NCBI GenBank assembly: GCA_902599045.1
Contig: CACKEA010000003.1
Location: 1 to 64,000, forward strand
Direction: 5' to 3'
DNA: 64,000 nucleotides
Source of the DNA: an uncultured Alphaproteobacteria bacterium
Lineage (GTDB): Bacteria > Pseudomonadota > Alphaproteobacteria > HIMB59
The notes beneath the pieces are model-generated. The model did not search any database and had not been told where the DNA came from. It saw only the letters and a program-made list of their open reading frames with translations. A program made the translations under genes and the position numbers. This document shows, piece by piece, positions 1 to 64,000 of this stretch (positions are counted from its first letter, which is position 1; every line of letters starts with the position of its first letter).

Positions 1-2
1 AA

Positions 3-356
3 GTAACTGATTTAAAAAAATCTCAAACAATTGGATATAGCCAAACATTTAAAACAAATAAAAAAATAAAAATTGCAACTATTGATTTTGGTTACTCCGA
101 TGGATATTTAAGAAGTGGGAGTAATAGAGGTAAAGTATTCATTGATGGAATTCCTTGTAAAATTTTAGGAAGGGTGTCAATGGATCTTATAACTATTGAT
201 GTTTCCAAAGTGCCCATGAAAAAACTATACTTGGGCAAGCCGGTTGAAATAATCGGAATAAATCAATCATATGAGAATATTGCATATGATACTGAGACTA
301 ATGAACACGAAATACTTATTTCTTTAGGAAGAAATCTGAGTAGAGTGTATTTCTAA
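3..356 (+). CDS. alr: Alanine racemase, C-terminal part (5' end outside window)
   Basis: The frame is open from the window edge (first whole codon at base 3) and encodes about 117 residues of the C-terminal domain of a PLP-dependent alanine racemase, which makes D-alanine for peptidoglycan. Seen: a GYSDGY segment matching the family's GYADGY, where the catalytic tyrosine sits, then GRVSMD matching the conserved GRVxMD, then a short C-terminus ending LGRNLSRVYF, typical of the beta domain. The PLP lysine would lie upstream of the window. The stop is two bases before the next start, so the next gene may be co-transcribed. No sign of damage in the visible part. Confidence 0.9.
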   Translation, partial: VTDLKKSQTIGYSQTFKTNKKIKIATIDFGYSDGYLRSGSNRGKVFIDGIPCKILGRVSMDLITIDVSKVPMKKLYLGKPVEIIGINQSYENIAYDTETNEHEILISLGRNLSRVYF

Positions 357-358
357 AA

Positions 359-2128
359 ATGTATGAAGCACCTATAAAAGATTTAAACTTTGTAATCAAA
401 AATATAATTGATTTAAAAAAATTATCAGAAGTTGATGATTACAAAGAATTTTCTGATGACTTGGTTGAGGCAGTTCTAGAAGAAGCTGGAAAAATTGCAA
501 CTGAAGTTTTAGATCCGTGTAATCTTTCTGGGGATCATGAAGGTTCAAAAAGACAAGATGATGGCAAAGTATTAACTCCTAAAGGTTATAAAGAAGCCTA
601 TGAGAGTTTGAGAGATGGTGGTTGGTTTGGCTTAGAGGCAAAAGAAAAATTTGGTGGACAACAAATACCCGTCACTTTATCTGCTGCAGTTAATGAAATT
701 TGGCATAGCTCGAATATGTCATTTGCGCTTTGTCATTTGTTAACTCAAGGACTCATTTATGCCCTTCAAAAATCTGCCTCTGAAGATCAACAAAATTTCT
801 ATATTCCAAAATTAGCATCTGGGCATTGGACCGGAACAATGAATTTAACAGAACCACAGTCAGGCACAGATCTCTCAACTATTAAAACTAAAGCTATTAA
901 AGAAAATGGTCACTATAAAATTTTTGGTCAAAAAATTTATATTACCTATGGTGAGCATGATTTGTCTGAAAATATAGTTCACTTAGTTCTAGCAAGAACT
1001 CCGGATGCTCCAGAAGGAAATAAAGGTATCTCTGTTTTTTTAGTACCAAAATTTTTACCCAATGCTGATGGAACTGTAGGTAATAAAAATGATGTTACTT
1101 GTTTATCGATTGAAAAAAAACTTGGTGTAAAAGGCTCACCAACTGCTGTCTTACAGTTCGGAGAGAAAGATGGGGCAATAGGTTATTTAGTTGGAGAAGA
1201 AAACCAAGGTCTTAACATTATGTTTGAAATGATGAACCACGCAAGATTTTCTGTTGGTGTTCAGGGACTTGCTGTTTCTGAGAGGGCTTACCAACAATCT
1301 AAGATGTATGCTTTTGACCGAGTGCAAGGTATTCCAATAGATGGAAAAAAAGGAGATCCTATTATCAATCATCCAGATGTTCTTCGGTTATCCTCTACTA
1401 TGAAATCAGAAATTGAAGCTATGAGGGCTCTTGCTATTTATGGTGCTTTCTCTTTGGATATGTCAAAATCATCAAATAGTGAATATTGGGAAACTAAATC
1501 TTCTTTAATGATACCGATTATCAAAGGGTGGCTTACCGAGAGATCAATAGAAATAACATCTAATGCTTTACAAATTCACGGTGGCATGGGTTTCATAGAA
1601 GAAACTGGTATTGCACAACATTACAGAGATGCAAGAATTCTTCCAATTTATGAAGGCACAACTGCCATACAAGCCAACGATTTAGTTTTTCGAAAAACTA
1701 TAAGAGATAATGGAAAAAGTATTTTGGAATTAATTAATGAGATTAAAGATGAAACAAAAGAGTCATTAAACTCTGAAAATTCAAAGATTAAAGAATTATC
1801 AAAAAAAATGAGTTCTTCTCTAAATTCTGCTGAAAAAGTTGTTGAACATATTGTTTCAGTTTCAAATAACAAAAAAAGACCAGCTGTATCGGGAGTTAAC
1901 TATTTGATGATGCTCGGATATATTTTTGGTGGATGGATGATGATTAAAACGGCTAATAAATCAATCGAATTAAAAAATAATAATGAAATTGACCAAGAAT
2001 TTTTAAATGCAAAACTAACAACATCTAGTATTTATATTTCAAGTATTCTTCCAAAAATTGAAAGCTTGAAAACCATTATTATTAATGGGGATGAGGACGT
2101 CTTATCTATGAAACAGAATTGGTTATAA
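359..2128 (+). CDS. Acyl-CoA dehydrogenase, DmdC-like (3-methylthiopropanoyl-CoA dehydrogenase type)
   Basis: 589-residue FAD flavoprotein that oxidises an acyl-CoA to an enoyl-CoA and passes electrons to ETF. Domains in order: acyl-CoA dehydrogenase N-terminal helices (about 40-155), middle beta domain (about 160-270, with NLTEPQSGTD), C-terminal helical domain (about 285-445) and an extra C-terminal helical extension (about 470-589). The length and the extension are those of the long DmdC/PF12806-type family, longer than ordinary 380-residue ACADs. The expected catalytic glutamate is E432 in YEGT. Known DmdC members oxidise methylthiopropanoyl-CoA from DMSP, but others in the family take different acyl-CoAs, so the substrate is inferred only. 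ETF and ETF-QO genes lie just downstream on the other strand. Confidence 0.85.
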   Translation: MYEAPIKDLNFVIKNIIDLKKLSEVDDYKEFSDDLVEAVLEEAGKIATEVLDPCNLSGDHEGSKRQDDGKVLTPKGYKEAYESLRDGGWFGLEAKEKFGGQQIPVTLSAAVNEIWHSSNMSFALCHLLTQGLIYALQKSASEDQQNFYIPKLASGHWTGTMNLTEPQSGTDLSTIKTKAIKENGHYKIFGQKIYITYGEHDLSENIVHLVLARTPDAPEGNKGISVFLVPKFLPNADGTVGNKNDVTCLSIEKKLGVKGSPTAVLQFGEKDGAIGYLVGEENQGLNIMFEMMNHARFSVGVQGLAVSERAYQQSKMYAFDRVQGIPIDGKKGDPIINHPDVLRLSSTMKSEIEAMRALAIYGAFSLDMSKSSNSEYWETKSSLMIPIIKGWLTERSIEITSNALQIHGGMGFIEETGIAQHYRDARILPIYEGTTAIQANDLVFRKTIRDNGKSILELINEIKDETKESLNSENSKIKELSKKMSSSLNSAEKVVEHIVSVSNNKKRPAVSGVNYLMMLGYIFGGWMMIKTANKSIELKNNNEIDQEFLNAKLTTSSIYISSILPKIESLKTIIINGDEDVLSMKQNWL

Positions 2129-2129
2129 A

Positions 2130-2621
2130 ATGGAAAAAATTAAAACAAGATTAAGCAATTTTTTTGCATGGTTATCTAAAGCGGAATTAGTTGAACTTGA
2201 TTCTGTTGATACTAGTGAAGACCCCATAAGACCTGAAATAGACAATGAATTTAGGACTTCTTATGGGAGAAAAATATATGGTTTAAAATCTAATGAGAAT
2301 GTTGAGGGATTTATATGCTTAGCTTTTTGTAATGAAGTGCCTCAAACTATGAAAGAACTCGATTTAATGAGCAAAAATGCTTTCCATGAAAAGAATGGAC
2401 ATATTGCTGTTGCTTATACTGTTTGGTCAAGAAAAAGAGGCGCGGGTAAGGAGACAATTTTTAATACAAAGAAATTTGTAAAAGATGAGATGAACAATGT
2501 TGATCGTTTTATTACTCTCTCACCATTGACTCCTATAGCTACACATTTTCATATCAAACATGGAGCTAGGTTAATAAATATCAATGCCACTTCACAAAAT
2601 TTTGAATACGACTTCGGTTAA
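2130..2621 (+). CDS. Uncharacterised protein, possible GNAT-fold acyltransferase-like
   Basis: 163 residues, not firmly recognised. It starts two bases after the dehydrogenase stop, so it is very likely co-transcribed with it. The second half holds an RKRGAGKE segment, which recalls the pyrophosphate-binding R/Q-x-x-G-x-A/G loop of GNAT acetyltransferases, and a polar SPLTPIATHFHIKHGA stretch that looks catalytic or substrate-binding (two histidines). There is no signal peptide or membrane segment, so it should be cytosolic. The 3' end overlaps the convergent ETF-QO gene by four bases. A role with the acyl-CoA dehydrogenase is suggested by position only. Confidence 0.6.
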   Translation: MEKIKTRLSNFFAWLSKAELVELDSVDTSEDPIRPEIDNEFRTSYGRKIYGLKSNENVEGFICLAFCNEVPQTMKELDLMSKNAFHEKNGHIAVAYTVWSRKRGAGKETIFNTKKFVKDEMNNVDRFITLSPLTPIATHFHIKHGARLININATSQNFEYDFG

Positions 2622-4255
2622 GTTCCAGAGTATATAGGTCCACCACCACCTTCAGGCGTGACCCACTCTATGTTCTGTGATGGTTCTTTAATATCGCAGG
2701 TTTTACAGTGAATACAATTTTGAGAATTAATTTTTAAAGCTTTTTTTTGAAGTTCTTCATCAAACTCAACTTCATAAACACCCGCTGGACAGTACCTTTG
2801 AGCAGGTTCATCATACTCCTCTATTGTGTATGTAGTTGATAAATCTTTATCATTGAGTAGTAAATGACATGGTTGGTCATCTGCATGATTAGTTCCAGAC
2901 AAATAAACCGAACTAGGTTTATCAAAAGTTAATACTCCATCATACTTAGGGTATGTTATTTTTTTTGCATCCTTAGCAGGTATTAATGTTTCGTGATCTG
3001 CATGTTTGTGTTGAAGAGTAAAAGGAAGCTTCCCTCCAAATAATTTTTGATCAATGCCAGTAAATATCATTGCAGGAATTAAACCCCATTGGAAACTTGG
3101 TTTCACATTGCGAGCTTGATGTAATTCTTTATGGACCCAAGAATTTTTAAATTTATCTTCATATGATGATAAATCCTCATTTTTAGAGATGTGATTTTCG
3201 ATTACTTCTGCAGCTATAATTCCACTCTTCATAGCAGTGTGGGAACCTTTAATCTTAGGCATATTCAGTGTGCCTGCATCACAGCCTATTAAAAGTGCAC
3301 CAGGCATATGCATTTGAGGTAGACTTTGTAAACCACCTTCGATTAAAGCTCTTGCTCCATAAGAAATTCTTTTCCCACCTTGAAGTAATTTTTTTATATC
3401 AGGGTGTGTTTTAAATTGTTGAAACTCATCATATGGAGATAGGTAAGGATTTTTATAATCAAGACCTATAACGTAACCTAAATATATTTGATTATTTTCA
3501 GCATGATAACAAAAACTCCCACCATAAATATCATTACTCAAGGGCCAACCAACACTGTGAGAGACTTTACCTAAACTATGGTTTTCTGGACTAATTTCCC
3601 AAATTTCCTTAAAACCGATTCCATATTGTTGTGGTGATTTATTATTTTTATTTAAATTAAATTTTTTTAAAGCTTCTTTTCCAAGATGACCTCTACATCC
3701 TTCAGATAATACTGTCACTTTGCCTTTAATATTAATTCCAGGCTCAAAATTATCTTTGGGATTATTTTCTTTGTCCAAACCCATGTCACCAGTTTGAACA
3801 CCTATGACTTGATTGGACTCATCATAAATTAATTTACTCGCAGCAAATCCTGGAAAAATTTCTACACCTAAATTTTCTGCAAATTCTCCTAACCACTTAC
3901 AAAGGTTCGATAAACTAATTATGTAGTTACCATGGTTTTGTAATGCTTTTGGTAGTAAAAAATTTGGAATTTTTATACTTTTATTATTTGTATAAAATAA
4001 AAAGTTCTCTGATCGAACATCAGTCTTAATTGGAGAGTCTAAATCTTTCCAATTTGGTATAAGTTCATCTAATGCTTTTGTTTCAAAAACATTTCCGCTA
4101 AGAATATGTGCCCCTACCTCAGAGGATTTTTCTAAAATACAAACAGAGAGTTCAGTGTTTAACTGTTTTAATTTTATAGCTGTAGATAAACCAGCTGGCC
4201 CAGCACCAACTATTACAACATCATAACTTAACACTTCTCTTACAATTTCTGACAT
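2618..4255 (-). CDS. etfD: Electron transfer flavoprotein:ubiquinone oxidoreductase
   Basis: 545-residue membrane-associated FAD/4Fe-4S enzyme that moves electrons from reduced ETF to ubiquinone. Seen: N-terminal Rossmann motif GAGPAGLS (about residues 17-24), the monotopic membrane and quinone-binding region in the middle, and the C-terminal cluster-binding cysteines YCPAG and CIHCKTC, followed by the family ending with EGGGGP. Length matches the family (about 540-560). It lies 24 bases downstream of etfA and in the same direction, so etfB-etfA-etfD is probably one transcript. In this window its likely clients are the DmdC-like acyl-CoA dehydrogenase and the dimethylglycine/sarcosine dehydrogenase. 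Confidence 0.95.
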   Translation of the reverse strand: MSEIVREVLSYDVVIVGAGPAGLSTAIKLKQLNTELSVCILEKSSEVGAHILSGNVFETKALDELIPNWKDLDSPIKTDVRSENFLFYTNNKSIKIPNFLLPKALQNHGNYIISLSNLCKWLGEFAENLGVEIFPGFAASKLIYDESNQVIGVQTGDMGLDKENNPKDNFEPGINIKGKVTVLSEGCRGHLGKEALKKFNLNKNNKSPQQYGIGFKEIWEISPENHSLGKVSHSVGWPLSNDIYGGSFCYHAENNQIYLGYVIGLDYKNPYLSPYDEFQQFKTHPDIKKLLQGGKRISYGARALIEGGLQSLPQMHMPGALLIGCDAGTLNMPKIKGSHTAMKSGIIAAEVIENHISKNEDLSSYEDKFKNSWVHKELHQARNVKPSFQWGLIPAMIFTGIDQKLFGGKLPFTLQHKHADHETLIPAKDAKKITYPKYDGVLTFDKPSSVYLSGTNHADDQPCHLLLNDKDLSTTYTIEEYDEPAQRYCPAGVYEVEFDEELQKKALKINSQNCIHCKTCDIKEPSQNIEWVTPEGGGGPIYSGT

Positions 4256-4279
4256 TTGTATTAAATAATATACTAAATA

Positions 4280-5233
4280 TTACGATTCTATCTGATTAAG
4301 TAGATCTAACTCTTTAATAATTTCTGGTATTGCTTGAAAAAGATCCGAGGACAGACCGTAATCAGCAACATTAAAAATAGGTGCTTCTAAATCCTTATTT
4401 ATAGCAACAATTACTTTACTTTCTTTCATTCCTGCAAGATGTTGAATTGCTCCAGATATCCCTACCGCTATATAGAGTTCTGGGGCTACCATTTTGCCTG
4501 TTTGACCAACTTGATATTCATTACCTATGTAACCGGAGTCAACTGCAGCTCTTGAGGCTCCAACAGCTGCATTTAATTTATCAGCTAATTCATATAATAA
4601 TTTAAAATTATCCGAATTTTCTAAACCTCTACCACCAGACACAACAATTCTTGCATTGCCAAGTTCTGGTCTATCACTTTTTGAAACTTCTCTATTAATG
4701 AAAATGGTTTTTAGGTCAGTATCAACAAAAGGAATTTCCTCAATAGGTGCGTCTCCACCAGAGTCTTCAGATTTTTCAAAAGAAGTTGGTCTGATAGTTA
4801 ATAAGTTAATTTTTTGATTAGTTTGTACTTGAGAAATAGCATTCCCTGCGTATATAGGTCTTACAAAGGTATCATTTGAAACAATATCAATGACATCACT
4901 AATTTGAGTTATATCTAATAGAGCAGAGACTCTTGGTAAAAGGTTTTTCCCAAATGTACTAGCAGGTGCAAGAATATGCGAATAGTTTTCAGCTAGATTA
5001 GAAATTAAAGGCGCTGATAATTCTGGTAAGAAATTTTTCAATTTTTCATTATCACACTTAATAACTTTAGAGAGAAAGTGTATGTCTTTAGACTTATTAG
5101 CTAGTTCACCAATATTTCTACCCAAGATAAAAAGGTGAATATCATCACTTAGTTTTTTGGCAGCAGTGATTGTATTTAAAGTTGAAGATTTTAAATTACT
5201 ATTATCATGCTCAGCTATTACTAATACCGCCAT
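4280..5233 (-). CDS. etfA: Electron transfer flavoprotein, alpha subunit
   Basis: 317 residues, the FAD-carrying large subunit of ETF. Seen: a variable N-terminal domain starting MAVLVIAEHD, then the conserved C-terminal FAD domain with SGGRGL, GASRAAVDSG and VGISGAIQHLAG, all hallmark segments. With EtfB it accepts electrons from matrix-type/cytosolic flavin dehydrogenases and delivers them to ETF-QO. The start codon directly follows the etfB stop with no spacer, so translation is probably coupled. No abnormality seen. Confidence 0.96.
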   Translation of the reverse strand: MAVLVIAEHDNSNLKSSTLNTITAAKKLSDDIHLFILGRNIGELANKSKDIHFLSKVIKCDNEKLKNFLPELSAPLISNLAENYSHILAPASTFGKNLLPRVSALLDITQISDVIDIVSNDTFVRPIYAGNAISQVQTNQKINLLTIRPTSFEKSEDSGGDAPIEEIPFVDTDLKTIFINREVSKSDRPELGNARIVVSGGRGLENSDNFKLLYELADKLNAAVGASRAAVDSGYIGNEYQVGQTGKMVAPELYIAVGISGAIQHLAGMKESKVIVAINKDLEAPIFNVADYGLSSDLFQAIPEIIKELDLLNQIES

Positions 5234-5983
5234 TTAAATAACTTTTGCCTCATACTTTAATTTTTTAACTAATTCTTTTACATCACTGACCATTACTCCT
5301 GCTTTTCTTTTAGGGGGTTCTATGACTTTTAATGTTTTAATTCTTGGTGTTGTATCTACTCCTAATGAGTCAATATCAATAATATCTAAAGGTTTTTTTT
5401 TAGCTTTCATTATGTTTGGTAAAGAAGCAAAACGTGGGGTATTAAGTCTTAAATCACAAGTGAGAACAGCAGGTAAACTTGTTTCTAAATTTTCAATTCC
5501 CTCATCTATTTCTCTTGAGATGGAAACTTTTTTACCTTCAATTTTTAAATTTGAAATAAAGCAGCCTTGTGGCCATTTTAGTAAAGCAGATAGAATTTGG
5601 CCAGTTTGATTAGAGTCATCATCAATAGCTTGTTTACCCATTAGGACTAAATCTGGTTTTTCTTTTTCTATCAATTTCATAAGTGTTTTAGCAACAGCCA
5701 AGGGTTCTAAAGTATTTTGTGTTTTTACTAAAATTGATTTATCTATACCCATCGCCATAGATGTCCTTAAAACATCTTGGGATTTTTCATCACCAATTGA
5801 CACTGCAATAGTTTCTGAAGCTAAACCTTGTTCTTTTAGTTTAACAGCTTCTTCGATTGCGTTTTCATCAGGAGGGTTCACTGACATTTTTACATTTTGA
5901 GTTTCTACCCCACTATTATCACTTTTGACCCTGATTTGGACCTTGTAGTCGACAACTCTTTTTACAGCAACTAAAACTTTCAT
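5234..5983 (-). CDS. etfB: Electron transfer flavoprotein, beta subunit
   Basis: 249 residues, the AMP-binding small subunit of ETF. It begins MKVLVAVKRVVDY, has the conserved NPPDENAIEEAVKLKE and the signature region MGKQAIDDDSNQTGQ, and is of normal length. It is the first gene of the etfB-etfA-etfD group. The short gap to the divergent Nudix gene (about 50 bases) must hold promoters for both directions; it is too AT-rich for me to mark boxes reliably. Confidence 0.96.
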   Translation of the reverse strand: MKVLVAVKRVVDYKVQIRVKSDNSGVETQNVKMSVNPPDENAIEEAVKLKEQGLASETIAVSIGDEKSQDVLRTSMAMGIDKSILVKTQNTLEPLAVAKTLMKLIEKEKPDLVLMGKQAIDDDSNQTGQILSALLKWPQGCFISNLKIEGKKVSISREIDEGIENLETSLPAVLTCDLRLNTPRFASLPNIMKAKKKPLDIIDIDSLGVDTTPRIKTLKVIEPPKRKAGVMVSDVKELVKKLKYEAKVI

Positions 5984-6036
5984 TTGAATTTCAATAAAAT
6001 AAACTAACTTTATTAAGATACAAGATACAAAAAAAT

Positions 6037-6582
6037 ATGGAAAATATTAAAAAAAAGAGAATTTATAAAAATTTTTTTGAACTAAATATCAAATTTGACA
6101 AAAAAAATGAATCTACTGAAATTAAAGAAAATTATGTTTTTAATGGGAATAGTGTATCTGCCATATGTTATAATGAAAAATTAAAATTATTTTATTTTAT
6201 AAAACAATTCAGACCTACCTATTATTTTAGCAAACTGTCCTCATCTCCCCTTGAAATTGTAGCAGGGGGAATAAATAAAAATGAAACAAGTCGTGAAGCA
6301 ATAAAAAGAGAGATTCAAGAAGAACTAGGAGTTAGACCTTTAGTTTTAAAAAAGTTAGACACATTGATAATAGCTCCAGATATTTTAGAAGAAATGACAG
6401 ATATCTACTTGGCTAAAGTTCCAGAGATTAAAAATTTTAAAATCTCTAATCCTCAAGAAGGAGAATTTATAAAAATAGTTCCTTTAAAAAAAAATGATAT
6501 CTATAAGTTGCTTAGATCTAATAAACCGCAGAATATTGTAACTAAATATATCCTCTTTAAAATTAAAGAACTTAAGATTTAA
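6037..6582 (+). CDS. Nudix hydrolase, ADP-ribose/nucleoside-diphosphate-sugar pyrophosphatase type
   Basis: 181-residue hydrolase of nucleoside diphosphates linked to a moiety X. A perfect Nudix box GX5EX7REUXEEXGU is present in the middle (GGINKNE then seven residues then REIQEELGV), with the two paired glutamates that bind Mg. The alanine-glycine stretch VAGGI before it and the strand with IKQFRP are typical of the ADP-ribose/UDP-sugar pyrophosphatase branch. Exact substrate cannot be told. The last 11 bases overlap the convergent dehydrogenase gene. It is a single-gene unit divergent from etfB. Confidence 0.85.
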   Translation: MENIKKKRIYKNFFELNIKFDKKNESTEIKENYVFNGNSVSAICYNEKLKLFYFIKQFRPTYYFSKLSSSPLEIVAGGINKNETSREAIKREIQEELGVRPLVLKKLDTLIIAPDILEEMTDIYLAKVPEIKNFKISNPQEGEFIKIVPLKKNDIYKLLRSNKPQNIVTKYILFKIKELKI

Positions 6583-9004
6583 TTTTAATCATTTCTTTAT
6601 CATAGATAGATTGAAGGTGAATTTTACATGGTACTTTTTTTGTAGCTATTTCTAATTCGTAGTCTCCCTCAAGTAAAAAATCCTTATCAATAATTTCATT
6701 ACTTCTAACATAACCATAGCCAATAGGTTTTCCAATTGTATATCCAAATCCCCCACTAGAAAGCCAACCTACTTGTTTACCATTTCTAAATATCGTCTCT
6801 CTTCCTAGAATAATTTGCTCAGGATCATCGCATGTAAAACCTGCAAATATTTTTTTTATTCCAAGATTTTTTTGATTTAGTAATGCTTGTTTTCCTATGA
6901 AATCTATATCGCTATTAATTTTTGTTGCCCAAATCAAACCAGCCTCTAAAGGTGTGTGATCAGGACCTATATCAGAACCCCAGGCTCGGTAGCCTTTTTC
7001 AAGTCGACAACTCTCAATACATCTATACCCAGCGTTAATTAATCCGTATTGACTTCCAAAATCCATTATTTTTTCATAAACTTCCGATGCCTTATTGATT
7101 GGAAAGTGTAATTCCCAACCCAGTTCGCCCATATATGTTATTCTTATTGCATTTACCTCAATGGAAGCAATTTTAATTTTTTTATATGATGCAAATGGGA
7201 AATTCTTATTTGATAAGTTTGTGTCAGTAAGGCCTTGGAGAATTTTTCTAGAATTTGGACCCATTAAGGAAAAAACTGAATTATCAAAAGTAATATTTTT
7301 TACATTCACTTTATAATCTTTTGGAATATTTGAGGTTATCCAATTAAAGTCATGAGTCATAAACCCTGTTCCTGTAATAATGTAGTAAGTGTCTTTAGCA
7401 ATAACGGTTAAAGTGACATCGCACTCTATTCCTCCATTATGATTTAACATCTGTGTGTAAACTGTTGAACCAATTGGTTTATTAACATTATTGGCACATA
7501 AAAATTCCATCGCTTTTTGAGAGTCCTTCCCTGATACAATAAATTTTGCAAAAGATGTTTGATCTATCAACACAGCAGCCTCTCTGGTTGCCTTAACTTC
7601 ATTACCAACAACTTCAAACCAATTTTGCTTATTAAAACTGTATATATCTTTTGGCTCTGTGCCTGGAGGAGCAAACCAATTTGGTCTTTCCCATCCCATT
7701 TTTTCTCCAAAACACGCATTGGCATTTTTTAAATTTTCATAAATAGGAGATGTTTTAAATTGTCTTACTGATGAATGTTCCTCATAAGGCCAAGCCATGG
7801 TGTAGTGCTTGGCGTATGCTTCATATGTTCTTTTTCTCACCCATTCTAAATCTTGATGAGGTTTTCCAAATCTTCTAATATCAACTGGCCATAAATCATA
7901 CGGGGGACGACCGTTAGCAACCCACTCTGCAAGAGCCATTCCTGCTCCACCTCCTGCAGCAATACCATATGCATTAAAACCTGCGCCCACATAGAAGTTA
8001 TTGAGTTCTGGGCTCTCTCCTACAATAAAATTTCCATCAGGAGTAAAGCTTTCTGGACCGTTAATAAGTTCTTTAATACCTGCTGTCTCTAATTTTGGAA
8101 CTCTACCAAGAGCATTATTCATAATTTGTTCAAAGTGATCATAGTCAGAGTCTAACAAAGAAAAATGAAAATTATCAGGAACAGATTTTTCTGCCCACGA
8201 CATAGGATTAGGCTCGTATCCTCCCATTGCTAAGCCTCCAACTTCCTCTTTAAAATATATTAAACGATCTGGATCCCTTAAGGTAGGTAAGCTCGACTCA
8301 ACTCCATCTATTTTTTCAGTTACTAAATATTGATGCTGAAATGATACCAAAGGTACATTAACACCTACGGTTTGAGCAAACTGTCTGGTCCATTGACCAC
8401 AACAACAAACGATTTTTTCGCATTGAATTGTTCCTTTATCTGTCTCAACTGCGATGATTTTTCCATCTTCTATTAAAACTTTAGAAGCCTTGGTTTCTTC
8501 AATTATTTTAGCTCCCTTGTTACGAGCTCCTTTAGCTAAAGCTTGAGAGATATCCGTGGGATTAGCTTGTCCATCTGTTGGAAGAAATGCAGCTCCATAT
8601 ACATCATCAATATTCATGATAGGCCATAAATCTTGTGCTTCTTTGGGAGATAATAGCTCCATCTCAAGACCAAAAGAATGGGCAGTGGTTGTTTGTCTCA
8701 ATACCTCTTGCCATCTCTCTTTATTACACGCCAACCTCAATCCGCCATTCATTTTCCAACCTGTGCTAAGACCAGTTTCTTTTTCTAATTTGTCATAAAG
8801 ATCTACAGAGTACCCTAATAACTGAGTAATATTTGCATTTGTTCTTAATTGTCCGACTAAACCTGCTGCGTGCCAAGTACTCCCTGCTGTAAGTTTACCA
8901 CTTTCAATTAAACAAACTTCTAAACCTAAGTTTGCCAAGTGATAAGCTGTTGAGCAACCAACAATACCACCACCAATAATTACAATTTTAGAACTTTTAA
9001 TCAT
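6572..9004 (-). CDS. Dimethylglycine/sarcosine dehydrogenase-like flavoprotein with GcvT domain
   Basis: 810-residue enzyme with an N-terminal DAO-type FAD domain (about 1-385; GGGIVGCS motif at residues 11-18) and a C-terminal folate-binding GcvT-like domain (about 430-800). STWHAAGL near residue 43-50 carries the histidine that binds FAD covalently in DMGDH and sarcosine dehydrogenase. These enzymes demethylate dimethylglycine or sarcosine, hand the one-carbon unit to tetrahydrofolate and the electrons to ETF. Length fits (about 810-870). BHMT nearby makes dimethylglycine, and etf genes are adjacent, so DMG is the likely substrate; sarcosine is not excluded. It overlaps the upstream phosphotransferase gene by one base. 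Confidence 0.88.
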   Translation of the reverse strand: MIKSSKIVIIGGGIVGCSTAYHLANLGLEVCLIESGKLTAGSTWHAAGLVGQLRTNANITQLLGYSVDLYDKLEKETGLSTGWKMNGGLRLACNKERWQEVLRQTTTAHSFGLEMELLSPKEAQDLWPIMNIDDVYGAAFLPTDGQANPTDISQALAKGARNKGAKIIEETKASKVLIEDGKIIAVETDKGTIQCEKIVCCCGQWTRQFAQTVGVNVPLVSFQHQYLVTEKIDGVESSLPTLRDPDRLIYFKEEVGGLAMGGYEPNPMSWAEKSVPDNFHFSLLDSDYDHFEQIMNNALGRVPKLETAGIKELINGPESFTPDGNFIVGESPELNNFYVGAGFNAYGIAAGGGAGMALAEWVANGRPPYDLWPVDIRRFGKPHQDLEWVRKRTYEAYAKHYTMAWPYEEHSSVRQFKTSPIYENLKNANACFGEKMGWERPNWFAPPGTEPKDIYSFNKQNWFEVVGNEVKATREAAVLIDQTSFAKFIVSGKDSQKAMEFLCANNVNKPIGSTVYTQMLNHNGGIECDVTLTVIAKDTYYIITGTGFMTHDFNWITSNIPKDYKVNVKNITFDNSVFSLMGPNSRKILQGLTDTNLSNKNFPFASYKKIKIASIEVNAIRITYMGELGWELHFPINKASEVYEKIMDFGSQYGLINAGYRCIESCRLEKGYRAWGSDIGPDHTPLEAGLIWATKINSDIDFIGKQALLNQKNLGIKKIFAGFTCDDPEQIILGRETIFRNGKQVGWLSSGGFGYTIGKPIGYGYVRSNEIIDKDFLLEGDYELEIATKKVPCKIHLQSIYDKEMIKIKS

Positions 9005-9861
9005 TAAAGTCTTTCAAACGTGTTATTAAATTTTGTTAAGTTTTCTTCAGTGTATTTAGAATAATCAAATTCTAAATTTGAAGTAATCTCTGATACCATA
9101 CTCCACATCGTTTCTCTAAGGAGACTTGCTGCCTTCATTGCATTATATCTTATGAGAAGTTCTTTTGATGGTTTTTGATCATAATATAATTCTAAACAGT
9201 GGTTTTCTAATTCAGTATCAAAATCATTATTTGAAGCAAGGCCACCGATATCAAATAATGGATCATTAAATCCGCCATATTCCCAATCAACTACCCAAAT
9301 TTTTGAACCGTCATCTAAAAAATTTGCAGCCAAGAAATCATTGTGGCCAAATACTATATCCCTAGGAGAAGATAATTTCTCTATTATTTCTGATTTTTTA
9401 ATTAGTTCTTGAATTATTGAAACATAACTTGAATTATTTTTTTTTAAAAAGTTAGAATAATACTTAATTACGTAAAAAACCCAAAAAATTATTGACTGAC
9501 CATTTAATTGATTTGGCATTTCAAAATGAATTTTTTTAATGATGGGCATAATTTTATCAAGGTTTATCCTAACAGTTTCAGGATCAAGAGTTTTACATTG
9601 GATATAATCAAAAACCATCACACCCGGCTCAAAGTGTATCAATTTTGGGGACACCCCAATAGCATGAGCCGCTTTACTTACGTTTAATTCATTAGATCTA
9701 TAGACTAAATGCTCAGGAATATCCTCTCCCATTCTTACTACATATTTTGATGTACCATCTTTGATTAGATAATTATGATTTGTAATTCCTCCTTCTAGGG
9801 GATTTAAAGAGATATTACCTTTCCAGATAGGTAGTGTCTTAATTTTATCTACATAATTCAT
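9004..9861 (-). CDS. Choline/ethanolamine kinase-like phosphotransferase (APH fold)
   Basis: 285 residues with the protein-kinase-like APH/choline kinase fold. Seen: an N-terminal lobe with GGITNHNY (glycine-rich loop) and YVVRMGE (ATP lysine replaced in position by arginine, as in many family members), then the catalytic FGHNDFLAANFL (HNDxxxxN) and VVDWEYGG (Mg-binding aspartate, DFG equivalent). It is the first gene of a two-gene unit with the DMGDH-like gene and is divergent from BHMT, so a role in phosphorylating choline or a related methylated amine is plausible. True substrate unknown; other APH-like kinases have similar motifs. Confidence 0.75.
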   Translation of the reverse strand: MNYVDKIKTLPIWKGNISLNPLEGGITNHNYLIKDGTSKYVVRMGEDIPEHLVYRSNELNVSKAAHAIGVSPKLIHFEPGVMVFDYIQCKTLDPETVRINLDKIMPIIKKIHFEMPNQLNGQSIIFWVFYVIKYYSNFLKKNNSSYVSIIQELIKKSEIIEKLSSPRDIVFGHNDFLAANFLDDGSKIWVVDWEYGGFNDPLFDIGGLASNNDFDTELENHCLELYYDQKPSKELLIRYNAMKAASLLRETMWSMVSEITSNLEFDYSKYTEENLTKFNNTFERL

Positions 9862-9941
9862 AGTTTGAACTTAATTTTTCAATAGAAATCACTTATGAAA
9901 GTAATAATAATTATCATAAAAATTTAATTGGGGGAATTGAA

Positions 9942-10979
9942 ATGGACCTTATAGAGAGATTAAACAAAGGGCCTATTTTATGTGCTGAGGGATATCTTTT
10001 TGCTATGGAAAGAAGGGGTTATCTTCAAGCAGGTTCTTATGTACCTGAAGTTGTTCTTGAGCACCCAGAGGTAGTCACTCAGCTTCACCGCGAGTTTATT
10101 CGTTCTGGTAGTGATGTTGTCCAAGCTTTTACATACTACGGCCATCGTGAAAAACTTCGACTAATAGGTAAAGAAGAGTTACTAGAACCTCTTCAAAAAA
10201 ATGCTTTGAAAATTGCCAGAGATGCTGCAAATGAATTTCCTGATTTAGACTTAATGATTGCAGGAAACGTTGCTAACACAAATATTTATGACCCAAACAA
10301 CAAACAATCTCATATTGACTGTCAAAAAATGTTTGCTGAACAAATTGCTTGGGCTAAAGAAGATAATGTTGATTTTATTATCGCGGAGACGATTAGTTGG
10401 ACTGAGGAGGCTAAAATTGCTCTTAAAGAAATAAAGAATGCTGGTTTAATCGCAGTTGTGAATTTGGCGATACATAAAGGAGATAAAACCAGAGATGGTC
10501 ATACAGCAGCTGAAGCTTGTAAAATCTTAGAAGATCATGGAGCTGATGTTGTTGGACTTAATTGTTACAGAGGACCAGATATGATGATGAAATTACTTCC
10601 TGATATTAGAAAACAAGTATCTTGTCATGTTGCAGCATTGCCTGTTCCTTACAGAACTAATGAAGAGTACCCTACGCATATGTATATAAAAGATCCAAAT
10701 TGTGGCTGTATTGAAGGAAACGTTTCTCATATAGCATTAGATGGACTTACGTGTAATAGATTTGAAATGGCCGAATTTACAAAAAACTGTATGGACTTAA
10801 ATGTAAACTTTATTGGTATTTGTTGTGGAGCAGACCCTCATCATGTAAGAGAAATGGCAGTTGCTATGGGAAGAAAACCAATTTCTTATAAGTATTACCC
10901 TGATATGAGCAAACATTTTGCACATGGCAATGAAGCTACACTCAAAGAGCATAATAAAGTTAATCAGTGGTTAAAATAA
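9942..10979 (+). CDS. bhmT: Betaine-homocysteine S-methyltransferase family protein
   Basis: 345-residue (beta/alpha)8 homocysteine methyltransferase that would transfer a methyl from glycine betaine to homocysteine, giving methionine and dimethylglycine. Zinc ligands are visible: one cysteine in GLNCYRG and a CC pair in GICCGADP, matching the GxNC and GGCCG sites of BHMT/MetH-N. A strong GGGGGAA ribosome site lies seven bases before the ATG. It is divergent from the choline-kinase-like and DMGDH-like genes; together they outline betaine to dimethylglycine to sarcosine. Selenium- or S-methylmethionine-using relatives share these motifs, so the methyl donor is inferred from the neighbours. Confidence 0.88.
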   Translation: MDLIERLNKGPILCAEGYLFAMERRGYLQAGSYVPEVVLEHPEVVTQLHREFIRSGSDVVQAFTYYGHREKLRLIGKEELLEPLQKNALKIARDAANEFPDLDLMIAGNVANTNIYDPNNKQSHIDCQKMFAEQIAWAKEDNVDFIIAETISWTEEAKIALKEIKNAGLIAVVNLAIHKGDKTRDGHTAAEACKILEDHGADVVGLNCYRGPDMMMKLLPDIRKQVSCHVAALPVPYRTNEEYPTHMYIKDPNCGCIEGNVSHIALDGLTCNRFEMAEFTKNCMDLNVNFIGICCGADPHHVREMAVAMGRKPISYKYYPDMSKHFAHGNEATLKEHNKVNQWLK

Positions 10980-11014
10980 TTTGAAAGTAACTAAAATATA
11001 TTAAATTTCATAAA

Positions 11015-11746
11015 ATGAGTATTTGGGGGAAATTACTTGCTGGCACATTTGGATTTGCTTTAGGTGGTCCGATTGGTGCATTACTAGGTGTTATTGCAGG
11101 ACATAGTGTAGATAAAATAAGAAGGCAAAATACCAATGAAAGCATAGGTATACAGTCACCTCAAGAAATTATTACAATTGGAATTATAATATTAGCGGCA
11201 AAATTAGCTAAGGCAGATGGCCAAGTTACTTCAGATGAGGTAAAAGCATTTAGAGATAAATTTAAAATACCTCCTAACTTTCAAAGTGATGTTGGTAAAA
11301 TTTTTAATGAAGCAAAAAAAACTTCAGATGATTTTCATCAATACGCGAAACAACTTGGGATGTTATTTAGAGCACAACCACAAGTGCTTGAACAAGTCAT
11401 CAATCTTTTATTTTATATAGCAGAGGCAGATGGGGAGATAAGTGATCCTGAAATAAATTATATAGAGAATTGTGCTAATTACTTTGGCCTAACTGAAACC
11501 CAATATGAGAGCATTAAAACTTTGTGGCTGGACAAACAAATAAATCCATACAAAGTACTAGGAATTAATAAAGAGGCAACAGACGGTGAGATTAGAAATA
11601 AATGGATTGAGCTTAGTAAAGAGTTACACCCTGACCAATTGAGTGCCCAGGGTGTCCCTCAAGAATTAATCATTAAATCTGAAGACAGACTATCCGAGAT
11701 AAATCAAGCCTACGATAAAATAAAAAGTATTCGCAATATCAATTAA
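11015..11746 (+). CDS. TerB/DnaJ-domain protein, DjlA-like co-chaperone
   Basis: 243 residues. The N-terminus is glycine-rich and hydrophobic (about residues 5-28, [15 protein letters not shown]), a likely membrane anchor with glycine-zipper character. A TerB-like helical domain follows (about 45-165). The C-terminal J domain (about 178-240) holds the invariant HPD (in KELHPDQ), needed to stimulate DnaK ATPase. This domain order is that of DjlA. The HPD being intact argues for a working co-chaperone. Its last four bases overlap the convergent cold-shock gene. Confidence 0.82.
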
Positions 11747-11946
11747 ACTTTTTTCAACTGATCTGCTTTGGATTTGCCTTTGTCTTCAACAATTTCAAAT
11801 TCGACTTTGTCGCCTTCATCGAGGCGGTCTAATCCTGCTTGTTGAACAGCTGTGATATGTACAAAGATATCTTTATCTTCTCCATCAGGGGCAATAAACC
11901 CATATCCTTTTTTTGGGTTAAACCATTTCACTGTTCCAGTAGTCAT
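11743..11946 (-). CDS. cspA: Cold-shock domain protein
   Basis: 67-residue single cold-shock domain that binds single-stranded RNA/DNA and melts RNA structure. Seen: [15 protein letters not shown] (with RNP1 KGYGFI) and RNP2 DIFVHI, and a charged C-terminus. Length matches the CspA family. It is transcribed alone; the 113-base gap before it (towards thiD) would hold its leader and promoter. Paralogues are usually present, so the specific Csp letter is uncertain. Confidence 0.93.
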
Positions 11947-12059
11947 TTATAGTCCTTTCTTAAGTAATAAATATTTAGTATATCCAAATGTCGTTTAAAA
12001 ATTTAATGAGATTTTTTTAAATGGTATTCAAATAATAAGCCTAAATATTGATAAATCTT

Positions 12060-12878
12060 TTAAAGCAATTTGAGTAAATTAAAAGTTAAAAAATGATAGA
12101 CTGGGCCACTTCCTTTACCAATTTTGTAAAAACTACCCTTATATATGGCTTTTTTTATATAGTTTCTCGAAATCTTTACAGACTTTAAAATATCATTTCC
12201 TAAGGCGATATTAGAAGCGATAGCCGATGATAATGTGCAGCCTGTTCCATGAGTATTTTTGCTATTAATGATCTTAGACATAAAGAAATGTATCTCCTTG
12301 TTTTTCTTTAAGAATAAACAATCATAAATTTTTTTCTCTTTAATAAGACCTTTAATCAAAATATTTTTTGCACCTATATTTTGAAGTATTTCTATAGCTT
12401 TAATCATACCATTTTTTGTATTAATTTTAGTATTTGTAAGAAGTTCAGCTTCTTTTAAATTAGGTGTAATTATCAATGACTTGGTTATTAAATTTTTTAC
12501 CAAACTAGAAATAGCACTTTTTTTTAATAATAAAAAACCTGAGGTTGATACCATCACAGGATCTAATATAACATTTGAAATTTTAGAATTTTCTATAAAT
12601 TTTGATATCTCTTGAATAATTTTTTTATCACTTAGCATTCCAATCTTGATTGAGTCAGGTTTTATATCGTTACAAGTAGTATTGAGTTGTTCTTTGATAA
12701 ATTTGGGAGTTATACTAAAAATACTTTTTACCTCTTGAGTATTTTGTGCTGTTAGAGCAGTGATTACTGACATCGCATAGCATTTAAAATATGTTATAGT
12801 TTTAATATCTGCTTGGATTCCCGCACCACCTGACGAGTCAGAACCTGCAATAGTTAATACAGTTTTATATTTTTTCAT
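12060..12878 (-). CDS. thiD: Hydroxymethylpyrimidine/phosphomethylpyrimidine kinase
   Basis: 272-residue ribokinase-fold enzyme that phosphorylates HMP to HMP-P and HMP-PP for thiamin. Seen: N-terminal TIAGSDSSGGAGIQAD (substrate-binding), DPVMVSTSG in the middle, and the C-terminal anion hole/catalytic motif NTHGTGCTLSSA with the catalytic aspartate position filled within the usual GTGC loop. Normal length. It is the last gene of the riboswitch-controlled thiV-thiM-thiE-thiD unit and overlaps thiE by 14 bases, so translation is likely coupled. Confidence 0.93.
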   Translation of the reverse strand: MKKYKTVLTIAGSDSSGGAGIQADIKTITYFKCYAMSVITALTAQNTQEVKSIFSITPKFIKEQLNTTCNDIKPDSIKIGMLSDKKIIQEISKFIENSKISNVILDPVMVSTSGFLLLKKSAISSLVKNLITKSLIITPNLKEAELLTNTKINTKNGMIKAIEILQNIGAKNILIKGLIKEKKIYDCLFLKKNKEIHFFMSKIINSKNTHGTGCTLSSAIASNIALGNDILKSVKISRNYIKKAIYKGSFYKIGKGSGPVYHFLTFNLLKLL

Positions 12879-13488
12879 AACTTTTTATGATCTTACTTAC
12901 TTGAGAGCAATTATCTTTAATATTTCCTTTTAATAAAGAAGATATCATTGCGACACCATGTATTTTTAGTTTTAGAATATTATTAACATCATTAACTTTA
13001 ATACCGCCTATTGCTATTAATGGAATCTTTGTTGCTTTGGCACAATTTTTGAGACCACCTAGACCAAAATAATTTTTCATTTCTTGTTTTGTATTCGATG
13101 AGAAAGCAGAAACGCCTATATAACTGACACCCTTTAACTTTTTTACCTTTGCAAATTCAACTTTATTACTTGCTGAAACTCCAATTATTGATTTTTTCCC
13201 TAATATTTTCCTGGCTTGATTATAAGGTAAGTCATCCATTCCAACATGTGCTCCATGAGCATTTATCGATTTTGCAATGTCCACACGATCATTGACAATA
13301 AGAGTTTTTTTAAATCTAACGCAATCCTTTTTTAAATCCTTTCCTAAATTGTATAAATCAATTGTTTTTAAATTTTTAAATCTTAGTTGAATACAATCAA
13401 CCTTGCTTTCAAATATTATTTTTAAATAATTGTCTAATTTACTCAGGGGAGTAAGTTTATCATCAGTAACAAAACAAAATTTAAACAC
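12865..13488 (-). CDS. thiE: Thiamine-phosphate synthase
   Basis: 207-residue TIM-barrel enzyme joining HMP-PP and thiazole phosphate to thiamin phosphate. Seen: CIQLRFK (strand 2, pyrophosphate side), LIVNDRVDIA, HVGMDD, GVSASN and the phosphate-binding IGGI near the end. It starts with GTG, overlapping the thiM stop by eight bases; this is the only start that fits the family N-terminus. Part of the riboswitch-led operon. Confidence 0.93.
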   Translation of the reverse strand: MFKFCFVTDDKLTPLSKLDNYLKIIFESKVDCIQLRFKNLKTIDLYNLGKDLKKDCVRFKKTLIVNDRVDIAKSINAHGAHVGMDDLPYNQARKILGKKSIIGVSASNKVEFAKVKKLKGVSYIGVSAFSSNTKQEMKNYFGLGGLKNCAKATKIPLIAIGGIKVNDVNNILKLKIHGVAMISSLLKGNIKDNCSQVSKIIKSYEKI

Positions 13489-14281
13489 TGGTGATTTTTA
13501 AATTATCTAAAATCTCTTTTTCAGTAATATTATTTAATTTGTTTAAGAAATTTACTTGAAAATCACCTGGGCCCTCAGATTTTGATGCTGCGAGTTCTCC
13601 TGCAATTGAAAAAATAGCTGCAGAACTTATGGCTGATTTATATAAACTTTCTCCAACAGCGGCAAATGCTCCAACAATACATGATAATGAACAGCCAATA
13701 GCTGTAACTTTTGTCATTATACTTGATCCGTTAGATATTTTTGTAATTTTATCATCGTGAATAATAAAATCATCTCCACCACTTATAAATACTACACAAT
13801 CATTCTCTTTAGATAAAATTTTACCAGACTCAATAGCAGCGTGGCTTTCAATTGAAGAATCTACGCCCTTTGTAGAAATTTTATTTTGATCAACTAGTGA
13901 TTGAATTTCAGACGCATTCCCTCTGATGATTAATTTTTTGGAACCATTAATTATGTCAAGGCAAGTTTGGGTTCTTAATTTACTCGCACCTGAGCCAACA
14001 GGGTCTAATATGATTGGTTTTTCTTGTTCAACATAAAATTTAGAAGCCTCTAAAAAGCTAGGTCTCCAATCGTCATCAAGCGTTCCAATATTATTAACTA
14101 AACATGACGAAATGGCAGCTATTTCTCCAAGTTCACTTCTAGCATGAGACATCAGCGGAGATGCTCCAATTGATAAGAGTGTGTTCGCATTGATGTTCAT
14201 TGCCACGTAATTAGTTATACAATGCACGAGCGCTCCTTTTTCCCTTAGGTTTTTTAAATCATTATAAATATGTTCCATCAT
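13481..14281 (-). CDS. thiM: Hydroxyethylthiazole kinase
   Basis: 266-residue kinase that phosphorylates the salvaged thiazole moiety (HET). Seen: HCITNYVAMN near the N-terminus, ILDPVGSGAS in the middle, and the catalytic loop TAIGCSLSCIVGA with the conserved cysteine. Length matches ThiM. The ATG shares four bases (ATGA) with the thiV stop. Presence of thiM and lack of thiazole or pyrimidine biosynthesis genes here fit a salvage lifestyle. Confidence 0.94.
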   Translation of the reverse strand: MMEHIYNDLKNLREKGALVHCITNYVAMNINANTLLSIGASPLMSHARSELGEIAAISSCLVNNIGTLDDDWRPSFLEASKFYVEQEKPIILDPVGSGASKLRTQTCLDIINGSKKLIIRGNASEIQSLVDQNKISTKGVDSSIESHAAIESGKILSKENDCVVFISGGDDFIIHDDKITKISNGSSIMTKVTAIGCSLSCIVGAFAAVGESLYKSAISSAAIFSIAGELAASKSEGPGDFQVNFLNKLNNITEKEILDNLKITSV

Positions 14282-15663
14282 ACTCCTTTCTTTTTCATCA
14301 ATAGTGTCAATATTGTCGAAAATAAAATTGGCACTAAAAATGATGAAAATAATTTATAGTTATTGATAAATGTTAAATTAATATTTAGAAAATCACTCAT
14401 TATATTTTTACTGAATGAGGGGTCAGGAAATATTAATACTCCCAATTGTAAACTCAAAAATGATATTATGTAAATTTGTTTGATAGAGATGTTAAAACCA
14501 AACAAACCCAACAAAAAAGGTAAAACTAAACAACAACAAATTAAATCAGCAATTAGAAATACGTATAAGACATTGTAACCTTGTGAAGATAGTATAAAAA
14601 CTGCCACTAAAAAAACTAAAATAAAGTATATGTTTAAGGAGGATTTAAAAGAATAACTCTTGCTGAGCGAGACAATCTGAGAATTTATTGCATTTATTAA
14701 AGTATCAATACTGCTCAATACTAGAGAAGCAGCCAATATTACAAATATATATTTTATAAAAGAGGTTTCCAGTAGCCCGAAAAGTTTTACAAAAGTTAAG
14801 TCAGGATCGTCCATGGAGTATAGTGAAATTGATACCAATCCAGAATATCCAATGAAATAAACAACTATAAATATAATTAAAGTAGATATAATTAAGCTTA
14901 CACTAAGAGTGTTATCATTTTTAGCAGCATAAATTCTTTGCCAATTACCATGATGAAAAAGATTAGTAAATGTAACCGCTATTAAAAAAGTTAAACCTGT
15001 TATCCATAAAAATTGATTATTAAAGTCGAATAAATGTGCATTTTCCATCATAAAAGAAGTATTGTCTGAAAACTCTTGGAATGGAATTTTAAAAACTAAA
15101 AAGAGACAAATTCCTATAATGAAAATAAATTGAATTAGATCTGTGAAAATTGTTGCTGATAGTCCGCCAATTAGAACGTATGATAAAGCTATTAAAATAA
15201 TTATCATTGAAGAGATCCAATATGAGGTACCATTTAAAAAATTAAAGAACTTTGAGATTGCTGTAATCTCAGCTATTAAAAACACTGTCATGTAAATTAA
15301 CGAAACTATAATGACAAAGTGTGATAGACTTTTACCAAATCTATTTTCAATACAATCATGAAAGCCTGACGAATTTGGAAATACTTTTCTTACGTATCTT
15401 CCAATAAATATAAATAAAATTAAAGGCATTGCAGCTCCTAAAGCATAACCAATGACATTACCCATTCCGCCCCAAGTAGCTGCCGCTGCTGGTGAAAAAA
15501 TAATCCAAAAACCTAATGCTGATGACACAAAAGAAGAAGTTGAGAAAAAGATGTTATATTTATTTTTAATAACAAATTTATCATCTGATAATTCATTTTT
15601 TTTTAAAAATATGAATGATGCAGTAAAAATTAAACCTAATAATATTAAAAAAAGAATTTCCAT
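14278..15663 (-). CDS. thiV: Sodium:solute symporter (SSS family), putative HMP/thiamin-precursor transporter ThiV
   Basis: 461-residue integral membrane protein with about 12 hydrophobic segments and the SSS core (alternating helices; WGGMGNVIGYALGAA near the front, VLIGGLSATIFTDLIQF in the middle). It directly follows a TPP riboswitch and precedes thiM-thiE-thiD, which is the setting described for ThiV in SAR11, where it is proposed to import hydroxymethylpyrimidine with Na+. No signal peptide. I see no strong ribosome site before the ATG, consistent with translation controlled by the riboswitch. The function is inferred from context; SSS sequence alone does not tell the substrate. Confidence 0.85.
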   Translation of the reverse strand: MEILFLILLGLIFTASFIFLKKNELSDDKFVIKNKYNIFFSTSSFVSSALGFWIIFSPAAAATWGGMGNVIGYALGAAMPLILFIFIGRYVRKVFPNSSGFHDCIENRFGKSLSHFVIIVSLIYMTVFLIAEITAISKFFNFLNGTSYWISSMIIILIALSYVLIGGLSATIFTDLIQFIFIIGICLFLVFKIPFQEFSDNTSFMMENAHLFDFNNQFLWITGLTFLIAVTFTNLFHHGNWQRIYAAKNDNTLSVSLIISTLIIFIVVYFIGYSGLVSISLYSMDDPDLTFVKLFGLLETSFIKYIFVILAASLVLSSIDTLINAINSQIVSLSKSYSFKSSLNIYFILVFLVAVFILSSQGYNVLYVFLIADLICCCLVLPFLLGLFGFNISIKQIYIISFLSLQLGVLIFPDPSFSKNIMSDFLNINLTFINNYKLFSSFLVPILFSTILTLLMKKKGV

Positions 15664-15689
15664 TTAATCTGTACTAATTGTTAAAAGTA

Positions 15690-15776
15690 TTTAAGGGAAA
15701 CTTCCTACGCCAGAATTACCTGGATCAGGTTCGAGGGTTAAGTATTACCTTTCTCAGCCTTTCAGCACCCCTTAAA
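15690..15776 (-). promoter_or_regulatory. TPP riboswitch (THI element) controlling thiV-thiM-thiE-thiD
   Basis: On the minus strand the conserved aptamer parts appear in order: GGGGTGC, CTGAGA, ACCC, GAACCTGATC and GCGTAGG. The closing stem P1 is visible as TTTAAGGG at the 5' end pairing with CCCTTAAA at the 3' end. The aptamer ends 26 bases before the thiV ATG, and I see no hairpin followed by a T run in that space, so control is more likely on translation initiation than by a terminator. Thiamin diphosphate binding would lower expression of the whole salvage operon. Confidence 0.97.
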
Positions 15777-15851
15777 GTTTTAACTATACCAAAAGAGCTA
15801 AAATAAATCAATTATCTTTACTAAAAACAAATTTAATAATAAAAACATCAC

Positions 15852-17342
15852 ATGAAAATAATTGAAAATTTCTTTGACTCTAAAGGATTATCTAGTGACT
15901 CAAAAGAGTTTATTAAATTATATAACCCTAGTACAGGTGAGGAATATGCACATGTTCCAAAAACTAATAGAAATGAGTTTGAAAAAATAATTGGTAAAAT
16001 GAAATCAGCTCAATCATTATGGGCCAATACACCTATTACAAAAAGAAGTGATATTTTATTTAAGTTTAAAGTTTTAATTGAAAAAAATTTTGATTTGATT
16101 GCAAAAATCATTTCTGAAGAACATGGTAAAGTATTTTCTGATGCTAAAGGATCTTTACAAAGAGGTCTTGAAGTAGTTGAATTTGCATGCGGTATACCAC
16201 ATTTGTTGAAAGGAAATCATTCAATTAACGTTGGTACAAACGTAGATTTGTTTGATATTAAACAACCTTTAGGAATATGTGCAGGAATAACACCTTTTAA
16301 TTTTCCAGCTATGGTTCCAATGTGGATGTTTCCATTATCAATTGCATGTGGAAATGCCTTTATGCTTAAACCCTCAGAAAAAGTTCCTCAATGCTCTTTG
16401 AAACTTGCTGAATTAATGAGCGAGGCAGGTCTTCCTGATAATATTCTTACAGTAGTAAATGGTGATAAAAATGTCGTAGATCAAATTCTTCAATGCGAAG
16501 ATATTTCTTCTGTAAGTTTTGTTGGGTCAACACCTGTCGCTAAGTATATTTACACTGAGTGTTCAAAAACAAATAAGAGAGTTCAAGCTCTTGGTGGTGC
16601 AAAAAACCATATGGTAATAATGGAAGATGCAAATTTAGAGGATGCAGTAAATGGATTAATTGGAGCTGCTTTTGGATCTGCGGGTGAACGTTGCATGGCA
16701 ACTTCAGTGGCTATGCCTATTGGTAAAATCCAAAAACCATTTATGGATTTATTAAAAGAGAAAGCTAGCAAAATAAAAGTTGGTGAGTCTTTAGACCCAC
16801 AAAGTGAAATGGGACCACTTATTACAAAAGAACACAAACAAAAAGTTCTGTCATATATTGAAAAAGGAGTTGAAGAAGGTGCAAAATTAGAACTAGATGG
16901 TAGAGGGATTAGTCTACAAGGTTATGAAAATGGTAATTTTGTTGGTCCTACAATATTTAATGACGTTAGTGAAGACATGTCCATTTACAAAGAGGAAATT
17001 TTTGGACCTGTTTTATCTGTGTTGAATATGAACAACTTTGAGGGTGCTTTGAACTTAATTAATAAGCATGAATTTGGTAATGGAACTTCCATTTATACAT
17101 CTAATGGGGCATTCGCAAGAAATTTTATGAAGAATGTCCAAATTGGGATGGTTGGTATCAATATTCCTATACCAGTGCCTATGTCATTTTATACTTTTGG
17201 TGGCTGGAAAGGCTCAATATTCGGTGGTCATGGAATGCATGGAGAAGAAGGAATTAACTTTTATACCAAAAGAAAGACTATAACATCAAGATGGCCAGAT
17301 GATGTCGCAGGGGCTTCACTCAACATGCCAACTATGAAATAA
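15852..17342 (+). CDS. mmsA: CoA-acylating methylmalonate-semialdehyde dehydrogenase
   Basis: 496-residue ALDH-superfamily enzyme that turns methylmalonate semialdehyde (or malonate semialdehyde) plus CoA and NAD into propionyl-CoA (or acetyl-CoA). Seen: ITPFNFPAMVPMWMFP, the NAD-fold GSTPVAKYIY, catalytic cysteine in AGERCMA, and the C-terminal GGWKGSIFGG. It lacks the second active-site glutamate motif of hydrolytic ALDHs (E replaced around LGGAKNH), as in MmsA. Normal length. It works in valine, thymine, beta-alanine or inositol breakdown. It is divergent from the thiamin riboswitch and followed six bases later by the DUF1476 gene. Confidence 0.92.
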   Translation: MKIIENFFDSKGLSSDSKEFIKLYNPSTGEEYAHVPKTNRNEFEKIIGKMKSAQSLWANTPITKRSDILFKFKVLIEKNFDLIAKIISEEHGKVFSDAKGSLQRGLEVVEFACGIPHLLKGNHSINVGTNVDLFDIKQPLGICAGITPFNFPAMVPMWMFPLSIACGNAFMLKPSEKVPQCSLKLAELMSEAGLPDNILTVVNGDKNVVDQILQCEDISSVSFVGSTPVAKYIYTECSKTNKRVQALGGAKNHMVIMEDANLEDAVNGLIGAAFGSAGERCMATSVAMPIGKIQKPFMDLLKEKASKIKVGESLDPQSEMGPLITKEHKQKVLSYIEKGVEEGAKLELDGRGISLQGYENGNFVGPTIFNDVSEDMSIYKEEIFGPVLSVLNMNNFEGALNLINKHEFGNGTSIYTSNGAFARNFMKNVQIGMVGINIPIPVPMSFYTFGGWKGSIFGGHGMHGEEGINFYTKRKTITSRWPDDVAGASLNMPTMK

Positions 17343-17348
17343 TTAACT

Positions 17349-17630
17349 ATGGATAAATTTAAAGATAGACAAAAGGCTTTTGAAGCAGAACAAAGTCAAA
17401 AAGAGCAAACTGAATTTGAAAAGAGAAATTCTAGAAATAAAGTTTTTGCTCAATTCATTCTTGATGATATTGGACAATCTGATAATTCAGAATTACTCAG
17501 AGAGATAATATTATCTGATCTTGAGGAGCCTGGGGATGAAGATATCATTCGTAAGGCTTTAGAGGTGATATCTCAAAATAATGGTAGTTTAACTAGAGAA
17601 GATATAGAAAAAAAACTCTCTGAGATATAA
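17349..17630 (+). CDS. DUF1476 protein, ATP synthase zeta-subunit (inhibitor) family
   Basis: 93 residues, beginning MDKFKDRQKAFEAEQ, the hallmark opening of the alphaproteobacterial DUF1476 family. In Paracoccus the family member (zeta) inhibits the F1 ATPase through its N-terminal helix. The protein is all-helical, charged and soluble by sequence. It starts six bases after mmsA, so it rides on that transcript; I infer no functional link. Length is a little short of the typical 100-110. Confidence 0.85.
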   Translation: MDKFKDRQKAFEAEQSQKEQTEFEKRNSRNKVFAQFILDDIGQSDNSELLREIILSDLEEPGDEDIIRKALEVISQNNGSLTREDIEKKLSEI

Positions 17631-17631
17631 T

Positions 17632-18072
17632 TTACCAAGAACCTTTATTTTCCATACTTGACCAAGGTTCTTTGATTTCAAGACTCTCACCCTTTTGAAG
17701 TAACTCAATGGAAATACCGTCTGGTGATTTAATAAACGCCATATAACCATCCCTTGGAGGTCTATTTATTACTACATTATTGTTCATTAGATTTTCACAA
17801 ACTTGATAAATATTATCTACTCTAAAAGCAAGATGTCCAAAATTTCGACCACCTTGGTACTCTTCCTTGTCCCAATTATATGTTAATTCCAAAAGGGGTT
17901 TTTTTTCACTTTCTGCTGTATTTTTATCGCCAGGAGCACAAAGAAAAATTAAAGTAAAACGTCCCTTCTCACTTTCTTTTCTAGAAAATTCTACCAAGCC
18001 TAATTTATTACAATAAAAATCAATTGACTGATCAATGTCACTGACACGAACCATTGTATGTAGATAATCCAT
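17632..18072 (-). CDS. gloA: Glyoxalase I-type (VOC) lactoylglutathione lyase
   Basis: 146 residues from the ATG; an in-frame TTG five codons upstream (base 18087) is less likely because MDYLHTMVRV is the usual GloA start. Two vicinal-oxygen-chelate repeats. Metal ligands can be placed: H in LHTMVRV, E in LELTYN, H in FGHLAF and E in ISIELLQ. It would isomerise the glutathione-methylglyoxal hemithioacetal. The stop codon abuts that of the convergent DUF1476 gene. VOC proteins are diverse, but all four ligands and FYCNKLGL fit GloA well. Confidence 0.85.
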   Translation of the reverse strand: MDYLHTMVRVSDIDQSIDFYCNKLGLVEFSRKESEKGRFTLIFLCAPGDKNTAESEKKPLLELTYNWDKEEYQGGRNFGHLAFRVDNIYQVCENLMNNNVVINRPPRDGYMAFIKSPDGISIELLQKGESLEIKEPWSSMENKGSW

Positions 18073-18114
18073 ATGTTTTAGTATCAAAAAAAAAATGCTC
18101 TGTCTAAACTTTAA

Positions 18115-18987
18115 TTAGAATTGTTTGTTACTGCCTAAAACAATTTTTTTACGAAGAACTGTCTCACGATAAAAAATATATCCTACAGATAATAATATTA
18201 ATGGGCCCCCTAACAATACTTCTCTTGAAAGAAATTCTCCAAAGATAATATATCCAATTAAAAAAGCCCATATTACAGATGTAAAATCTAGAGGTGCTAA
18301 TACAGAAGCATCTGCAAGTTGAAAAGATTTGGAGAGACAAAGCTGTGCCACAAAACCTAAAATGCCGGATGCAATTAAAAGAACCAAATCAAAATTATTA
18401 GGCCAAATCCAATCATCATTAAAAAAGAATAAACTGAATAAAGTAGCAAAAAGTGTAAAAGTCCAAACACTCAATATATTATTATTGGTTAATAGTATTT
18501 TTTTTAAAATTACGACAGCCATTGATAGAAAAATGCTAGCTAAAAGAGGTAAAACAGAATAATTACTAAATAAATTAACATCTGGTTTTAAAATAATAAC
18601 TACACCTATAAAACCCACAATAATTGCAATTACTCTTCTATAACCAATTTTTTCTCCTAAGAAAAAAATTGATAATATTGATATAAAAAAAACTGAGGAG
18701 TAGCTAATAGTTTGCATTTCAATTAATGGTACATACCTTAAGGATATAAAAAATAATGACATGGCAGCGATGCCTACTAGGCCTCTAAAAAAGTGAAGTT
18801 TGTAGTTATTTATAGAAGTGATTTTTAAATTAAAATAAAAAATAACTAAAAACAGTGGAATGAGAGCAAAAAAACTTCTAAAAAAAACTACTTCAAACAG
18901 TGGTAAATTATCTCCAGTAGCTTTGATACACACGCTCATTAAAACAAAAAACAGAACAGAAATTGATTTGTAGATAAATGCTGACAT
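18115..18987 (-). CDS. DMT-family (EamA) inner-membrane transporter
   Basis: 290 residues with about ten hydrophobic helices in two EamA repeats (FFRSFFALIPLF in the first, LDFTSVIWAFLIGYIIFGE in the second). These drug/metabolite transporters often export amino acids, metabolites or S-adenosylmethionine; the substrate cannot be read from sequence. Single gene, divergent from the amidotransferase with a 28-base gap. The C-terminus is short and basic (cytosolic). Confidence 0.85.
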   Translation of the reverse strand: MSAFIYKSISVLFFVLMSVCIKATGDNLPLFEVVFFRSFFALIPLFLVIFYFNLKITSINNYKLHFFRGLVGIAAMSLFFISLRYVPLIEMQTISYSSVFFISILSIFFLGEKIGYRRVIAIIVGFIGVVIILKPDVNLFSNYSVLPLLASIFLSMAVVILKKILLTNNNILSVWTFTLFATLFSLFFFNDDWIWPNNFDLVLLIASGILGFVAQLCLSKSFQLADASVLAPLDFTSVIWAFLIGYIIFGEFLSREVLLGGPLILLSVGYIFYRETVLRKKIVLGSNKQF

Positions 18988-19015
18988 CTAGATAATCTAA
19001 ATATATTAAATATGA

Positions 19016-19801
19016 ATGAATTTACTAATAGTTAATGGATACGATAAAAACGGATGGGGTAAGCTTGCAAAATATAAATTACAACCAATCTGTGAATTTT
19101 ATAGAGATCAATTAAAAAGCATAAATCCAAATATAAAAACTACATTTATTTATCCATCAATGGACTTAAATAAGATATACGAAGAAAACTTCATAAAGTC
19201 ATTTAGGGGAGTAGTATGGACTGGTTCTAGCCTTAATATTTATGACAATACTCGAGAAATAAAAAATCAAATTTCTTTAATGAAAAAAATGTCAGAATTA
19301 AAAATAAATATGTTTGGAAGTTGTTGGGGAATGCAACTTTATACAGTTACAAATAGTGGAGCCGTTAAAAAAAATCCCAAAGGAAGGGAGATCGGGATAG
19401 CCTATAATATCAGCATTAACAATTTTGGTAAGATACACCCAATGTATACTAAAAAACCATCAGTGTTTGATGCTTTTGCCTCTCATGTAGACCATATTTC
19501 TCAAAAACCAAACAATTCAAAAATTCTCTCTGATAATCATTTTTCGATTCAGTCTCTTGTAACTAAAAATTTTTGGGGTACCCAATATCATCCTGAATTT
19601 AATTTTAAATATACTGGTAAAATTCTTAATGCTAGAAAGAGTATTTTACTCAAAGAAAAAATATTCACTAAAAATCAAATTACTAATCTAATCGAGGATT
19701 ACAAAAAACCGAATGTTAATAGCTATAGTCAATCTTTATTAAATGATAACATCCGAAGTAGAGAGTTGAGAAATTGGTTAAATTATTTGAAACATAATTA
19801 A
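19016..19801 (+). CDS. Class I glutamine amidotransferase (stand-alone)
   Basis: 261 residues with a GATase1 domain. Seen: oxyanion strand with VVWTGSSLNIYD, nucleophile elbow FGSCWGMQ (Cys), and the histidine-glutamate pair in GTQYHPEF. So the triad for glutamine hydrolysis is intact. It resembles the lone GMP-synthase-like amidotransferases rather than GuaA, since no synthetase domain follows. The last 60 residues are a helical tail with no recognised domain. Acceptor of the ammonia (or glutamyl) group is unknown. Its end overlaps the convergent LOG gene by four bases. Confidence 0.78.
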   Translation: MNLLIVNGYDKNGWGKLAKYKLQPICEFYRDQLKSINPNIKTTFIYPSMDLNKIYEENFIKSFRGVVWTGSSLNIYDNTREIKNQISLMKKMSELKINMFGSCWGMQLYTVTNSGAVKKNPKGREIGIAYNISINNFGKIHPMYTKKPSVFDAFASHVDHISQKPNNSKILSDNHFSIQSLVTKNFWGTQYHPEFNFKYTGKILNARKSILLKEKIFTKNQITNLIEDYKKPNVNSYSQSLLNDNIRSRELRNWLNYLKHN

Positions 19802-20349
19802 AAGATCTCTTTAAATTCAGTAAGGTTATTACACACTAAAAATAAATCTTTAAAATTTTTGTATGCAAACTTAGCATTCACAACTTTTTTATATTGATTG
19901 ATTATGTCATTCCAATAATTTTCATAATTAAATATTAAACATTTTTTGTTCTTGATTACTCCCAATTGAAGAGCACTTACAACTAAGCTTATTTCCTCAA
20001 TTGTACCTCCTCCTCCAGGTAAGGCTACAAAGCTGTCTGATATTTGTAGAAACTTTTTTTTTCTTTGTTCCATTGTTTTAGTCACATAAATTTTATTAAT
20101 TTTAGAGTGGATTTTTTCACGTTTATCAAGGAAAGAAGGGATAATACCAGTTACATGAGAATTATTTTTTAAAGCTGTGTTAGCTACAACGCCCATCAAT
20201 CCATTATCCCCGCCTCCATAAACAATATCATAATTATTTTGTGCCAAGTATTTAGTTACTGTAACAGCTAATTCTTTAAATTTTTTATTTGATCCATACA
20301 TTGAACCACAGAATACAGCAACTTTATGTTTAGTATTTTTAAAATTCAT
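19798..20349 (-). CDS. LOG family protein (cytokinin riboside 5'-monophosphate phosphoribohydrolase-like)
   Basis: 183 residues with the Rossmann-like LOG/lysine-decarboxylase-like fold. Seen: VFCGSMYGSN near the start, GGGDNGLMG, and the active-site signature PGGGGTIEE. Family members cleave nucleoside monophosphates to base and ribose-5-phosphate. They were once wrongly named lysine decarboxylases. Of normal length; divergent from the chorismate mutase gene with a 29-base gap. Confidence 0.87.
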   Translation of the reverse strand: MNFKNTKHKVAVFCGSMYGSNKKFKELAVTVTKYLAQNNYDIVYGGGDNGLMGVVANTALKNNSHVTGIIPSFLDKREKIHSKINKIYVTKTMEQRKKKFLQISDSFVALPGGGGTIEEISLVVSALQLGVIKNKKCLIFNYENYWNDIINQYKKVVNAKFAYKNFKDLFLVCNNLTEFKEIF

Positions 20350-20378
20350 ATAAATTTAATTTACAGTAATAATCAAAA

Positions 20379-20669
20379 ATGACTAAAAAAAATAATATGG
20401 ATGATCTTAAAAAAGTAAGGAAAGATATTGATAATATTGATAATAAAATTATTGAATTAATTGGAGATAGATTTAAAGAAATTCATAAAGTTACTAAATT
20501 AAAAGAGAGTAAAGATGAAATAATTGACCACGAACGAATTACTCATATTTTGAAATCTGTTCAATCAAAGGCCAAAAGAAATAAAATTGATCCTGAAATT
20601 ATAGTGAGGATATGGCAAATCTTTATTCAAGAGGCTATCAAGCTTGAGTCCTCAAAAATAAAAAAATAA
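20379..20669 (+). CDS. Chorismate mutase, AroQ class
   Basis: 96-residue all-helical protein of the AroQ fold that converts chorismate to prephenate. Seen: an N-terminal helix with RKDIDNIDNKIIELI, a conserved catalytic R at the start of that helix, then KVTKLKES and the C-terminal IWQIFIQEAIKLE. It is a stand-alone enzyme (not fused to prephenate dehydratase or DAHP synthase). Abuts the convergent antiporter gene with no spacer. Confidence 0.88.
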   Translation: MTKKNNMDDLKKVRKDIDNIDNKIIELIGDRFKEIHKVTKLKESKDEIIDHERITHILKSVQSKAKRNKIDPEIIVRIWQIFIQEAIKLESSKIKK

Positions 20670-22352
20670 TTATAACAATACAATTAGCAGCATTATAAAT
20701 AATATTGATATGAGAATTGTTGCTGCAAAACTAGGTGTTGTAACTTTTATATACGATGAATTACTAAATTTATGAGATTTATTTAATATCATTCTGAAAA
20801 AAAACCTTAAATTTTCATAAATAAATTCTGTTAACAAGCCTATTTTTTTAAATAGTGGTTTCCCTATACCGGGGAGCATTTTTCTATAAAACCAATCAGA
20901 GTTTAATACGGTAGATTTAATCTCTGAGGGATAAAGTTTAAATTTAACGAGGAATAGAAACGCAATAATAGCAAAAACTAAAAGTTGAAGCTGACTTATA
21001 ACATGGTCTATCGTATATGGTTGGTACTCAACTGTGTATGGAAGTATCTGATATAAGTATTTAGGAAAAACTCCAATACCAATGCATAAAAAAGCTGAAA
21101 TGCCCATCGCTATAAGCATATTAATGGGTGCTTCTTTCACTTTTGATTTTCTCTCATGCGCAAAAAATGCAAAATAAGGTATCTTTATTCCCGAGTGCTC
21201 TAACACACCTGCAGATGCAAAAAACAATACAAAATAAATTAAAACCATACCCATACCTCCTAAAGAGGACATGATTAAAGACTTCGCTACAAAACCACTA
21301 AACAATGGGAAGGCGGAAATAGACATGGCACCTATGATGCAAAAGATTGTAGTAAAGGGCATGTATTTATATAGACCACCTAATTCTGAAGCTTTTGTAG
21401 TTCCTGCTCTGTATAAAACAGCTCCCATGCTCATAAAAAGTAAGGCTTTATATATGATATGAACAAATGCATGAGCCACTGTTCCATTAAGTGAAAGTTC
21501 CGTTCCGATACCAATACCAACAACCATAAAACCTAATTGGTTATTTAGACTAAAAGATAAAACCCTTCTTAAATCATTTTCAATTACAGCAAAAAAGACA
21601 GGGAACGCTGTCATAATAGCTCCAATCCAAATCAATGAGTCTGTGCCTGGAAATGTTCTGGCTAATGCATAAATAGCTAGTTTTGTTGTAAATGCCGATA
21701 ACGCCACTGTACCCGTAACAGAAGATTCAGGATATGAGTCTTGTAACCAACCATTTAAAAAGGGAAAGGCAGCTTTAATTCCAAAAGCAATAAATATAAA
21801 AATTCCAAAATCTGTAGTTAGGTCTAAAACAGTTAAGTTGTGATTTCCAGTTTGATACAACAACAAACATGCTCCAATTAAAAGCAATACGCCCGAGGAA
21901 ACTTGAATGATCAAATATCTCATGGCTGCGTCTCTTGCTGCTTTAGTATTTCCTGCAAATACTATGAAAACTGAAGTTAGAGCCGTGGCTTCCCACCATA
22001 TAAATAAACTAAAGAAGTCACCAGCATGAAGTGCACCTATCGCTGAACCAGCATAAGCGAGTGTCGCCATATGCTCCATTAAGTTTTTACTATGCCAGCT
22101 AAAAATAATGACTAGAACAGCTGCAATATGAAAAATGATAGAAAAAGGAAAAGTTAAGCTATCTGATTGATAAAATATTAAATTTAATCCAAGTACGTCC
22201 CACTCTAAAAAAGTTCCATAACCATTGAATAATGATAAAGCTGACAAACCAACCGAAAGTAACATTGCAGGGTGTCTAAAATATTGAGGTATTGTTGGTA
22301 ATAAGAATGAAGTAAGTATCATTATTAAACCTGGAATAATGTTACTGATCAT
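20670..22352 (-). CDS. Mrp-type antiporter subunit, NuoN/MrpD-like (third copy)
   Basis: 560 residues, about 14-16 membrane helices, of the proton-antiporter (NuoL/M/N, MrpA/D) family. Seen: the lysine-bearing helix with SAFTTKLAIYALAR and the loop FPFLNGWLQDSYPESS, both typical. A longer C-terminal extension (about residues 430-560) follows the core. It is the last gene of the antiporter operon and overlaps the 77-residue gene by 11 bases. It would form one proton or cation channel of the Mrp complex in the inner membrane. Confidence 0.82.
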   Translation of the reverse strand: MISNIIPGLIMILTSFLLPTIPQYFRHPAMLLSVGLSALSLFNGYGTFLEWDVLGLNLIFYQSDSLTFPFSIIFHIAAVLVIIFSWHSKNLMEHMATLAYAGSAIGALHAGDFFSLFIWWEATALTSVFIVFAGNTKAARDAAMRYLIIQVSSGVLLLIGACLLLYQTGNHNLTVLDLTTDFGIFIFIAFGIKAAFPFLNGWLQDSYPESSVTGTVALSAFTTKLAIYALARTFPGTDSLIWIGAIMTAFPVFFAVIENDLRRVLSFSLNNQLGFMVVGIGIGTELSLNGTVAHAFVHIIYKALLFMSMGAVLYRAGTTKASELGGLYKYMPFTTIFCIIGAMSISAFPLFSGFVAKSLIMSSLGGMGMVLIYFVLFFASAGVLEHSGIKIPYFAFFAHERKSKVKEAPINMLIAMGISAFLCIGIGVFPKYLYQILPYTVEYQPYTIDHVISQLQLLVFAIIAFLFLVKFKLYPSEIKSTVLNSDWFYRKMLPGIGKPLFKKIGLLTEFIYENLRFFFRMILNKSHKFSNSSYIKVTTPSFAATILISILFIMLLIVLL

Positions 22353-22575
22353 AATAGTCCTCTTTTCTCATTAAGAATTTTCTTAACCACTTTCCTAACA
22401 AAACAATAAAAACAAAACTTATAAATCCAAAAAAAGCTGGAAAACCATAAATCTCAGCAAATGAAAAATACTCATGTCTATGGAATGTAAAATCTAAAAG
22501 AATTAAGAGAGCCCCAATAATCAGTATGTACTTTGTAAAACTTTTACCCATACTTTTTAAATCATTCTTCTTCAT
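22342..22575 (-). CDS. Small membrane protein of the Mrp antiporter operon
   Basis: 77 residues, not recognised by family. Two hydrophobic segments are clear (about 17-30 and 42-62), with a positively charged N-terminus and C-terminus (KWLRKFLMRKEDYYDQ), so both ends should be cytosolic. It sits between two MrpD-like genes, with its start right after the upstream stop and its end overlapping the downstream start by 11 bases. Such tight packing suggests an accessory subunit of the complex rather than chance coding. Confidence 0.65.
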   Translation of the reverse strand: MKKNDLKSMGKSFTKYILIIGALLILLDFTFHRHEYFSFAEIYGFPAFFGFISFVFIVLLGKWLRKFLMRKEDYYDQ

Positions 22576-24027
22576 TTAACTCACTATTACTCCACTTACA
22601 TTATTTAAGAAATAGTTTGCATAAAAAAAGAATATTAAACAACTCAATCCAGTAATTACTGGTGGCCAAACAGTTAAAGGAGCTTTCGTTAATTTTACTT
22701 CTCTTCTAGAATTTTGAGTAAATCCTATTACAACTGGTTGTAATAAATAATAAATATTCAAAAGTGAGGATATGCCTAAAATTATAGCAACAATAATAAA
22801 TTCTCTCTCAATAGAACCCATTATTAAATAAAATTTGCTCCATGAACCTATAAATGGAGGAACCCCGATAATTGACAGAGCTCCTAAAGTGTAAGCAAAA
22901 AATATCAATGGTAATTTAAAACCCATACCTTTTAGTTCACTTACCTTTTTAATGTGGGCTGTTACATAAATAGCACCAGCACAAAAAAACAAGGTTATCT
23001 TACCCAGAGCATGAGTAATTATATGAAAGGAAGCTCCTTTTAACGCTAGTGAAGAAGCCAAAGCAGCTCCTAGAATTATATAAGAAAGTTGACTAATAGT
23101 AGAATAAGCTAATCTAGCTTTTAAATCATCTTTTGTAATTGCAATGATACTGGATGCCATAATTGTAAAACATGCTAACCAAACTAACCAATCTGAGCTT
23201 TTTGTTTGAAGCAAGAATTCAGGACCTACTATATAAACAATAACTACAAGAAAGCTAAAAACACCAGCTTTTACAACAGCTACTGCATGAAGTAGAGCAG
23301 AAACTGGAGTTGGTGCCACCATTGCTGCCGGTAACCATCGATGAATTGGCATAATCGCTGCTTTACCAATTCCAAATACAAGCATGGCTATTAGAAGAGA
23401 AAGGTGCTCTGCTGGAAAATGATTTATTAATATTCCTCCATCTTGAAAATCCAGAGTTCCTGTTTCAAGCCAAATCCAAAATATAGCTGGTAAGAAAAAT
23501 ATTAAAGAAGTGCCGACTAAAATCGATAAATAAAGTCGTCCTGCAGATTGTGACTCAGCATTTTGTTTATGTCCAACTAAAGGGAAAGTTGAAAATGTTA
23601 ATATTTCATAAAAAATAAATAAGACTAGAAGATTTCCAGACCAAGCTATTGCCAGTGCAGCATGGATTGCAATAGAATAAAAAATTACAAATCTTGTTTG
23701 ATTTTTTTCACCAGCTCCTCTCATATAACCTATAGTATAAATAGAAGCCAGGATCCAAAGAGATGAGGCTACTAAACTAAAAATAGATCCAAGAGCAGTA
23801 ATTTTAAAAGTAAAATCAACTCCATCAAAAAGTGTAAAAAAAGTTATTTGAAATATTTCGTTATTTTGTATTCCGTGAAAAATTTTTAAACTAACTAAAA
23901 AGGTAATTAGACCACCTATTATACCAAAAGAGTCTCTTAAATTATTACTATATCTACAGACATAAGAAAATAATGCTGCGAATAATGGGGTAATAATACC
24001 CAGTATGATTAAAAAAGAATTACTCAA
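22576..24027 (-). CDS. mnhD: Mrp-type antiporter subunit, MrpD/NuoL-like (second copy)
   Basis: 483 residues with about 14 membrane helices. Seen: YTIGYMRGAGE, FYEILTFSTFPLVGHKQ (glutamate in helix 5), HRWLPAAMVAPTPVSALLHAVAVVKAG (shown here only as the family region; the key lysine is in VVKAG). It starts with TTG sharing four bases (TTGA) with the upstream gene's stop; no ATG fits the family N-terminus. The gene is one of three antiporter-like subunits in this operon. Confidence 0.86.
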   Translation of the reverse strand: MSNSFLIILGIITPLFAALFSYVCRYSNNLRDSFGIIGGLITFLVSLKIFHGIQNNEIFQITFFTLFDGVDFTFKITALGSIFSLVASSLWILASIYTIGYMRGAGEKNQTRFVIFYSIAIHAALAIAWSGNLLVLFIFYEILTFSTFPLVGHKQNAESQSAGRLYLSILVGTSLIFFLPAIFWIWLETGTLDFQDGGILINHFPAEHLSLLIAMLVFGIGKAAIMPIHRWLPAAMVAPTPVSALLHAVAVVKAGVFSFLVVIVYIVGPEFLLQTKSSDWLVWLACFTIMASSIIAITKDDLKARLAYSTISQLSYIILGAALASSLALKGASFHIITHALGKITLFFCAGAIYVTAHIKKVSELKGMGFKLPLIFFAYTLGALSIIGVPPFIGSWSKFYLIMGSIEREFIIVAIILGISSLLNIYYLLQPVVIGFTQNSRREVKLTKAPLTVWPPVITGLSCLIFFFYANYFLNNVSGVIVS

Positions 24028-25520
24028 TTTTGATAACCTGATATTAAATAGTCTGCAGACAAGTTAGAAAATTCTATTATTGGTGATGAATATATTCCAA
24101 AAACAATGATAGAGATTGTAATTATCCATATTGGTAAATAAATATAAGAATCCTCTTTTTCTGATTTAAATTTAATTTCAGAAAACCACATCTGTTCCAC
24201 TATTTTCCAAAAGTATGCAACAGCTAATGCTGAACTTAACGCAACCAAAGCGATTGAAAAATACAACTGGTTTGTGTAAAGAGCTTGAAATAAATACAAT
24301 TTTGAAATAAAGCCATTAGTTAAAGGCAATCCAATTAAAGATAGTCCACAAATTAATAAAGCAAATGAAGTTATTGGGTATTTGTAGCCAAAACCTTTTA
24401 AACTAGTAAGGGTTACCCTATCCTTTTGAAGAATAGCAAAGTAACCAACAGCCATAAACAAACCTCCTTTAATTAAAGCATGGTTAAATATATGAATAAA
24501 ACCTGAAGTAATACCACTATGGTCTTTAAGACTGAAAGCCAGAGTTATATAACCTATCTGAGCAATTGATGAAAATGCCAAAAGTTTTTTTATATCATCT
24601 TGATATATAGCTATCAAAGTTCCGATAAATATAGCGAGTAAAGATAAAGGATATAAAACAAAATCTAAAAATAAGCTTAAGTAACTTGGATATATTATGA
24701 ATACCTCGTACAAAAGTCTCACAAAAAAATAAAGAATTGTTTTTGTAGCTAAAGCAGCCAAAAGAGTTGAAACAGCTGAGGGAGCGTAACTATATGCAGG
24801 GGGTAACCAAATATGGACAGGAAAAATTGCAGCTTTTACCATAAGTCCAATAAGCATAAATGACATTCCGGCAAAAATTGCTAACTGGCCATCAGAATAT
24901 TGAGCCAGCTGAATAATAAGGTCATTCATATTTAACGTTCCTGTCATTGCATAGGCAAAACCAACTCCAATTACATAAAATGTGGCACCGATGGCTCCGA
25001 TAATTAGATAATTAAATGCCGCTAATAACGCTTTTCTATTTTGACCTGCTCCTAATGCGATTAAGGAAATAGAAGCTAAGGCAGATATTTCTAAAAAGAC
25101 AAATAGATTAAAAATATCGTTGGTTAAGATAATCCCGTTTAAACTTCCAATTGCCAACAACCACAAAGAGTAAGCTTTTCCAGAGTCCCTAGAGTCAATT
25201 TCACTTAAAAATATTTTCCTAGAATAAAATGTAGATATCAATACAAAAATTGAAAACAACAATTGAAGCCCAATGTTGACTCCATCTATTTTGAAAGAGA
25301 TCCCCCATGGTGGTTCCCAGTTTCCAAACTCATAAATTATCAAACCTGAAATAGAAATTTCTTTTAGAAGGTGTAAAGATAATACCAAATGTAAAACTAA
25401 AGTGACAAGTGAGATGATCCAGGGCCATATTTTTGATGGTATGAAAGCAATTATTGCTGAAATTAGTAGAGGTAAAACCACTACTAATGCAGCAGCATCG
25501 TCTAAAAATATATTAAACAT
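24024..25520 (-). CDS. mnhD: Mrp-type antiporter subunit D
   Basis: 498 residues, about 14 membrane helices. Seen: FVFLEISALASISLIALG (conserved Glu in helix 5), WLPPAYSYAPSAVST with the following LATKTILYF lysine helix, and HIFNHALIKGGLF late in the protein. This is the canonical MrpD position, directly after mnhC with no spacer. It would exchange Na+ (or K+/Ca2+) for protons as part of the hetero-oligomeric Mrp complex. Confidence 0.9.
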   Translation of the reverse strand: MFNIFLDDAAALVVVLPLLISAIIAFIPSKIWPWIISLVTLVLHLVLSLHLLKEISISGLIIYEFGNWEPPWGISFKIDGVNIGLQLLFSIFVLISTFYSRKIFLSEIDSRDSGKAYSLWLLAIGSLNGIILTNDIFNLFVFLEISALASISLIALGAGQNRKALLAAFNYLIIGAIGATFYVIGVGFAYAMTGTLNMNDLIIQLAQYSDGQLAIFAGMSFMLIGLMVKAAIFPVHIWLPPAYSYAPSAVSTLLAALATKTILYFFVRLLYEVFIIYPSYLSLFLDFVLYPLSLLAIFIGTLIAIYQDDIKKLLAFSSIAQIGYITLAFSLKDHSGITSGFIHIFNHALIKGGLFMAVGYFAILQKDRVTLTSLKGFGYKYPITSFALLICGLSLIGLPLTNGFISKLYLFQALYTNQLYFSIALVALSSALAVAYFWKIVEQMWFSEIKFKSEKEDSYIYLPIWIITISIIVFGIYSSPIIEFSNLSADYLISGYQN

Positions 25521-25883
25521 TTATTTATCTGTCTTTAACTCCAAAGACTGTATTTCTTTTTCTTCGATTGTTTCGTAGTTCCTGTAGATCTGTAGCACTA
25601 ACGCTAATCCTAGTGCTGAAGTTGCAACACCAACCACAATAGCAGTCAGTATTAAGACATGTGGTAATGGATTTGAATAAGCATTTTCCATTTTTGTTAA
25701 AATAGGAGCTGTTCCGTCTAAGACTTTTGCGAGTGATACAAAAAATACAAAAACTGCAGTTTGAAAAATTGCTAAGCCAACTACCTTTTTTAAATAGTTT
25801 TGACTCGTGATAATTATAAATAAGCCACCAACCATCAGTAATATAAAGGCGAAATGGTTCCAAAAATAAATAAAGTTACTCAT
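25521..25883 (-). CDS. mnhC: Mrp-type antiporter subunit C
   Basis: 120 residues from the ATG that shares the eight bases ATGAGTAA with the mnhB stop; a possible start 13 codons further upstream would lie deeper in mnhB and is less likely. Three membrane helices, NuoK-like. Seen: LPHVLILTAIVVGVATSALGLAL, the NuoK/MrpC signature region (here split by name only: PHVLILTAIVVG and ALGLAL). Works with MrpD in the membrane complex. Confidence 0.9.
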   Translation of the reverse strand: MSNFIYFWNHFAFILLMVGGLFIIITSQNYLKKVVGLAIFQTAVFVFFVSLAKVLDGTAPILTKMENAYSNPLPHVLILTAIVVGVATSALGLALVLQIYRNYETIEEKEIQSLELKTDK

Positions 25884-26313
25884 TAATCTCTCCAAAAGAA
25901 GCGAAGGAGTGATATAAGGCAATCATTACTGTTGCAACAGTCATACCTACTCCTAGTTCAACTAATATAATGCCTATATGTTGACCAGTTGAAGGGTCTG
26001 ATGACAAAACATTATAATCTAAGTACATACCATCAAGAAGAATTGAAACTATTCCAACGCCTGCATATAACAAAACACCAACACACATTAAATATCGATT
26101 AATCATTATCGGAACTAAAGTTTCACCTTTTGAAAGCCCAAATATCATTGAATATAAAATAAAAGCAGCCGCCACTATTACTCCTGCCTGAAATCCTCCT
26201 CCTGGTCCATAGTCACCATGGAATTGCACGTAAAGTCCAAATATAATAATTGGAGCAAAAAGAATTTTACTCACGACACTTAATACTGGACTAGATGAAA
26301 TTTTATCTCTCAT
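25876..26313 (-). CDS. mnhB: Mrp-type antiporter subunit B
   Basis: 145 residues, four membrane helices. Seen: FHGDYGPGGGFQAGV (the conserved glycine-rich loop of MrpB) and LDYNVLSSDPSTGQHIG near the C-terminus. Overlaps the preceding gene by 11 bases and the next by 8, so the operon is translationally coupled. No abnormality. Confidence 0.92.
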   Translation of the reverse strand: MRDKISSSPVLSVVSKILFAPIIIFGLYVQFHGDYGPGGGFQAGVIVAAAFILYSMIFGLSKGETLVPIMINRYLMCVGVLLYAGVGIVSILLDGMYLDYNVLSSDPSTGQHIGIILVELGVGMTVATVMIALYHSFASFGEINE

Positions 26314-26875
26314 TTTTTTTATTATTTTTCTTAAAGTTTGTTTTACGATTAAGAGTGTTACTAGTTAACAAGGCTATAACACCTAGGCCTGCAGTAAATA
26401 TAACAATTGTTTCTCCAAGAGTATCAAAACCCCTATAACTAGCTAAAATATTAGTTACGACATTTGGTATGTGAAAAAAGTCTTTACTTTCCTTAAGGTA
26501 CTCTGGAACTACATGAAGATGGATTGGAGCATTTGGATCTCCTAGTAATGGGAGATTAGCAATTATGATAATCAATATTAGTGATATCGATACTGCTAGG
26601 ATAATGCTAGGAAATAAATTTATTAATTTATTTTTTTTTCCCTCAGGTAATTTTGCAGCAGCCATTACCATTAAAATAGTTGATATACCAGACCCCACAG
26701 CCGCTTCTGTAAATGCTACATCAACTGCATCTAAATTTACGTAAATAGCGGAACAAAGCAAAGTAAATGCTCCAGTAAGAGCTACCACGCTTATTAATGA
26801 TGTAGTTTTAAAAATAAAAAAGGTTGTTACTAGTAACAGGGAAATTAAGAAAAAATTAATTAATAAAAAGTTCAT
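26303..26875 (-). CDS. Mrp/Mbh subunit with DUF4040 and MbhE-type domains (replaces the C-terminal part of MrpA)
   Basis: 190 residues with about five membrane helices. The first part has DAVDVAFTEAAVGSGIST, the DUF4040/MbhD signature that in Bacillus-type systems is the C-terminal region of MrpA. The second part has SYRGFDTLGETIVIFTAGLG, the MbhE/MrpA-terminal motif. Thus the small C-terminal MrpA domains are a separate gene here, and no full-length MrpA is present. Overlaps its neighbours at both ends (ATGA with mnhG). Confidence 0.85.
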   Translation of the reverse strand: MNFLLINFFLISLLLVTTFFIFKTTSLISVVALTGAFTLLCSAIYVNLDAVDVAFTEAAVGSGISTILMVMAAAKLPEGKKNKLINLFPSIILAVSISLILIIIIANLPLLGDPNAPIHLHVVPEYLKESKDFFHIPNVVTNILASYRGFDTLGETIVIFTAGLGVIALLTSNTLNRKTNFKKNNKKNER

Positions 26876-27186
26876 TTTTTATTTTTTCCTTTTGGCTTAT
26901 GCCCTGACTCATGAGCAAATAAAGCTATGGCATGGCCTGTTACAGGGCTGGTGAATATTAAAAAGATAGGAATCAATAATAGTTTAAGGCTTAATAAACT
27001 AAAACCTGAATAAATTATTAAAGCTAAGACTATAAAACCTGATCCTAGTGTATCAATTAGGCCGGCAGCGTGAATTCGACTAAATACATCAGGTAACTTT
27101 ATCAAGCCTAAACTCCCAGATAAAATAAAGAAGCAACCTATTGCTAATAAGATAAGAGTGATCAATTCAATATAATTATAAGACAT
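26872..27186 (-). CDS. mnhG: Mrp-type antiporter subunit G
   Basis: 104 residues with three membrane helices. Seen: GSLGLIKLPDVFSRIHAAG, the diagnostic MrpG region (LPDxxxRxHAA), and a C-terminal SPVTGHAIA. The C-terminus is basic. Overlaps mnhF by 11 bases and the next gene by 4. Confidence 0.93.
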   Translation of the reverse strand: MSYNYIELITLILLAIGCFFILSGSLGLIKLPDVFSRIHAAGLIDTLGSGFIVLALIIYSGFSLLSLKLLLIPIFLIFTSPVTGHAIALFAHESGHKPKGKNKK

Positions 27187-27445
27187 TACTTTTTTTCCTT
27201 TTTATTTTGTAATACCTAAGTATTGCTATGGTGCCTAAAAAATTCAAAAGTATGTACATCAAAGAAATATCTACAAAATCAGGCCTTTCAAATGCAAAAC
27301 CATGAACACTAATGCCTATCGCTATAATAGTCCCAATGCTTGATATAGATAATATTCTGTCAAAAGGAGTTGGACCTTTGATTGCTCGAACTAAGCATAA
27401 TGCTACAGAGACCCCCAAAACAGTTAATGTTGCAAAAAAGATCAT
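27176..27445 (-). CDS. mnhF: Mrp-type antiporter subunit F
   Basis: 89 residues, three membrane helices. Seen: RAIKGPTPFDRILS (MrpF signature, GPTxxDR) and ISLMYILLNFLGTIA. Its start shares four bases (ATGA) with the mnhE stop. Normal length. Confidence 0.93.
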   Translation of the reverse strand: MIFFATLTVLGVSVALCLVRAIKGPTPFDRILSISSIGTIIAIGISVHGFAFERPDFVDISLMYILLNFLGTIAILRYYKIKRKKSNVL

Positions 27446-27936
27446 TTATCTAAATCTGTAATTACTTTGTTCATATCATCTGTCTGCAAGTCTTCAGAGA
27501 GTTTCTTACTTAATGCATGAACAAGAAATATTTTTTTATCTACTTCAATTGTTACTGTGCCAGGTGTAAGTGTTATAGCATTTGCATAGTTTGCAATACC
27601 TGTTCTATTCTTTTGAGATGCCTTAACTGTTATGAGTTGAGGAGAATATTTACCATTCCAAATTAAAGCTGTTGTTGTTACTCCAGATTTAAAAATTTGT
27701 TTAAAAAGCCAAATCCAATAAAATGGTAATCTAAGTATGATTTTTAAAGGAAGAGAGTCTTCCTCAAGTGCTTTAGCTCTGTAGGACATCCAAAAAACAA
27801 AAAGAACGCTAATAACGCCAAAGAAAAGTAAAAGAGTTTTTAAGTAACCTGATAAAATAAACCAAAATACAAAAAGTATTATGAAATAAGTTATAAACGA
27901 TAAGGTCTTAAGTGAATCTTTATTAGGTTTAGCCAC
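27442..27936 (-). CDS. mnhE: Mrp-type antiporter subunit E
   Basis: 164 residues with two to three N-terminal membrane helices and a cytosolic C-terminal domain. Seen: the conserved ANAITLTPGTVTIEV motif. Starts with GTG. It is the first gene of the antiporter block, nine bases after the formyltransferase stop, so the antiporter may be read through from the oxalate-type cassette upstream; I see no terminator or clear promoter in between. Confidence 0.9.
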   Translation of the reverse strand: MAKPNKDSLKTLSFITYFIILFVFWFILSGYLKTLLLFFGVISVLFVFWMSYRAKALEEDSLPLKIILRLPFYWIWLFKQIFKSGVTTTALIWNGKYSPQLITVKASQKNRTGIANYANAITLTPGTVTIEVDKKIFLVHALSKKLSEDLQTDDMNKVITDLDK

Positions 27937-27945
27937 TAAAAGCTA

Positions 27946-28863
27946 TTATGAGAATAAATCACCCTCTGTAAATACTGCAGTGTTCATGTCTTTTACAAAT
28001 AATTTACCTTGATCAGATTTAAACCTTGATACTTCAATAAATCCACCTTTTACAGCTATTCTAACATTCTCAGCATTAATTGATATTATTTGACCTGGGA
28101 AATGCTCGGCGCTTTGTTCATCAATAAACCTACTATCGAAGAATGTATACTCGTCTTCCATAAATTCAGCCCACGCACCGGGTTGAGGGTTGCAGCCTCT
28201 TATTAGGTTATAAATTTCATTTCCAGGCTTTTTCCAATCAATTCGTGCATCACTTTTTTTACACCAAGATTCATATGTAGCTTTAGAGTCGTCTTGGGGT
28301 ATTTTGGGTGCATTTCCTGACTCAATTAGATTTGCTGCTTCTAAGCAAGCATCGAGACCCAATGGAAATATCTTTTTAAAATAAACATCGCCCAAAGTAT
28401 CATCAGGTGCTATGTCAACTTCCTTTTGAAGTAATATCTCACCTTCATCTAATCCATCGTTAGGATAAAAGATTGAAAGACCTGTTTTAGTTGATCCGCC
28501 AATAATCGGCCAGTTAATAGAACTTGGACCTCTATGTAATGGAAGTAATGAAGGGTGAAAACATATTGAACCATGAGTAGGAATATCTCTTGCCCCTTCA
28601 GGAACGAAAATAATAACATATGCCATTACACATAAATCTGCTCCATGAGACCTTATTTGATCTAATACCTCTTGATCTTTAAAGTTTGATGGTTGGAATA
28701 CTGGGAGACTTACACTTTGGGCGTATTCCTTTACAGGGTCAACTGGCTTACCTTCTTTATCGGGCGCACAATATACTGCTACAACTTCGTGCTCTGTTTC
28801 TGTATGAAATTTTTCTAAAGCACTTTTACCAAATGCTTGTTGTCCCATTAAAATTATCTTCAT
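27946..28863 (-). CDS. Formyltransferase-fold enzyme like the 10-formyl-THF hydrolase domain of FDH
   Basis: 305 residues. N-terminal formyltransferase domain (about 1-200) with FHPSLLPLHRG and DGLDEGEILLQ; C-terminal Fmt-type barrel domain (about 205-300). Many stretches (GADL, HPSLLP-HRG--INW, ATYE, IRG--PGAW) match the N-terminal hydrolase domain of 10-formyltetrahydrofolate dehydrogenase better than methionyl-tRNA formyltransferase. The usual Asn two residues before the catalytic His is Cys101 (His103, Asp139 present). It follows frc by 26 bases with a good AAGGAGA site, so it probably acts on the formyl group from formyl-CoA or on 10-formyl-THF. A role as the housekeeping fmt is unlikely. 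Confidence 0.8.
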   Translation of the reverse strand: MKIILMGQQAFGKSALEKFHTETEHEVVAVYCAPDKEGKPVDPVKEYAQSVSLPVFQPSNFKDQEVLDQIRSHGADLCVMAYVIIFVPEGARDIPTHGSICFHPSLLPLHRGPSSINWPIIGGSTKTGLSIFYPNDGLDEGEILLQKEVDIAPDDTLGDVYFKKIFPLGLDACLEAANLIESGNAPKIPQDDSKATYESWCKKSDARIDWKKPGNEIYNLIRGCNPQPGAWAEFMEDEYTFFDSRFIDEQSAEHFPGQIISINAENVRIAVKGGFIEVSRFKSDQGKLFVKDMNTAVFTEGDLFS

Positions 28864-28889
28864 TATGTCTCCTTAAAATTGAATGTATC

Positions 28890-30137
28890 TTATACTGCTC
28901 CGGCTTCTCTTACAGCTTTAATTTCATCTTCGCTCATTTGACAAAATTCCTTCAGTATCTCATCTGTATGTTCTCCAAGAAGTGGAGATCTTTCAACTTT
29001 TGCTGGAGAGTCTGATAATTTAATAGGATTGCCAACTGTTAAATATTTTCCTCTTTCAGGATGATCAACCTCAACTATTGTATTGGTATCTCTTAGTCCT
29101 TGATCTTCAGACAACTCTTTTAGAGAGAGGATTGGGCCAACTGGTATATCAAGAGGGTTGCATATATCCATAACCTCAAATTTTGTCTTAGTCATAGTCC
29201 AAGCTTCGATGGTATTAAAGATTTCATTAAGTTTTGGCAGTCTAAGCGCAGGTGTTGAGTAACTCTCGTCTTCTTTCCATTCAGGTTTTCCAATAACATC
29301 ACATACTTTTTCCCAAACTGCAGCTTGAGTAATAAAATAAGTATAGGCATTAGGATCTGTCTCCCAGCCTTTACATTTTAGAATTCTTCCTGGTTGACCT
29401 CCACCAGAGTCATTACCTGCACGAGGCGTAGCGTCATCAAAAGGAATATTTTCTCCAAATTGAGAGTATTCTTTCAAAGGGCCTCTAGAGAGCCTTTGTT
29501 GATCACGAAGTTTTACTCTGCAAAGATTTAAAACACCGTCTTGCATAGCAGCAGATACTCTTTGACCTTTTCCTGACTTTTCTCTGTGAAACAATGCGGT
29601 AACAATACCTAATGCTAAATGTAATCCTGTTCCACTATCTCCTATTTGAGCCCCAGTAACGAGGGGGACTTCGCCAAGCATACCTGTTGTTGAAGCTGAT
29701 CCACCTGCGCATTGAGCAACATTCTCATAAACTTTACAATCTTCGTACTTACCCGGACCAAAGCCCTTAACAGACGCATAAATCATTCTTGGATTTATCT
29801 CCTGAATTTTTTCCCAAGAAAAACCCATTCTGTCCAAAGCACCTGGAGCAAAGTTTTCGACCATCACATCACATTCTTTAATTAGTTTAGTAAATATTTT
29901 TGAACCTTCAGGCTTCTTCGGATTTAGTGTAATACTTCTTTTATTAGAATTAAGCATTGTAAAGTACAAGCTGTCTGCTTCAGGAACATCTCTTAACTGA
30001 CCCCTAGTAGCGTCTCCTACTCCTGGTCTTTCTACTTTGACTACATCTGCACCAAACCAAGCTAATAATTGTGTACAAGTCGGACCAGATTGAACGTGAG
30101 TCATGTCTAATATTTTGACACCTTTTAAAGCTTCCAT
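28890..30137 (-). CDS. frc: Formyl-CoA:oxalate CoA-transferase (class III CoA-transferase)
   Basis: 415-residue family III (CaiB/BaiF) CoA-transferase. The sequence follows the Oxalobacter FRC very closely from memory: [29 protein letters not shown], catalytic aspartate in [13 protein letters not shown] (about residue 168), the glycine-rich flap GGGQPG, and LLGEHTDE at the end. It would move CoA from formyl-CoA (or succinyl-CoA) to oxalate or a similar carboxylic acid. It lies 16 bases after the ThDP enzyme gene with a GAGGAAA ribosome site, in the transporter-regulator-lyase cassette. Among class III enzymes this one is well recognised, though substrate range can vary. Confidence 0.88.
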
Positions 30138-30153
30138 GATTTCCTCCTAAGAT

Positions 30154-31830
30154 TTATTTGTACATAGTCTGGTTTTTTGTACCAGGTGCAAATTCTTCTT
30201 TATCAACCCAAATATTTACAATAGCAGGGATACCTGACTTTACAGCTTCTCTAGCTCGTTTAAGGGCTGGTTGAATTTCTTTTGCTTCTCTGACAGCTTC
30301 TCCATGACCACCAAAGATTTTTGCAAATTCATCAAAATTGACATCGCCTAAGATATTTCCAACATTACCTTTATCTTCTCCGTACTTCATAATTTGTCCA
30401 AATCTAATCTGATTTTGAGCAGAGTTATTTCCTATAACTGTTAAAACTGGTGCTTTATGACGAACAAATGCCTCAAAATCCATACCAGTCATAGAAAATG
30501 CTCCATCACCGCAGTATAAAAGAATTTCTTTTTCTGGAGCTGCTAATTTAGCAGCAAGCGCGTAAGGTACTCCAACTCCTAATGTTCCAAGAGGTCCAGG
30601 GTCCATCCAAGCACCTGGCATTCTTGGCTGTACAGCCTGAGCACTGATAGTAACAACATCTCCACCATCGCCAATATATATCGTGTCATCGTTCAAAAAC
30701 TGATTAAGCTCCCATGCCACTCTGTAAGGGCTGATTGGAGATTTATCAGTCGTAAAAGTAGGCATCAGCTTTTCTAATGCGGCCTCTTCACCTGATCGAA
30801 GTTCACCAAACCAATCTGATCTGTCTTTCTTTGTTCCTGCCTCTGAAATAGCTTTTAAAGTTGTTCCAATATGACCGACTAAGCCAAGAGAGATGTCTCT
30901 ATTTTTTCCAACAGTTCTATAATCCATATCAATTTGAATAACTGTTGCATTTGGGTTTAATCTTTTTCCATAACCCATTCTGAAATCGAATGGTGTTCCA
31001 ACAATTATGATACAATCTGATTTGGTAAATGCATTTCTTCTGGTTCTATGAAAATGATGTGGGTCTCCTGGTGCCATTGAACCTCTGGCAGCACCATTTA
31101 AATAAGTAGGTATGTTCATATTTTTAACAAATTCAATCGCTTCTTCAGTTGACTGGCAAGTCCAAACTTGTTGACCCAAAAGTACGCAAGGTCTCTCAGC
31201 TTTTGAAATTATATCAGCTGCTTTTTGAACATCTATTGGATCTGCTAATGTTTTTGATGAAGCACTATATTTGCCTGCCTGTGGTAATACAGCTTTACTC
31301 ATTGGAATAGATGAGTCAAGGATGTCTCTTGGAATTTCTAAGAAAGATGGGCCAAACGATCCATTTCTTGTTTCCCTGAAAGCCATTGAGACCATGTCTG
31401 CGCATCTCTCAGTCGACATTACTGTAGCAGCGAATTTTGTAATGGGTTGCATCATGTCTACGTGAGGCAAATCTTGTAAAGATCCCATTTTATGTTGAGT
31501 AAGAGAGCTCTGACCACCAATTAAAAGCATCGGTATCTCAGCTCTAAAAGCGTTCGCGACCCCAGTTAATGCATGAGTAGTGCCAGGACCGGCAGTCACA
31601 ACAGCACAACCTGGTTTACCAGTCATTCGTGCATATCCGTCAGCAGCATGAGAGGCAACTTCTTCGTGACGAACATCAATAATTTTAATTCCTTCGTTTA
31701 AACATCCATTATAAATGTCAATAATGTGCCCTCCACATAAAGTATAAATTACTTCAACTCCCTCCGCTTTAAGGGCTTTAGCAACCAGCTCCCCGCCAGT
31801 TATCATTTGTTCGTTTGTTCCTGTAGACAT
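30154..31830 (-). CDS. ThDP-dependent lyase/decarboxylase, oxalyl-CoA decarboxylase / 2-hydroxyacyl-CoA lyase-like
   Basis: 558-residue acetolactate-synthase-fold enzyme: PYR domain (about 10-175; catalytic Glu56 in VRHEEVA), central domain (about 200-330) and PP domain (about 370-540; ThDP/Mg motif GDGAFSM...GNNS). By position next to frc it should cleave a CoA-thioester to formyl-CoA. However the Tyr-Glu pair that marks oxalyl-CoA decarboxylase (about position 120) is missing; GSLQDLP here looks more like 2-hydroxyacyl-CoA lyase. A palindrome just upstream may be its operator. Alternatives: oxalyl-CoA decarboxylase of a divergent type, or an acetolactate-synthase-like enzyme. Confidence 0.75.
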   Translation of the reverse strand: MSTGTNEQMITGGELVAKALKAEGVEVIYTLCGGHIIDIYNGCLNEGIKIIDVRHEEVASHAADGYARMTGKPGCAVVTAGPGTTHALTGVANAFRAEIPMLLIGGQSSLTQHKMGSLQDLPHVDMMQPITKFAATVMSTERCADMVSMAFRETRNGSFGPSFLEIPRDILDSSIPMSKAVLPQAGKYSASSKTLADPIDVQKAADIISKAERPCVLLGQQVWTCQSTEEAIEFVKNMNIPTYLNGAARGSMAPGDPHHFHRTRRNAFTKSDCIIIVGTPFDFRMGYGKRLNPNATVIQIDMDYRTVGKNRDISLGLVGHIGTTLKAISEAGTKKDRSDWFGELRSGEEAALEKLMPTFTTDKSPISPYRVAWELNQFLNDDTIYIGDGGDVVTISAQAVQPRMPGAWMDPGPLGTLGVGVPYALAAKLAAPEKEILLYCGDGAFSMTGMDFEAFVRHKAPVLTVIGNNSAQNQIRFGQIMKYGEDKGNVGNILGDVNFDEFAKIFGGHGEAVREAKEIQPALKRAREAVKSGIPAIVNIWVDKEEFAPGTKNQTMYK

Positions 31831-31847
31831 ATTTAACCTCTCTCTGG

Positions 31848-31864
31848 TGGTATAATGTATACCA
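31848..31864. promoter_or_regulatory. Palindromic operator candidate for the neighbouring GntR regulator
   Basis: Perfect inverted repeat TGGTATA-ATG-TATACCA (7-base arms, 3-base spacer) in the 63-base gap between the GntR gene and the ThDP lyase gene, 17 bases before the lyase start. TGGT...ACCA half-sites are typical of FadR/FCD-class GntR regulators. A near-identical repeat occurs at 35871-35887. It also holds a TATA-type hexamer, so it may overlap a promoter that would be blocked by the bound regulator. Confidence 0.7.
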
Positions 31865-31893
31865 GATTATAAGGTGTTGCAAAGAATTTTGCC

Positions 31894-32553
31894 TTATGAA
31901 TTAATGCTTTCTTGAATCTTATCCACTAATGTAAGTGCATGATTTTTAAGAAGTTTTTCTGCTTTTGATGCCTGCCCTGCGACAAGAGATCTAACAATAT
32001 CATTGTGTTCGTCAATAGATTTAACGGCCCTATTTGACTCGATTATAAACTTTTTCCTGAGGTATTGTAGATGGATTAATTGAGACTCTAAAATTTCTCC
32101 CATTAGTTTAACTTTAGTCAATTTCATAATTTGATTATGGAATTTGATGTTATCATTTGAGTAATTGTCTAGTTCGGATAAAACGTTCTCCTTAGAGTAA
32201 TGACAGAATTTGTTTAAACTCTCTATTTCATCCTTTTTTGAATTTTTAATAATTAAGTGTGCTGCATAACCCTCTAGTCCTGCCCAAACAGTTACAATAT
32301 CAACCAAATCTTTTTTTGATTTTCTATGGACAAAAACGCCTCTTCTTGGAACGGTTTTTACAATACCTTCTTGCTCTAATTTTGCAACTGCCTCTCTTAT
32401 AGGTGTTCGACTCACTCCTAGCTTCTCAGACAATTGTCTTTCATCTAAATGAAAATCACTTTCTTTTAAGTATATATTCAAAGATAAAATATATTTTTTT
32501 AAAGACTCATATACTTTACCTTTAAGGTTTACAGCTCCTATTTTTTGAATCAT
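31894..32553 (-). CDS. GntR-family (FCD) transcriptional regulator
   Basis: 219 residues. N-terminal winged helix-turn-helix (about 10-80) with the GntR signature ERQLSEKLGVSRTPIREA and RRGVFV wing. The C-terminal all-helical FCD effector domain (about 90-215) would bind a carboxylic acid; it includes HNQIMKLTK and an EHNDIV histidine, usual metal/ligand residues. Start codon directly follows the tctA stop. It is inside the operon it presumably controls, and two palindromes (31848-31864, 35871-35887) are likely targets. Confidence 0.9.
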   Translation of the reverse strand: MIQKIGAVNLKGKVYESLKKYILSLNIYLKESDFHLDERQLSEKLGVSRTPIREAVAKLEQEGIVKTVPRRGVFVHRKSKKDLVDIVTVWAGLEGYAAHLIIKNSKKDEIESLNKFCHYSKENVLSELDNYSNDNIKFHNQIMKLTKVKLMGEILESQLIHLQYLRKKFIIESNRAVKSIDEHNDIVRSLVAGQASKAEKLLKNHALTLVDKIQESINS

Positions 32554-34077
32554 TTAAGCTGTTTGTTTTTTTTTAAAGAGTCTTCTATAAAGAGGACCGA
32601 ATGCAGGCATTATCAAAAGGACAATTGCGATATACATTATCACAGCTGCAATAGGTTTTTCCGAAACATCAAAAAATATCCCCATACTACCGTCAGATAA
32701 AATCAAAGATTGTCTTAAAGCTTTTTCAGCCAAAGGACCAAGAACAATTGACAAAACTGCAGGTGCAACTGGATAATCTAATTTTCTTAAGATATATCCT
32801 GCAAATCCAAATAGTAACATCAACCATACATCGTGCAAACTTTGAGTGGGCGCATAACCTCCTGTTACGCAAAGAACAAAAATAACTGGAGCTAAGATGG
32901 CAAAAGGTATTCTTAAGACCATTAAAAAGGCAGGTATTAATGCAATATTTAGAACAAGGGTAAAGAAATTTGCTATGTAAAGACTTCCGATCAAACCCCA
33001 TACAAACTCGGGTTCTTGTGTAAACAAAAGAGGACCAGGTGTAAGTCCCCATAGGATCATACCTCCGAGTAGAATAGCCGTAGTAGGAGATCCAGGTATT
33101 CCAAGTGTTAACATAGGAAGCATACTTCCTGTACTTGCTGAATTGTTTGCACACTCTGGTGCTACAACACCTGCTGGAACACCCTCTCCAAATTCTTTGG
33201 AGTTTTTTGATAATTGTTTTGTAATACCGTATGACATGAGCGAAGCAGGTGTAGCACCTGCTGCAGGAAGAATTCCAACAAAGAAGCCTAAAAAAGAGCC
33301 TATGTTCATTGCCATAATAGTTTTCTTAAGTGCACCAAATGCTCTTCCAACCTCTTTCATGTTGACAGATAATTTTGACATTTGAACTTTGCCTTTTGTC
33401 TCCTCAAGAGTCCATAGCATTTCACCTATTCCGTATATACCTATAGCTAAAACTAGGAAATTAATTCCATGAAGGAAACCAGGTATGTTAAAGAAAATTA
33501 ATCTTGGTTTTCCAGTAATTAAATCCAAACCAATAGTTGATAGTGCTAGTCCGATTAAAATTGAAAAAATAGTTTTAGGTACATCGTCTCCACCTAAACC
33601 TACAAAAGTTGCAAAGGCCATAACCATTAACGCAAATGTTTCTGGAGCATTAAACCTAAGTGCAACTTCAGCAAGAGGTGGGGCAAATAAAGTAAATAGA
33701 ATAACAGAGACAGTACCACCAACAAATGAACCAACTGCAGCAGCAGTTAATGCAGTCATAGCCTCTCCTTTGACCGCAAGTGGTCTGCCATCAAAAACTG
33801 TGGCAACTGCAGTAGAGGCTCCAGGAATACCTAGCATGACAGAGCTAATGGCTCCTCCATACATTGCACCGTAGTATACAGCAGCAAGAAAAATTATTGC
33901 TGCAGTGGGTGGAATAATAAAAGTAATAGGAATAAGAATTGCTACACCATTAACTGAACCAAGACCGGGCATTGCTCCAACAAACAAACCTATTAAACAT
34001 CCAAATATTAATAGTGCCAAATTAAACCACTGAAGTGATGTAAAAATGCCGTCTAAAAGAAATCCAACTGTTTCCAT
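32554..34077 (-). CDS. tctA: Tripartite tricarboxylate transporter, large permease TctA
   Basis: 507 residues, about 12 membrane helices. Seen: GCLIGLFVGAMPGLGSVNG near the front (TctA signature), GIPGASTAVATVFDGRP, and the repeat-like GIPGSPTTAILLGGM in the second half; the paired GxPGSxT motifs are typical. It forms the channel for Na+- or proton-driven uptake of a carboxylate delivered by TctC. Precedes the GntR gene with no gap. Confidence 0.93.
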   Translation of the reverse strand: METVGFLLDGIFTSLQWFNLALLIFGCLIGLFVGAMPGLGSVNGVAILIPITFIIPPTAAIIFLAAVYYGAMYGGAISSVMLGIPGASTAVATVFDGRPLAVKGEAMTALTAAAVGSFVGGTVSVILFTLFAPPLAEVALRFNAPETFALMVMAFATFVGLGGDDVPKTIFSILIGLALSTIGLDLITGKPRLIFFNIPGFLHGINFLVLAIGIYGIGEMLWTLEETKGKVQMSKLSVNMKEVGRAFGALKKTIMAMNIGSFLGFFVGILPAAGATPASLMSYGITKQLSKNSKEFGEGVPAGVVAPECANNSASTGSMLPMLTLGIPGSPTTAILLGGMILWGLTPGPLLFTQEPEFVWGLIGSLYIANFFTLVLNIALIPAFLMVLRIPFAILAPVIFVLCVTGGYAPTQSLHDVWLMLLFGFAGYILRKLDYPVAPAVLSIVLGPLAEKALRQSLILSDGSMGIFFDVSEKPIAAVIMYIAIVLLIMPAFGPLYRRLFKKKQTA

Positions 34078-34103
34078 ATGATTTAATTATTCACTCTAAA
34101 CAA

Positions 34104-34718
34104 TTACTTAATAAATCTAGTTGTTAAAAAAACTAGAGCTGTTGGTAGTAAAACTGTTAGAATAATAAAAATCATTTTCACAGCAAATGAAAATCCACCA
34201 TACATAAAGTCGTATACTGGATAAAATAATGGCTCAGATACACCTTGAGGTAAAGGTATTTTCAACATCCACTCAAAAAATAAAAAAGTTAATATAGGGG
34301 TTGTAATTGCGAATATAGTAATAAATGCAATACTTTTTTCACTAAAATATCTTAGGTAAAATGCCAAAAAGAAAATAAGTGAAAAGTAAATTCCAAGATA
34401 GCCAATAGCTAGAACTAAGACAACTAATGAGATTATAGTCACAGCTATAAATTTAAAAGCTACTGCATCAATAAAAGGAGTGTCATCTTTAGATTGTGGT
34501 GATCTTTTTAAAACAAATTTTATTATGGTAAGAATAGTGCATATGAGCATGCCAAGAGATAGGTAAAAAGGGAGAAATCCAGCGCCCATATTTTCTTCTG
34601 CATTCCATGTAATCCTATTCTCTGAACTTTTAATCATTAGAGCGATTGAGCATAACGCTAAAATAACAGCAACAGCAATTTCTGCTCTTTTGACAGTTAT
34701 TTTGTTTGTAATGCTCAT
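34104..34718 (-). CDS. tctB: Tripartite tricarboxylate transporter, small subunit TctB
   Basis: 204 residues with four membrane helices (about 15-30, 45-65, 88-135 as a pair, 170-200), poorly conserved as usual for TctB. The motif GAGFLPFYLSL in the first loop is the typical TctB G-x-G-x-x-P feature. Position between tctC and tctA, same direction, makes the call secure. No specific substrate information. Confidence 0.85.
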   Translation of the reverse strand: MSITNKITVKRAEIAVAVILALCSIALMIKSSENRITWNAEENMGAGFLPFYLSLGMLICTILTIIKFVLKRSPQSKDDTPFIDAVAFKFIAVTIISLVVLVLAIGYLGIYFSLIFFLAFYLRYFSEKSIAFITIFAITTPILTFLFFEWMLKIPLPQGVSEPLFYPVYDFMYGGFSFAVKMIFIILTVLLPTALVFLTTRFIK

Positions 34719-34737
34719 ATCGCTCGTAACTTAATTA

Positions 34738-35715
34738 TTAGTTAAAGTTTTTAATGATCTCGCCGTGCTTCTCATATTCAATTGCTAAGAAGTCTTTAAG
34801 ACCAAAACCTTCTAACCAACTCATTAACTTTCCGTCGTCAATGTTGAAAGTTTGGAACTCGTCATCATGATAAACAGTGTGAAGAAGACCTGTGTAGTAC
34901 TTCTCTACTTCTGCATCAATACCAGCTGGAGCCATAAATGCTCTCATCATGTAGTATTCAAGATCAGGATAACCTAATTCATATGAAGATGGTACTTCAG
35001 GGAATGCAGGATTTCTTTCAGGAGTCATCATGACTAATGCTTTTGAGTCACCTGACTGGTAGAAACCCATTTGCTCTGAAGGGTTGTTTAATGTGAAGTC
35101 AGACTCGCCACCAACTAGTCCCTTAGCAACAGCACCACCGCCGCTGTATGGAACATACTTAGCGTCAAATCCAAATTGACCTCTCATCATACCAAGAAGT
35201 AATTCGTCCTCAGACATACTTCCTGTACCACCCATTACAAGACCGTTACCTTTTGCTAGGTCAATGAAATCATCAAATGTTTCTACACCAGCAGTGTTCT
35301 TACCTTCTGTTGCGATCCATACTAGGAAAGTATCAGTGATAAGTCTTGCTAAAGGTGTAAAGTCATTAAAGAAATCAATGCCTAATTCTGGCTGGTTTAC
35401 GGGTGTAGTAAGAACGTTGTTAAGAGTAATGATAAGTGTGTGCTCATCACCAGCTTTTTTCTTAACATAAGTCATAGCTTCACCACCTGATCCACCTGAT
35501 TTGTTGATCGGAATCACAGGCTTAGATGCGTAATCGTTCTTTTCGATAACACCTTGAACTAATCTAGCGATTTCGTCAGCTCCACCACCTTGACCAGCTG
35601 GTATGATAAGCTCAACAGGCTTCTTCGGACTAAAAGGCTTCGCAGAAGACACTGAGCTAACAGCGACAAGTGAAAGTGAAACAACTACTAATGCTAATTT
35701 CTTAATTATTGACAT
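34738..35715 (-). CDS. tctC: Tripartite tricarboxylate transporter, periplasmic binding protein TctC
   Basis: 325 residues. N-terminal signal peptide with basic start and hydrophobic core, predicted cleavage after SSVSSA (about residue 25). The mature protein starts KPFSPKKPVELIIPAGQGGGADEIAR, the Bug/TctC pattern with the binding loop GGGAD. It captures the carboxylate in the periplasm for TctA/TctB. An AGGAGGAAAC ribosome site precedes the ATG, the strongest in this block, which suits an abundant binding protein. First gene of the block; operator-like sites lie 100-170 bases upstream. Confidence 0.92.
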   Translation of the reverse strand: MSIIKKLALVVVSLSLVAVSSVSSAKPFSPKKPVELIIPAGQGGGADEIARLVQGVIEKNDYASKPVIPINKSGGSGGEAMTYVKKKAGDEHTLIITLNNVLTTPVNQPELGIDFFNDFTPLARLITDTFLVWIATEGKNTAGVETFDDFIDLAKGNGLVMGGTGSMSEDELLLGMMRGQFGFDAKYVPYSGGGAVAKGLVGGESDFTLNNPSEQMGFYQSGDSKALVMMTPERNPAFPEVPSSYELGYPDLEYYMMRAFMAPAGIDAEVEKYYTGLLHTVYHDDEFQTFNIDDGKLMSWLEGFGLKDFLAIEYEKHGEIIKNFN

Positions 35716-35818
35716 ATTGTTTCCTCCTATAGGTTAGGGCGTAGAATAGACTATTTATAGTGGAATGAAAAATAATAATTTTCAGTGTTTCATAATTTGA
35801 AATTATTATCAAATATTG

Positions 35819-35832
35819 TTGGTATACATAAT
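35819..35832. promoter_or_regulatory. Half-site resembling the GntR operator
   Basis: TGGTATACAT here equals the first ten bases of the reverse-strand reading of the 31848-31864 palindrome, but the second arm is not conserved. It lies about 100 bases before tctC and 40 bases from the full palindrome. It may be an auxiliary site; chance cannot be excluded in AT-rich sequence. Confidence 0.35.
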
Positions 35833-35870
35833 CTTTTATTAACCCTTATAACAGAGATTGTTTTTAAGAA

Positions 35871-35887
35871 TTGTATAATGTATACAA
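35871..35887. promoter_or_regulatory. Second palindromic operator candidate between tctC and qor, overlapping a TATAAT box
   Basis: Perfect inverted repeat TTGTATA-ATG-TATACAA, differing from the palindrome before the lyase gene by one base per arm. On the plus strand it contains TATAAT (35874-35879), a good -10 box for qor: with transcription starting near 35886, the AGAGGA ribosome site and TTG start of qor follow correctly. Binding of the GntR protein here could control both divergent units, tctC onward and qor-sucC-sucD. Confidence 0.65.
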
Positions 35888-35907
35888 AATGCCAGAGGAA
35901 AATAATT

Positions 35908-36882
35908 TTGAAATTTATCAATAATAATGAGGGTAATCTCTTTATAGATGAAAAAGTATTGAATGATCCTCTTGATAGCCAAATACAAATTGAAATTGAT
36001 TACGCTGGTATCAACAGAGCCGATATTCTTCAAAGAAAAGGTCACTACCCTCCACCAAAAGGTGAAAGTGAAATAATCGGTCTCGAATGCTCTGGTAAAG
36101 TTTCAAAATTAGGTAGGTTAGTAAAAAAATTTACCTTAGGAGACCAAGTATGTGCAATTCTAGCAGGTGGTGGTTATGCAGAATTTGTGAATGTTGATGA
36201 AAAACAAGTTATGCTCTTACCAAGCAATTTAAATTCCCTTGAGGCGGGAGGTTTGCCTGAAACGACACTCACTGTTTATGAAAATATTTTTAATGTATCG
36301 AACTTCCAAAAAGATGAAAGTATTCTAATACATGGGGGAAGCAGTGGTATAGGCACTACGGCTATTTCTATTCTTAAAAACTATACAAAAAATCTTTACG
36401 TAACTGCAGGCACAAATCAAAAGTGTAAGAGCTGTATAGAATTAGGAGCTACAGAAGCTATCAATTATAAAGATTTAGATTTTGAGGAGTATTTTAATGA
36501 GAAAAATTTAAAAGTTGATGTTATATTAGATATGGTCGGAGGAGAGTATCTAAAGAAAAATTTAAAAATTTTAAATTTTAAAGGAAGACTCACATACATA
36601 GCTGCCTTAGGTGGAATTAAAGGTGAAGCTAATCTCCTGCATATAATGAACAAACAACTAAAAATTTCTGGTTCAACATTGAGATCTAGAACTCCTTTAG
36701 AAAAAGGAATTATTGTCGATCAAGTGCAAAAAGAAATATGGCCCTTGATAGAGGATGGCAAATATAAGCCTACAATTTTTGAAACTTTTAAAATGCATGA
36801 GGTAAATAAAGCACATGAAGTTATGGAAAAGTCCGATCACATCGGAAAAATAGTATTAGATATAAAAGGAGAACAGGCATGA
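35908..36882 (+). CDS. qor: NADPH:quinone reductase / zinc-free medium-chain dehydrogenase
   Basis: 324 residues from a TTG chosen because AGAGGA lies eight bases upstream and the protein then begins like the family; in-frame GTG (35785) and ATG (35878) further upstream fall in the operator/promoter region. Seen: GroES-like half with [19 protein letters not shown], and Rossmann half with [13 protein letters not shown] (NADPH loop, G-x-S-G-I-G). No zinc-ligand cysteines, as for quinone oxidoreductases of the PIG3/QOR type. It shares four bases (ATGA) with sucC, so they are one operon. Substrate unknown. Confidence 0.85.
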
Positions 36883-38066
36883 ATCTGCACGAATACCAAG
36901 CGAAAATTTTATTGAAAAATAATAATGTAAGAGTTTTAAATGGATATCCAGTTTTGGATGATAGCGATATAGATACTGCTGTAGACTCTATCCAAACACC
37001 GGTAATGGTGGTGAAATCTCAAATTCATGCCGGAGGAAGAGGTGCGGGTAAGTTTAAAGATAGTGGTGATGAAAAAGGTGGAGTTAGAGTTTGTTTTTCT
37101 AAGGATGAGGCTAAAGATAATGCTAAAAAAATGTTTGGTAAAACTCTCGTAACAAAACAAACCGGTCCAAGCGGAAAGCAAGTAAATCGTCTTTATATTG
37201 AAGAGGGTTGTGATATTAAAAAAGAGTATTACTTAAGTATGCTTGTAGATCGAGCTACATCCTCAATTTCAATAATAGCTTCTACCGAAGGTGGTATGGA
37301 AATTGAAGAGGTAGCTGAGATGGAGCCTGAAAAAATCATTACAGTTAATATACCCGGAGATAGTGTGATTGATCAAAATAGTTTAGATAAATTAATTAAG
37401 GGCTTAAAAATAGATCAAAATCTTTCAACAGACTTCTGTGATCAAATTCAAAAAATATATAATAGCTTTTTATCAGCAGATGCTTCTCTAGTCGAGGTTA
37501 ATCCATTTGTTTTAACTGGCGAAGATAATTTTTTAGCTTTAGATGCAAAAGTATCCATAGACGATAATGCACTTTATAAACACAAAGATGTTGCGTCTAT
37601 GAGAGATGAAACTGAAGAAGATCCAGCTGAAATCGAAGCATCAAAACACGAACTTAACTATGTAAAATTAGATGGTCAAATTGGTTGCATGGTTAATGGA
37701 GCAGGATTAGCAATGGGCACAATGGACATTATTAAATTACATGGTGGTAGTCCTGCAAATTTCTTAGATGTTGGAGGTGGAGCTACAAAAGAAAGAGTAG
37801 CAAAAGCATTCTCTATTATTCTGCAGGATCCAAATGTGAAAGCAATTTTAGTAAATATTTTTGGTGGTATCATGAAATGTGACATCATTGCTGAGGGTGT
37901 TGTAGCTGCAGCTAAAGAGCTGTCTATAGAGGTTCCATTGGTAGTAAGATTAGAAGGAACCAATGTTGACCTAGGAAAAGAAATTTTAAATAAATCTGGG
38001 CTCTCAATCATATCTGCTGATAATTTAGATGATGCAGCTCAAAAAGCAGTTAAGGCTTTGAATTAA
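36879..38066 (+). CDS. sucC: Succinyl-CoA synthetase, beta subunit
   Basis: 395 residues. ATP-grasp domain (about 1-235) opening MNLHEYQAK with [14 protein letters not shown]-terminal CoA-ligase domain with [13 protein letters not shown] and [13 protein letters not shown], where the phosphohistidine loop of the alpha subunit docks, and IFGGIMKCD. It makes (or uses) succinyl-CoA with ADP/GDP in the TCA cycle. Standard length. It is unusual that the leader gene is qor rather than mdh; sucA/sucB do not follow. Confidence 0.96.
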
Positions 38067-38076
38067 AGGAGAGATC

Positions 38077-38949
38077 ATGTCAGTATTAATAGATAAAAAT
38101 ACTAAAGTTATTTGCCAAGGATTTACAGGCTCGCAAGGAACTTTCCACTCAGAACAAGCAATTAAATACGGAACCCTGATGGTCGGTGGAGTGACCCCAA
38201 AGAAAGGCGGTCAAGAACACTTAGGTCTTCCAGTATTCAACAGTGTCATGGAGGCTAAAGAAAGCACTGAAGCAAATGCAACTGTGATATATGTTCCACC
38301 TCCCTTTGCTGCAGGTGCTATTATTGAAGCTATTGATGCTGATATGGAGTTAATTGTTTGTATAACTGAGGGTGTCCCAGTACTCGATATGATGCAGGTA
38401 AAAAGAAAATTAGAAAAATCGAAATCGCGTTTAATTGGTCCAAACTGTCCAGGAATAATTACACCAGATGAATGTAAAATAGGTATTATGCCTGGCCATA
38501 TTCATCAAAAAGGAAAAATAGGCATTGTTAGTAGATCTGGGACTCTTACTTATGAAGCAGTCGCTCAAACATCTGCAGTAGGTCTAGGACAATCAACTTG
38601 TATTGGTATTGGTGGAGATCCAATTAACGGTACAAACTTTATAGACTGTCTTGATCTATTTTTAAAAGACCCTGAAACTGAGGCTATTATTATGATAGGA
38701 GAAATTGGTGGTGCTGCTGAAGAAGAGGCCGCAGAGTTTATAAAAAAATCTGAAATTAAAAAACCAGTTGCATCTTTTATAGCTGGTGCAAGCGCTCCTG
38801 CTGGAAAAAGAATGGGTCATGCTGGCGCCATTATATCCGGAGGAAAAGGTACTGCTGAGTCAAAGTTTAGTGCTTTAGAGGAGGCAGGAGTTCATATCTC
38901 AAAATCACCAGCAAAATTAGGCGAAACAATTAAAGAGGCACTAAGTTAA
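38077..38949 (+). CDS. sucD: Succinyl-CoA synthetase, alpha subunit
   Basis: 290 residues. CoA-binding Rossmann domain ([16 protein letters not shown] near the front), [11 protein letters not shown] in the middle, and the phosphorylated histidine in [11 protein letters not shown] (about residue 248). An AAAGGAGA site precedes the ATG. It follows sucC by ten bases and forms the heterotetramer with it. The stop overlaps the convergent panE-like gene by four bases. Confidence 0.96.
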
Positions 38950-39923
38950 TATAATTTAGCCTCTTTTGCTCTAAGTTTTGTTAAAGCGAGCACTGTATCA
39001 ATTGTTGGTGTTGGAATATTTGTAATTCTTCCAAGTTCTTGAACTGAAGAAATTAGAGCATCAATTTCCATTGGTCTATCACGTTCTAAATCTTGAAGCA
39101 TTGATGTTTTATGCTCACCCACTGCTTTAGCAGCATCTATTCTTCTTTCCACGTCAAAAGGTTTGTCAATTCCTAAACTTTGAGAAATGGCATGTGCTTC
39201 ATTCATCATATTTTTTACAACATCCCTAACTTCATGGTTGCTACAAATTTTTACAAGAGTAGATGTAGTAAGTGCACTGATAGGGTTAAGAGACAAGTTA
39301 CCAAAAAGCTTTAGCCATATGTCTCCCTTAATATTTGGTCTAACTGGTGCTTGAAAGCCAGCTTTTTCTAATGTCTCAGAAAGATTTTTAATTCTATCTG
39401 TTTCCTCGCCGTTAATTTCTCCTAATTGAAACTTGTCACCCTCTAGGTGTTGAATTACACCTGGTTTAATAACCTCTGAGGCTGGATTGACAATACAACC
39501 AATAATTTTTTGAGGACCTATTCGAGACCATTGACTTCCATCTGGATCAACTGAGGTAACTTTTTTATTTTTGAAGTCAGGATTACTATGATTATAAAAG
39601 TACCACCACGGAATACCATTTACTCCCCAGACAAATGACGTATCTTCATTCATAAGTACTTCAAAAGCATCAAGACAACCTGGCACAGAATGTGCTTTTA
39701 GAGTCACAAAAATATAATCTTGCTTTCCTGCTTTCTCTGCTGTGTCAACGCACTTAGGATAAACCACAAGTTCTTTACCATCTTTTCTTAATCTTAATCC
39801 ATCTTGTCTAATAGCTTCATAGTGAGGGCCCCTTGCAATCAAAGTGACATCAGCACCAATTTCAGTTAATTTAGCTCCAAGGTAACCACCTATTGCACCA
39901 GCACCGTAAATACAAATTTTCAT
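38946..39923 (-). CDS. 2-Dehydropantoate 2-reductase family (PanE/ApbA) protein
   Basis: 325 residues. N-terminal NADPH motif [13 protein letters not shown] and LIARG; catalytic lysine in [18 protein letters not shown] and the C-terminal [12 protein letters not shown], all typical of ketopantoate reductases. The family also contains other 2-ketoacid reductases, so pantothenate synthesis is likely but not certain. It starts one base after the aminotransferase stop in the same direction, suggesting shared control; a role in 2-ketoacid/glyoxylate-type chemistry with that enzyme is possible. Confidence 0.8.
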
Positions 39924-41084
39924 TTAGACTTTTAAATGTTTGATTGCTGCGGCTACTCCACTTCCAAGTTCAAACTTTATTCCTACATCATACATTGCTA
40001 ATTCGGCTGTTGAAATCGCTCCAAGCATCATAGTGCTATTTAAATCACCAAGGTGACCTATTCTAAATAACTTTCCAGCAACTTTATTCAATCCACCGCC
40101 AAAGGAAGTGTTATATTTATTGTAAGCTGTTTTAACAACGTCTGTGGAGTCAATTCCCTCTGGAACCATGATAGCTGTAACAGTATTAGAGTATAAAGAT
40201 GGATCTTTTGCACAAAGTTTAAGTCCCCAAGCATTAGAGGCTTTTTGAACTGCTTCAGCTAAAAACTTATGACGTGAATATATGTTATCAAGTCCCTCTT
40301 CCATCATCATATCAAGAGCCTCACGTAGACCTCTTAATAATGGCATTGGGTTAGTATAAGGCCAGTAACCTGTTTCATTAATTTTTAACATATCTTGATA
40401 ATCGTAATAGGCTCTGGGTAAATTTGCAGTTTTAGCAATTTCAAGTGCCTTCTGACTAACGCACGAAATAGCAAGACCTGCGGGTAACATAAAACCTTTT
40501 TGAGATCCAGAGACTGCAACATCAACGCCCCATGCATCCATTTCAAATTTTATTGAACCTATAGAGCTTACCCCATCAACAAATAATAAAGCTGGATGGT
40601 TAAGATTGTTTAAAAGTTCTCTAGTGGCTTTAACATCATTCGTTACTCCAGTAGAGGTTTCGTTTTGGGTAACAAGTACAGCTTTTATCTTATGTTCTTT
40701 ATCAGCTGATAAAATCTTTTCAAATTCTTCATGAGGTGTTCCTGAACCCCATTCACAATCTACTTCTTCAACATCAATGTGAAGTTTTTTACACATTTCA
40801 ATCCAAAGGTGAGAAAAATGTCCAAATCTTCCAGATAAAACTTTATCTCCTTTGCTTAATAAATTGGTAAGTGCTGCTTCCCATCCACTGGAGCCTGTAC
40901 CTGGAAATATAATAGGTTGACCTGAGGTTGTTTCAAAAACTTTTTTTAAATCGTTTATTAGTGGATGCCAAAATTTATCCATCCCTGGTGCACGGTGGTC
41001 CTCATTTGAAATATCCATTGCCTGTCTTACTCTATCAGGCATATTGGTTGGCCCTGGAACGAAAAGTGAAATTTTACCTGGCAT
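39924..41084 (-). CDS. Class V aminotransferase (serine/alanine/aspartate-glyoxylate type)
   Basis: 386-residue PLP enzyme. Seen: FVPGPTNMPDRVRQAM, GSSGWEAAL, NETSTGV, VDGVSSIGS and the PLP lysine in VSGSQKGFMLPAGLA; the C-terminus FRIGHLGDLN is typical of serine-glyoxylate aminotransferase and also of the aspartate-glyoxylate enzyme of the beta-hydroxyaspartate cycle. Either would transfer an amino group to glyoxylate to give glycine. No other hydroxyaspartate-cycle genes are seen here, so serine-glyoxylate is the simpler reading. First gene of a two-gene unit. Confidence 0.85.
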   Translation of the reverse strand: MPGKISLFVPGPTNMPDRVRQAMDISNEDHRAPGMDKFWHPLINDLKKVFETTSGQPIIFPGTGSSGWEAALTNLLSKGDKVLSGRFGHFSHLWIEMCKKLHIDVEEVDCEWGSGTPHEEFEKILSADKEHKIKAVLVTQNETSTGVTNDVKATRELLNNLNHPALLFVDGVSSIGSIKFEMDAWGVDVAVSGSQKGFMLPAGLAISCVSQKALEIAKTANLPRAYYDYQDMLKINETGYWPYTNPMPLLRGLREALDMMMEEGLDNIYSRHKFLAEAVQKASNAWGLKLCAKDPSLYSNTVTAIMVPEGIDSTDVVKTAYNKYNTSFGGGLNKVAGKLFRIGHLGDLNSTMMLGAISTAELAMYDVGIKFELGSGVAAAIKHLKV

Positions 41085-41183
41085 AATTTAGTCTATATCC
41101 TTTCTATTTAAATAATGACTTTATGGATTGCTTTACAAATATTAATTTAGCAATTTCACTAAGTGAAATAAAAGTCAATATTT

Positions 41184-41258
41184 TGGCATCTCCTACGGGA
41201 ATCGAACCCGTGTCTTCACCGTGAAAGGGTGATGTCCTAACCGCTAGACGAAGGAGAC
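41184..41258 (-). tRNA. tRNA-Glu (anticodon TTC)
   Basis: On the minus strand the molecule starts GTCTCCTTCG, folds with a seven-base acceptor stem (GTCTCCT with AGGAGAT, one G-T pair), a D arm TCGTCTAGCGGTTAGGA, anticodon loop CTTTCAC (anticodon TTC) closed by ACCC/GGTG-type pairs, T arm ACGGGTTCGATTCCCGT, discriminator G and an encoded CCA. Everything needed is present. It lies between the aminotransferase and recJ. Confidence 0.97.
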
Positions 41259-41305
41259 ATCGATCTTTAAAACAAACAAAATAGCTAGATTTAATAAAAA
41301 ATCAA

Positions 41306-43024
41306 TCAATGAATATCTTCAAGGTGTATTATAATTTTATCGCTATACGGATCTTTTTTAACCTTAAAATAACAATTAAACTCAGATCGATTTGCTAAAT
41401 AATTTTTAAGATCTGTTGATGAAACATCAAAAAACATTCCTTCACATGAAAAGCCAAGGTTATCAGATACCTTTAATTTTGCATGCTTATCTTTAAAGAT
41501 TTTTAAAATATCAATTTTAGCTTTTTCAATTTTGAAAATTGGTTCCGCATTTTGTTGACCAAAAGGGCTTAAATATTCTAGGTCTTTTAAAAGATTGTCA
41601 TTAATCACATTCACATCAATTAGAGAGTCATAAGACTTTTCGTTTAAAATTTCTATATCCTTTGTCTGATCAATTAAAAAACTTTTAAAAGTATCAACAT
41701 TTTCTTTTTTTAATGTAAATCCACAAGCTTTGTGATGACCGCCTCCTTTTACTAAAATACCTTGTTGTGTTGCTTGCATCATTAATAGTCCAATATTTTT
41801 TTCACCCTGAGATCTACCAGAACCAACTACTAAATCATTAGACTGCGTCATTACAAATGACGGTCGATTATTTATACGCATAAGCCTTCCAGCTATAATC
41901 CCTACTACCCCAATATGCCATTTTTCATCATAAAAAAAATTTATATTAACATTATTGTTATGATCTAAATCTATCTCTTTTACGATTTTAGTCTGGATTT
42001 TTTGTCTATTTTGGTTGTGAGACTCAATAATTTGTGCAACTTGAATAGCTTGGTGTATGTTTTCAGATGCTAAGAGGTTATAGGCCAGTAAAGACTCCCC
42101 CATTCTTCCCCCTGCGTTAATCCTAGGCCCAATAATATATCCAAGATGATACTCAGATATTTTCTGTTTAATCTTTGTTAGATTTATTAGAGTTTGAATA
42201 CCTTTATTTTTATTTTCTGAATTAATTATCCTCAATCCTTGCTTAACAAATGATCGATTTATATTATTTAGAGGAACTAAATCACAAATTGTAGCTAGTG
42301 AAACAAGATCAAGGTACTGCAATATATCTTTTTTTTGAAAAATATCTTCTTGATTTAGAAAAACCAGAACTAGGAATGATAATGCTGTGGCACATAAATC
42401 GTCAAGATTAGACTTATCCTCTGGAGTTTTAGGATTTATAACAACAGTTTCATTAAAGTAACTTTCACATTCGTGGTGGTCTATTACAAGGAGATTTGCA
42501 CCTTGTTTATGAATATATTTTTGTTCATCAATATTGTTACTCCCACAATCTAAAACTAAAATATTAGAACTGAATTCTAGTAATTTATCGCAGGCTGGGG
42601 TACTTAATCCATATCCCTCATTCAATCTATTCGGAATATAAACAAACACCTCAATACCAAATTGAGTAAGATATTTTTTAAAAATAGCAGCAGCACAAGC
42701 TCCATCTACATCATAATCTGAAAAAATAGAAATTTTCTTATCATTATTAATATTTTCAAAAAAAGGAATTGTCTTTTTTAAATTAGATAGTTTTAAGATT
42801 TCATTTACTGAAATATTCTCTTTTAACTTTGAATTTAAAAAATGAGATATTTTTTTTATATTACGGTTAATTAATAATTTTGATAAATTTATAGATATAT
42901 TATTTTTTTGAGCAACTTCAAAAGCTGTATCTTCATTTAAATCTAAATTTGATGGTCTCCAAACCGTACCGTTAAAGGTCTTTTCAGTAGTCAAGTTGCT
43001 TGATGTCGAAATTATGTTTTCCAT
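41306..43024 (-). CDS. recJ: Single-stranded-DNA-specific exonuclease RecJ
   Basis: 572 residues from ATG 43024 (a TTG one codon earlier is also possible). DHH domain with DYDVDGACAAAIF and VIDHHE (metal ligands), DHHA1 domain with GPRINAGGRMGES and VVGSGRSQGEKN and GGGHHKACGF, then an OB-like end. It degrades ssDNA 5' to 3' in recombination and mismatch repair. The start overlaps glpX by about 41 bases; a start at a later TTG near the glpX stop is possible and would match the shorter N-termini of relatives. Confidence 0.92.
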   Translation of the reverse strand: MENIISTSSNLTTEKTFNGTVWRPSNLDLNEDTAFEVAQKNNISINLSKLLINRNIKKISHFLNSKLKENISVNEILKLSNLKKTIPFFENINNDKKISIFSDYDVDGACAAAIFKKYLTQFGIEVFVYIPNRLNEGYGLSTPACDKLLEFSSNILVLDCGSNNIDEQKYIHKQGANLLVIDHHECESYFNETVVINPKTPEDKSNLDDLCATALSFLVLVFLNQEDIFQKKDILQYLDLVSLATICDLVPLNNINRSFVKQGLRIINSENKNKGIQTLINLTKIKQKISEYHLGYIIGPRINAGGRMGESLLAYNLLASENIHQAIQVAQIIESHNQNRQKIQTKIVKEIDLDHNNNVNINFFYDEKWHIGVVGIIAGRLMRINNRPSFVMTQSNDLVVGSGRSQGEKNIGLLMMQATQQGILVKGGGHHKACGFTLKKENVDTFKSFLIDQTKDIEILNEKSYDSLIDVNVINDNLLKDLEYLSPFGQQNAEPIFKIEKAKIDILKIFKDKHAKLKVSDNLGFSCEGMFFDVSSTDLKNYLANRSEFNCYFKVKKDPYSDKIIIHLEDIH

Positions 43025-43937
43025 CAATTTGTCTGATAGTTCCTGTTTTAGAACGCATCACAATAGAGTGTGTTTCTGCAAATTTTTTATTGATGTTTAT
43101 ACCTCGAAGCATGGTTCCATCAGTTACGCCTGTGGCTGAAAACATTACATCTCCAGTAGCTAGATCATTAAGTTTATAAATCTTATCTAAATTTTCTATA
43201 CCTGTTTTTCTTGCTCTCTCTATTTCTTGATCATTGTAAAATATTAGCTGGCCCTCTAAATAACCACCTACACATTGCAAAGCGGCAGCAGCTAGTACTC
43301 CCTCTGGTGCGCCACCTATACCGTAATACATATCAATGTTACTATTATCTATAGCTGAGGAAATTACTGCACTAACATCTCCATCTCCAATTATTTTAAT
43401 TCTCGCACCTGCAGATCTTATAGTTTCAATATCCTCTTGATGTCTTTCACGGTCGAGAATGCATATTACTAAATCTTCAGTATTAATATTTTTATATTTT
43501 GCAAGCTCTTTAATATTTGATTTTAGATCTTGGCTTAAAGATATAATACTATCATTGTCGACCTTGGCTGAAATTTTTCTCATATATACATCAGGAGCAT
43601 TTAAAAAGCCCCCCTCTTGTGCTAGCGCAATGACTGCCATGGCATTTTCACCACCTTTTGCTGTTATTGTCGTTCCCTCTAAAGGATCAAGTGCAATATC
43701 AACATTTGGTCCACCTTGACCAACTTTTTCACCAATATATAGCATGGGAGCTTCATCTCTTTCACCTTCACCTATTACAACTGTACCTGATATTGTTAGA
43801 GAGTTTAGGCACTTTCGCATTGCATCAACAGCGGCTTGATCGGCTGCTTTTTCATTTCCTCTTCCTATATGTTTGGATGCAGCTAATGCTGCAAATTCAG
43901 AAACCCTGACCAACTCGATAGCAAGATTTCTATCCAA
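42984..43937 (-). CDS. glpX: Class II fructose-1,6-bisphosphatase
   Basis: 317 residues, Mg-dependent phosphatase of gluconeogenesis. Seen: MDRNLAIELVRVSEFAAL opening, VIGEGERDEAPML (metal and substrate site), DPLEGTT and YGIGGAPEGVLAAAALQ. It starts with TTG inside the hom stop region, with a GAGGAAAA ribosome site; MDRNLA is the conserved N-terminus, so this start is firm. Operon hom-glpX-recJ is common in alphaproteobacteria. Confidence 0.95.
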   Translation of the reverse strand: MDRNLAIELVRVSEFAALAASKHIGRGNEKAADQAAVDAMRKCLNSLTISGTVVIGEGERDEAPMLYIGEKVGQGGPNVDIALDPLEGTTITAKGGENAMAVIALAQEGGFLNAPDVYMRKISAKVDNDSIISLSQDLKSNIKELAKYKNINTEDLVICILDRERHQEDIETIRSAGARIKIIGDGDVSAVISSAIDNSNIDMYYGIGGAPEGVLAAAALQCVGGYLEGQLIFYNDQEIERARKTGIENLDKIYKLNDLATGDVMFSATGVTDGTMLRGININKKFAETHSIVMRSKTGTIRQIDGKHNFDIKQLDY

Positions 43938-45216
43938 TATTTTCCTCTATTCTGATTACAGAAATTTCATTTTTAAGGAAATTAGTTTTCTTTAAATTAT
44001 CAACTACTTGCGTGATATTTTTTAAACCAACTGGATCAGATATAATAATAATAGGTACGACTTTCTCATTTGAAGTATTTAATTGAATTATAGATTTTAT
44101 AGAAATTGATTTTTGTGAAAATAATTGTGCTATCGATTTAAGAACACCTACTTTATTAAGTACAGACATTCTTAAATAGTATGGTCTAATTCTTTGAGAT
44201 TGACTAACAAACTTAGCTTTCAACATTCGTGAATATTTTTTTATAAACACACCTTTGTCTGGAGAATAATTAATAAATCTTTTAATATCAGAAATAATAG
44301 AAGTAGCTGTAGGATATCCACCTGCACCTTTTCCAACTAAGCTAGTCTTTAAAAAATTTTCTCCTTCAAAAGTAATTACATTCTCTTCAAAATTAGTTTT
44401 TGCTATTAAGCTAGAATCTGGAACGAAACAAGGTGCTACAGATGAGAAAAATTTATCTTTATTCCTCTCTGTTATAGAAACAAGTTTTAATTTATAACCA
44501 AGGTTAAGACCCTGTTCTAAATCAATGAGCTTAATATTTTCTATTCCATCATAGTGCATATCAGAAAATTTAAATTTTTTTCCAAAAGATATATTTGAGA
44601 GCAATACAAGCTTATGCATAGCGTCTCTACCAGACAAATCTGCACTTGAGTCCTGTTCTGCAAATCCATTTTTAATTGCCTGTTCTAATGTTTCTTTAAA
44701 ACTAATCTTATTTTCATACATTTTTGAAATTATATAATTGGTTGTGCCATTAAAAATTCCATAAATAGCATTAATTTTTGAGGGATAAATACTTTGTTGT
44801 GTTGTTTGCACTACTGGTACTGCGCCTAACACTGCAGCTTCAAATCCCAAAAATAAATTTTTCTTATCAAATCCCTCAAAAAATAAGTCTGACTTTTCAG
44901 CTAATTGTGCTTTATTTGCAGTAATGAGAGATATTTTATTTTTTAAGCAAAATTTATAAAGGTCATTAATATATTTCCCAGTACCTCCTATAGTTTCAAT
45001 TATTAGGTCAGGTTTAATTTGATTTAAGCTTTTAAAATCATTAATCCATCTGTATTTGCTAACATTGAAAATTCTTTTCTTTTTTTTGTTTTTTGCACCA
45101 ATAGCAACTATTTCACATTTCGTATTATCTAAAATATATGAATTTTTTTCTATTAACTTGACTACATGGGAGCCAACGACACCTAATCCTAAAATTGCTA
45201 TTCTAATTTTGTTCAT
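43930..45216 (-). CDS. hom: Homoserine dehydrogenase
   Basis: 428 residues. NAD(P)-binding domain with GLGVVGSHVVKLI, catalytic domain with YGIFNGTTNYIISKM (family signature), AEQDSSADLSGRDAMHK and the substrate lysine region, and a C-terminal ACT domain (about 345-425; SVLNKVGVLKSIAQLF) that usually gives threonine feedback inhibition. It makes homoserine for threonine and methionine. Overlaps the small lipoprotein gene by 14 bases and glpX by 8. Confidence 0.95.
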   Translation of the reverse strand: MNKIRIAILGLGVVGSHVVKLIEKNSYILDNTKCEIVAIGAKNKKKKRIFNVSKYRWINDFKSLNQIKPDLIIETIGGTGKYINDLYKFCLKNKISLITANKAQLAEKSDLFFEGFDKKNLFLGFEAAVLGAVPVVQTTQQSIYPSKINAIYGIFNGTTNYIISKMYENKISFKETLEQAIKNGFAEQDSSADLSGRDAMHKLVLLSNISFGKKFKFSDMHYDGIENIKLIDLEQGLNLGYKLKLVSITERNKDKFFSSVAPCFVPDSSLIAKTNFEENVITFEGENFLKTSLVGKGAGGYPTATSIISDIKRFINYSPDKGVFIKKYSRMLKAKFVSQSQRIRPYYLRMSVLNKVGVLKSIAQLFSQKSISIKSIIQLNTSNEKVVPIIIISDPVGLKNITQVVDNLKKTNFLKNEISVIRIEENIG

Positions 45217-45424
45217 TTTGAGATTTTAAAATTTGTTCTTTTCTAATACTACTCTTTTCGTTGAATTCCTCTAATTCTTTTTTCTTTTCAAGTAAATTTT
45301 TATCAAAGTTCTGAAAAGATCTTTCACAAGAAGTGGTAGTTATTAAAAGTAAAATGACAGAAAAAATAAATAAAAGATTATCTTTTAGAGAACTGAAAAC
45401 TTCGCCTAGCTTTTTGCCTACCAT
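45203..45424 (-). CDS. Small predicted lipoprotein
   Basis: 73 residues, family not recognised. Hydrophobic segment [17 protein letters not shown] ends in a possible lipobox cysteine (TTSC, weak compared with LAGC), then a charged, probably helical tail of about 40 residues rich in Lys and Glu. The ATG lies 47 bases inside the end of rpsI and the stop 14 bases inside hom, so it fills the space between them. Coding is supported by the good signal/lipobox layout and by exact fit between neighbours. It may anchor to the inner or outer membrane. Confidence 0.5.
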
Positions 45425-45767
45425 ACTTTTTACGTTCTACTGTTCTCGAGTCTCTTGTTAAGAAACCATTTTTTTTTAATATATCTTTAGTATTAGGGTC
45501 TATTTTTGTTAGAGATCTACTAATACCGTGTTTGATTGCACCAGCTTGACCAGAAAGACCGCCTCCAAGTACCGTTATTCTTAAATCTACAGAGTCTAAT
45601 TTTTTCGCTACTTCCAAAGGTTGGTTGATTATCATTCTTAGAGCTTTGTCTGGAAAATAATCATCAATTTTTTTTTTGTTAATTGTAATATTTCCTGTCC
45701 CGTTGGATATCCATACTTTCGCAATAGATTCTTTACGTCTGCCTGTGCTATAAACATGATCAGACAT
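45378..45767 (-). CDS. rpsI: Ribosomal protein uS9
   Basis: 129 residues from the ATG that shares eight bases (ATGTCTGA) with the rplM stop; a start three codons earlier is less likely. Seen: [14 protein letters not shown] at the N-terminus, [17 protein letters not shown] and the basic C-terminal tail ending QFSKR, whose last residues reach the decoding-site tRNA. Normal length. Operon rplM-rpsI as in nearly all bacteria. Confidence 0.97.
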
Positions 45768-46227
45768 TAAATTCATTCTTTCTGTTCATTGACTTAAAAT
45801 CTAATAATTTTGGATTTTGGGAGTCATGAGGATGATTAGCATCCTTGTATATTTTTAAATTATTTTTCATAAGGTCCCTAAATAAAGGTGAATTAGGAAG
45901 CATTCCTTTTATTGCTTTTTTTATAATATCATCAGATTTATTTTTTTCTTTTAGCTTCTCTGGGGTAATTTCTTTTATACCACCAGGATGGCCTGTATGT
46001 TTGTAATATTTTTTATCAGTAGTTTTATTACCTGAAAATCTTACTTTATCAGTATTAATAATAATCACGCCATCTCCAACTGGTAAGTTAGGAGAGTATT
46101 GAGGTTTATTTTTACCTTTGAGTATTAAGCTAACTCTAGAAGCAAGTCTGCCAACAGAAATATTAGTAGCATCTAATAGATGCCATTCTTTCTGGAACTC
46201 AGATTTTTTTAGAGTAGTTGTTTTCAC
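45760..46227 (-). CDS. rplM: Ribosomal protein uL13
   Basis: 155 residues. Seen: [32 protein letters not shown] and [14 protein letters not shown], all family hallmarks. GTG start; no AGGAGG-like site precedes it on its own strand. Normal length with a short C-terminal tail. First gene of rplM-rpsI. Confidence 0.97.
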
Positions 46228-46341
46228 GATAGGAGGAATATAAGTAAAATCATTAAAAAATCAAGGATTATAGATAAAGTTTTTGATATAAATCGAGATA
46301 CTATAGAGTTTTAATCATTATTTTCCTAATTTTAATGTGTT

Positions 46342-46385
46342 TATGATCACTGGAATTGAACCAGCGACCTCAAGCCAGCAAAACG
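46342..46385 (-). pseudogene. tRNA 3'-half remnant (possibly tRNA-Pro)
   Basis: On the minus strand a canonical T arm is visible (GCTGG, TTCAATT loop, CCAGT), preceded by a GAGGTC variable region as in many tRNAs, but I cannot fold an anticodon stem, D arm or acceptor stem, and no CCA follows, unlike the two intact tRNAs here. The place, just after ihfA-merR, is where many alphaproteobacteria have tRNA-Pro. So this is probably a decayed or truncated tRNA copy; a strongly degenerate functional tRNA is a weaker option. Confidence 0.45.
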
Positions 46386-46415
46386 AATACTCTGTGAACC
46401 TTTGTTAATCTGAGA

Positions 46416-46724
46416 TTATTTAGAGTTTTTAAGAAGTCCCAATAAATCTTTTAAATCTGAGAGGATATTATCATTTAGAGATTTATTTTTTGATTTTGAT
46501 TTTGATAAATAATCATTTACTCCATCTAAAGTTAATTTTTGGACATCAAGTAAATTTTTTATTTTTTTTAGAAGGAGTAAGTTTTCATAATCGTACAATC
46601 TGTGGCCTGATTGAGTTCTAATAACTTTCAATTTTGAAATTCTACTCTCCCAAAATCTTATAGTGTGTTTTTGCTCCCCCACTATCTGGGATACATCATC
46701 TATATTATAAAAGTTTTTGTTCAT
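46416..46724 (-). CDS. MerR-family transcriptional regulator (short)
   Basis: 102 residues. N-terminal MerR winged helix with YNIDDVSQIVGEQKHTIRFWESRI and a HRLYDYENLLLLKKIK second half, then a lysine-rich helix. It is the alphaproteobacterial short MerR protein that follows ihfA and has no metal-binding cysteines; it is not a mercury regulator, and its targets are unknown. Start overlaps the ihfA stop (ATGA). Confidence 0.87.
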   Translation of the reverse strand: MNKNFYNIDDVSQIVGEQKHTIRFWESRISKLKVIRTQSGHRLYDYENLLLLKKIKNLLDVQKLTLDGVNDYLSKSKSKNKSLNDNILSDLKDLLGLLKNSK

Positions 46725-46996
46725 AAAAGTAGTTTATTGGATTTTTTAAAGCTTATAACTTTTCTTGATTTTATTAAGTGCTCTTCTTTTGTTTTTGGAT
46801 TTCTTCCAATTCTTTCATTTTTTTGATTTATTTTAAAAGAGCCAATATAATTTATTGATAGATCTGAGTTGATCATCATATTGCTCCAAATTTCTAAAAT
46901 TTTATCAATTTTTTTATAAACTGTAGAATAAGCAATACCGAATTCAATTGATATTTGTTTAGCTATTGATTCTCTTGTTAATTTATCTTGAGACAT
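46721..46996 (-). CDS. ihfA: Integration host factor, alpha subunit
   Basis: 91 residues from the ATG that overlaps the plsX end by 14 bases; upstream starts would lie deep in plsX. Bacterial histone-like fold: KLTRESIAKQISIEFGIA, then the beta arm with GSFKINQKNERIGRNPKTKEE (the DNA-bending arm; RxGRNPKT is diagnostic) and a short C-terminal helix. It bends DNA as a heterodimer with IhfB. Directly follows plsX, with no fabH in between. Confidence 0.92.
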   Translation of the reverse strand: MSQDKLTRESIAKQISIEFGIAYSTVYKKIDKILEIWSNMMINSDLSINYIGSFKINQKNERIGRNPKTKEEHLIKSRKVISFKKSNKLLL

Positions 46997-47987
46997 TTTT
47001 CTTAATCTCATTAAGTAAATTAGCATCAATGCATTTGACACCAAATTCTATTGCATTTGCAAACGCATGTGAGTCTGCATTACCGTGACTTTTTATAACT
47101 ATACCGTTTACTCCAATGAACATTCCTCCATTATAGTTTCTAGGATCGATTGAATTTTTAAAATTATTAAAATTTTTTTTAAGCAATAAAGACAAAAATT
47201 TTGAATATGGAGAAGAAGTCAAACTTTTTTTTAAAGAGTCAGTTATAAATTTAGATACACCTTCAGCTGTTTTAAGTGCAATATTTCCAGAAAATCCATC
47301 TGTAACAATGACATGATTGTTTGTGGAGGTTATCTCATCTGCCTCTACAAAACCCTTATAGTTTATTCTTTTATCACTTTTCATTAATTCATGTGTCTCT
47401 TGAATTAAATTATTTCCTTTGAGTTCCTCCGATCCAATATTTAAAAGTGCTACTTTGGTGTCAATTTGCGGATATAGAACTTTATAGTAAGTACTCCCCA
47501 TAACAGCAAAATCTAATAAATTTTCTGAACTGCATTCAGCATTTGCTCCTAAATCTAAAAAACATACTGGATGTTTTTCTGATGGAAAAAGAGAAGCAAT
47601 CGCTGGTCTAGTTATATTTTCAATTGTCCTTAAATAAACAGTTGAATAGGCCATCATAGCACCCGTATTCCCTGCTGAAATACTTATTTGATTCTTATCC
47701 TCTTTTAAATTCAAAATAGCATTAGACATTGAACTGTTTCGATTATCTTTTTTTAATGCATCACTAGGTTTCATATCTGGGGAAATAAAGTTTTGAGATT
47801 GAGTCCATTGAGATTTATCAAATAAGTCTGAAAATATTGGTTTAAATTTTTCATAAATAGATTTTTCTGAGTGTAAATTAAAGTTAATAGATGGATTATT
47901 GGTTTTAGCAATATTTGCCCCTTCTAGAACTGAGTTTGGTGCAAAGTCACCACCGTGAAGATCAAGGTTTATTAAATACTTATTCAT
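46983..47987 (-). CDS. plsX: Phosphate acyltransferase PlsX
   Basis: 334 residues. Seen: LDLHGGDFAPNSVLEG at the N-terminus, ISAGNTGAMMAYS, LDLGANAECS, LLNIGSEELKGN and TDGFSGNIALKTAEG. It turns acyl-ACP into acyl-phosphate for phospholipid synthesis. Length is normal. Divergent from bamE with a 49-base gap; DUF177 and rpmF, often upstream, are not here. Confidence 0.95.
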   Translation of the reverse strand: MNKYLINLDLHGGDFAPNSVLEGANIAKTNNPSINFNLHSEKSIYEKFKPIFSDLFDKSQWTQSQNFISPDMKPSDALKKDNRNSSMSNAILNLKEDKNQISISAGNTGAMMAYSTVYLRTIENITRPAIASLFPSEKHPVCFLDLGANAECSSENLLDFAVMGSTYYKVLYPQIDTKVALLNIGSEELKGNNLIQETHELMKSDKRINYKGFVEADEITSTNNHVIVTDGFSGNIALKTAEGVSKFITDSLKKSLTSSPYSKFLSLLLKKNFNNFKNSIDPRNYNGGMFIGVNGIVIKSHGNADSHAFANAIEFGVKCIDANLLNEIKKNVSR

Positions 47988-48036
47988 CTATATTTATTAT
48001 TGCTTTAAAGAAACTTATACCTTATTTGTTTTTATT

Positions 48037-48369
48037 GTGAATATTTTAAAAATTCATAAAATTTTTTTACCCCTTCTATTGTCAATAATTTTATTTTCTT
48101 GCTCAAAAGATGTTTATTTTTCTGGTATTTCAGAAAATAGTTTTAATGAAATCAAAGAAAATTACCAAAAAATCGATTACTCAAAAGAAGACATAATAAC
48201 TATTATTGGTCCCCCTTTAATAAAAGAAAACCTTGAAAATTTGTGGATTTATAGAACTGATAAAAAAAAAGGAATAGCTGCTTTCAAGCAAACAGTCTAC
48301 AACAAGACCTTAAAACTCAAATTTGAAGATAATATTTTAAGGTCTGTTGAAGAAATTGAATTAAATTAA
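48037..48369 (+). CDS. bamE: BamE/SmpA-OmlA family outer-membrane lipoprotein
   Basis: 110 residues beginning with a GTG. Basic N-terminus, hydrophobic core and lipobox LFSCSKD (Cys22), so a lipoprotein. The mature part has the SmpA/OmlA pattern ([13 protein letters not shown], then a tryptophan-containing WIYR strand). In alphaproteobacteria this gene is divergent from the plsX block, as here. It supports the BAM complex that folds outer-membrane proteins. The stop overlaps the convergent hppA by four bases. Confidence 0.82.
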
Positions 48370-50489
48370 ATAATATTTAAATGAACAACTATTGATAGCA
48401 ATAGAATTGATACAATATTTGTTATTTTAATCATTGGGTTAACAGCTGGGCCCGCTGTATCCTTGTAAGGATCACCAACAGTATCACCGGTGATAGAAGC
48501 TTTATGTGTTTCACTACCTTTTCCACCTAAATTACCATCTTCAATATATTTTTTTGCATTATCCCATGCACCACCTCCAGCAGTCATTGAAATAGCAACA
48601 AAAAAACCAGTAATTATAACTCCAATTAAAAGAGCACCAAGTGCTTGAAATGCAGTATTTACACTGCCTGTAAGGGAATAAACACCGAAGAAGACAACCA
48701 CTGGCGATAAAACTGGGAGTAAAGATGGTATGATCATCTCTTTAATTGCAGATTTTGTTAAAATGTCTACACATTTCCCATAATCTGGTTTCTCTTTACC
48801 TGACATAATTCCTTTTTTTTCTTTAAACTGTTGTCTAACTTCTAATACAACTGATCCAGCTGCTCTTCCAACGGCCGTCATGCTTAATGCACTAAATAAA
48901 TATGGAAGTAACCCTCCTAATAAAAGACCAATAATTACATATGGCTCTGACAGATCAAAAGATACGTCAAAAACATTATTACCTGTTTCCTTGTTAAAAT
49001 ATTTTAGATCCTCTGTGTAGGCTGCAAATAAAACTAATGCTCCAAGACCGGCAGATCCGATTGCATATCCTTTAGTGACAGCTTTAGTGGTGTTTCCAAC
49101 GGCATCAAGAGCGTCAGTTCTTTGTCTCACACTTTTTCTCAATCCAGACATCTCAGCAATACCGCCTGCATTATCTGTTACAGGACCGTAGGCATCTAGT
49201 GCAACTACCATTCCTGCTAGAGCTAACATTGATGTTACTGCAATAGCAATGCCGAATAGACCTGCTGTTGCAAATGTTAATCCAATACCTGCAACTATAA
49301 TAAGCACAGGAATAGCAGTAGACTCCATACCCATGGCTAATCCTTGAATAATATTTGTTGCATGACCAGTTTGGGAAGCTTCAGCAACGCTCTTCACAGG
49401 TCGATACTCTGTACTTGTGTAGTATTCAGTAATGAAAACAAGAGCTAAAGTAATTAATAAACCATAAACAGCACATAGAAATAAATCCATACCGTTATAC
49501 CACTTAGATCCTATTTGGAAATATTGATCAAAGCCAATTGAGTAATGAGTGATTATAGCAAATAGCACAACTGAGATTATCAGTGTCATAAAGAACCCTT
49601 TATACAGAGCTCCCATAATAGATGATTTCGGTGTGGATATTGAGACAAACTGTGAACCTATAATAGAGGCAATGATGCTTGATCCAGCTAATAGTAATGG
49701 ATAAATTGTTAAATCAGTTACTGCTCCTTGAAAGATTATTGCCAATACCATGGTTGCAACAATAGAAACGACATAAGTCTCAAATAAATCTGCAGCCATA
49801 CCAGCACAGTCTCCTACGTTATCTCCTACATTGTCTGCAATAACAGCAGGATTTCTAGGGTCATCTTCTGGAATATCTTTTTCAACTTTACCAACTAAGT
49901 CCGCACCAACGTCAGCACCTTTTGTAAATATGCCCCCACCTAGTCTTGCAAAAATTGAAATTAAAGAGGAACCAAAACCTAGAGCTACTAAAGGCTCAAT
50001 AAGCTCTCTCCCGCTTCTACCAAAACCAAAATATAAAAGTAAAAAATATCCAGCAATACCTGCTAATGCTAAACCTACAACTAATAGTCCAGTAACAGCA
50101 CCAGCGTTAAATGCCACATACAAACCCTTTTTCAAAGACTCGCTAGAAGCTTGAGCAGTTATAACATTGGCACGAACTGATACGTTCATTCCTATGTAAC
50201 CAGCTAAGCCTGATAAAACAGCACCAATCAAAAAACCAACTGGTACATCATATGTGTGTTCAAAAGGTATTAAAAAAAATGCAAGAAAGATCACTATGCC
50301 AACTATTGCTATGGTAGTGTACTGTCTATTTAAGTAAGCTTTTGCACCCTCTTGAATAGCACCAGATATTTGAATCATTTTCTTTGTGCCTTTAGATAAA
50401 CTTAATATTTTATTTGTTGTAAATAAACCGAAAGCAATCGCTGCGATTGCAGCAAATAATACTATTTGCAAGTACTGTATTTGAGACAT
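48366..50489 (-). CDS. hppA: Membrane-bound proton-pumping pyrophosphatase (K+-independent type)
   Basis: 707 residues, 16 membrane helices. Seen: the cytosolic motifs [23 protein letters not shown] (Mg-PPi binding) and [20 protein letters not shown], and further Asp clusters ([18 protein letters not shown]). The [10 protein letters not shown] segment has the lysine that marks the K+-independent class (K+-dependent enzymes have Ala there). It hydrolyses PPi and pumps protons, saving energy from biosynthesis. Single gene. Confidence 0.95.
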
Positions 50490-50520
50490 GGTAAGTTGTT
50501 AATCTATTTCTATTTTATTT

Positions 50521-50907
50521 TCAAGGTGCTTTTTTAGAGGCGTCATCAAGTAAAAAGTTGAAATATTTGACCTCTTCTTGGGTAAGAAAATCCTTAGAAA
50601 GCTTAATATATTCGCTCATTAATATCTTTTTTTTCTCCTTATTTAAGAGGTATTCAGAGCAAAAGGCATAAAGTAAAAAAACAGTTATTTTGTTAGTTTT
50701 TTCAATAATTTTAGAATCTATCAACCCCTTAATTTTTTCTATATTAGAGTTGAAGCTATCGTTTAAAGATAATAATTTTTTTTTATTAAAAGGTCTTTTT
50801 TTAATATTTTGTTTGATGAATTCATCTAACTCAAAGTCAGTGGAGTAATTTCTTTGAAATATAAATTGAAAAAAAAATAGTCTAGTATTTTTATTTAAAT
50901 TAAGCAT
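50521..50907 (-). CDS. nusB: Transcription antitermination factor NusB
   Basis: 128 residues, all-helical, short of the typical 140-160. Weak overall similarity, but TRLFFFQFIFQRNYS at the N-terminus, a lysine/arginine-rich middle and position directly after ribH in a rib operon all fit NusB. Functions with NusE in rRNA antitermination. It overlaps ribH by 13 bases. It ends the operon before hppA. Confidence 0.8.
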   Translation of the reverse strand: MLNLNKNTRLFFFQFIFQRNYSTDFELDEFIKQNIKKRPFNKKKLLSLNDSFNSNIEKIKGLIDSKIIEKTNKITVFLLYAFCSEYLLNKEKKKILMSEYIKLSKDFLTQEEVKYFNFLLDDASKKAP

Positions 50908-51320
50908 TTAATCATTTTAACCATAGCGCTTGCGGCTTCATGCCCTTTATTTTTGATATTATTTTTTGATCTTTTTGAAGCTTGTGAATTATTGTATGCA
51001 TTGATTATACCGTTAGAAATAAGAGTGGTTTTATTTTGATTTACTATATCTAAAAGGGCCTTCCCAACAGAGTCAGATATAACTTCAAAATGATAAGTTT
51101 GACCCTTAATAACACATCCTAAAGCAATAAATAAATTATAGTTATTTGATTTTATTTTCCATTTTATCATTTGGGGTATTTCATAAACACCAGGAACAGT
51201 TAAAATTTCATATTTAAGATCGTTTTTTTCTAAAACTTTTATGCAAGATTTTGTTAGTGGATCTGTTATCTCTTTATAATAATCAGCAACAATTATTTTT
51301 ATTTTTAATTTCGATTTCAT
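50895..51320 (-). CDS. ribH: 6,7-Dimethyl-8-ribityllumazine synthase
   Basis: 141 residues. Flavodoxin-like fold with VPGVYEIP near residue 45 and ALGCVIKGQTYHFEVI (catalytic histidine, substrate site). It condenses the ribityl-pyrimidine with dihydroxybutanone phosphate. Five bases after ribB; the enzyme acts in riboflavin synthesis. Normal length, no oddity. Confidence 0.94.
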   Translation of the reverse strand: MKSKLKIKIIVADYYKEITDPLTKSCIKVLEKNDLKYEILTVPGVYEIPQMIKWKIKSNNYNLFIALGCVIKGQTYHFEVISDSVGKALLDIVNQNKTTLISNGIINAYNNSQASKRSKNNIKNKGHEAASAMVKMIKCLI

Positions 51321-51325
51321 AATGA

Positions 51326-52399
51326 CTAAAGACTCTCTATTTTATTTACGTTTAATCCATAAATTCCTAAATCTAAATCTTCTCCAAGTGAATTAGACAA
51401 AACAGAAATATTATTAATTGAGAAATTTTTAAGTATTTGAGCTCCCAGACCATAGTATTTTACTTTTTCATCATTCGATAACTTTCCAAGATCTCCCAGT
51501 ATTGGGTTATTAATAAGAACTATTATTCCAGATCCATGAGATTTTATTTTTTCAATTGAGGCATGTAAGTCTTTTGTTTTTGGATTATTAAAATTCATTA
51601 TTATATCATCAAAACCTTGAACAGGATGAACTCTTGTCATTACGCTGTCTTGGTTGGATAAATCTCCTAAATGTAAAGTTGCGTGGTGCAATCCATCAAT
51701 GGTATTTTCAAATACATTAAATTCAAATATATCTGAGTAGATATTTTTAATTTGGTGTTGCTTTTCAGGAATTTTTTTTATGAGCAAGTCGTTTTTAATT
51801 CTATACGCGATCAAGTCTTGGATAGTACCTATGTTTAAAGAGTGTTTTTTTGCATAAGGTATCAGGTTCGGAACCCTTGCCATACTACCATCATCGTTCA
51901 TGATCTCACAAATTACAGCAGAGTCATTTAATCCAGCTAGTCTGGATATGTCTACAGCAGCTTCCGTGTGACCTGCCCTTGTTAGCACACCTCCGTCCCA
52001 AGCAATTAGGGGAAATACGTGTCCAGGACTAACAATATCTCCCTGTTTAAAATTTGGATTTATTGCTGCACTGACTGTTTCTGCTCTATCAAATGCAGAA
52101 ATACCTGTTGTAATGTTGGTGCTAGACTCAATTGAAATGGTGAATGCTGTGGTCTTCTTCTTCCAATTATCTGGATTCATTAAAGGCAGTTTTAATTCAT
52201 CAGCTCTAGTCTCTGATATAGAAAGACAAATTAATCCTCTACCATAGGTTGCCATGAAATTGATATGTTTTGGTTTGCAAAGAGAAGCAGGTATAATTAA
52301 ATCGCCTTCATTTTCTCTATCTTCACTATCAACCAGAATATACATTTTACCATTTCGGGCATCATCTATAATATTTTCGATATTTGTAAAATCTGACAT
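51326..52399 (-). CDS. ribB: 3,4-Dihydroxy-2-butanone 4-phosphate synthase with degenerate GTP cyclohydrolase II domain (RibBX type)
   Basis: 357 residues. RibB domain (about 1-205) is intact: VDSEDRENEGDL, GRGLICLS, HVFPLIA and RAGHTEAAVDISRLAGL. The C-terminal RibA-like half (about 210-357) still has the family's RVHP start but none of the three zinc cysteines of the CLTGD...CDC site, nor the catalytic segment. So it should make dihydroxybutanone phosphate only. This is the RibBX arrangement known from many alphaproteobacteria; a separate RibA is then expected elsewhere. Confidence 0.88.
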   Translation of the reverse strand: MSDFTNIENIIDDARNGKMYILVDSEDRENEGDLIIPASLCKPKHINFMATYGRGLICLSISETRADELKLPLMNPDNWKKKTTAFTISIESSTNITTGISAFDRAETVSAAINPNFKQGDIVSPGHVFPLIAWDGGVLTRAGHTEAAVDISRLAGLNDSAVICEIMNDDGSMARVPNLIPYAKKHSLNIGTIQDLIAYRIKNDLLIKKIPEKQHQIKNIYSDIFEFNVFENTIDGLHHATLHLGDLSNQDSVMTRVHPVQGFDDIIMNFNNPKTKDLHASIEKIKSHGSGIIVLINNPILGDLGKLSNDEKVKYYGLGAQILKNFSINNISVLSNSLGEDLDLGIYGLNVNKIESL

Positions 52400-52411
52400 T
52401 AATTTAACAAC

Positions 52412-52990
52412 TTATGTTTTTGAGGAGTGAGCGTATCTTGCTAGCATATCGACTTCAAGATTTAAAATTTCATTTTTCTTATACGTATTAATATCTGTAT
52501 GTTCATAGGTATGAGGGATGATCATACAATGACATTTATTTGTTTTAACATCGTTTATTGTAAGAGAAATACCATTTAAAGTTATTGACCCTTTTTGAAC
52601 TATAAATTTTTTAAGATTTTTTGGAAAACTAAAAGATAAAAACCAACTACTTCCAATTTTATATAATTCTTCAACAGAGCAAGTCGTATCAATATGACCA
52701 AAAACAAAATGACCAGAAATCTCATCACCAACTTTTAAAGATTTTTCTAAGTTTATTTTTTTTCCAACTTTCCAATATTTAGCATTGGTTTTATTCATTG
52801 TTTCATATGAAATATCTGCCTTAAAAGCATTTTTTTTTATTGATGTAACTGTTAAGCAAATTCCAGAACAACATATTGAAGAACCTAATTTATATCCTTT
52901 TAATGTAGATTGGATTTCAACCACTAATGACTTTTCTTCTCTTATCAATTTTTTGATTTTACCTTGAGATTGAATTATTCCACTAAACAT
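52412..52990 (-). CDS. ribE: Riboflavin synthase, alpha chain
   Basis: 192 residues with two lumazine-binding repeats. Seen: MFSGIIQSQGKI at the start, GICLTVTSI in repeat one and GSITLNGISLTINDV in repeat two, plus HFVFGHID. Produces riboflavin by dismutation of two lumazines. It overlaps the ribD stop by one base. Normal length. Confidence 0.94.
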   Translation of the reverse strand: MFSGIIQSQGKIKKLIREEKSLVVEIQSTLKGYKLGSSICCSGICLTVTSIKKNAFKADISYETMNKTNAKYWKVGKKINLEKSLKVGDEISGHFVFGHIDTTCSVEELYKIGSSWFLSFSFPKNLKKFIVQKGSITLNGISLTINDVKTNKCHCMIIPHTYEHTDINTYKKNEILNLEVDMLARYAHSSKT

Positions 52991-53979
52991 TAGTTTGTAA
53001 ATTTATAAATCATATCTTCTCCATACTTCAGAGAGGACTTTAATATGAGATTATTTGTTATTGATTTCATTGATAAAAAATATTTTTTACTAGCATTTTT
53101 TATAGTTATGTTTGACTGGCAGACTATAACCTCGTCAAATAAATTACAATTAAGAAAGTATTTAAAGGTATTAAGTCCGCCTTCGATAAGAATAGAGTGA
53201 GTTTTTAATTTTTTAAATAAGGAGAAATTTTCAGTAACTGTTTTTTTATAATCAACAATAATCAACTTATAATTCTTAAATTTAATTTCTTTATTTGAAA
53301 ATATTAACTTTGCAATATTTTTTGAAATACCTTGTAATCTACAAGTTAATTTTGGCTTATCATCTAATACCGTATTCATACCAACAGCAATAGCATCATG
53401 AGATAATCTTAGTTGATGCATAAAATATTGAGTTTGATCAGAAGTTATATTTTTATGAGTTGGGCTTTTACTAAACCCATTTTTTGAGATTGCAATTTTA
53501 AGAGTAATAAAGGGTCTATTAAAGGTTTTACGTGTGTAAAAAAATTTATTAATTATCTTAAATCGATCTGTCGATTTTAATGAATGAAAAACTTTTATAT
53601 TATGTTTTTTTAAAAAATCAATTCCCTTGCATTTTATATTTGGATTTGGATCTAATGAACTGATAAAAACTTTTTTTATACCCGCCTTAACAATTGCTTT
53701 AGCACAGCAACTACTTTTTTTAAAACAAGGTTCTAAGCTAATGTACATGACAGTTTTATTATTTATTTTATTACGTGATATTTTTTTTAAAGCATTAATT
53801 TCCGCATGAGGTCTACCATTTTTTGAAGTTAAACCATAACTTAGGATAATACCTTTTGATGATTTAGAGTAATCTACAATCAGACATGCAACAGAAGGAT
53901 TTTTCCCTGTAAGTCCAATATTTTTAATTGATAAATTATTTACACTTTGTAAATAATTTTGGTGAGACGTGCTTAACAA
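52990..53979 (-). CDS. ribD: Bifunctional riboflavin deaminase/reductase RibD (shortened zinc loop)
   Basis: 329 residues. N-terminal deaminase (about 1-145) with HAEINALKK (zinc His and catalytic Glu), and EPCFKKSSCCAKAI, in which the loop between the zinc cysteines is three residues shorter than the usual PCxHxGRTPPC. C-terminal reductase (about 150-329) with RPFITLKIAISKNG and GMNTVLDDKPKL. Starts with TTG. It follows nrdR by three bases and heads the ribD-ribE-ribB-ribH series. Confidence 0.88.
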   Translation of the reverse strand: MLSTSHQNYLQSVNNLSIKNIGLTGKNPSVACLIVDYSKSSKGIILSYGLTSKNGRPHAEINALKKISRNKINNKTVMYISLEPCFKKSSCCAKAIVKAGIKKVFISSLDPNPNIKCKGIDFLKKHNIKVFHSLKSTDRFKIINKFFYTRKTFNRPFITLKIAISKNGFSKSPTHKNITSDQTQYFMHQLRLSHDAIAVGMNTVLDDKPKLTCRLQGISKNIAKLIFSNKEIKFKNYKLIIVDYKKTVTENFSLFKKLKTHSILIEGGLNTFKYFLNCNLFDEVIVCQSNITIKNASKKYFLSMKSITNNLILKSSLKYGEDMIYKFTN

Positions 53980-53982
53980 ATT

Positions 53983-54438
53983 TTATTTTTTGTCAATTTT
54001 TTCCAAAAATTGTTCAAAATCTTTGGTTTCGCGAAAATCTCTATAGACTGAAGCAAATCTGACATAGCCAACTTTATCTAAAGAATACAATCCTTGCATG
54101 ACCATTTCTCCAATAGTGGTAGTGCTTACTTCATTCTCGCCCATTCCTTCTAAATCTCTAACAATTTTTGAAATTAATTTTTCTTTTGTGTCTATGTCTA
54201 CAGGTCTTTTTCGCAAAGCAAGTTCAACAGATTTGGCGATTTTATCTCTATCGAATATCGATTTTTCTCCATTCTTTTTGACAACTAAAAATTCTCTAAA
54301 CTGAACTCTCTCAAAAGTTGTAAATCGTTCTTTTCTTTCACAACCACAGAGACGTCTTCTTCTTATTACCCCACCATCTTCTGTTGGTCTTGAGTCTAAA
54401 ACAGAAGTTTCTTTCTCCTTACAAAAGGGGCACTTCAT
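53983..54438 (-). CDS. nrdR: Transcriptional repressor NrdR (variant zinc ribbon)
   Basis: 151 residues. N-terminal zinc ribbon: CPFC is present, but the second knuckle reads CGCERKERF, with only one residue between the cysteines where others have two. The ATP-cone domain (about 49-139) contains the [16 protein letters not shown] start and ALRKRPV. It represses ribonucleotide reductase genes when dATP is high. It sits between glyA and ribD, as in many alphaproteobacteria. Confidence 0.92.
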
Positions 54439-54440
54439 AT

Positions 54441-55718
54441 TTATTTGTAAATTGGAAACTTAGAGCAGAGCTCTGTCACATCTTTGAGGATTGAACTTTC
54501 AGTCATTGATATATCTGCGTTTGATGATGATAGCGCATTTATAACTGTGGAAATTTTTTCACCTATAAATCTAAACTCTTCTTCTTTGAAACCTCTTGTT
54601 GTTGCAGCTGGAGATCCTAATCTAATACCTGAGGTAATAGTTGGGGGGTTTGGATCATTTGCAACACCATTTTTGTTACAAGTCATTCCAGCTCTCTCCA
54701 AGCTTTCTTCAGCATCTTTTCCAGTAACATTTTTTGACCTTAAATCTACTAAGACCATATGAGAGTCTGTGCCGCCAGTAACAATATCTATTCCATTTGA
54801 CATAAGTACTTCGCCTAGAACTGAAGCGTTCTTTTTGACTTGTTGAATATAGCTTTTAAACTCAGGTTGAAGAGCTTCTCCAAAAGCAACTGCTTTGGCT
54901 GCAATTACATGCATTAAAGGTCCGCCTTGTAAACCAGGAAAAACTGAACTATTAAACTTTTTTCCAAGATCTAGGTCATTCGAAAGGATCATTCCCCCTC
55001 TAGGTCCTCTAATAGTCTTATGAGTAGTTGATGTAACCACGTGTGCGTGTGGTAATGGATCTGGATATTCCTTTGCAGCAACAAGACCAGAATAGTGAGC
55101 CATGTCAACTAGCAAGTATGCTTCAACTTTATCTGCAATCTCTCTGAATTTTTTAAAATCAATATTTCTTGGGTAAGCAGAGCCACCAGCAATTATCAAG
55201 CTAGGCTTGTGTTCGACTGCTAAACGTTCAACCTCATCATAATCTATTAAAGAGGTTTCTGGTCTAATGCCATACTGAATAGCATTAAAATATTTTCCAG
55301 ATTGATTAGGTCGTGAGCCGTGAGTTAAGTGTCCACCAGCGTCTAAAGACATCCCTAAGATTGTGTCTCCAGGTTTAATTAATGCTAAAAATACAGCTTG
55401 GTTAGCTTGAGCACCTGAATGAGGTTGGACATTGGCATAATTACAACCATATAATTCTTTTAAACGATCGATGGCAAGATTTTCAGCTATATCTACAAAC
55501 TCACATCCACCATAATATCTTTTAGCACTATAACCCTCAGCATATTTGTTAGTCATGATTGAACCTTGAGCTTCAAGAACAGCTTTAGAAACAATGTTTT
55601 CAGAAGCTATTAATTCAATTTGATTTTGTTGTCTTGAAAGTTCTTGTGAAATACTCTGATATAAATCTTTATCTGCGTGTTCTAGGTTACTAGAAAAAAA
55701 ATTTTCACTGAGTGTCAT
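54441..55718 (-). CDS. glyA: Serine hydroxymethyltransferase
   Basis: 425 residues, PLP enzyme that swaps serine and THF for glycine and methylene-THF. Seen: [41 protein letters not shown] and the PLP lysine in [16 protein letters not shown]-terminal part has ATTRGF. Normal length. Start overlaps the rpiB stop (ATGA). It supplies one-carbon units, linked in this window to DMGDH, BHMT and the formyltransferase. Confidence 0.97.
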
Positions 55719-56155
55719 AATTGCAATATTCTCCTTAAATGTCTGCCTTTGTCAAATTCTGTTTTAAAATAGGCGTTGAGCATAGCAAAAATATTTTTTT
55801 TTACAAAAGATCTTCCTTTTAAACAAATAACGTTACTATCATTATGTTTTCTCGTCATTTTTGCTGCTTGTGCATTATGACAAAAAGAAGCTCTAATGTG
55901 CTTATGCCTATTTGCACTTATACTTACTCCTATTCCAGAACCACAGATCAAGATACCCATGCTGGATTTATTGATATTTTTACATAATGTTTTTGCAAAT
56001 TTTGGATAATCAACGGATTTATCTGAATTTGTCCCTAAATCTACAAAATTACATTTTTTTTTGCGAAGGTATTCTTTGATAATAAACGATTTTAACCTAA
56101 AACCTGCGTGATCTGAGGCTATATAGATTGTTTCAATTTTTCTTGGCAACTTCAT
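55715..56155 (-). CDS. rpiB: Ribose-5-phosphate isomerase B
   Basis: 146 residues of the RpiB/LacAB fold. Seen: [40 protein letters not shown] (catalytic cysteine) and [12 protein letters not shown]. Interconverts ribose-5-P and ribulose-5-P. It starts 23 bases inside the recO end, and its stop overlaps the glyA start; normal length. Confidence 0.94.
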
Positions 56156-56765
56156 TTCTAGAAAAAGGTAAATTAATATTCAAATTAATCAATACTCTGT
56201 TAATTATTCTGCTCATAAAATCAAAAAAAACCGATTGGTGATCCTTATTGTTTTTCAAATATTCGTAAATATCCTCATTAGTTTGCAAATTACTCATATT
56301 ATTAGAATTAAATATTTTTTCTAAAACACTTTGATTGAAATCAGGTTGATAGCCTGAGGTTTTTAAGATTTCAAGCTCGAGTAATAATAGCTCTGATAGA
56401 TAATTAGACCTATCATTCATTTTTGACATTAATAGCAAATAATAATTTATAACATTAGAATTTTGATCAGATAAAAAAAGTAATTTATTTATTAAAAAGC
56501 AAAAATAATCGATTGCCTTTAGCTCATATTTTGAAAATAAAAACCATTTAAAAGAATTAATAGATGTGGAGGAAAGGCAAACATTATTGCTGTCAAATTC
56601 AATATTATTAAACCCACCCTTAACAAAATTAGTCCTTTTTTTTTTGGATTTTCCTCCGAATACAACAAGAGATTTTTGGCCGTGCTCAGTAGAATAAAAT
56701 GAAACACTTAGATGATTTTCTTTAAAATTTTCTACTTTTGTTACTATTGCTTCGGTTTTATACAA
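56133..56765 (-). CDS. recO: DNA repair protein RecO
   Basis: 210 residues, shorter than the usual 240. N-terminal OB fold with TEAIVTKVENFKENHLSVSFYSTEHG and GGKSKK; the rest is helical with low conservation and no visible zinc cysteines. TTG start (56763-56765). It loads RecA onto SSB-coated ssDNA with RecR. Sits four bases after rnc, where era is normally in between. Confidence 0.85.
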   Translation of the reverse strand: MYKTEAIVTKVENFKENHLSVSFYSTEHGQKSLVVFGGKSKKKRTNFVKGGFNNIEFDSNNVCLSSTSINSFKWFLFSKYELKAIDYFCFLINKLLFLSDQNSNVINYYLLLMSKMNDRSNYLSELLLLELEILKTSGYQPDFNQSVLEKIFNSNNMSNLQTNEDIYEYLKNNKDHQSVFFDFMSRIINRVLINLNINLPFSRNEVAKKN

Positions 56766-56769
56766 TTAA

Positions 56770-57423
56770 TTATTTATTCAAGTTATTGATGATCTTAATC
56801 ATTTTTTTTGCTGCTAGAATTTCTGCTTTTTGTTTAGAAATTCCTTCTGCCTCAACTTCATTTTCTTTAATTTTCAATGAAACTAAAAATTTAGGTTTAT
56901 GTTTCGTACCAGCTTCCTCAATTAATTTATACAGAGGAATTGTCTTATATTTTTTTTGACAGTATTCTTGTATAAATGTTTTAGGATCTTTTTGAGGAAG
57001 AGTATTCAATTCATCTTGCCATAATTCCATTATTAATTCTTTTGAAAAATCTAAACCTTTTCTCGTGTATGAAAATCCAATCAAAGACTCTAAAGCATCG
57101 GCATATACAGAATTTTTATTAGAGTTGGGGTCAAGCTGATGTTTAAAAATATCACCTAAGTTATTTTTTTTAAATATTTTGGCTAAAGTATTTGTATTTA
57201 CAAGATGAATAAATCTTCTTGAAATTTCATCCAGTGTATTATGAGAGAAAGTCGCAATCAAATATTCTGATATTACTAAACCTAAAACCCTATCTCCTAA
57301 GAACTCATATTTTTGAAATGGTTTATCAGAATTTTTTTTTGATTTTTCAAAACTATCATGCTGGAAGCTTTTATAGAAACCCTTAAGGCTTTTTAGTGTT
57401 GTGAAAATTTGTGCCTTATTCAA
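56770..57423 (-). CDS. rnc: Ribonuclease III
   Basis: 217 residues. Catalytic domain (about 1-145) with EFLGDRVLGLVISEYL (signature, metal ligands) and YADALESLIG; C-terminal double-stranded RNA-binding domain (about 150-217) with FIQEYCQKKY and KQKAEILAAKKM. Processes rRNA precursors and dsRNA. Starts with TTG, five bases after the lepB stop. Normal length. Confidence 0.93.
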   Translation of the reverse strand: MNKAQIFTTLKSLKGFYKSFQHDSFEKSKKNSDKPFQKYEFLGDRVLGLVISEYLIATFSHNTLDEISRRFIHLVNTNTLAKIFKKNNLGDIFKHQLDPNSNKNSVYADALESLIGFSYTRKGLDFSKELIMELWQDELNTLPQKDPKTFIQEYCQKKYKTIPLYKLIEEAGTKHKPKFLVSLKIKENEVEAEGISKQKAEILAAKKMIKIINNLNK

Positions 57424-57428
57424 AATAT

Positions 57429-58160
57429 TTATTTGATAATATTAAATAGCCTATCATACCTGATATGTAGAGGTAAATTCCAAAATTTTGAAATTGAAAA
57501 ATCTGTATCAACTGAAAACCAGATAAACCAAACTTTTCCTATTATATTTACTTTGGGAACAAAACCTACCCCACTGAGAACTCTGCTATCAGATGAATTA
57601 TCTCTGTTGTCACCCATAAAAAAAAATTTGTCTTTAGGAATTTTGTACTCTGGAGTGTAGTCGAGTGGTCCGTTGTCAGTTATATTTAATATTTTATATT
57701 CATTTTCTATTAACTGCTGAATATCTTTTTTATACTGATCATCAAAAAAAAACCCATCTTCGAATTGATTTAACGTTTCAAATTCTTTGGAATTATTTGA
57801 CTTAATATAAACTTCACCATTTATAACCTTAATTGTTTCCCCTGGTAAACCGATTAATCTTTTTACATAGTTTATATTTTCTTGACCTGGAAGTTTGAAG
57901 ACGATTACGTCACCTCTTTGAGGACTACTCTCAAATATTTTTCCTTTGAAGGGGGGTATTCCAAAGGGAAATGAATATCTTGAGTAGCCGTAGTCCCATT
58001 TTGAAACAAATAAAAAATCTCCTACTAATAAATTTGGTTTCATTGAGCCAGAGGGAATTTTAAATGGCTCAATAGCAAAAGTTCTTATTACACCTGCAAT
58101 AATTAAAGCCCAAAAAAGTGCTTTAAAATTATTAATCAAAGATGATTTAATTTTGCTCAA
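57429..58160 (-). CDS. lepB: Signal peptidase I
   Basis: 243 residues. One N-terminal membrane anchor (about 12-28), then box B with PSGSMKPNL (catalytic serine), KWDYGYSRY, NINYVKRLIGLPGE (catalytic lysine) and GDNRDNSSDSR. It cleaves signal peptides at the periplasmic face. TTG start overlapping the end of acpS by 14 bases; because acpS is frameshifted, ribosomes stopping early there may not reach this start. Confidence 0.94.
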   Translation of the reverse strand: MSKIKSSLINNFKALFWALIIAGVIRTFAIEPFKIPSGSMKPNLLVGDFLFVSKWDYGYSRYSFPFGIPPFKGKIFESSPQRGDVIVFKLPGQENINYVKRLIGLPGETIKVINGEVYIKSNNSKEFETLNQFEDGFFFDDQYKKDIQQLIENEYKILNITDNGPLDYTPEYKIPKDKFFFMGDNRDNSSDSRVLSGVGFVPKVNIIGKVWFIWFSVDTDFSISKFWNLPLHIRYDRLFNIIK

Positions 58161-58516
58161 TAATTACCGACGCAATCGAATATAACTTTGTATCTGTAAG
58201 GCTAACATGAATGACAAACTTTCCAAAAGCTTCATTCAAATAACTTTCAAGTTTATTTTTCAAAGAAATAACTGGTTTACCTAAGGTATCCCTGCTAACA
58301 ACAATATTATTTGGATAACAAGGAGATCTAAATCCTAGACCTATACTTTTGGAAAAAGCCTCTTTAATAGCAAAATTATTTGCTAGTAAATTAGAATCAA
58401 TTTTTTTTTAACTGGTCATTAATAAAGTATTTAGATATGAAGTTTTCTTTATATTTTGCATAAATGTTACTCACTCTATCTATCTCAACTAAATCTATTC
58501 CGTGGCCAATTATCAT
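58147..58516 (-). pseudogene. acpS: Holo-[acyl-carrier-protein] synthase, interrupted by a one-base insertion in an A9 run
   Basis: Reading from the ATG (shared ATGA with the pdxJ stop) gives MIIGHGIDLVEIDRV, the standard AcpS N-terminus with the Mg-binding aspartate, but a TGA stops it after 39 codons, right behind nine A's on the coding strand (58401-58409). If one A is removed, the frame continues for 83 more codons with FAIKEAFSK (the second Mg/catalytic site) and GKPVISL, and ends 14 bases inside lepB. So all the coding sequence is there, total 122 residues. Either an assembly error, a real mutation, or a gene read by slippage on the A run. AcpS is usually essential. Confidence 0.9.
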
Positions 58517-59220
58517 TTTTTCATTAAATTTCTAAAAGTATTTATAGTCTTCATTAGAGAAATAAATATAGCTTCAGATATTATAAAATGACCAACGTGG
58601 ACAGTATCCACATATCTTCTTTTTTTTATATATTTTATGTTATTAAAATTTAAACCATGCCCTACATTAACTATTAGTTTCTTAGAGTGAGCATACTCAA
58701 TCATTTCGTTTATTTTATTAATAATATTTTTTTTAATGATTTTTTTATCTAAAGGCCCTGTATGTATTTCAACAGTATCAAAACCTAAAATTTTAGCTAA
58801 AGTAATCATTTTTTTTGTAGGATTTATAAAAGCACTAACTTGTATATTTTTTTTTTGTGAAATTTTTAATAGCTTCTTTAATCTTGGATAAGATATTTTA
58901 TTTAAATTTAAACCACCCTCTGTAGTGATTTCATTTCTTTTTTCAGGAACCAAGCAAATAAACTCAGGATTAATTTTATCAGCTATTTGTATCATTTCAT
59001 CTGTAAGAGCCATTTCAAGATTAATTGGAATTTTAGAATTATTTTTTAATTCTAATAAATCTTGATCTTTTATATGTCTTCTATCTTCTCTTAAGTGAAC
59101 AGTTAAGGTGTCAACTTTTGCATCATGACAAACTTTTAATGCTCTTAATAAATTTGGATTGTTTTGTCCTCTAGCGTTACGAAGGGTGGCAATATGATCT
59201 ATGTTGACTCCAAGTTTCAT
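58513..59220 (-). CDS. pdxJ: Pyridoxine 5'-phosphate synthase
   Basis: 235-residue TIM-barrel enzyme that condenses 1-deoxyxylulose phosphate with aminoacetone phosphate. Seen: GVNIDHIATLRNARG, TVHLREDRRHI, LEMALTDEM, CLVPEKRNEITTEGG and NVGHGLNFNN. Short for the family only by a few residues. Operon pdxJ-acpS-lepB is standard. It overlaps the relA/spoT stop by one base. Confidence 0.96.
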   Translation of the reverse strand: MKLGVNIDHIATLRNARGQNNPNLLRALKVCHDAKVDTLTVHLREDRRHIKDQDLLELKNNSKIPINLEMALTDEMIQIADKINPEFICLVPEKRNEITTEGGLNLNKISYPRLKKLLKISQKKNIQVSAFINPTKKMITLAKILGFDTVEIHTGPLDKKIIKKNIINKINEMIEYAHSKKLIVNVGHGLNFNNIKYIKKRRYVDTVHVGHFIISEAIFISLMKTINTFRNLMKK

Positions 59221-61358
59221 TAATAATTAATTGATTGTCTTTTAACTTTATCAACTTGGCTTAAAGTTTTCATTTCGGCAAGAACAAATTTTAATTTATC
59301 TGAGCTTTCAATACTTATATCGATTATGAACGTGTAAACTTTTTTAGTTCTATTAGCGATACGGATATTTTCAATGTTAATCTCATGTTTATCAAAAATT
59401 GAAGTGATACTAAACAGTGCACCTGGTTGATTTTTAATAATTATCTCTATTCTTGAGTTAAATTCAGATTGGTTTTCACCCTCTCCCCATTCTGATTTGT
59501 AGAAATTATCTTTATGATAATAACCCAAACTATCGCAAATTGTATTATGAACAACTAAGCCTCGACCATAAGACATTATAGATATGATGCTATCACCTTT
59601 TATAGGTGAGCAGCAAGTTGCATAGTTCACAGCTATACCATTTTCATATTTTAAAACATCTACCCTCTCTTCATCTTCTTTAGATTGAAAAATTTTTTTG
59701 ACAATGTTATTTTCCATTTCTTTAAAAAGTTTATCAAGTTCTGCTCTAGATAAAAAACCTCTACCAACATTTTCAAAAAGTTTATTTTTATATTTTAAGT
59801 CAGTCTTTCTTAAAATCTTTTCGTAAATACCATCGTCAGAAATTATATTTTTAGATTTTGCTATATAGTTTAAAATATCTTTTCCTAGAATTTCAAATTC
59901 TCTTCTTCTTTTTGACCTAAAAAAGTACCTAATTTTTTCTTTAACTTTTTCTTTTTTAACAAATCTAATCCATAACGGGGAAATTGTAGTGTTTTCATCT
60001 AAGATAATTTCAACCTGATCTCCATTATCAAGTTTTGTGCTTAAAGGTAACTCTTGTCCATTTACAATTGCACCAGCACACCTATCTCCTATATCTGTAT
60101 GAATTGTATAAGCAAAATCAACAGGGGTAGAGTCTAAAGGGAGTGTAAATAATTCACCTTTTGGAGAAAAAACATATATTTGCTCATCAAAAAATTGTTG
60201 GGAAGTTTTATTTAAAATTAAATGTTGTTCATTTTCTTCAACATAATTAACAGCATCCCTTAACCATGCATATACCCCCTCACTGCTACTATCTTTATTT
60301 AAATATTTATATCTCCAGTGTGCAGCAATACCATTCTCAGCAATCATATGCATTGCTCTTGATCTTATTTGTACTTCAAATATTTTTTTTTGGAAAATAA
60401 GGTCTGAGTGTATTGATCGGTATCCATTAGGTTTAGGGCTTGATATATAATCCTTAGTTCTTCCTACTTTTGCGGAGAAATTACGATGAATGATACCTAA
60501 TACTTTATAGCAATCTCTTGTTGATTTAGTAATGATCCTGACAGCAGCTATGTCTGAAATAGAATTTAAGTCAGTATTTTTCTTATTTATTTTTTTCCAA
60601 ATTGAATATGGATTTTTTTTTCTATAATGAATTTCTGCATCAATATCTGACTTATTTAGATATTCTTTCATTAAATTTTCAAGCTCAATAAAAGAGCCTT
60701 CTAAATTTTTAAAAGTGTTATCAATTTTATCGTTAATTCTACTAAAGATATCCGGATGAAGGTTTTTAAAAGATATATTTTCTAAAATGGACTTCCAATT
60801 TTCAAATCCTAGTCGCTGAGCTAAGGGGGCATAAATTAGTAAGGTCTCATTACTAACTCTTTTTCTTTTTTCAACATCTTTAAAGTAATGAATTGTTTTT
60901 ATGTTGTGCAACCTATCTGCTAATTTAATAATTAAAACTCTTATATCTTTTGCAGTTGAGATAAGAAGTTTTCTAAAATTTTCTGCTTCTTTTTCTGATC
61001 TTGTTGTTTTTTTTTCCTCTAAAAAATCAATTTTAGTTAAACCATCCACTAAATTTGTAATACTAGGACCAAAGTTTTCTTTTAATTCTATTTTTGAAAA
61101 TTTTGTATCTTCAATTACATCGTGGAGTAGGCCCGTAATAACTGTTTCCGTATCTAATTTTAGTTCAATAAGCGACTTACAAACTTCGTATGGATGTATT
61201 ATATATGGGTCTCCAGAGGCGCGGAATTGATCTTTATGTGATTTTTCTGCTACCTCTATTGCTTTAACAAATAAATTCTCATTAAAATTTTTATCATAGG
61301 ATTGTAATGCTGACTTAAAATCGCTGTAACTATCATTGAAGTAGCTGGTTTGGAACAT
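59220..61358 (-). CDS. rsh: RelA/SpoT-family (p)ppGpp synthetase/hydrolase
   Basis: 712 residues, the long bifunctional type. HD hydrolase domain (about 30-190; HPYEVCKSL and LLHDVIEDT), synthetase domain (about 235-345; PKPNGYRSIHS), TGS domain (about 395-455; YVFSPKGELFTLP), and C-terminal ACT domain (about 640-712). Both active-site regions look intact, so it should make and degrade (p)ppGpp. It is followed by pdxJ and preceded by rpoZ, the usual alphaproteobacterial order. Confidence 0.95.
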   Translation of the reverse strand: MFQTSYFNDSYSDFKSALQSYDKNFNENLFVKAIEVAEKSHKDQFRASGDPYIIHPYEVCKSLIELKLDTETVITGLLHDVIEDTKFSKIELKENFGPSITNLVDGLTKIDFLEEKKTTRSEKEAENFRKLLISTAKDIRVLIIKLADRLHNIKTIHYFKDVEKRKRVSNETLLIYAPLAQRLGFENWKSILENISFKNLHPDIFSRINDKIDNTFKNLEGSFIELENLMKEYLNKSDIDAEIHYRKKNPYSIWKKINKKNTDLNSISDIAAVRIITKSTRDCYKVLGIIHRNFSAKVGRTKDYISSPKPNGYRSIHSDLIFQKKIFEVQIRSRAMHMIAENGIAAHWRYKYLNKDSSSEGVYAWLRDAVNYVEENEQHLILNKTSQQFFDEQIYVFSPKGELFTLPLDSTPVDFAYTIHTDIGDRCAGAIVNGQELPLSTKLDNGDQVEIILDENTTISPLWIRFVKKEKVKEKIRYFFRSKRRREFEILGKDILNYIAKSKNIISDDGIYEKILRKTDLKYKNKLFENVGRGFLSRAELDKLFKEMENNIVKKIFQSKEDEERVDVLKYENGIAVNYATCCSPIKGDSIISIMSYGRGLVVHNTICDSLGYYHKDNFYKSEWGEGENQSEFNSRIEIIIKNQPGALFSITSIFDKHEINIENIRIANRTKKVYTFIIDISIESSDKLKFVLAEMKTLSQVDKVKRQSINY

Positions 61359-61387
61359 CAGCTAAAATAATAAACTAAATTGAACTT

Positions 61388-61654
61388 TTAATCTTCAAGA
61401 AGATGATCTTCGTTTTCTTCTTCTTTTTCCTGAACCAGTTGGTAGCTTTTAATAATATCTTCTTTGACATCCCCTACACTGATTTTCTCATCAGCTATTT
61501 CTCTTAAAGCAATTACTGTGCTTTTGTCATTATCTAATGGAACTTGTGCATCATTGCCAGCGTTAAGGACCTTAGCCCTGTGTGAAGCCAATAATACTAA
61601 ATCGAAGAGACTATCAACGTTTTTAGTGCAATCTTCTACTGTAACTCTTGCCAT
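61388..61654 (-). CDS. rpoZ: RNA polymerase subunit omega
   Basis: 88 residues. Starts MARVTVEDC, followed by [12 protein letters not shown] and [11 protein letters not shown], the conserved omega core, then an acidic tail. It helps assemble RNA polymerase and takes part in ppGpp response; adjacent to the ppGpp synthetase gene, as usual. Normal length. Confidence 0.95.
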
Positions 61655-61697
61655 GTGAGGTTTATATGAAAATGTAGATGAAAATACAAGAGAATTA

Positions 61698-62135
61698 TTA
61701 TTTATTTATGATTCTTTGTTTTTTTCTGTCCCACTCCCTTTGCTTAATAGTCTCTCTCTTATCATATTTCTTTTTACCTACTCCTACTCCAAATCTCACC
61801 TTTGCTAGACCTTTGTCATTAAAGAATATCTCTATAGGAACTGCTGTAAAACCTTTAGTGGTCAACATACCTAGAATTTTTTTTATTTCTCTTTTATTTA
61901 AAAGGAGTTTTTTTATTGATCTAGTTTTCTTTTTTAAGTCGAAATTCTTGTCTCTGGAGATAATTTCAAAGTTATTGATATAAATTTCACCTTTTTGTTC
62001 GTTTATAAAACTTGATTGGATAGAGGCTTTACCGTTTCTTAAAGGTTTGACCTCATTGCTTTCAAGAACAATACCAGCTACGTAGGTTTCTTTTATTTCA
62101 TAATCAAATTTTGCTCTACGATTTTGAATAGACAA
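61698..62135 (-). CDS. smpB: SsrA-binding protein SmpB
   Basis: 145 residues. OB-fold core with [42 protein letters not shown] and a basic C-terminal tail with [14 protein letters not shown]. It carries tmRNA to stalled ribosomes. TTG start one base after the dapA stop. The partner tmRNA is not in this window. Confidence 0.94.
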
Positions 62136-63008
62136 TTAGATAAAATTTAAATCTTTAATTGTTTTTCTTACTTGCTTTTTTGTTTCAGGACTAAGTTCAT
62201 ACAGAGGTTCTCTAATGTCAGCTTTACATTTACCCATCAAAGAAAGTGCATACTTTGTTGGTGTAGGGTTAGGTTCAGCAAATAATATTTTTGATAAAGA
62301 TGCCAACCTTAAGTTTACTTTATCAAATTCTTTATAATTCTTTTTTTGCCAATAATAGTGCAGCATCGATGTTAATTTTGGCGCTACATTAGCTGTCACT
62401 GATATACAACCATGACCGCCTTGAGCAAGAAATCCAGCTATTGTTCCATCTTCACCTGATAAATAATTAAAATCTTTTTTCATAAAAGTTCTCATTATCA
62501 AAGGTCTGGACATGTCATTAGAAGCATCCTTTATACCTACGATGTTTGCTATTTTATTAAGTTGTTTGAAGCTATCAAAAGACAAATCTACTATTGATCT
62601 TCCAGGGATATTGTAAATAAGTTGTTTTAAAGGTGATACTTTTGCAATTTTTTTAAAATGATTTATAAGGCCTGTCTGGTTTGGCTTATTGTAATAAGGT
62701 GTAACTACTAATCCGTAGTTTGCCCCAGCCTTATATGCGTGTTTGGTAAATTCAATTGCCTCTTTAGTGGAGTTAGATCCCGTTCCAGCAATTACAGGTA
62801 TTTTTTTTGAAGCTACTTTAATTGCAAATTCAACCAATTGCATATGTTCATCGTGAGAGAGTGTTGGAGACTCACCTGTGGTTCCACAAACTGTAACTCC
62901 AGAAATTCCACTATTAATTTGCCATTTTAAAAGCTGTTCGAAAGAATCATAATCAACTTCTTCATTTGAAAAAGGGGTGATTATTGCTGGTATAGATCCT
63001 TTAAGCAT
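62136..63008 (-). CDS. dapA: 4-Hydroxy-tetrahydrodipicolinate synthase
   Basis: 290-residue TIM barrel of lysine/diaminopimelate synthesis. Seen: GTTGESPTLS (pyruvate carboxylate site), VTPYYNKPNQTG, YNIPGRS (catalytic tyrosine) and IVGIKDAS (Schiff-base lysine). Condenses pyruvate and aspartate semialdehyde. Normal length. It is directly before smpB, the common alphaproteobacterial arrangement. Confidence 0.96.
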   Translation of the reverse strand: MLKGSIPAIITPFSNEEVDYDSFEQLLKWQINSGISGVTVCGTTGESPTLSHDEHMQLVEFAIKVASKKIPVIAGTGSNSTKEAIEFTKHAYKAGANYGLVVTPYYNKPNQTGLINHFKKIAKVSPLKQLIYNIPGRSIVDLSFDSFKQLNKIANIVGIKDASNDMSRPLIMRTFMKKDFNYLSGEDGTIAGFLAQGGHGCISVTANVAPKLTSMLHYYWQKKNYKEFDKVNLRLASLSKILFAEPNPTPTKYALSLMGKCKADIREPLYELSPETKKQVRKTIKDLNFI

Positions 63009-63053
63009 TCTTATTTTTTACTATTTTTCTAAAAAATATATAGGTTTTTTTTA

Positions 63054-63145
63054 TGGCGGAGAGAGAGGGATTCGAACCCTCGGTACAACTTGCGTCGTAC
63101 GGCGGTTTAGCAAACCGCTGGTTTCAGCCACTCACCCACCTCTCC
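63054..63145 (-). tRNA. tRNA-Ser (anticodon GCT)
   Basis: On the minus strand: acceptor GGAGAGG pairing TCTCTCC, D arm with GGTGAGTGGCTGAAACC, anticodon arm GCGGTTTGCTAAACCGC with anticodon GCT, a long variable arm (CGTACGACGCAAGTTGTACC, type II), T arm GAGGGTTCGAATCCCTC, discriminator G, encoded CCA. All parts are normal. It sits between dapA and gatB. Confidence 0.97.
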
Positions 63146-63236
63146 TTAGGCATATTTATAGCCAAAATAGTAGCCGAAATATAGTCAAATAAAAAGAATT
63201 GTCATTCTTTAAATTTATATAAGAATTAAATGATAG

Positions 63237-64000
63237 TTACTTCTTGAGTCTTTCAAGCAAAATTTTATTAATTAATTTTGGATTGCCTTTTCCTTTTGTT
63301 GCTTTTAAGCATTTACCCACAAAATATCCTAAAACCCTATCAGAGCCACCTTGAAATTTTGAAATATTTTCTTCTTCTCCTATTAAAGCTTCATCAATGA
63401 TTTTTTCTAATTCACCCGAGTCTGAGACTTGCTCAAGACCTAATTCTTTTACAATATCAGATGGTTTGCCTTGACCATTTAAAACTTTTGGTAAAATTTC
63501 TTTGCCAGCTTTATTTGAAATTATATCATCTGAGACAAGTTTAAGAAGATCTGTAATCTCTTTAGTTTTTTCATTTAAACTAGATACTTCTAAATTATTT
63601 TCTTTGATAAAAGCAAATATATCTCCGACCAACCAAGCTGCAATAAATTTTGGTTTTACATCTGTTTCAGAAATCATTTTTTCAAACAAAATAGCATTTT
63701 GCTTTTCAACAGTAATAATTTTAGCAATATTTTTATCAACATTATAATCATTAATAAATTTATCTAACTTAGCTTGTGGTAATTCTCCAACTGATGTCTT
63801 TACTTTATCGATTTGATCTTGAGTTAAATTTACAGGCAATAAATCAGGGTCAGGAAAGTAACGATAATCATGTGAAAATTCTTTACTTCTCATTGCTCTA
63901 GTCTCACCTGTGCTTGTATCAAATAACATTGTATTTTGCTCAATTTTACCGCCGCTTTCAATAACATCTATCTGTCTTTTAAATTCATATTCAATAGCTT
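63237..64000 (-). CDS. gatB: Aspartyl/glutamyl-tRNA amidotransferase subunit B, C-terminal part (5' end outside window)
   Basis: The frame is open to the window end, with EYEFKRQIDVIESGGKI upstream of an internal Met, which is conserved GatB (the catalytic cradle EYExKRQ). It covers about 254 residues: end of the cradle domain (MRSKEFSHDYRYFPDPDLLP), helical linker, and the C-terminal YqeY-like tail domain (about the last 150 residues) that binds the tRNA. GatCAB makes Gln-tRNA(Gln)/Asn-tRNA(Asn). The stop lies before tRNA-Ser. N-terminus not seen. Confidence 0.95.
   Translation of the reverse strand, partial: AIEYEFKRQIDVIESGGKIEQNTMLFDTSTGETRAMRSKEFSHDYRYFPDPDLLPVNLTQDQIDKVKTSVGELPQAKLDKFINDYNVDKNIAKIITVEKQNAILFEKMISETDVKPKFIAAWLVGDIFAFIKENNLEVSSLNEKTKEITDLLKLVSDDIISNKAGKEILPKVLNGQGKPSDIVKELGLEQVSDSGELEKIIDEALIGEEENISKFQGGSDRVLGYFVGKCLKATKGKGNPKLINKILLERLKK

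What the first reader, a model, noticed from the sequence alone, without database searches (positions are those of the whole stretch)
27946..35715. Candidate carboxylate-to-formyl-unit system: TctCBA, GntR, ThDP lyase, Frc and FDH-like formyltransferase
Seven same-strand genes with little space combine uptake (Tct), a regulator, CoA activation (Frc), C-C cleavage giving formyl-CoA (ThDP lyase), and a formyltransferase of FDH-hydrolase type. Oxalate degradation by Frc plus oxalyl-CoA decarboxylase is known, but I know of no described unit that adds this formyltransferase, which could move the formyl group to folate or release formate. It would feed the C1 pool that also serves GlyA, DMGDH and BHMT nearby. 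Substrate may be oxalate or a 2-hydroxy acid.
Basis: partly seen in the sequence, partly recalled or inferred. Interest (0 to 1): 0.78.

Follow-up and report, generated by a model that had tools for sequence, protein, structure and literature searches.

The report
Oxalate operon with folate-type formyltransferase
A small marine bacterium carries an operon that looks built to take up and break down oxalate, and it holds an extra enzyme that probably passes the resulting one-carbon formyl group between coenzyme A and folate, a step for which we found no description.

Summary
The seven genes are real, intact and on one strand: tctC-tctB-tctA-gntR-ThDP-frc-FT, gaps 0-63 bp, in a 1.37 Mb HIMB59-type alphaproteobacterium. 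Frc passes the oxalate Frc model. FT is closest to the hydrolase domain of 10-formyl-THF dehydrogenase and keeps its catalytic His, Ser, Asp and Tyr, but has Cys where formyltransferases have Asn. Of 385 sampled alphaproteobacterial genomes 27 have FT and Frc, 6 FT only, 7 Frc only, 345 neither. Fhs follows FT in 47 of 51 Frc-linked loci with room. The ThDP enzyme fails the OXC and AcHACL tests, yet it and OXC replace each other beside Frc, never together in 91 loci. A palindrome marks two promoters in 14 of 14 genus loci and occurs in 23 of 54 other loci. Best reading: an oxalate operon in which FT moves formyl between formyl-CoA and tetrahydrofolate. No activity was tested and the direction is open. 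GlyA, DMGDH-like and BHMT-like genes lie 17-19 kb away and are not part of it.

The parts
34738..35715 (-). tctC, periplasmic substrate-binding protein of a tripartite tricarboxylate transporter (325 aa)
   Evidence: PF03401 82.2 bits; present in 14 of 14 genus loci looked at
34104..34718 (-). tctB, small membrane subunit (204 aa)
   Evidence: PF07331 69.3 bits
32554..34077 (-). tctA, large membrane subunit (507 aa)
   Evidence: PF01970 481.8 bits; 66% identical to the tctA of the La6 oxalate cluster
31894..32553 (-). GntR/FCD-family regulator (219 aa), probable regulator of the operon
   Evidence: PF00392 + PF07729; below the cut-off of all 21 NCBIfam models matched; paired with a conserved palindrome
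30154..31830 (-). ThDP-dependent enzyme (558 aa), probable non-canonical oxalyl-CoA decarboxylase
   Evidence: TPP_enzyme N, M and C domains; below the cut-off of each of the 25 NCBIfam models shown of 51 matched, OXC included; takes the place of OXC beside Frc
28890..30137 (-). frc, formyl-CoA:oxalate CoA-transferase (415 aa)
   Evidence: TIGR03253 693.8 bits over cut-off 504.2; best solved relative E. coli YfdW, E 2.9e-161
27946..28863 (-). FT, stand-alone FDH-hydrolase-type formyltransferase (305 aa), C101-F-H103-P-S105 motif, D139, Y197
   Evidence: model with mean pLDDT 90.2
31848..31863 (-). Operator-like palindrome GGTATACATTATACCA in the gntR/ThDP gap
   Evidence: 1 mismatch to the pattern searched; 0.42 matches expected in the window at up to 2 mismatches; same place in 14 of 14 genus loci
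35871..35886 (-). Operator-like palindrome TGTATACATTATACAA upstream of tctC
   Evidence: 0 mismatches; same place in 14 of 14 genus loci
38946..39923 (-). PanE-like reductase, candidate oxalyl-CoA/glyoxylate oxidoreductase; associated by homology only, not in the operon
   Evidence: 40-53% identical to PanE-like proteins in the loci of Phyllobacterium (two), Caballeronia, Cupriavidus metallidurans and Nonomuraea; in L110, L111 and L123 the palindrome lies 66-158 bp before the panE-like gene, but not in this window
39924..41084 (-). BhcA-like aminotransferase, candidate glyoxylate-to-glycine step; associated by homology only
   Evidence: NF045640 574.2 bits, below its cut-off of 650; 59% identical to the aminotransferase in the La6 oxalate cluster

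Best explanation
This is an operon for oxalate uptake and breakdown, controlled by its GntR regulator. TctCBA brings in oxalate (inferred). Frc moves CoA from formyl-CoA to oxalate, giving oxalyl-CoA and formate (family function). The ThDP enzyme decarboxylates oxalyl-CoA to formyl-CoA and CO2 as a non-orthologous stand-in for OXC (inferred from operon position). FT exchanges the formyl group between formyl-CoA and tetrahydrofolate (inferred), using His103, Ser105 and Asp139 as the FDH hydrolase domain does, with Cys101 in place of the usual Asn. Running towards folate, it puts oxalate carbon into the one-carbon pool with no ATP at that step, though oxalate must then be activated by some other CoA donor. 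Running backwards, with Fhs, it would make formyl-CoA from formate and ATP and so prime the Frc cycle. I favour net flow towards folate about 60:40. Formate left over can go to the genome's own formate dehydrogenase or Fhs, both encoded elsewhere in the genome.
For: Frc passes the oxalate-specific model. FT co-occurs with Frc: 27 both, 6 FT only, 7 Frc only, 345 neither of 385 genomes, Fisher p 2e-29, and 2e-26 without the own genus; the genomes are related, so p overstates the case. FT sits directly behind Frc in 39 of 40 non-genus loci of the FT-selected scan, some on partial frc at a contig end; the one miss is itself cut off at its contig end. Fhs follows in 47 of 51 Frc-linked loci with room. 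ThDP and OXC exclude each other beside Frc: 46 and 35 of 91 loci, both together 0, neither 10. FDH residues H106, S108, D142 and Y200 are kept in 81 of 81 FT rows, and I104 is C in 52 and Q in 29. Precedents: the FDH hydrolase domain hands formyl to a 4'-phosphopantetheine thiol (PMC8748788, passages; PMC4388273, section 3.2 and part of the Discussion). In HypX the homologous domain is proposed to hand it to CoA itself (PMC6802093, passages). Formate dehydrogenase alpha is in the genome (TIGR01591 750.5 over 666.25), as is Fhs.
Against: No activity was measured. HypX's formyl transfer to CoA is itself only proposed in its paper. Six of 33 FT genomes lack Frc, and of the 27 with both only 16 have the genes within 200 bp (by eye); one more shows a partial frc at its contig end. 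FT relatives with Q at this site also sit away from Frc, in 15 of 29 rows, so the subfamily is not bound to oxalate. One C-type FT (L095) sits among genes that do not look oxalate-related. The FDH domain can hydrolyse 10-formyl-THF, so hydrolysis is not excluded. The ThDP enzyme lacks the OXC pair Tyr120/Glu121. The model of the ThDP enzyme is poor at the active site.
Confidence: 0.58

Rival explanations
1. FT is a 10-formyl-THF hydrolase (a PurU-like or FDH-Nt-like deformylase). It releases formate and THF and does not touch CoA; its place in the operon only balances the folate pool while formate is being handled.
For: The FDH domain it most resembles is named a hydrolase, and mutants reviewed in PMC4388273 show that Asn at this site is bad for hydrolysis; FT has no Asn. 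The own genome has no PurU above cut-off.
Against: Fhs, which makes 10-formyl-THF at the cost of ATP, follows FT in 47 of 51 Frc-linked loci with room; a hydrolase beside it would be a futile cycle. The FDH domain needs an added thiol to hydrolyse in vitro (PMC4388273), which points to thiol transfer as the native act.
Confidence: 0.15
2. The pathway is the same but FT works only backwards. Fhs and FT together make formyl-CoA from formate, ATP and CoA, to start and top up the Frc cycle, the job that acetyl-CoA:oxalate CoA-transferase (YfdE) is proposed to do in E. coli. This is the minor direction of the best explanation taken as the whole function.
For: Fhs is present in 30 of 33 FT genomes against 146 of 352 without FT, and sits next to FT. 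10-formyl-THF to thiol is the direction described for FDH and proposed for HypX. A need for priming is argued for YfdE (PMC3720670, passages).
Against: From recall, formyl-CoA is the more energetic donor, which favours the opposite direction. Two genomes have FT and Frc but no Fhs match (G450, G464). They weigh little: G450 is 78% complete with its contig ending 267 bp past FT, and in G464 the FT is not beside Frc.
Confidence: 0.27
3. The ThDP enzyme cleaves a short 2-hydroxyacyl-CoA (AcHACL-like) rather than decarboxylating oxalyl-CoA, so that the operon degrades a 2-hydroxy acid to an aldehyde or ketone and formyl-CoA.
For: It is closer to AcHACL (32% identity) than to OXC (25%), and keeps AcHACL's Leu-Gln where OXC has Tyr-Glu. 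The HACL model scores 349.7 against 256.9 and 245 for the two OXC models, all below cut-off. Human HACL2, also a lyase, has Ile at the Glu493 position too (PMC13327070 Table 1).
Against: AcHACL's proton-donor Glu493 is Ile475 here, invariant in the two alignments of 10 and 16 rows. AcHACL E493 variants lose about 11-12-fold (A, S), 43-fold (Q) or 540-fold (D) in kcat (PMC13327070 table passage); no Ile variant was seen there. The enzyme replaces OXC in the same gene order beside an oxalate-type Frc and sits with OxlT in two Phyllobacterium records.
Confidence: 0.12
4. FT formylates an amine (an amino acid, amino sugar or tRNA) with 10-formyl-THF, and its linkage to Frc is through formate supply only.
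For: It shares its fold with Fmt and ArnA, some Fmt chains having the higher TM-score. The C-type relative L095 lies beside DUF4910/DUF2172 and Gfo/Idh-like genes (by eye).
Against: The Asn that amine formyltransferases use is absent in all 81 aligned FT rows. The genome has a separate Fmt-like protein with that Asn.
Confidence: 0.08

Closest known systems
Frc-Oxc oxalate module (Oxalobacter, E. coli YfdW/YfdU, Cupriavidus necator frc-oxc with apbA2)
   Same: Same Frc family, over the curated cut-off. Same logic of oxalyl-CoA to formyl-CoA. In C. necator deletion of frc-oxc abolishes growth on oxalate and deletion of the PanE2 homologue apbA2 slows it (PMC7486775, passages); the window has a PanE-like gene 3 kb beyond the operon.
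   Different: The decarboxylase is a different ThDP subfamily (25% identity to OXC). TctCBA instead of OxlT. An FDH-type formyltransferase is added.
N-terminal hydrolase domain of 10-formyl-THF dehydrogenase (ALDH1L1/FDH)
   Same: Best solved relative by sequence and by Foldseek E-value, 36-37% identity in the structural alignments. His, Ser, Asp and Tyr of the active site kept.
   Different: Stand-alone, with no carrier or aldehyde dehydrogenase domain. Ile104 is Cys. The presumed thiol partner is free CoA.
HypX N-terminal domain
   Same: Same family, and proposed to move formyl from 10-formyl-THF to CoA (PMC6802093, passages).
   Different: Far in sequence (16-18% identity). HypX goes on to make CO; no such domain here.
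[quoted passage not shown]
   Same: Nearest solved relative of the ThDP enzyme; AcHACL yields formyl-CoA, and so, by inference, does this enzyme.
   Different: 32% identity, no Glu493. The AcHACL gene sits beside a 2-HIBA-CoA ligase (PMC7176365, abstract); this one sits beside Frc.

Membership tests
Formyl-CoA:oxalate CoA-transferase (Frc) | Score over the curated cut-off of TIGR03253 | tested here: met
   693.8 bits against 504.2
Formyl-CoA:oxalate CoA-transferase (Frc) | Catalytic activity with formyl-CoA and oxalate | not testable with these tools
   needs an assay
Oxalyl-CoA decarboxylase (OXC) | Score over the curated cut-offs (PRK09259 557, TIGR03254 739.4) | tested here: not met
   256.9 and 245 bits; the canonical OXC of La6 scores 949.7 and 937
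Oxalyl-CoA decarboxylase (OXC) | Active-site Tyr120/Glu121 | tested here: not met
   Leu118/Gln119 here, Tyr/Glu in three canonical OXCs of related operons. Tyr120 and Glu121 are treated as key residues in PMC10192776 (passages)
Oxalyl-CoA decarboxylase (OXC) | Position in the operon beside Frc | tested here: met
   46 of 91 Frc loci have this enzyme, 35 have OXC, 0 both, 10 neither. The plasmid and scan loci in that set were chosen by hits of this enzyme or of FT; the class-sample loci alone give 11, 18, 0 and 2 of 31
Actinobacterial 2-hydroxyacyl-CoA lyase | Score over the curated cut-off of NF058623 | tested here: not met
   349.7 against 600
Actinobacterial 2-hydroxyacyl-CoA lyase | Proton-donor Glu493 | tested here: not met
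   Ile475 (position fixed by the variant chains printed)
FDH (ALDH1L1) hydrolase-domain group | Closest to FDH Nt, with His106, Ser108, Asp142 and Tyr200 | tested here: met
FDH (ALDH1L1) | Fused carrier and aldehyde dehydrogenase domains | tested here: not met
   305 aa, two Pfam domains only
Methionyl-tRNA formyltransferase (Fmt) | Catalytic Asn two residues before the His; score over the cut-off of TIGR00460 | tested here: not met
   Cys101; 157.5 bits against 201.5
HypX | C-terminal domain, homologous to enoyl-CoA hydratase/isomerase, that makes CO | tested here: not met
   no such Pfam domain in FT
Formyl-CoA:THF formyltransferase (proposed) | Formyl transfer between CoA and THF | not testable with these tools
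   inferred from context and precedent only

The most novel reading that the evidence does not exclude
FT is a new enzyme, a formyl-CoA:tetrahydrofolate formyltransferase, in which a cysteine replaces the family's catalytic asparagine and may briefly hold the formyl group as a thioester. Paired with Fhs it forms a folate-borne, ATP-linked bridge between formate and formyl-CoA that can either feed oxalate carbon into one-carbon metabolism or start the Frc cycle. The same operons hold a second, non-orthologous family of oxalyl-CoA decarboxylases.
Probability: 0.42. Interest if true: 0.76.

Novelty: new variant of a known kind. Interest (0 to 1): 0.62.

Why it matters
The HypX paper of 2019 states that formyl-CoA was so far reported only as a substrate of Frc (PMC6802093, passage). 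A conserved enzyme that links it to folate would open a direct route from oxalate into one-carbon metabolism, and would give synthetic C1 pathways a natural bridge. The ThDP subfamily would also explain Frc loci, such as those opened here from Streptomyces fungicidicus, Phyllobacterium and Cupriavidus metallidurans, whose partner gene is not a canonical OXC. Surveys of oxalotrophy that search for OXC alone would miss such loci, and the small-genome HIMB59 group of marine bacteria with them.

Tried and rejected
Serine cycle in the own genome: left as unproven. HpcH/Mcl-family hits in the genus are mostly in open frames of about 257-283 aa; longer frames of 316-321 aa occur in 5 of 51 genomes, not in the own one.

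SucCD beside the operon as an oxalate-CoA ligase: rejected for this genome. It is the only ATP-grasp_2 match found in the genome and passes the succinate-CoA ligase models. In other bacteria a divergent SucCD-like pair does share the palindrome, but the two pairs scanned from scan loci score around the succinate-CoA ligase cut-offs, so the substrate is open.

The antiporter genes behind FT: rejected as part of the unit. They are missing next to FT in the three deepest genus loci, L051-L053.

ThDP residue at AcHACL Glu493: I first took it to be Gln474 and noted so.

Literature: ten searches in the held library. One search (formyl-CoA, tetrahydrofolate, formyltransferase) listed 3 papers: HypX and two on synthetic C1 or CO2 use (listing only). 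with oxalyl-CoA decarboxylase added found 0. One search (HIMB59, oxalate) found 0. Most subscription journals are not held, so a description may exist outside. Two genomic surveys of oxalotrophy (PMC10192776; PMC12927642) do not hold the word tetrahydrofolate or thiamine in the text searched.

ThDP structure: mean pLDDT 70.7 with active-site stretches under 50, so no fold search was run on it.

Palindrome scan: a first, one-strand exact pattern hit 5 of 54 non-genus loci; the both-strand scan with up to 1 mismatch hit 23 of 54, none in five simple base shuffles.


Full report
What is there. The window comes from a genome of 1,372,887 bases in 16 contigs. Near relatives of its FT protein are titled HIMB59, Pelagibacteraceae or uncultured Alphaproteobacteria, so I call it a HIMB59-type alphaproteobacterium (inference). 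Seven intact genes lie on the - strand from 35715 down to 27946: tctC, tctB, tctA, gntR, a ThDP enzyme, frc and FT, with gaps of 19, 26, 0, 63, 16 and 26 bp. Domain and family searches confirm each.

Frc. The CoA-transferase scores 693.8 bits on TIGR03253 (cut-off 504.2) and matches E. coli YfdW over nearly its whole length at E 2.9e-161. Its oxalate role rests on this family.

The ThDP enzyme. It stays under the cut-off of each of the 25 NCBIfam models shown (of 51 matched), including both OXC models and the actinobacterial hydroxyacyl-CoA lyase model. Eight plasmid records hold orthologues of 62-65% identity (Phyllobacterium 2, Streptomyces 2, Cupriavidus metallidurans 2, Caballeronia 1, Nonomuraea 1); the next listed hit is at 34%. 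I opened seven of the eight, and in all seven frc lies directly behind the gene. The two Phyllobacterium records also annotate an oxalate/formate antiporter nearby, and Streptomyces fungicidicus an OFA-family transporter; the other four records carry no usable annotation. The enzyme is 32% identical to AcHACL and 25% to the La6 OXC. It has Leu118-Gln119 like AcHACL instead of OXC's Tyr-Glu, but Ile475 instead of AcHACL's Glu493. So it is a separate subfamily. The evidence that it does the work of OXC is positional. In 91 Frc loci (8 plasmid, 14 same-genus, 38 scan and 31 class-sample loci) the partner is OXC in 35, this enzyme in 46, both in 0 and neither in 10; of those 10, seven have under 1.5 kb of room and three (L124, L133, L177) have more. 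Plasmid and scan loci were chosen through hits of this enzyme or of FT; the class sample alone gives 18, 11, 0 and 2 of 31. In the class sample of 385 genomes it occurs in 15, of which 14 have Frc. In these genome searches only the best 3-4 candidates per genome were scored for the two larger families.

The formyltransferase. FT matches FDH hydrolase domains best by sequence, and its model (mean pLDDT 90.2) matches them best by Foldseek E-value. By TM-score some Fmt chains are closer (3tqq 0.91 against 4qpd 0.84). In an alignment of 81 FT rows, the FDH residues H106, S108, D142 and Y200 are kept in all 81; the Asn/Ile position is Cys in 52 and Gln in 29 and never Asn. The genome's own Fmt-like protein has Asn there. 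In the tree of 83 rows the Cys type forms one branch of 52 rows (SH-aLRT 97, no bootstrap), of which 49 are next to Frc, 2 next to Fhs and 1 next to neither. Bias: most Cys-type rows come from a scan whose DNA patterns included the CFHPSLLPL peptide, and only the best 80 of 274 were kept. In the class sample of 33 FT genomes only four are Cys-type, three of them the own genus.

Linkage. In the order, 42 of 52 same-genus genomes have the FT orthologue and none of the other 110 does, where only Fmt-level matches appear (counted by eye from the listing, many genomes incomplete). In the class sample FT (E up to 1e-60) is in 33 of 385, Frc (E up to 1e-140) in 34, both in 27. Of the 27, 16 have the two within 200 bp (by eye) and G337 shows a partial frc at its contig end; in 10 they are apart. 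Results against the link: six FT genomes lack Frc (G231, G439, G446, G458, G516, G523), seven Frc genomes lack FT, and 15 Gln-type rows sit away from Frc, some beside a pterin-4a-carbinolamine dehydratase and a putative 2OG-Fe(II) oxygenase. In the scan, 39 of 40 non-genus loci have FT next to Frc, some on partial frc at a contig end, and the last is cut 3 bp from FT. Among the 40 HIMB59-type loci of the scan, 38 show Frc before FT; L080 is cut by its contig end and L095 is a true exception.

Fhs. Formate-THF ligase follows FT in 47 of 51 Frc-linked non-genus loci with room (not in L128, L129, L162, L166; no room in L168, L169), and is in 30 of 33 FT genomes against 146 of 352 others. In the HIMB59 genus it is not in the cluster: 41 of 51 genomes have it, 9 of 9 of those at least 90% complete and at most 5% contaminated, in the own genome at C3:213064-214731. 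This speaks against FT as a plain hydrolase, which would waste what Fhs makes.

Regulation. The pattern TGTATACAWTATACMA was searched with up to 2 mismatches: 3 matches in the window against 0.42 expected, two of them overlapping, so two places, at 31848-31863 before the ThDP gene and 35871-35886 upstream of tctC. The pattern came from an alignment of regions upstream of tctC in the genus, so the upstream site is expected; the site before the ThDP gene was not in that alignment. Both places are kept in 14 of 14 genus loci. Outside the genus, 23 of 54 loci hold such a palindrome on either strand at up to 1 mismatch, against none in five simple base shuffles; in 20 of the 23 a site lies within 500 bp of gntR, tctC, the ThDP or OXC gene or a SucC-like gene, and in L110, L111 and L123 one lies 66-158 bp before a panE-like gene. 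The other 31 loci, among them 11 of the 13 Gln-type class loci tested and the La6 plasmid, have none. This draws the window's unit as two transcripts, tctCBA-gntR and ThDP-frc-FT (inference).

Wider pathway. A plasmid of Paracoccaceae strain La 6 carries oxc-frc-FT-fhs with tct genes, ketopantoate reductase, glyA, an aminotransferase, hprA, ppc and sucCD. The window has a PanE-like gene and a BhcA-like aminotransferase 3-4 kb beyond the operon, relatives of which lie in oxalate loci elsewhere. In C. necator the PanE2 homologue ApbA2 near frc-oxc affects growth on oxalate (PMC7486775, passages). So oxalyl-CoA could also be reduced to glyoxylate and glycine here; in the window neither gene is preceded by the palindrome within the two mismatches searched. 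Formate dehydrogenase alpha is present in the genome; PurU above cut-off is not.

Mechanism and direction. FDH's domain passes formyl to a 4'-phosphopantetheine thiol, and in vitro needs a small thiol to hydrolyse (PMC8748788 passages; PMC4388273 section 3.2 and part of the Discussion). HypX's homologous domain is proposed to pass it to CoA, though its authors say direct proof is lacking (PMC6802093, passages). CoA carries the same thiol arm. With formyl-CoA made two genes away, formyl exchange between CoA and THF is the simplest use. That formyl-CoA is the better donor, favouring flow to folate, is from recall. Adjacent Fhs and the argued need to prime the Frc cycle (PMC3720670, passages) keep the reverse alive. 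Nothing here decides the direction.

Verdict. A new variant of the oxalate module, with a probable new enzyme activity and a probable second decarboxylase family. Confidence is moderate because all function is inferred from sequence, place and precedent.

Noticed in passing
L095:5419-6336: A Cys-type FT paralogue in the genome AG-447-A16 sits beside DUF4910/DUF2172 and Gfo/Idh-like genes, not oxalate genes, so the enzyme may have been recruited for another formylation.
   Followed up: partly
L145-L147 and L157: Gln-type FT in one family (f105) is neighboured by a pterin-4a-carbinolamine dehydratase-like gene in all four loci (Pfam run on L145 only, the rest by eye) and, in three of the four, by a putative 2OG-Fe(II) oxygenase: a different, repeated context for FDH-type stand-alone formyltransferases.
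   Followed up: partly
L099:215-2328: A divergent SucCD-like pair shares the palindrome with the oxalate operon in Kiloniellaceae and relatives; it could be an oxalate-CoA ligase, but scores like succinate-CoA ligase.
   Followed up: partly
L110:3827, L111:5151, L123:9322: The operator-like palindrome lies directly before panE-like genes in three loci, which would place an oxalyl-CoA/glyoxylate reductase in the same regulon there.
   Followed up: partly
window 35785-36882: The listed GTG start of the quinone oxidoreductase ORF is probably too early, since the conserved operator at 35871-35886 lies inside it.
   Followed up: no
window 27442-27936 and below: A multisubunit cation/H+ antiporter cluster follows FT by 9 bp in the window, but not in the deepest genus loci L051-L053.
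   Followed up: partly
window 9004-9861: A protein of the pre-guanitoxin kinase family model NF041256 at 143 bits, far below its cut-off of 357, next to the DMGDH-like gene; more likely a related small-molecule kinase.
   Followed up: no
L036: A 25 kb stretch of a Paracoccaceae plasmid joins oxalate degradation with serine-cycle-type genes (ppc, sucCD, glyA, aminotransferase, hprA).
   Followed up: partly
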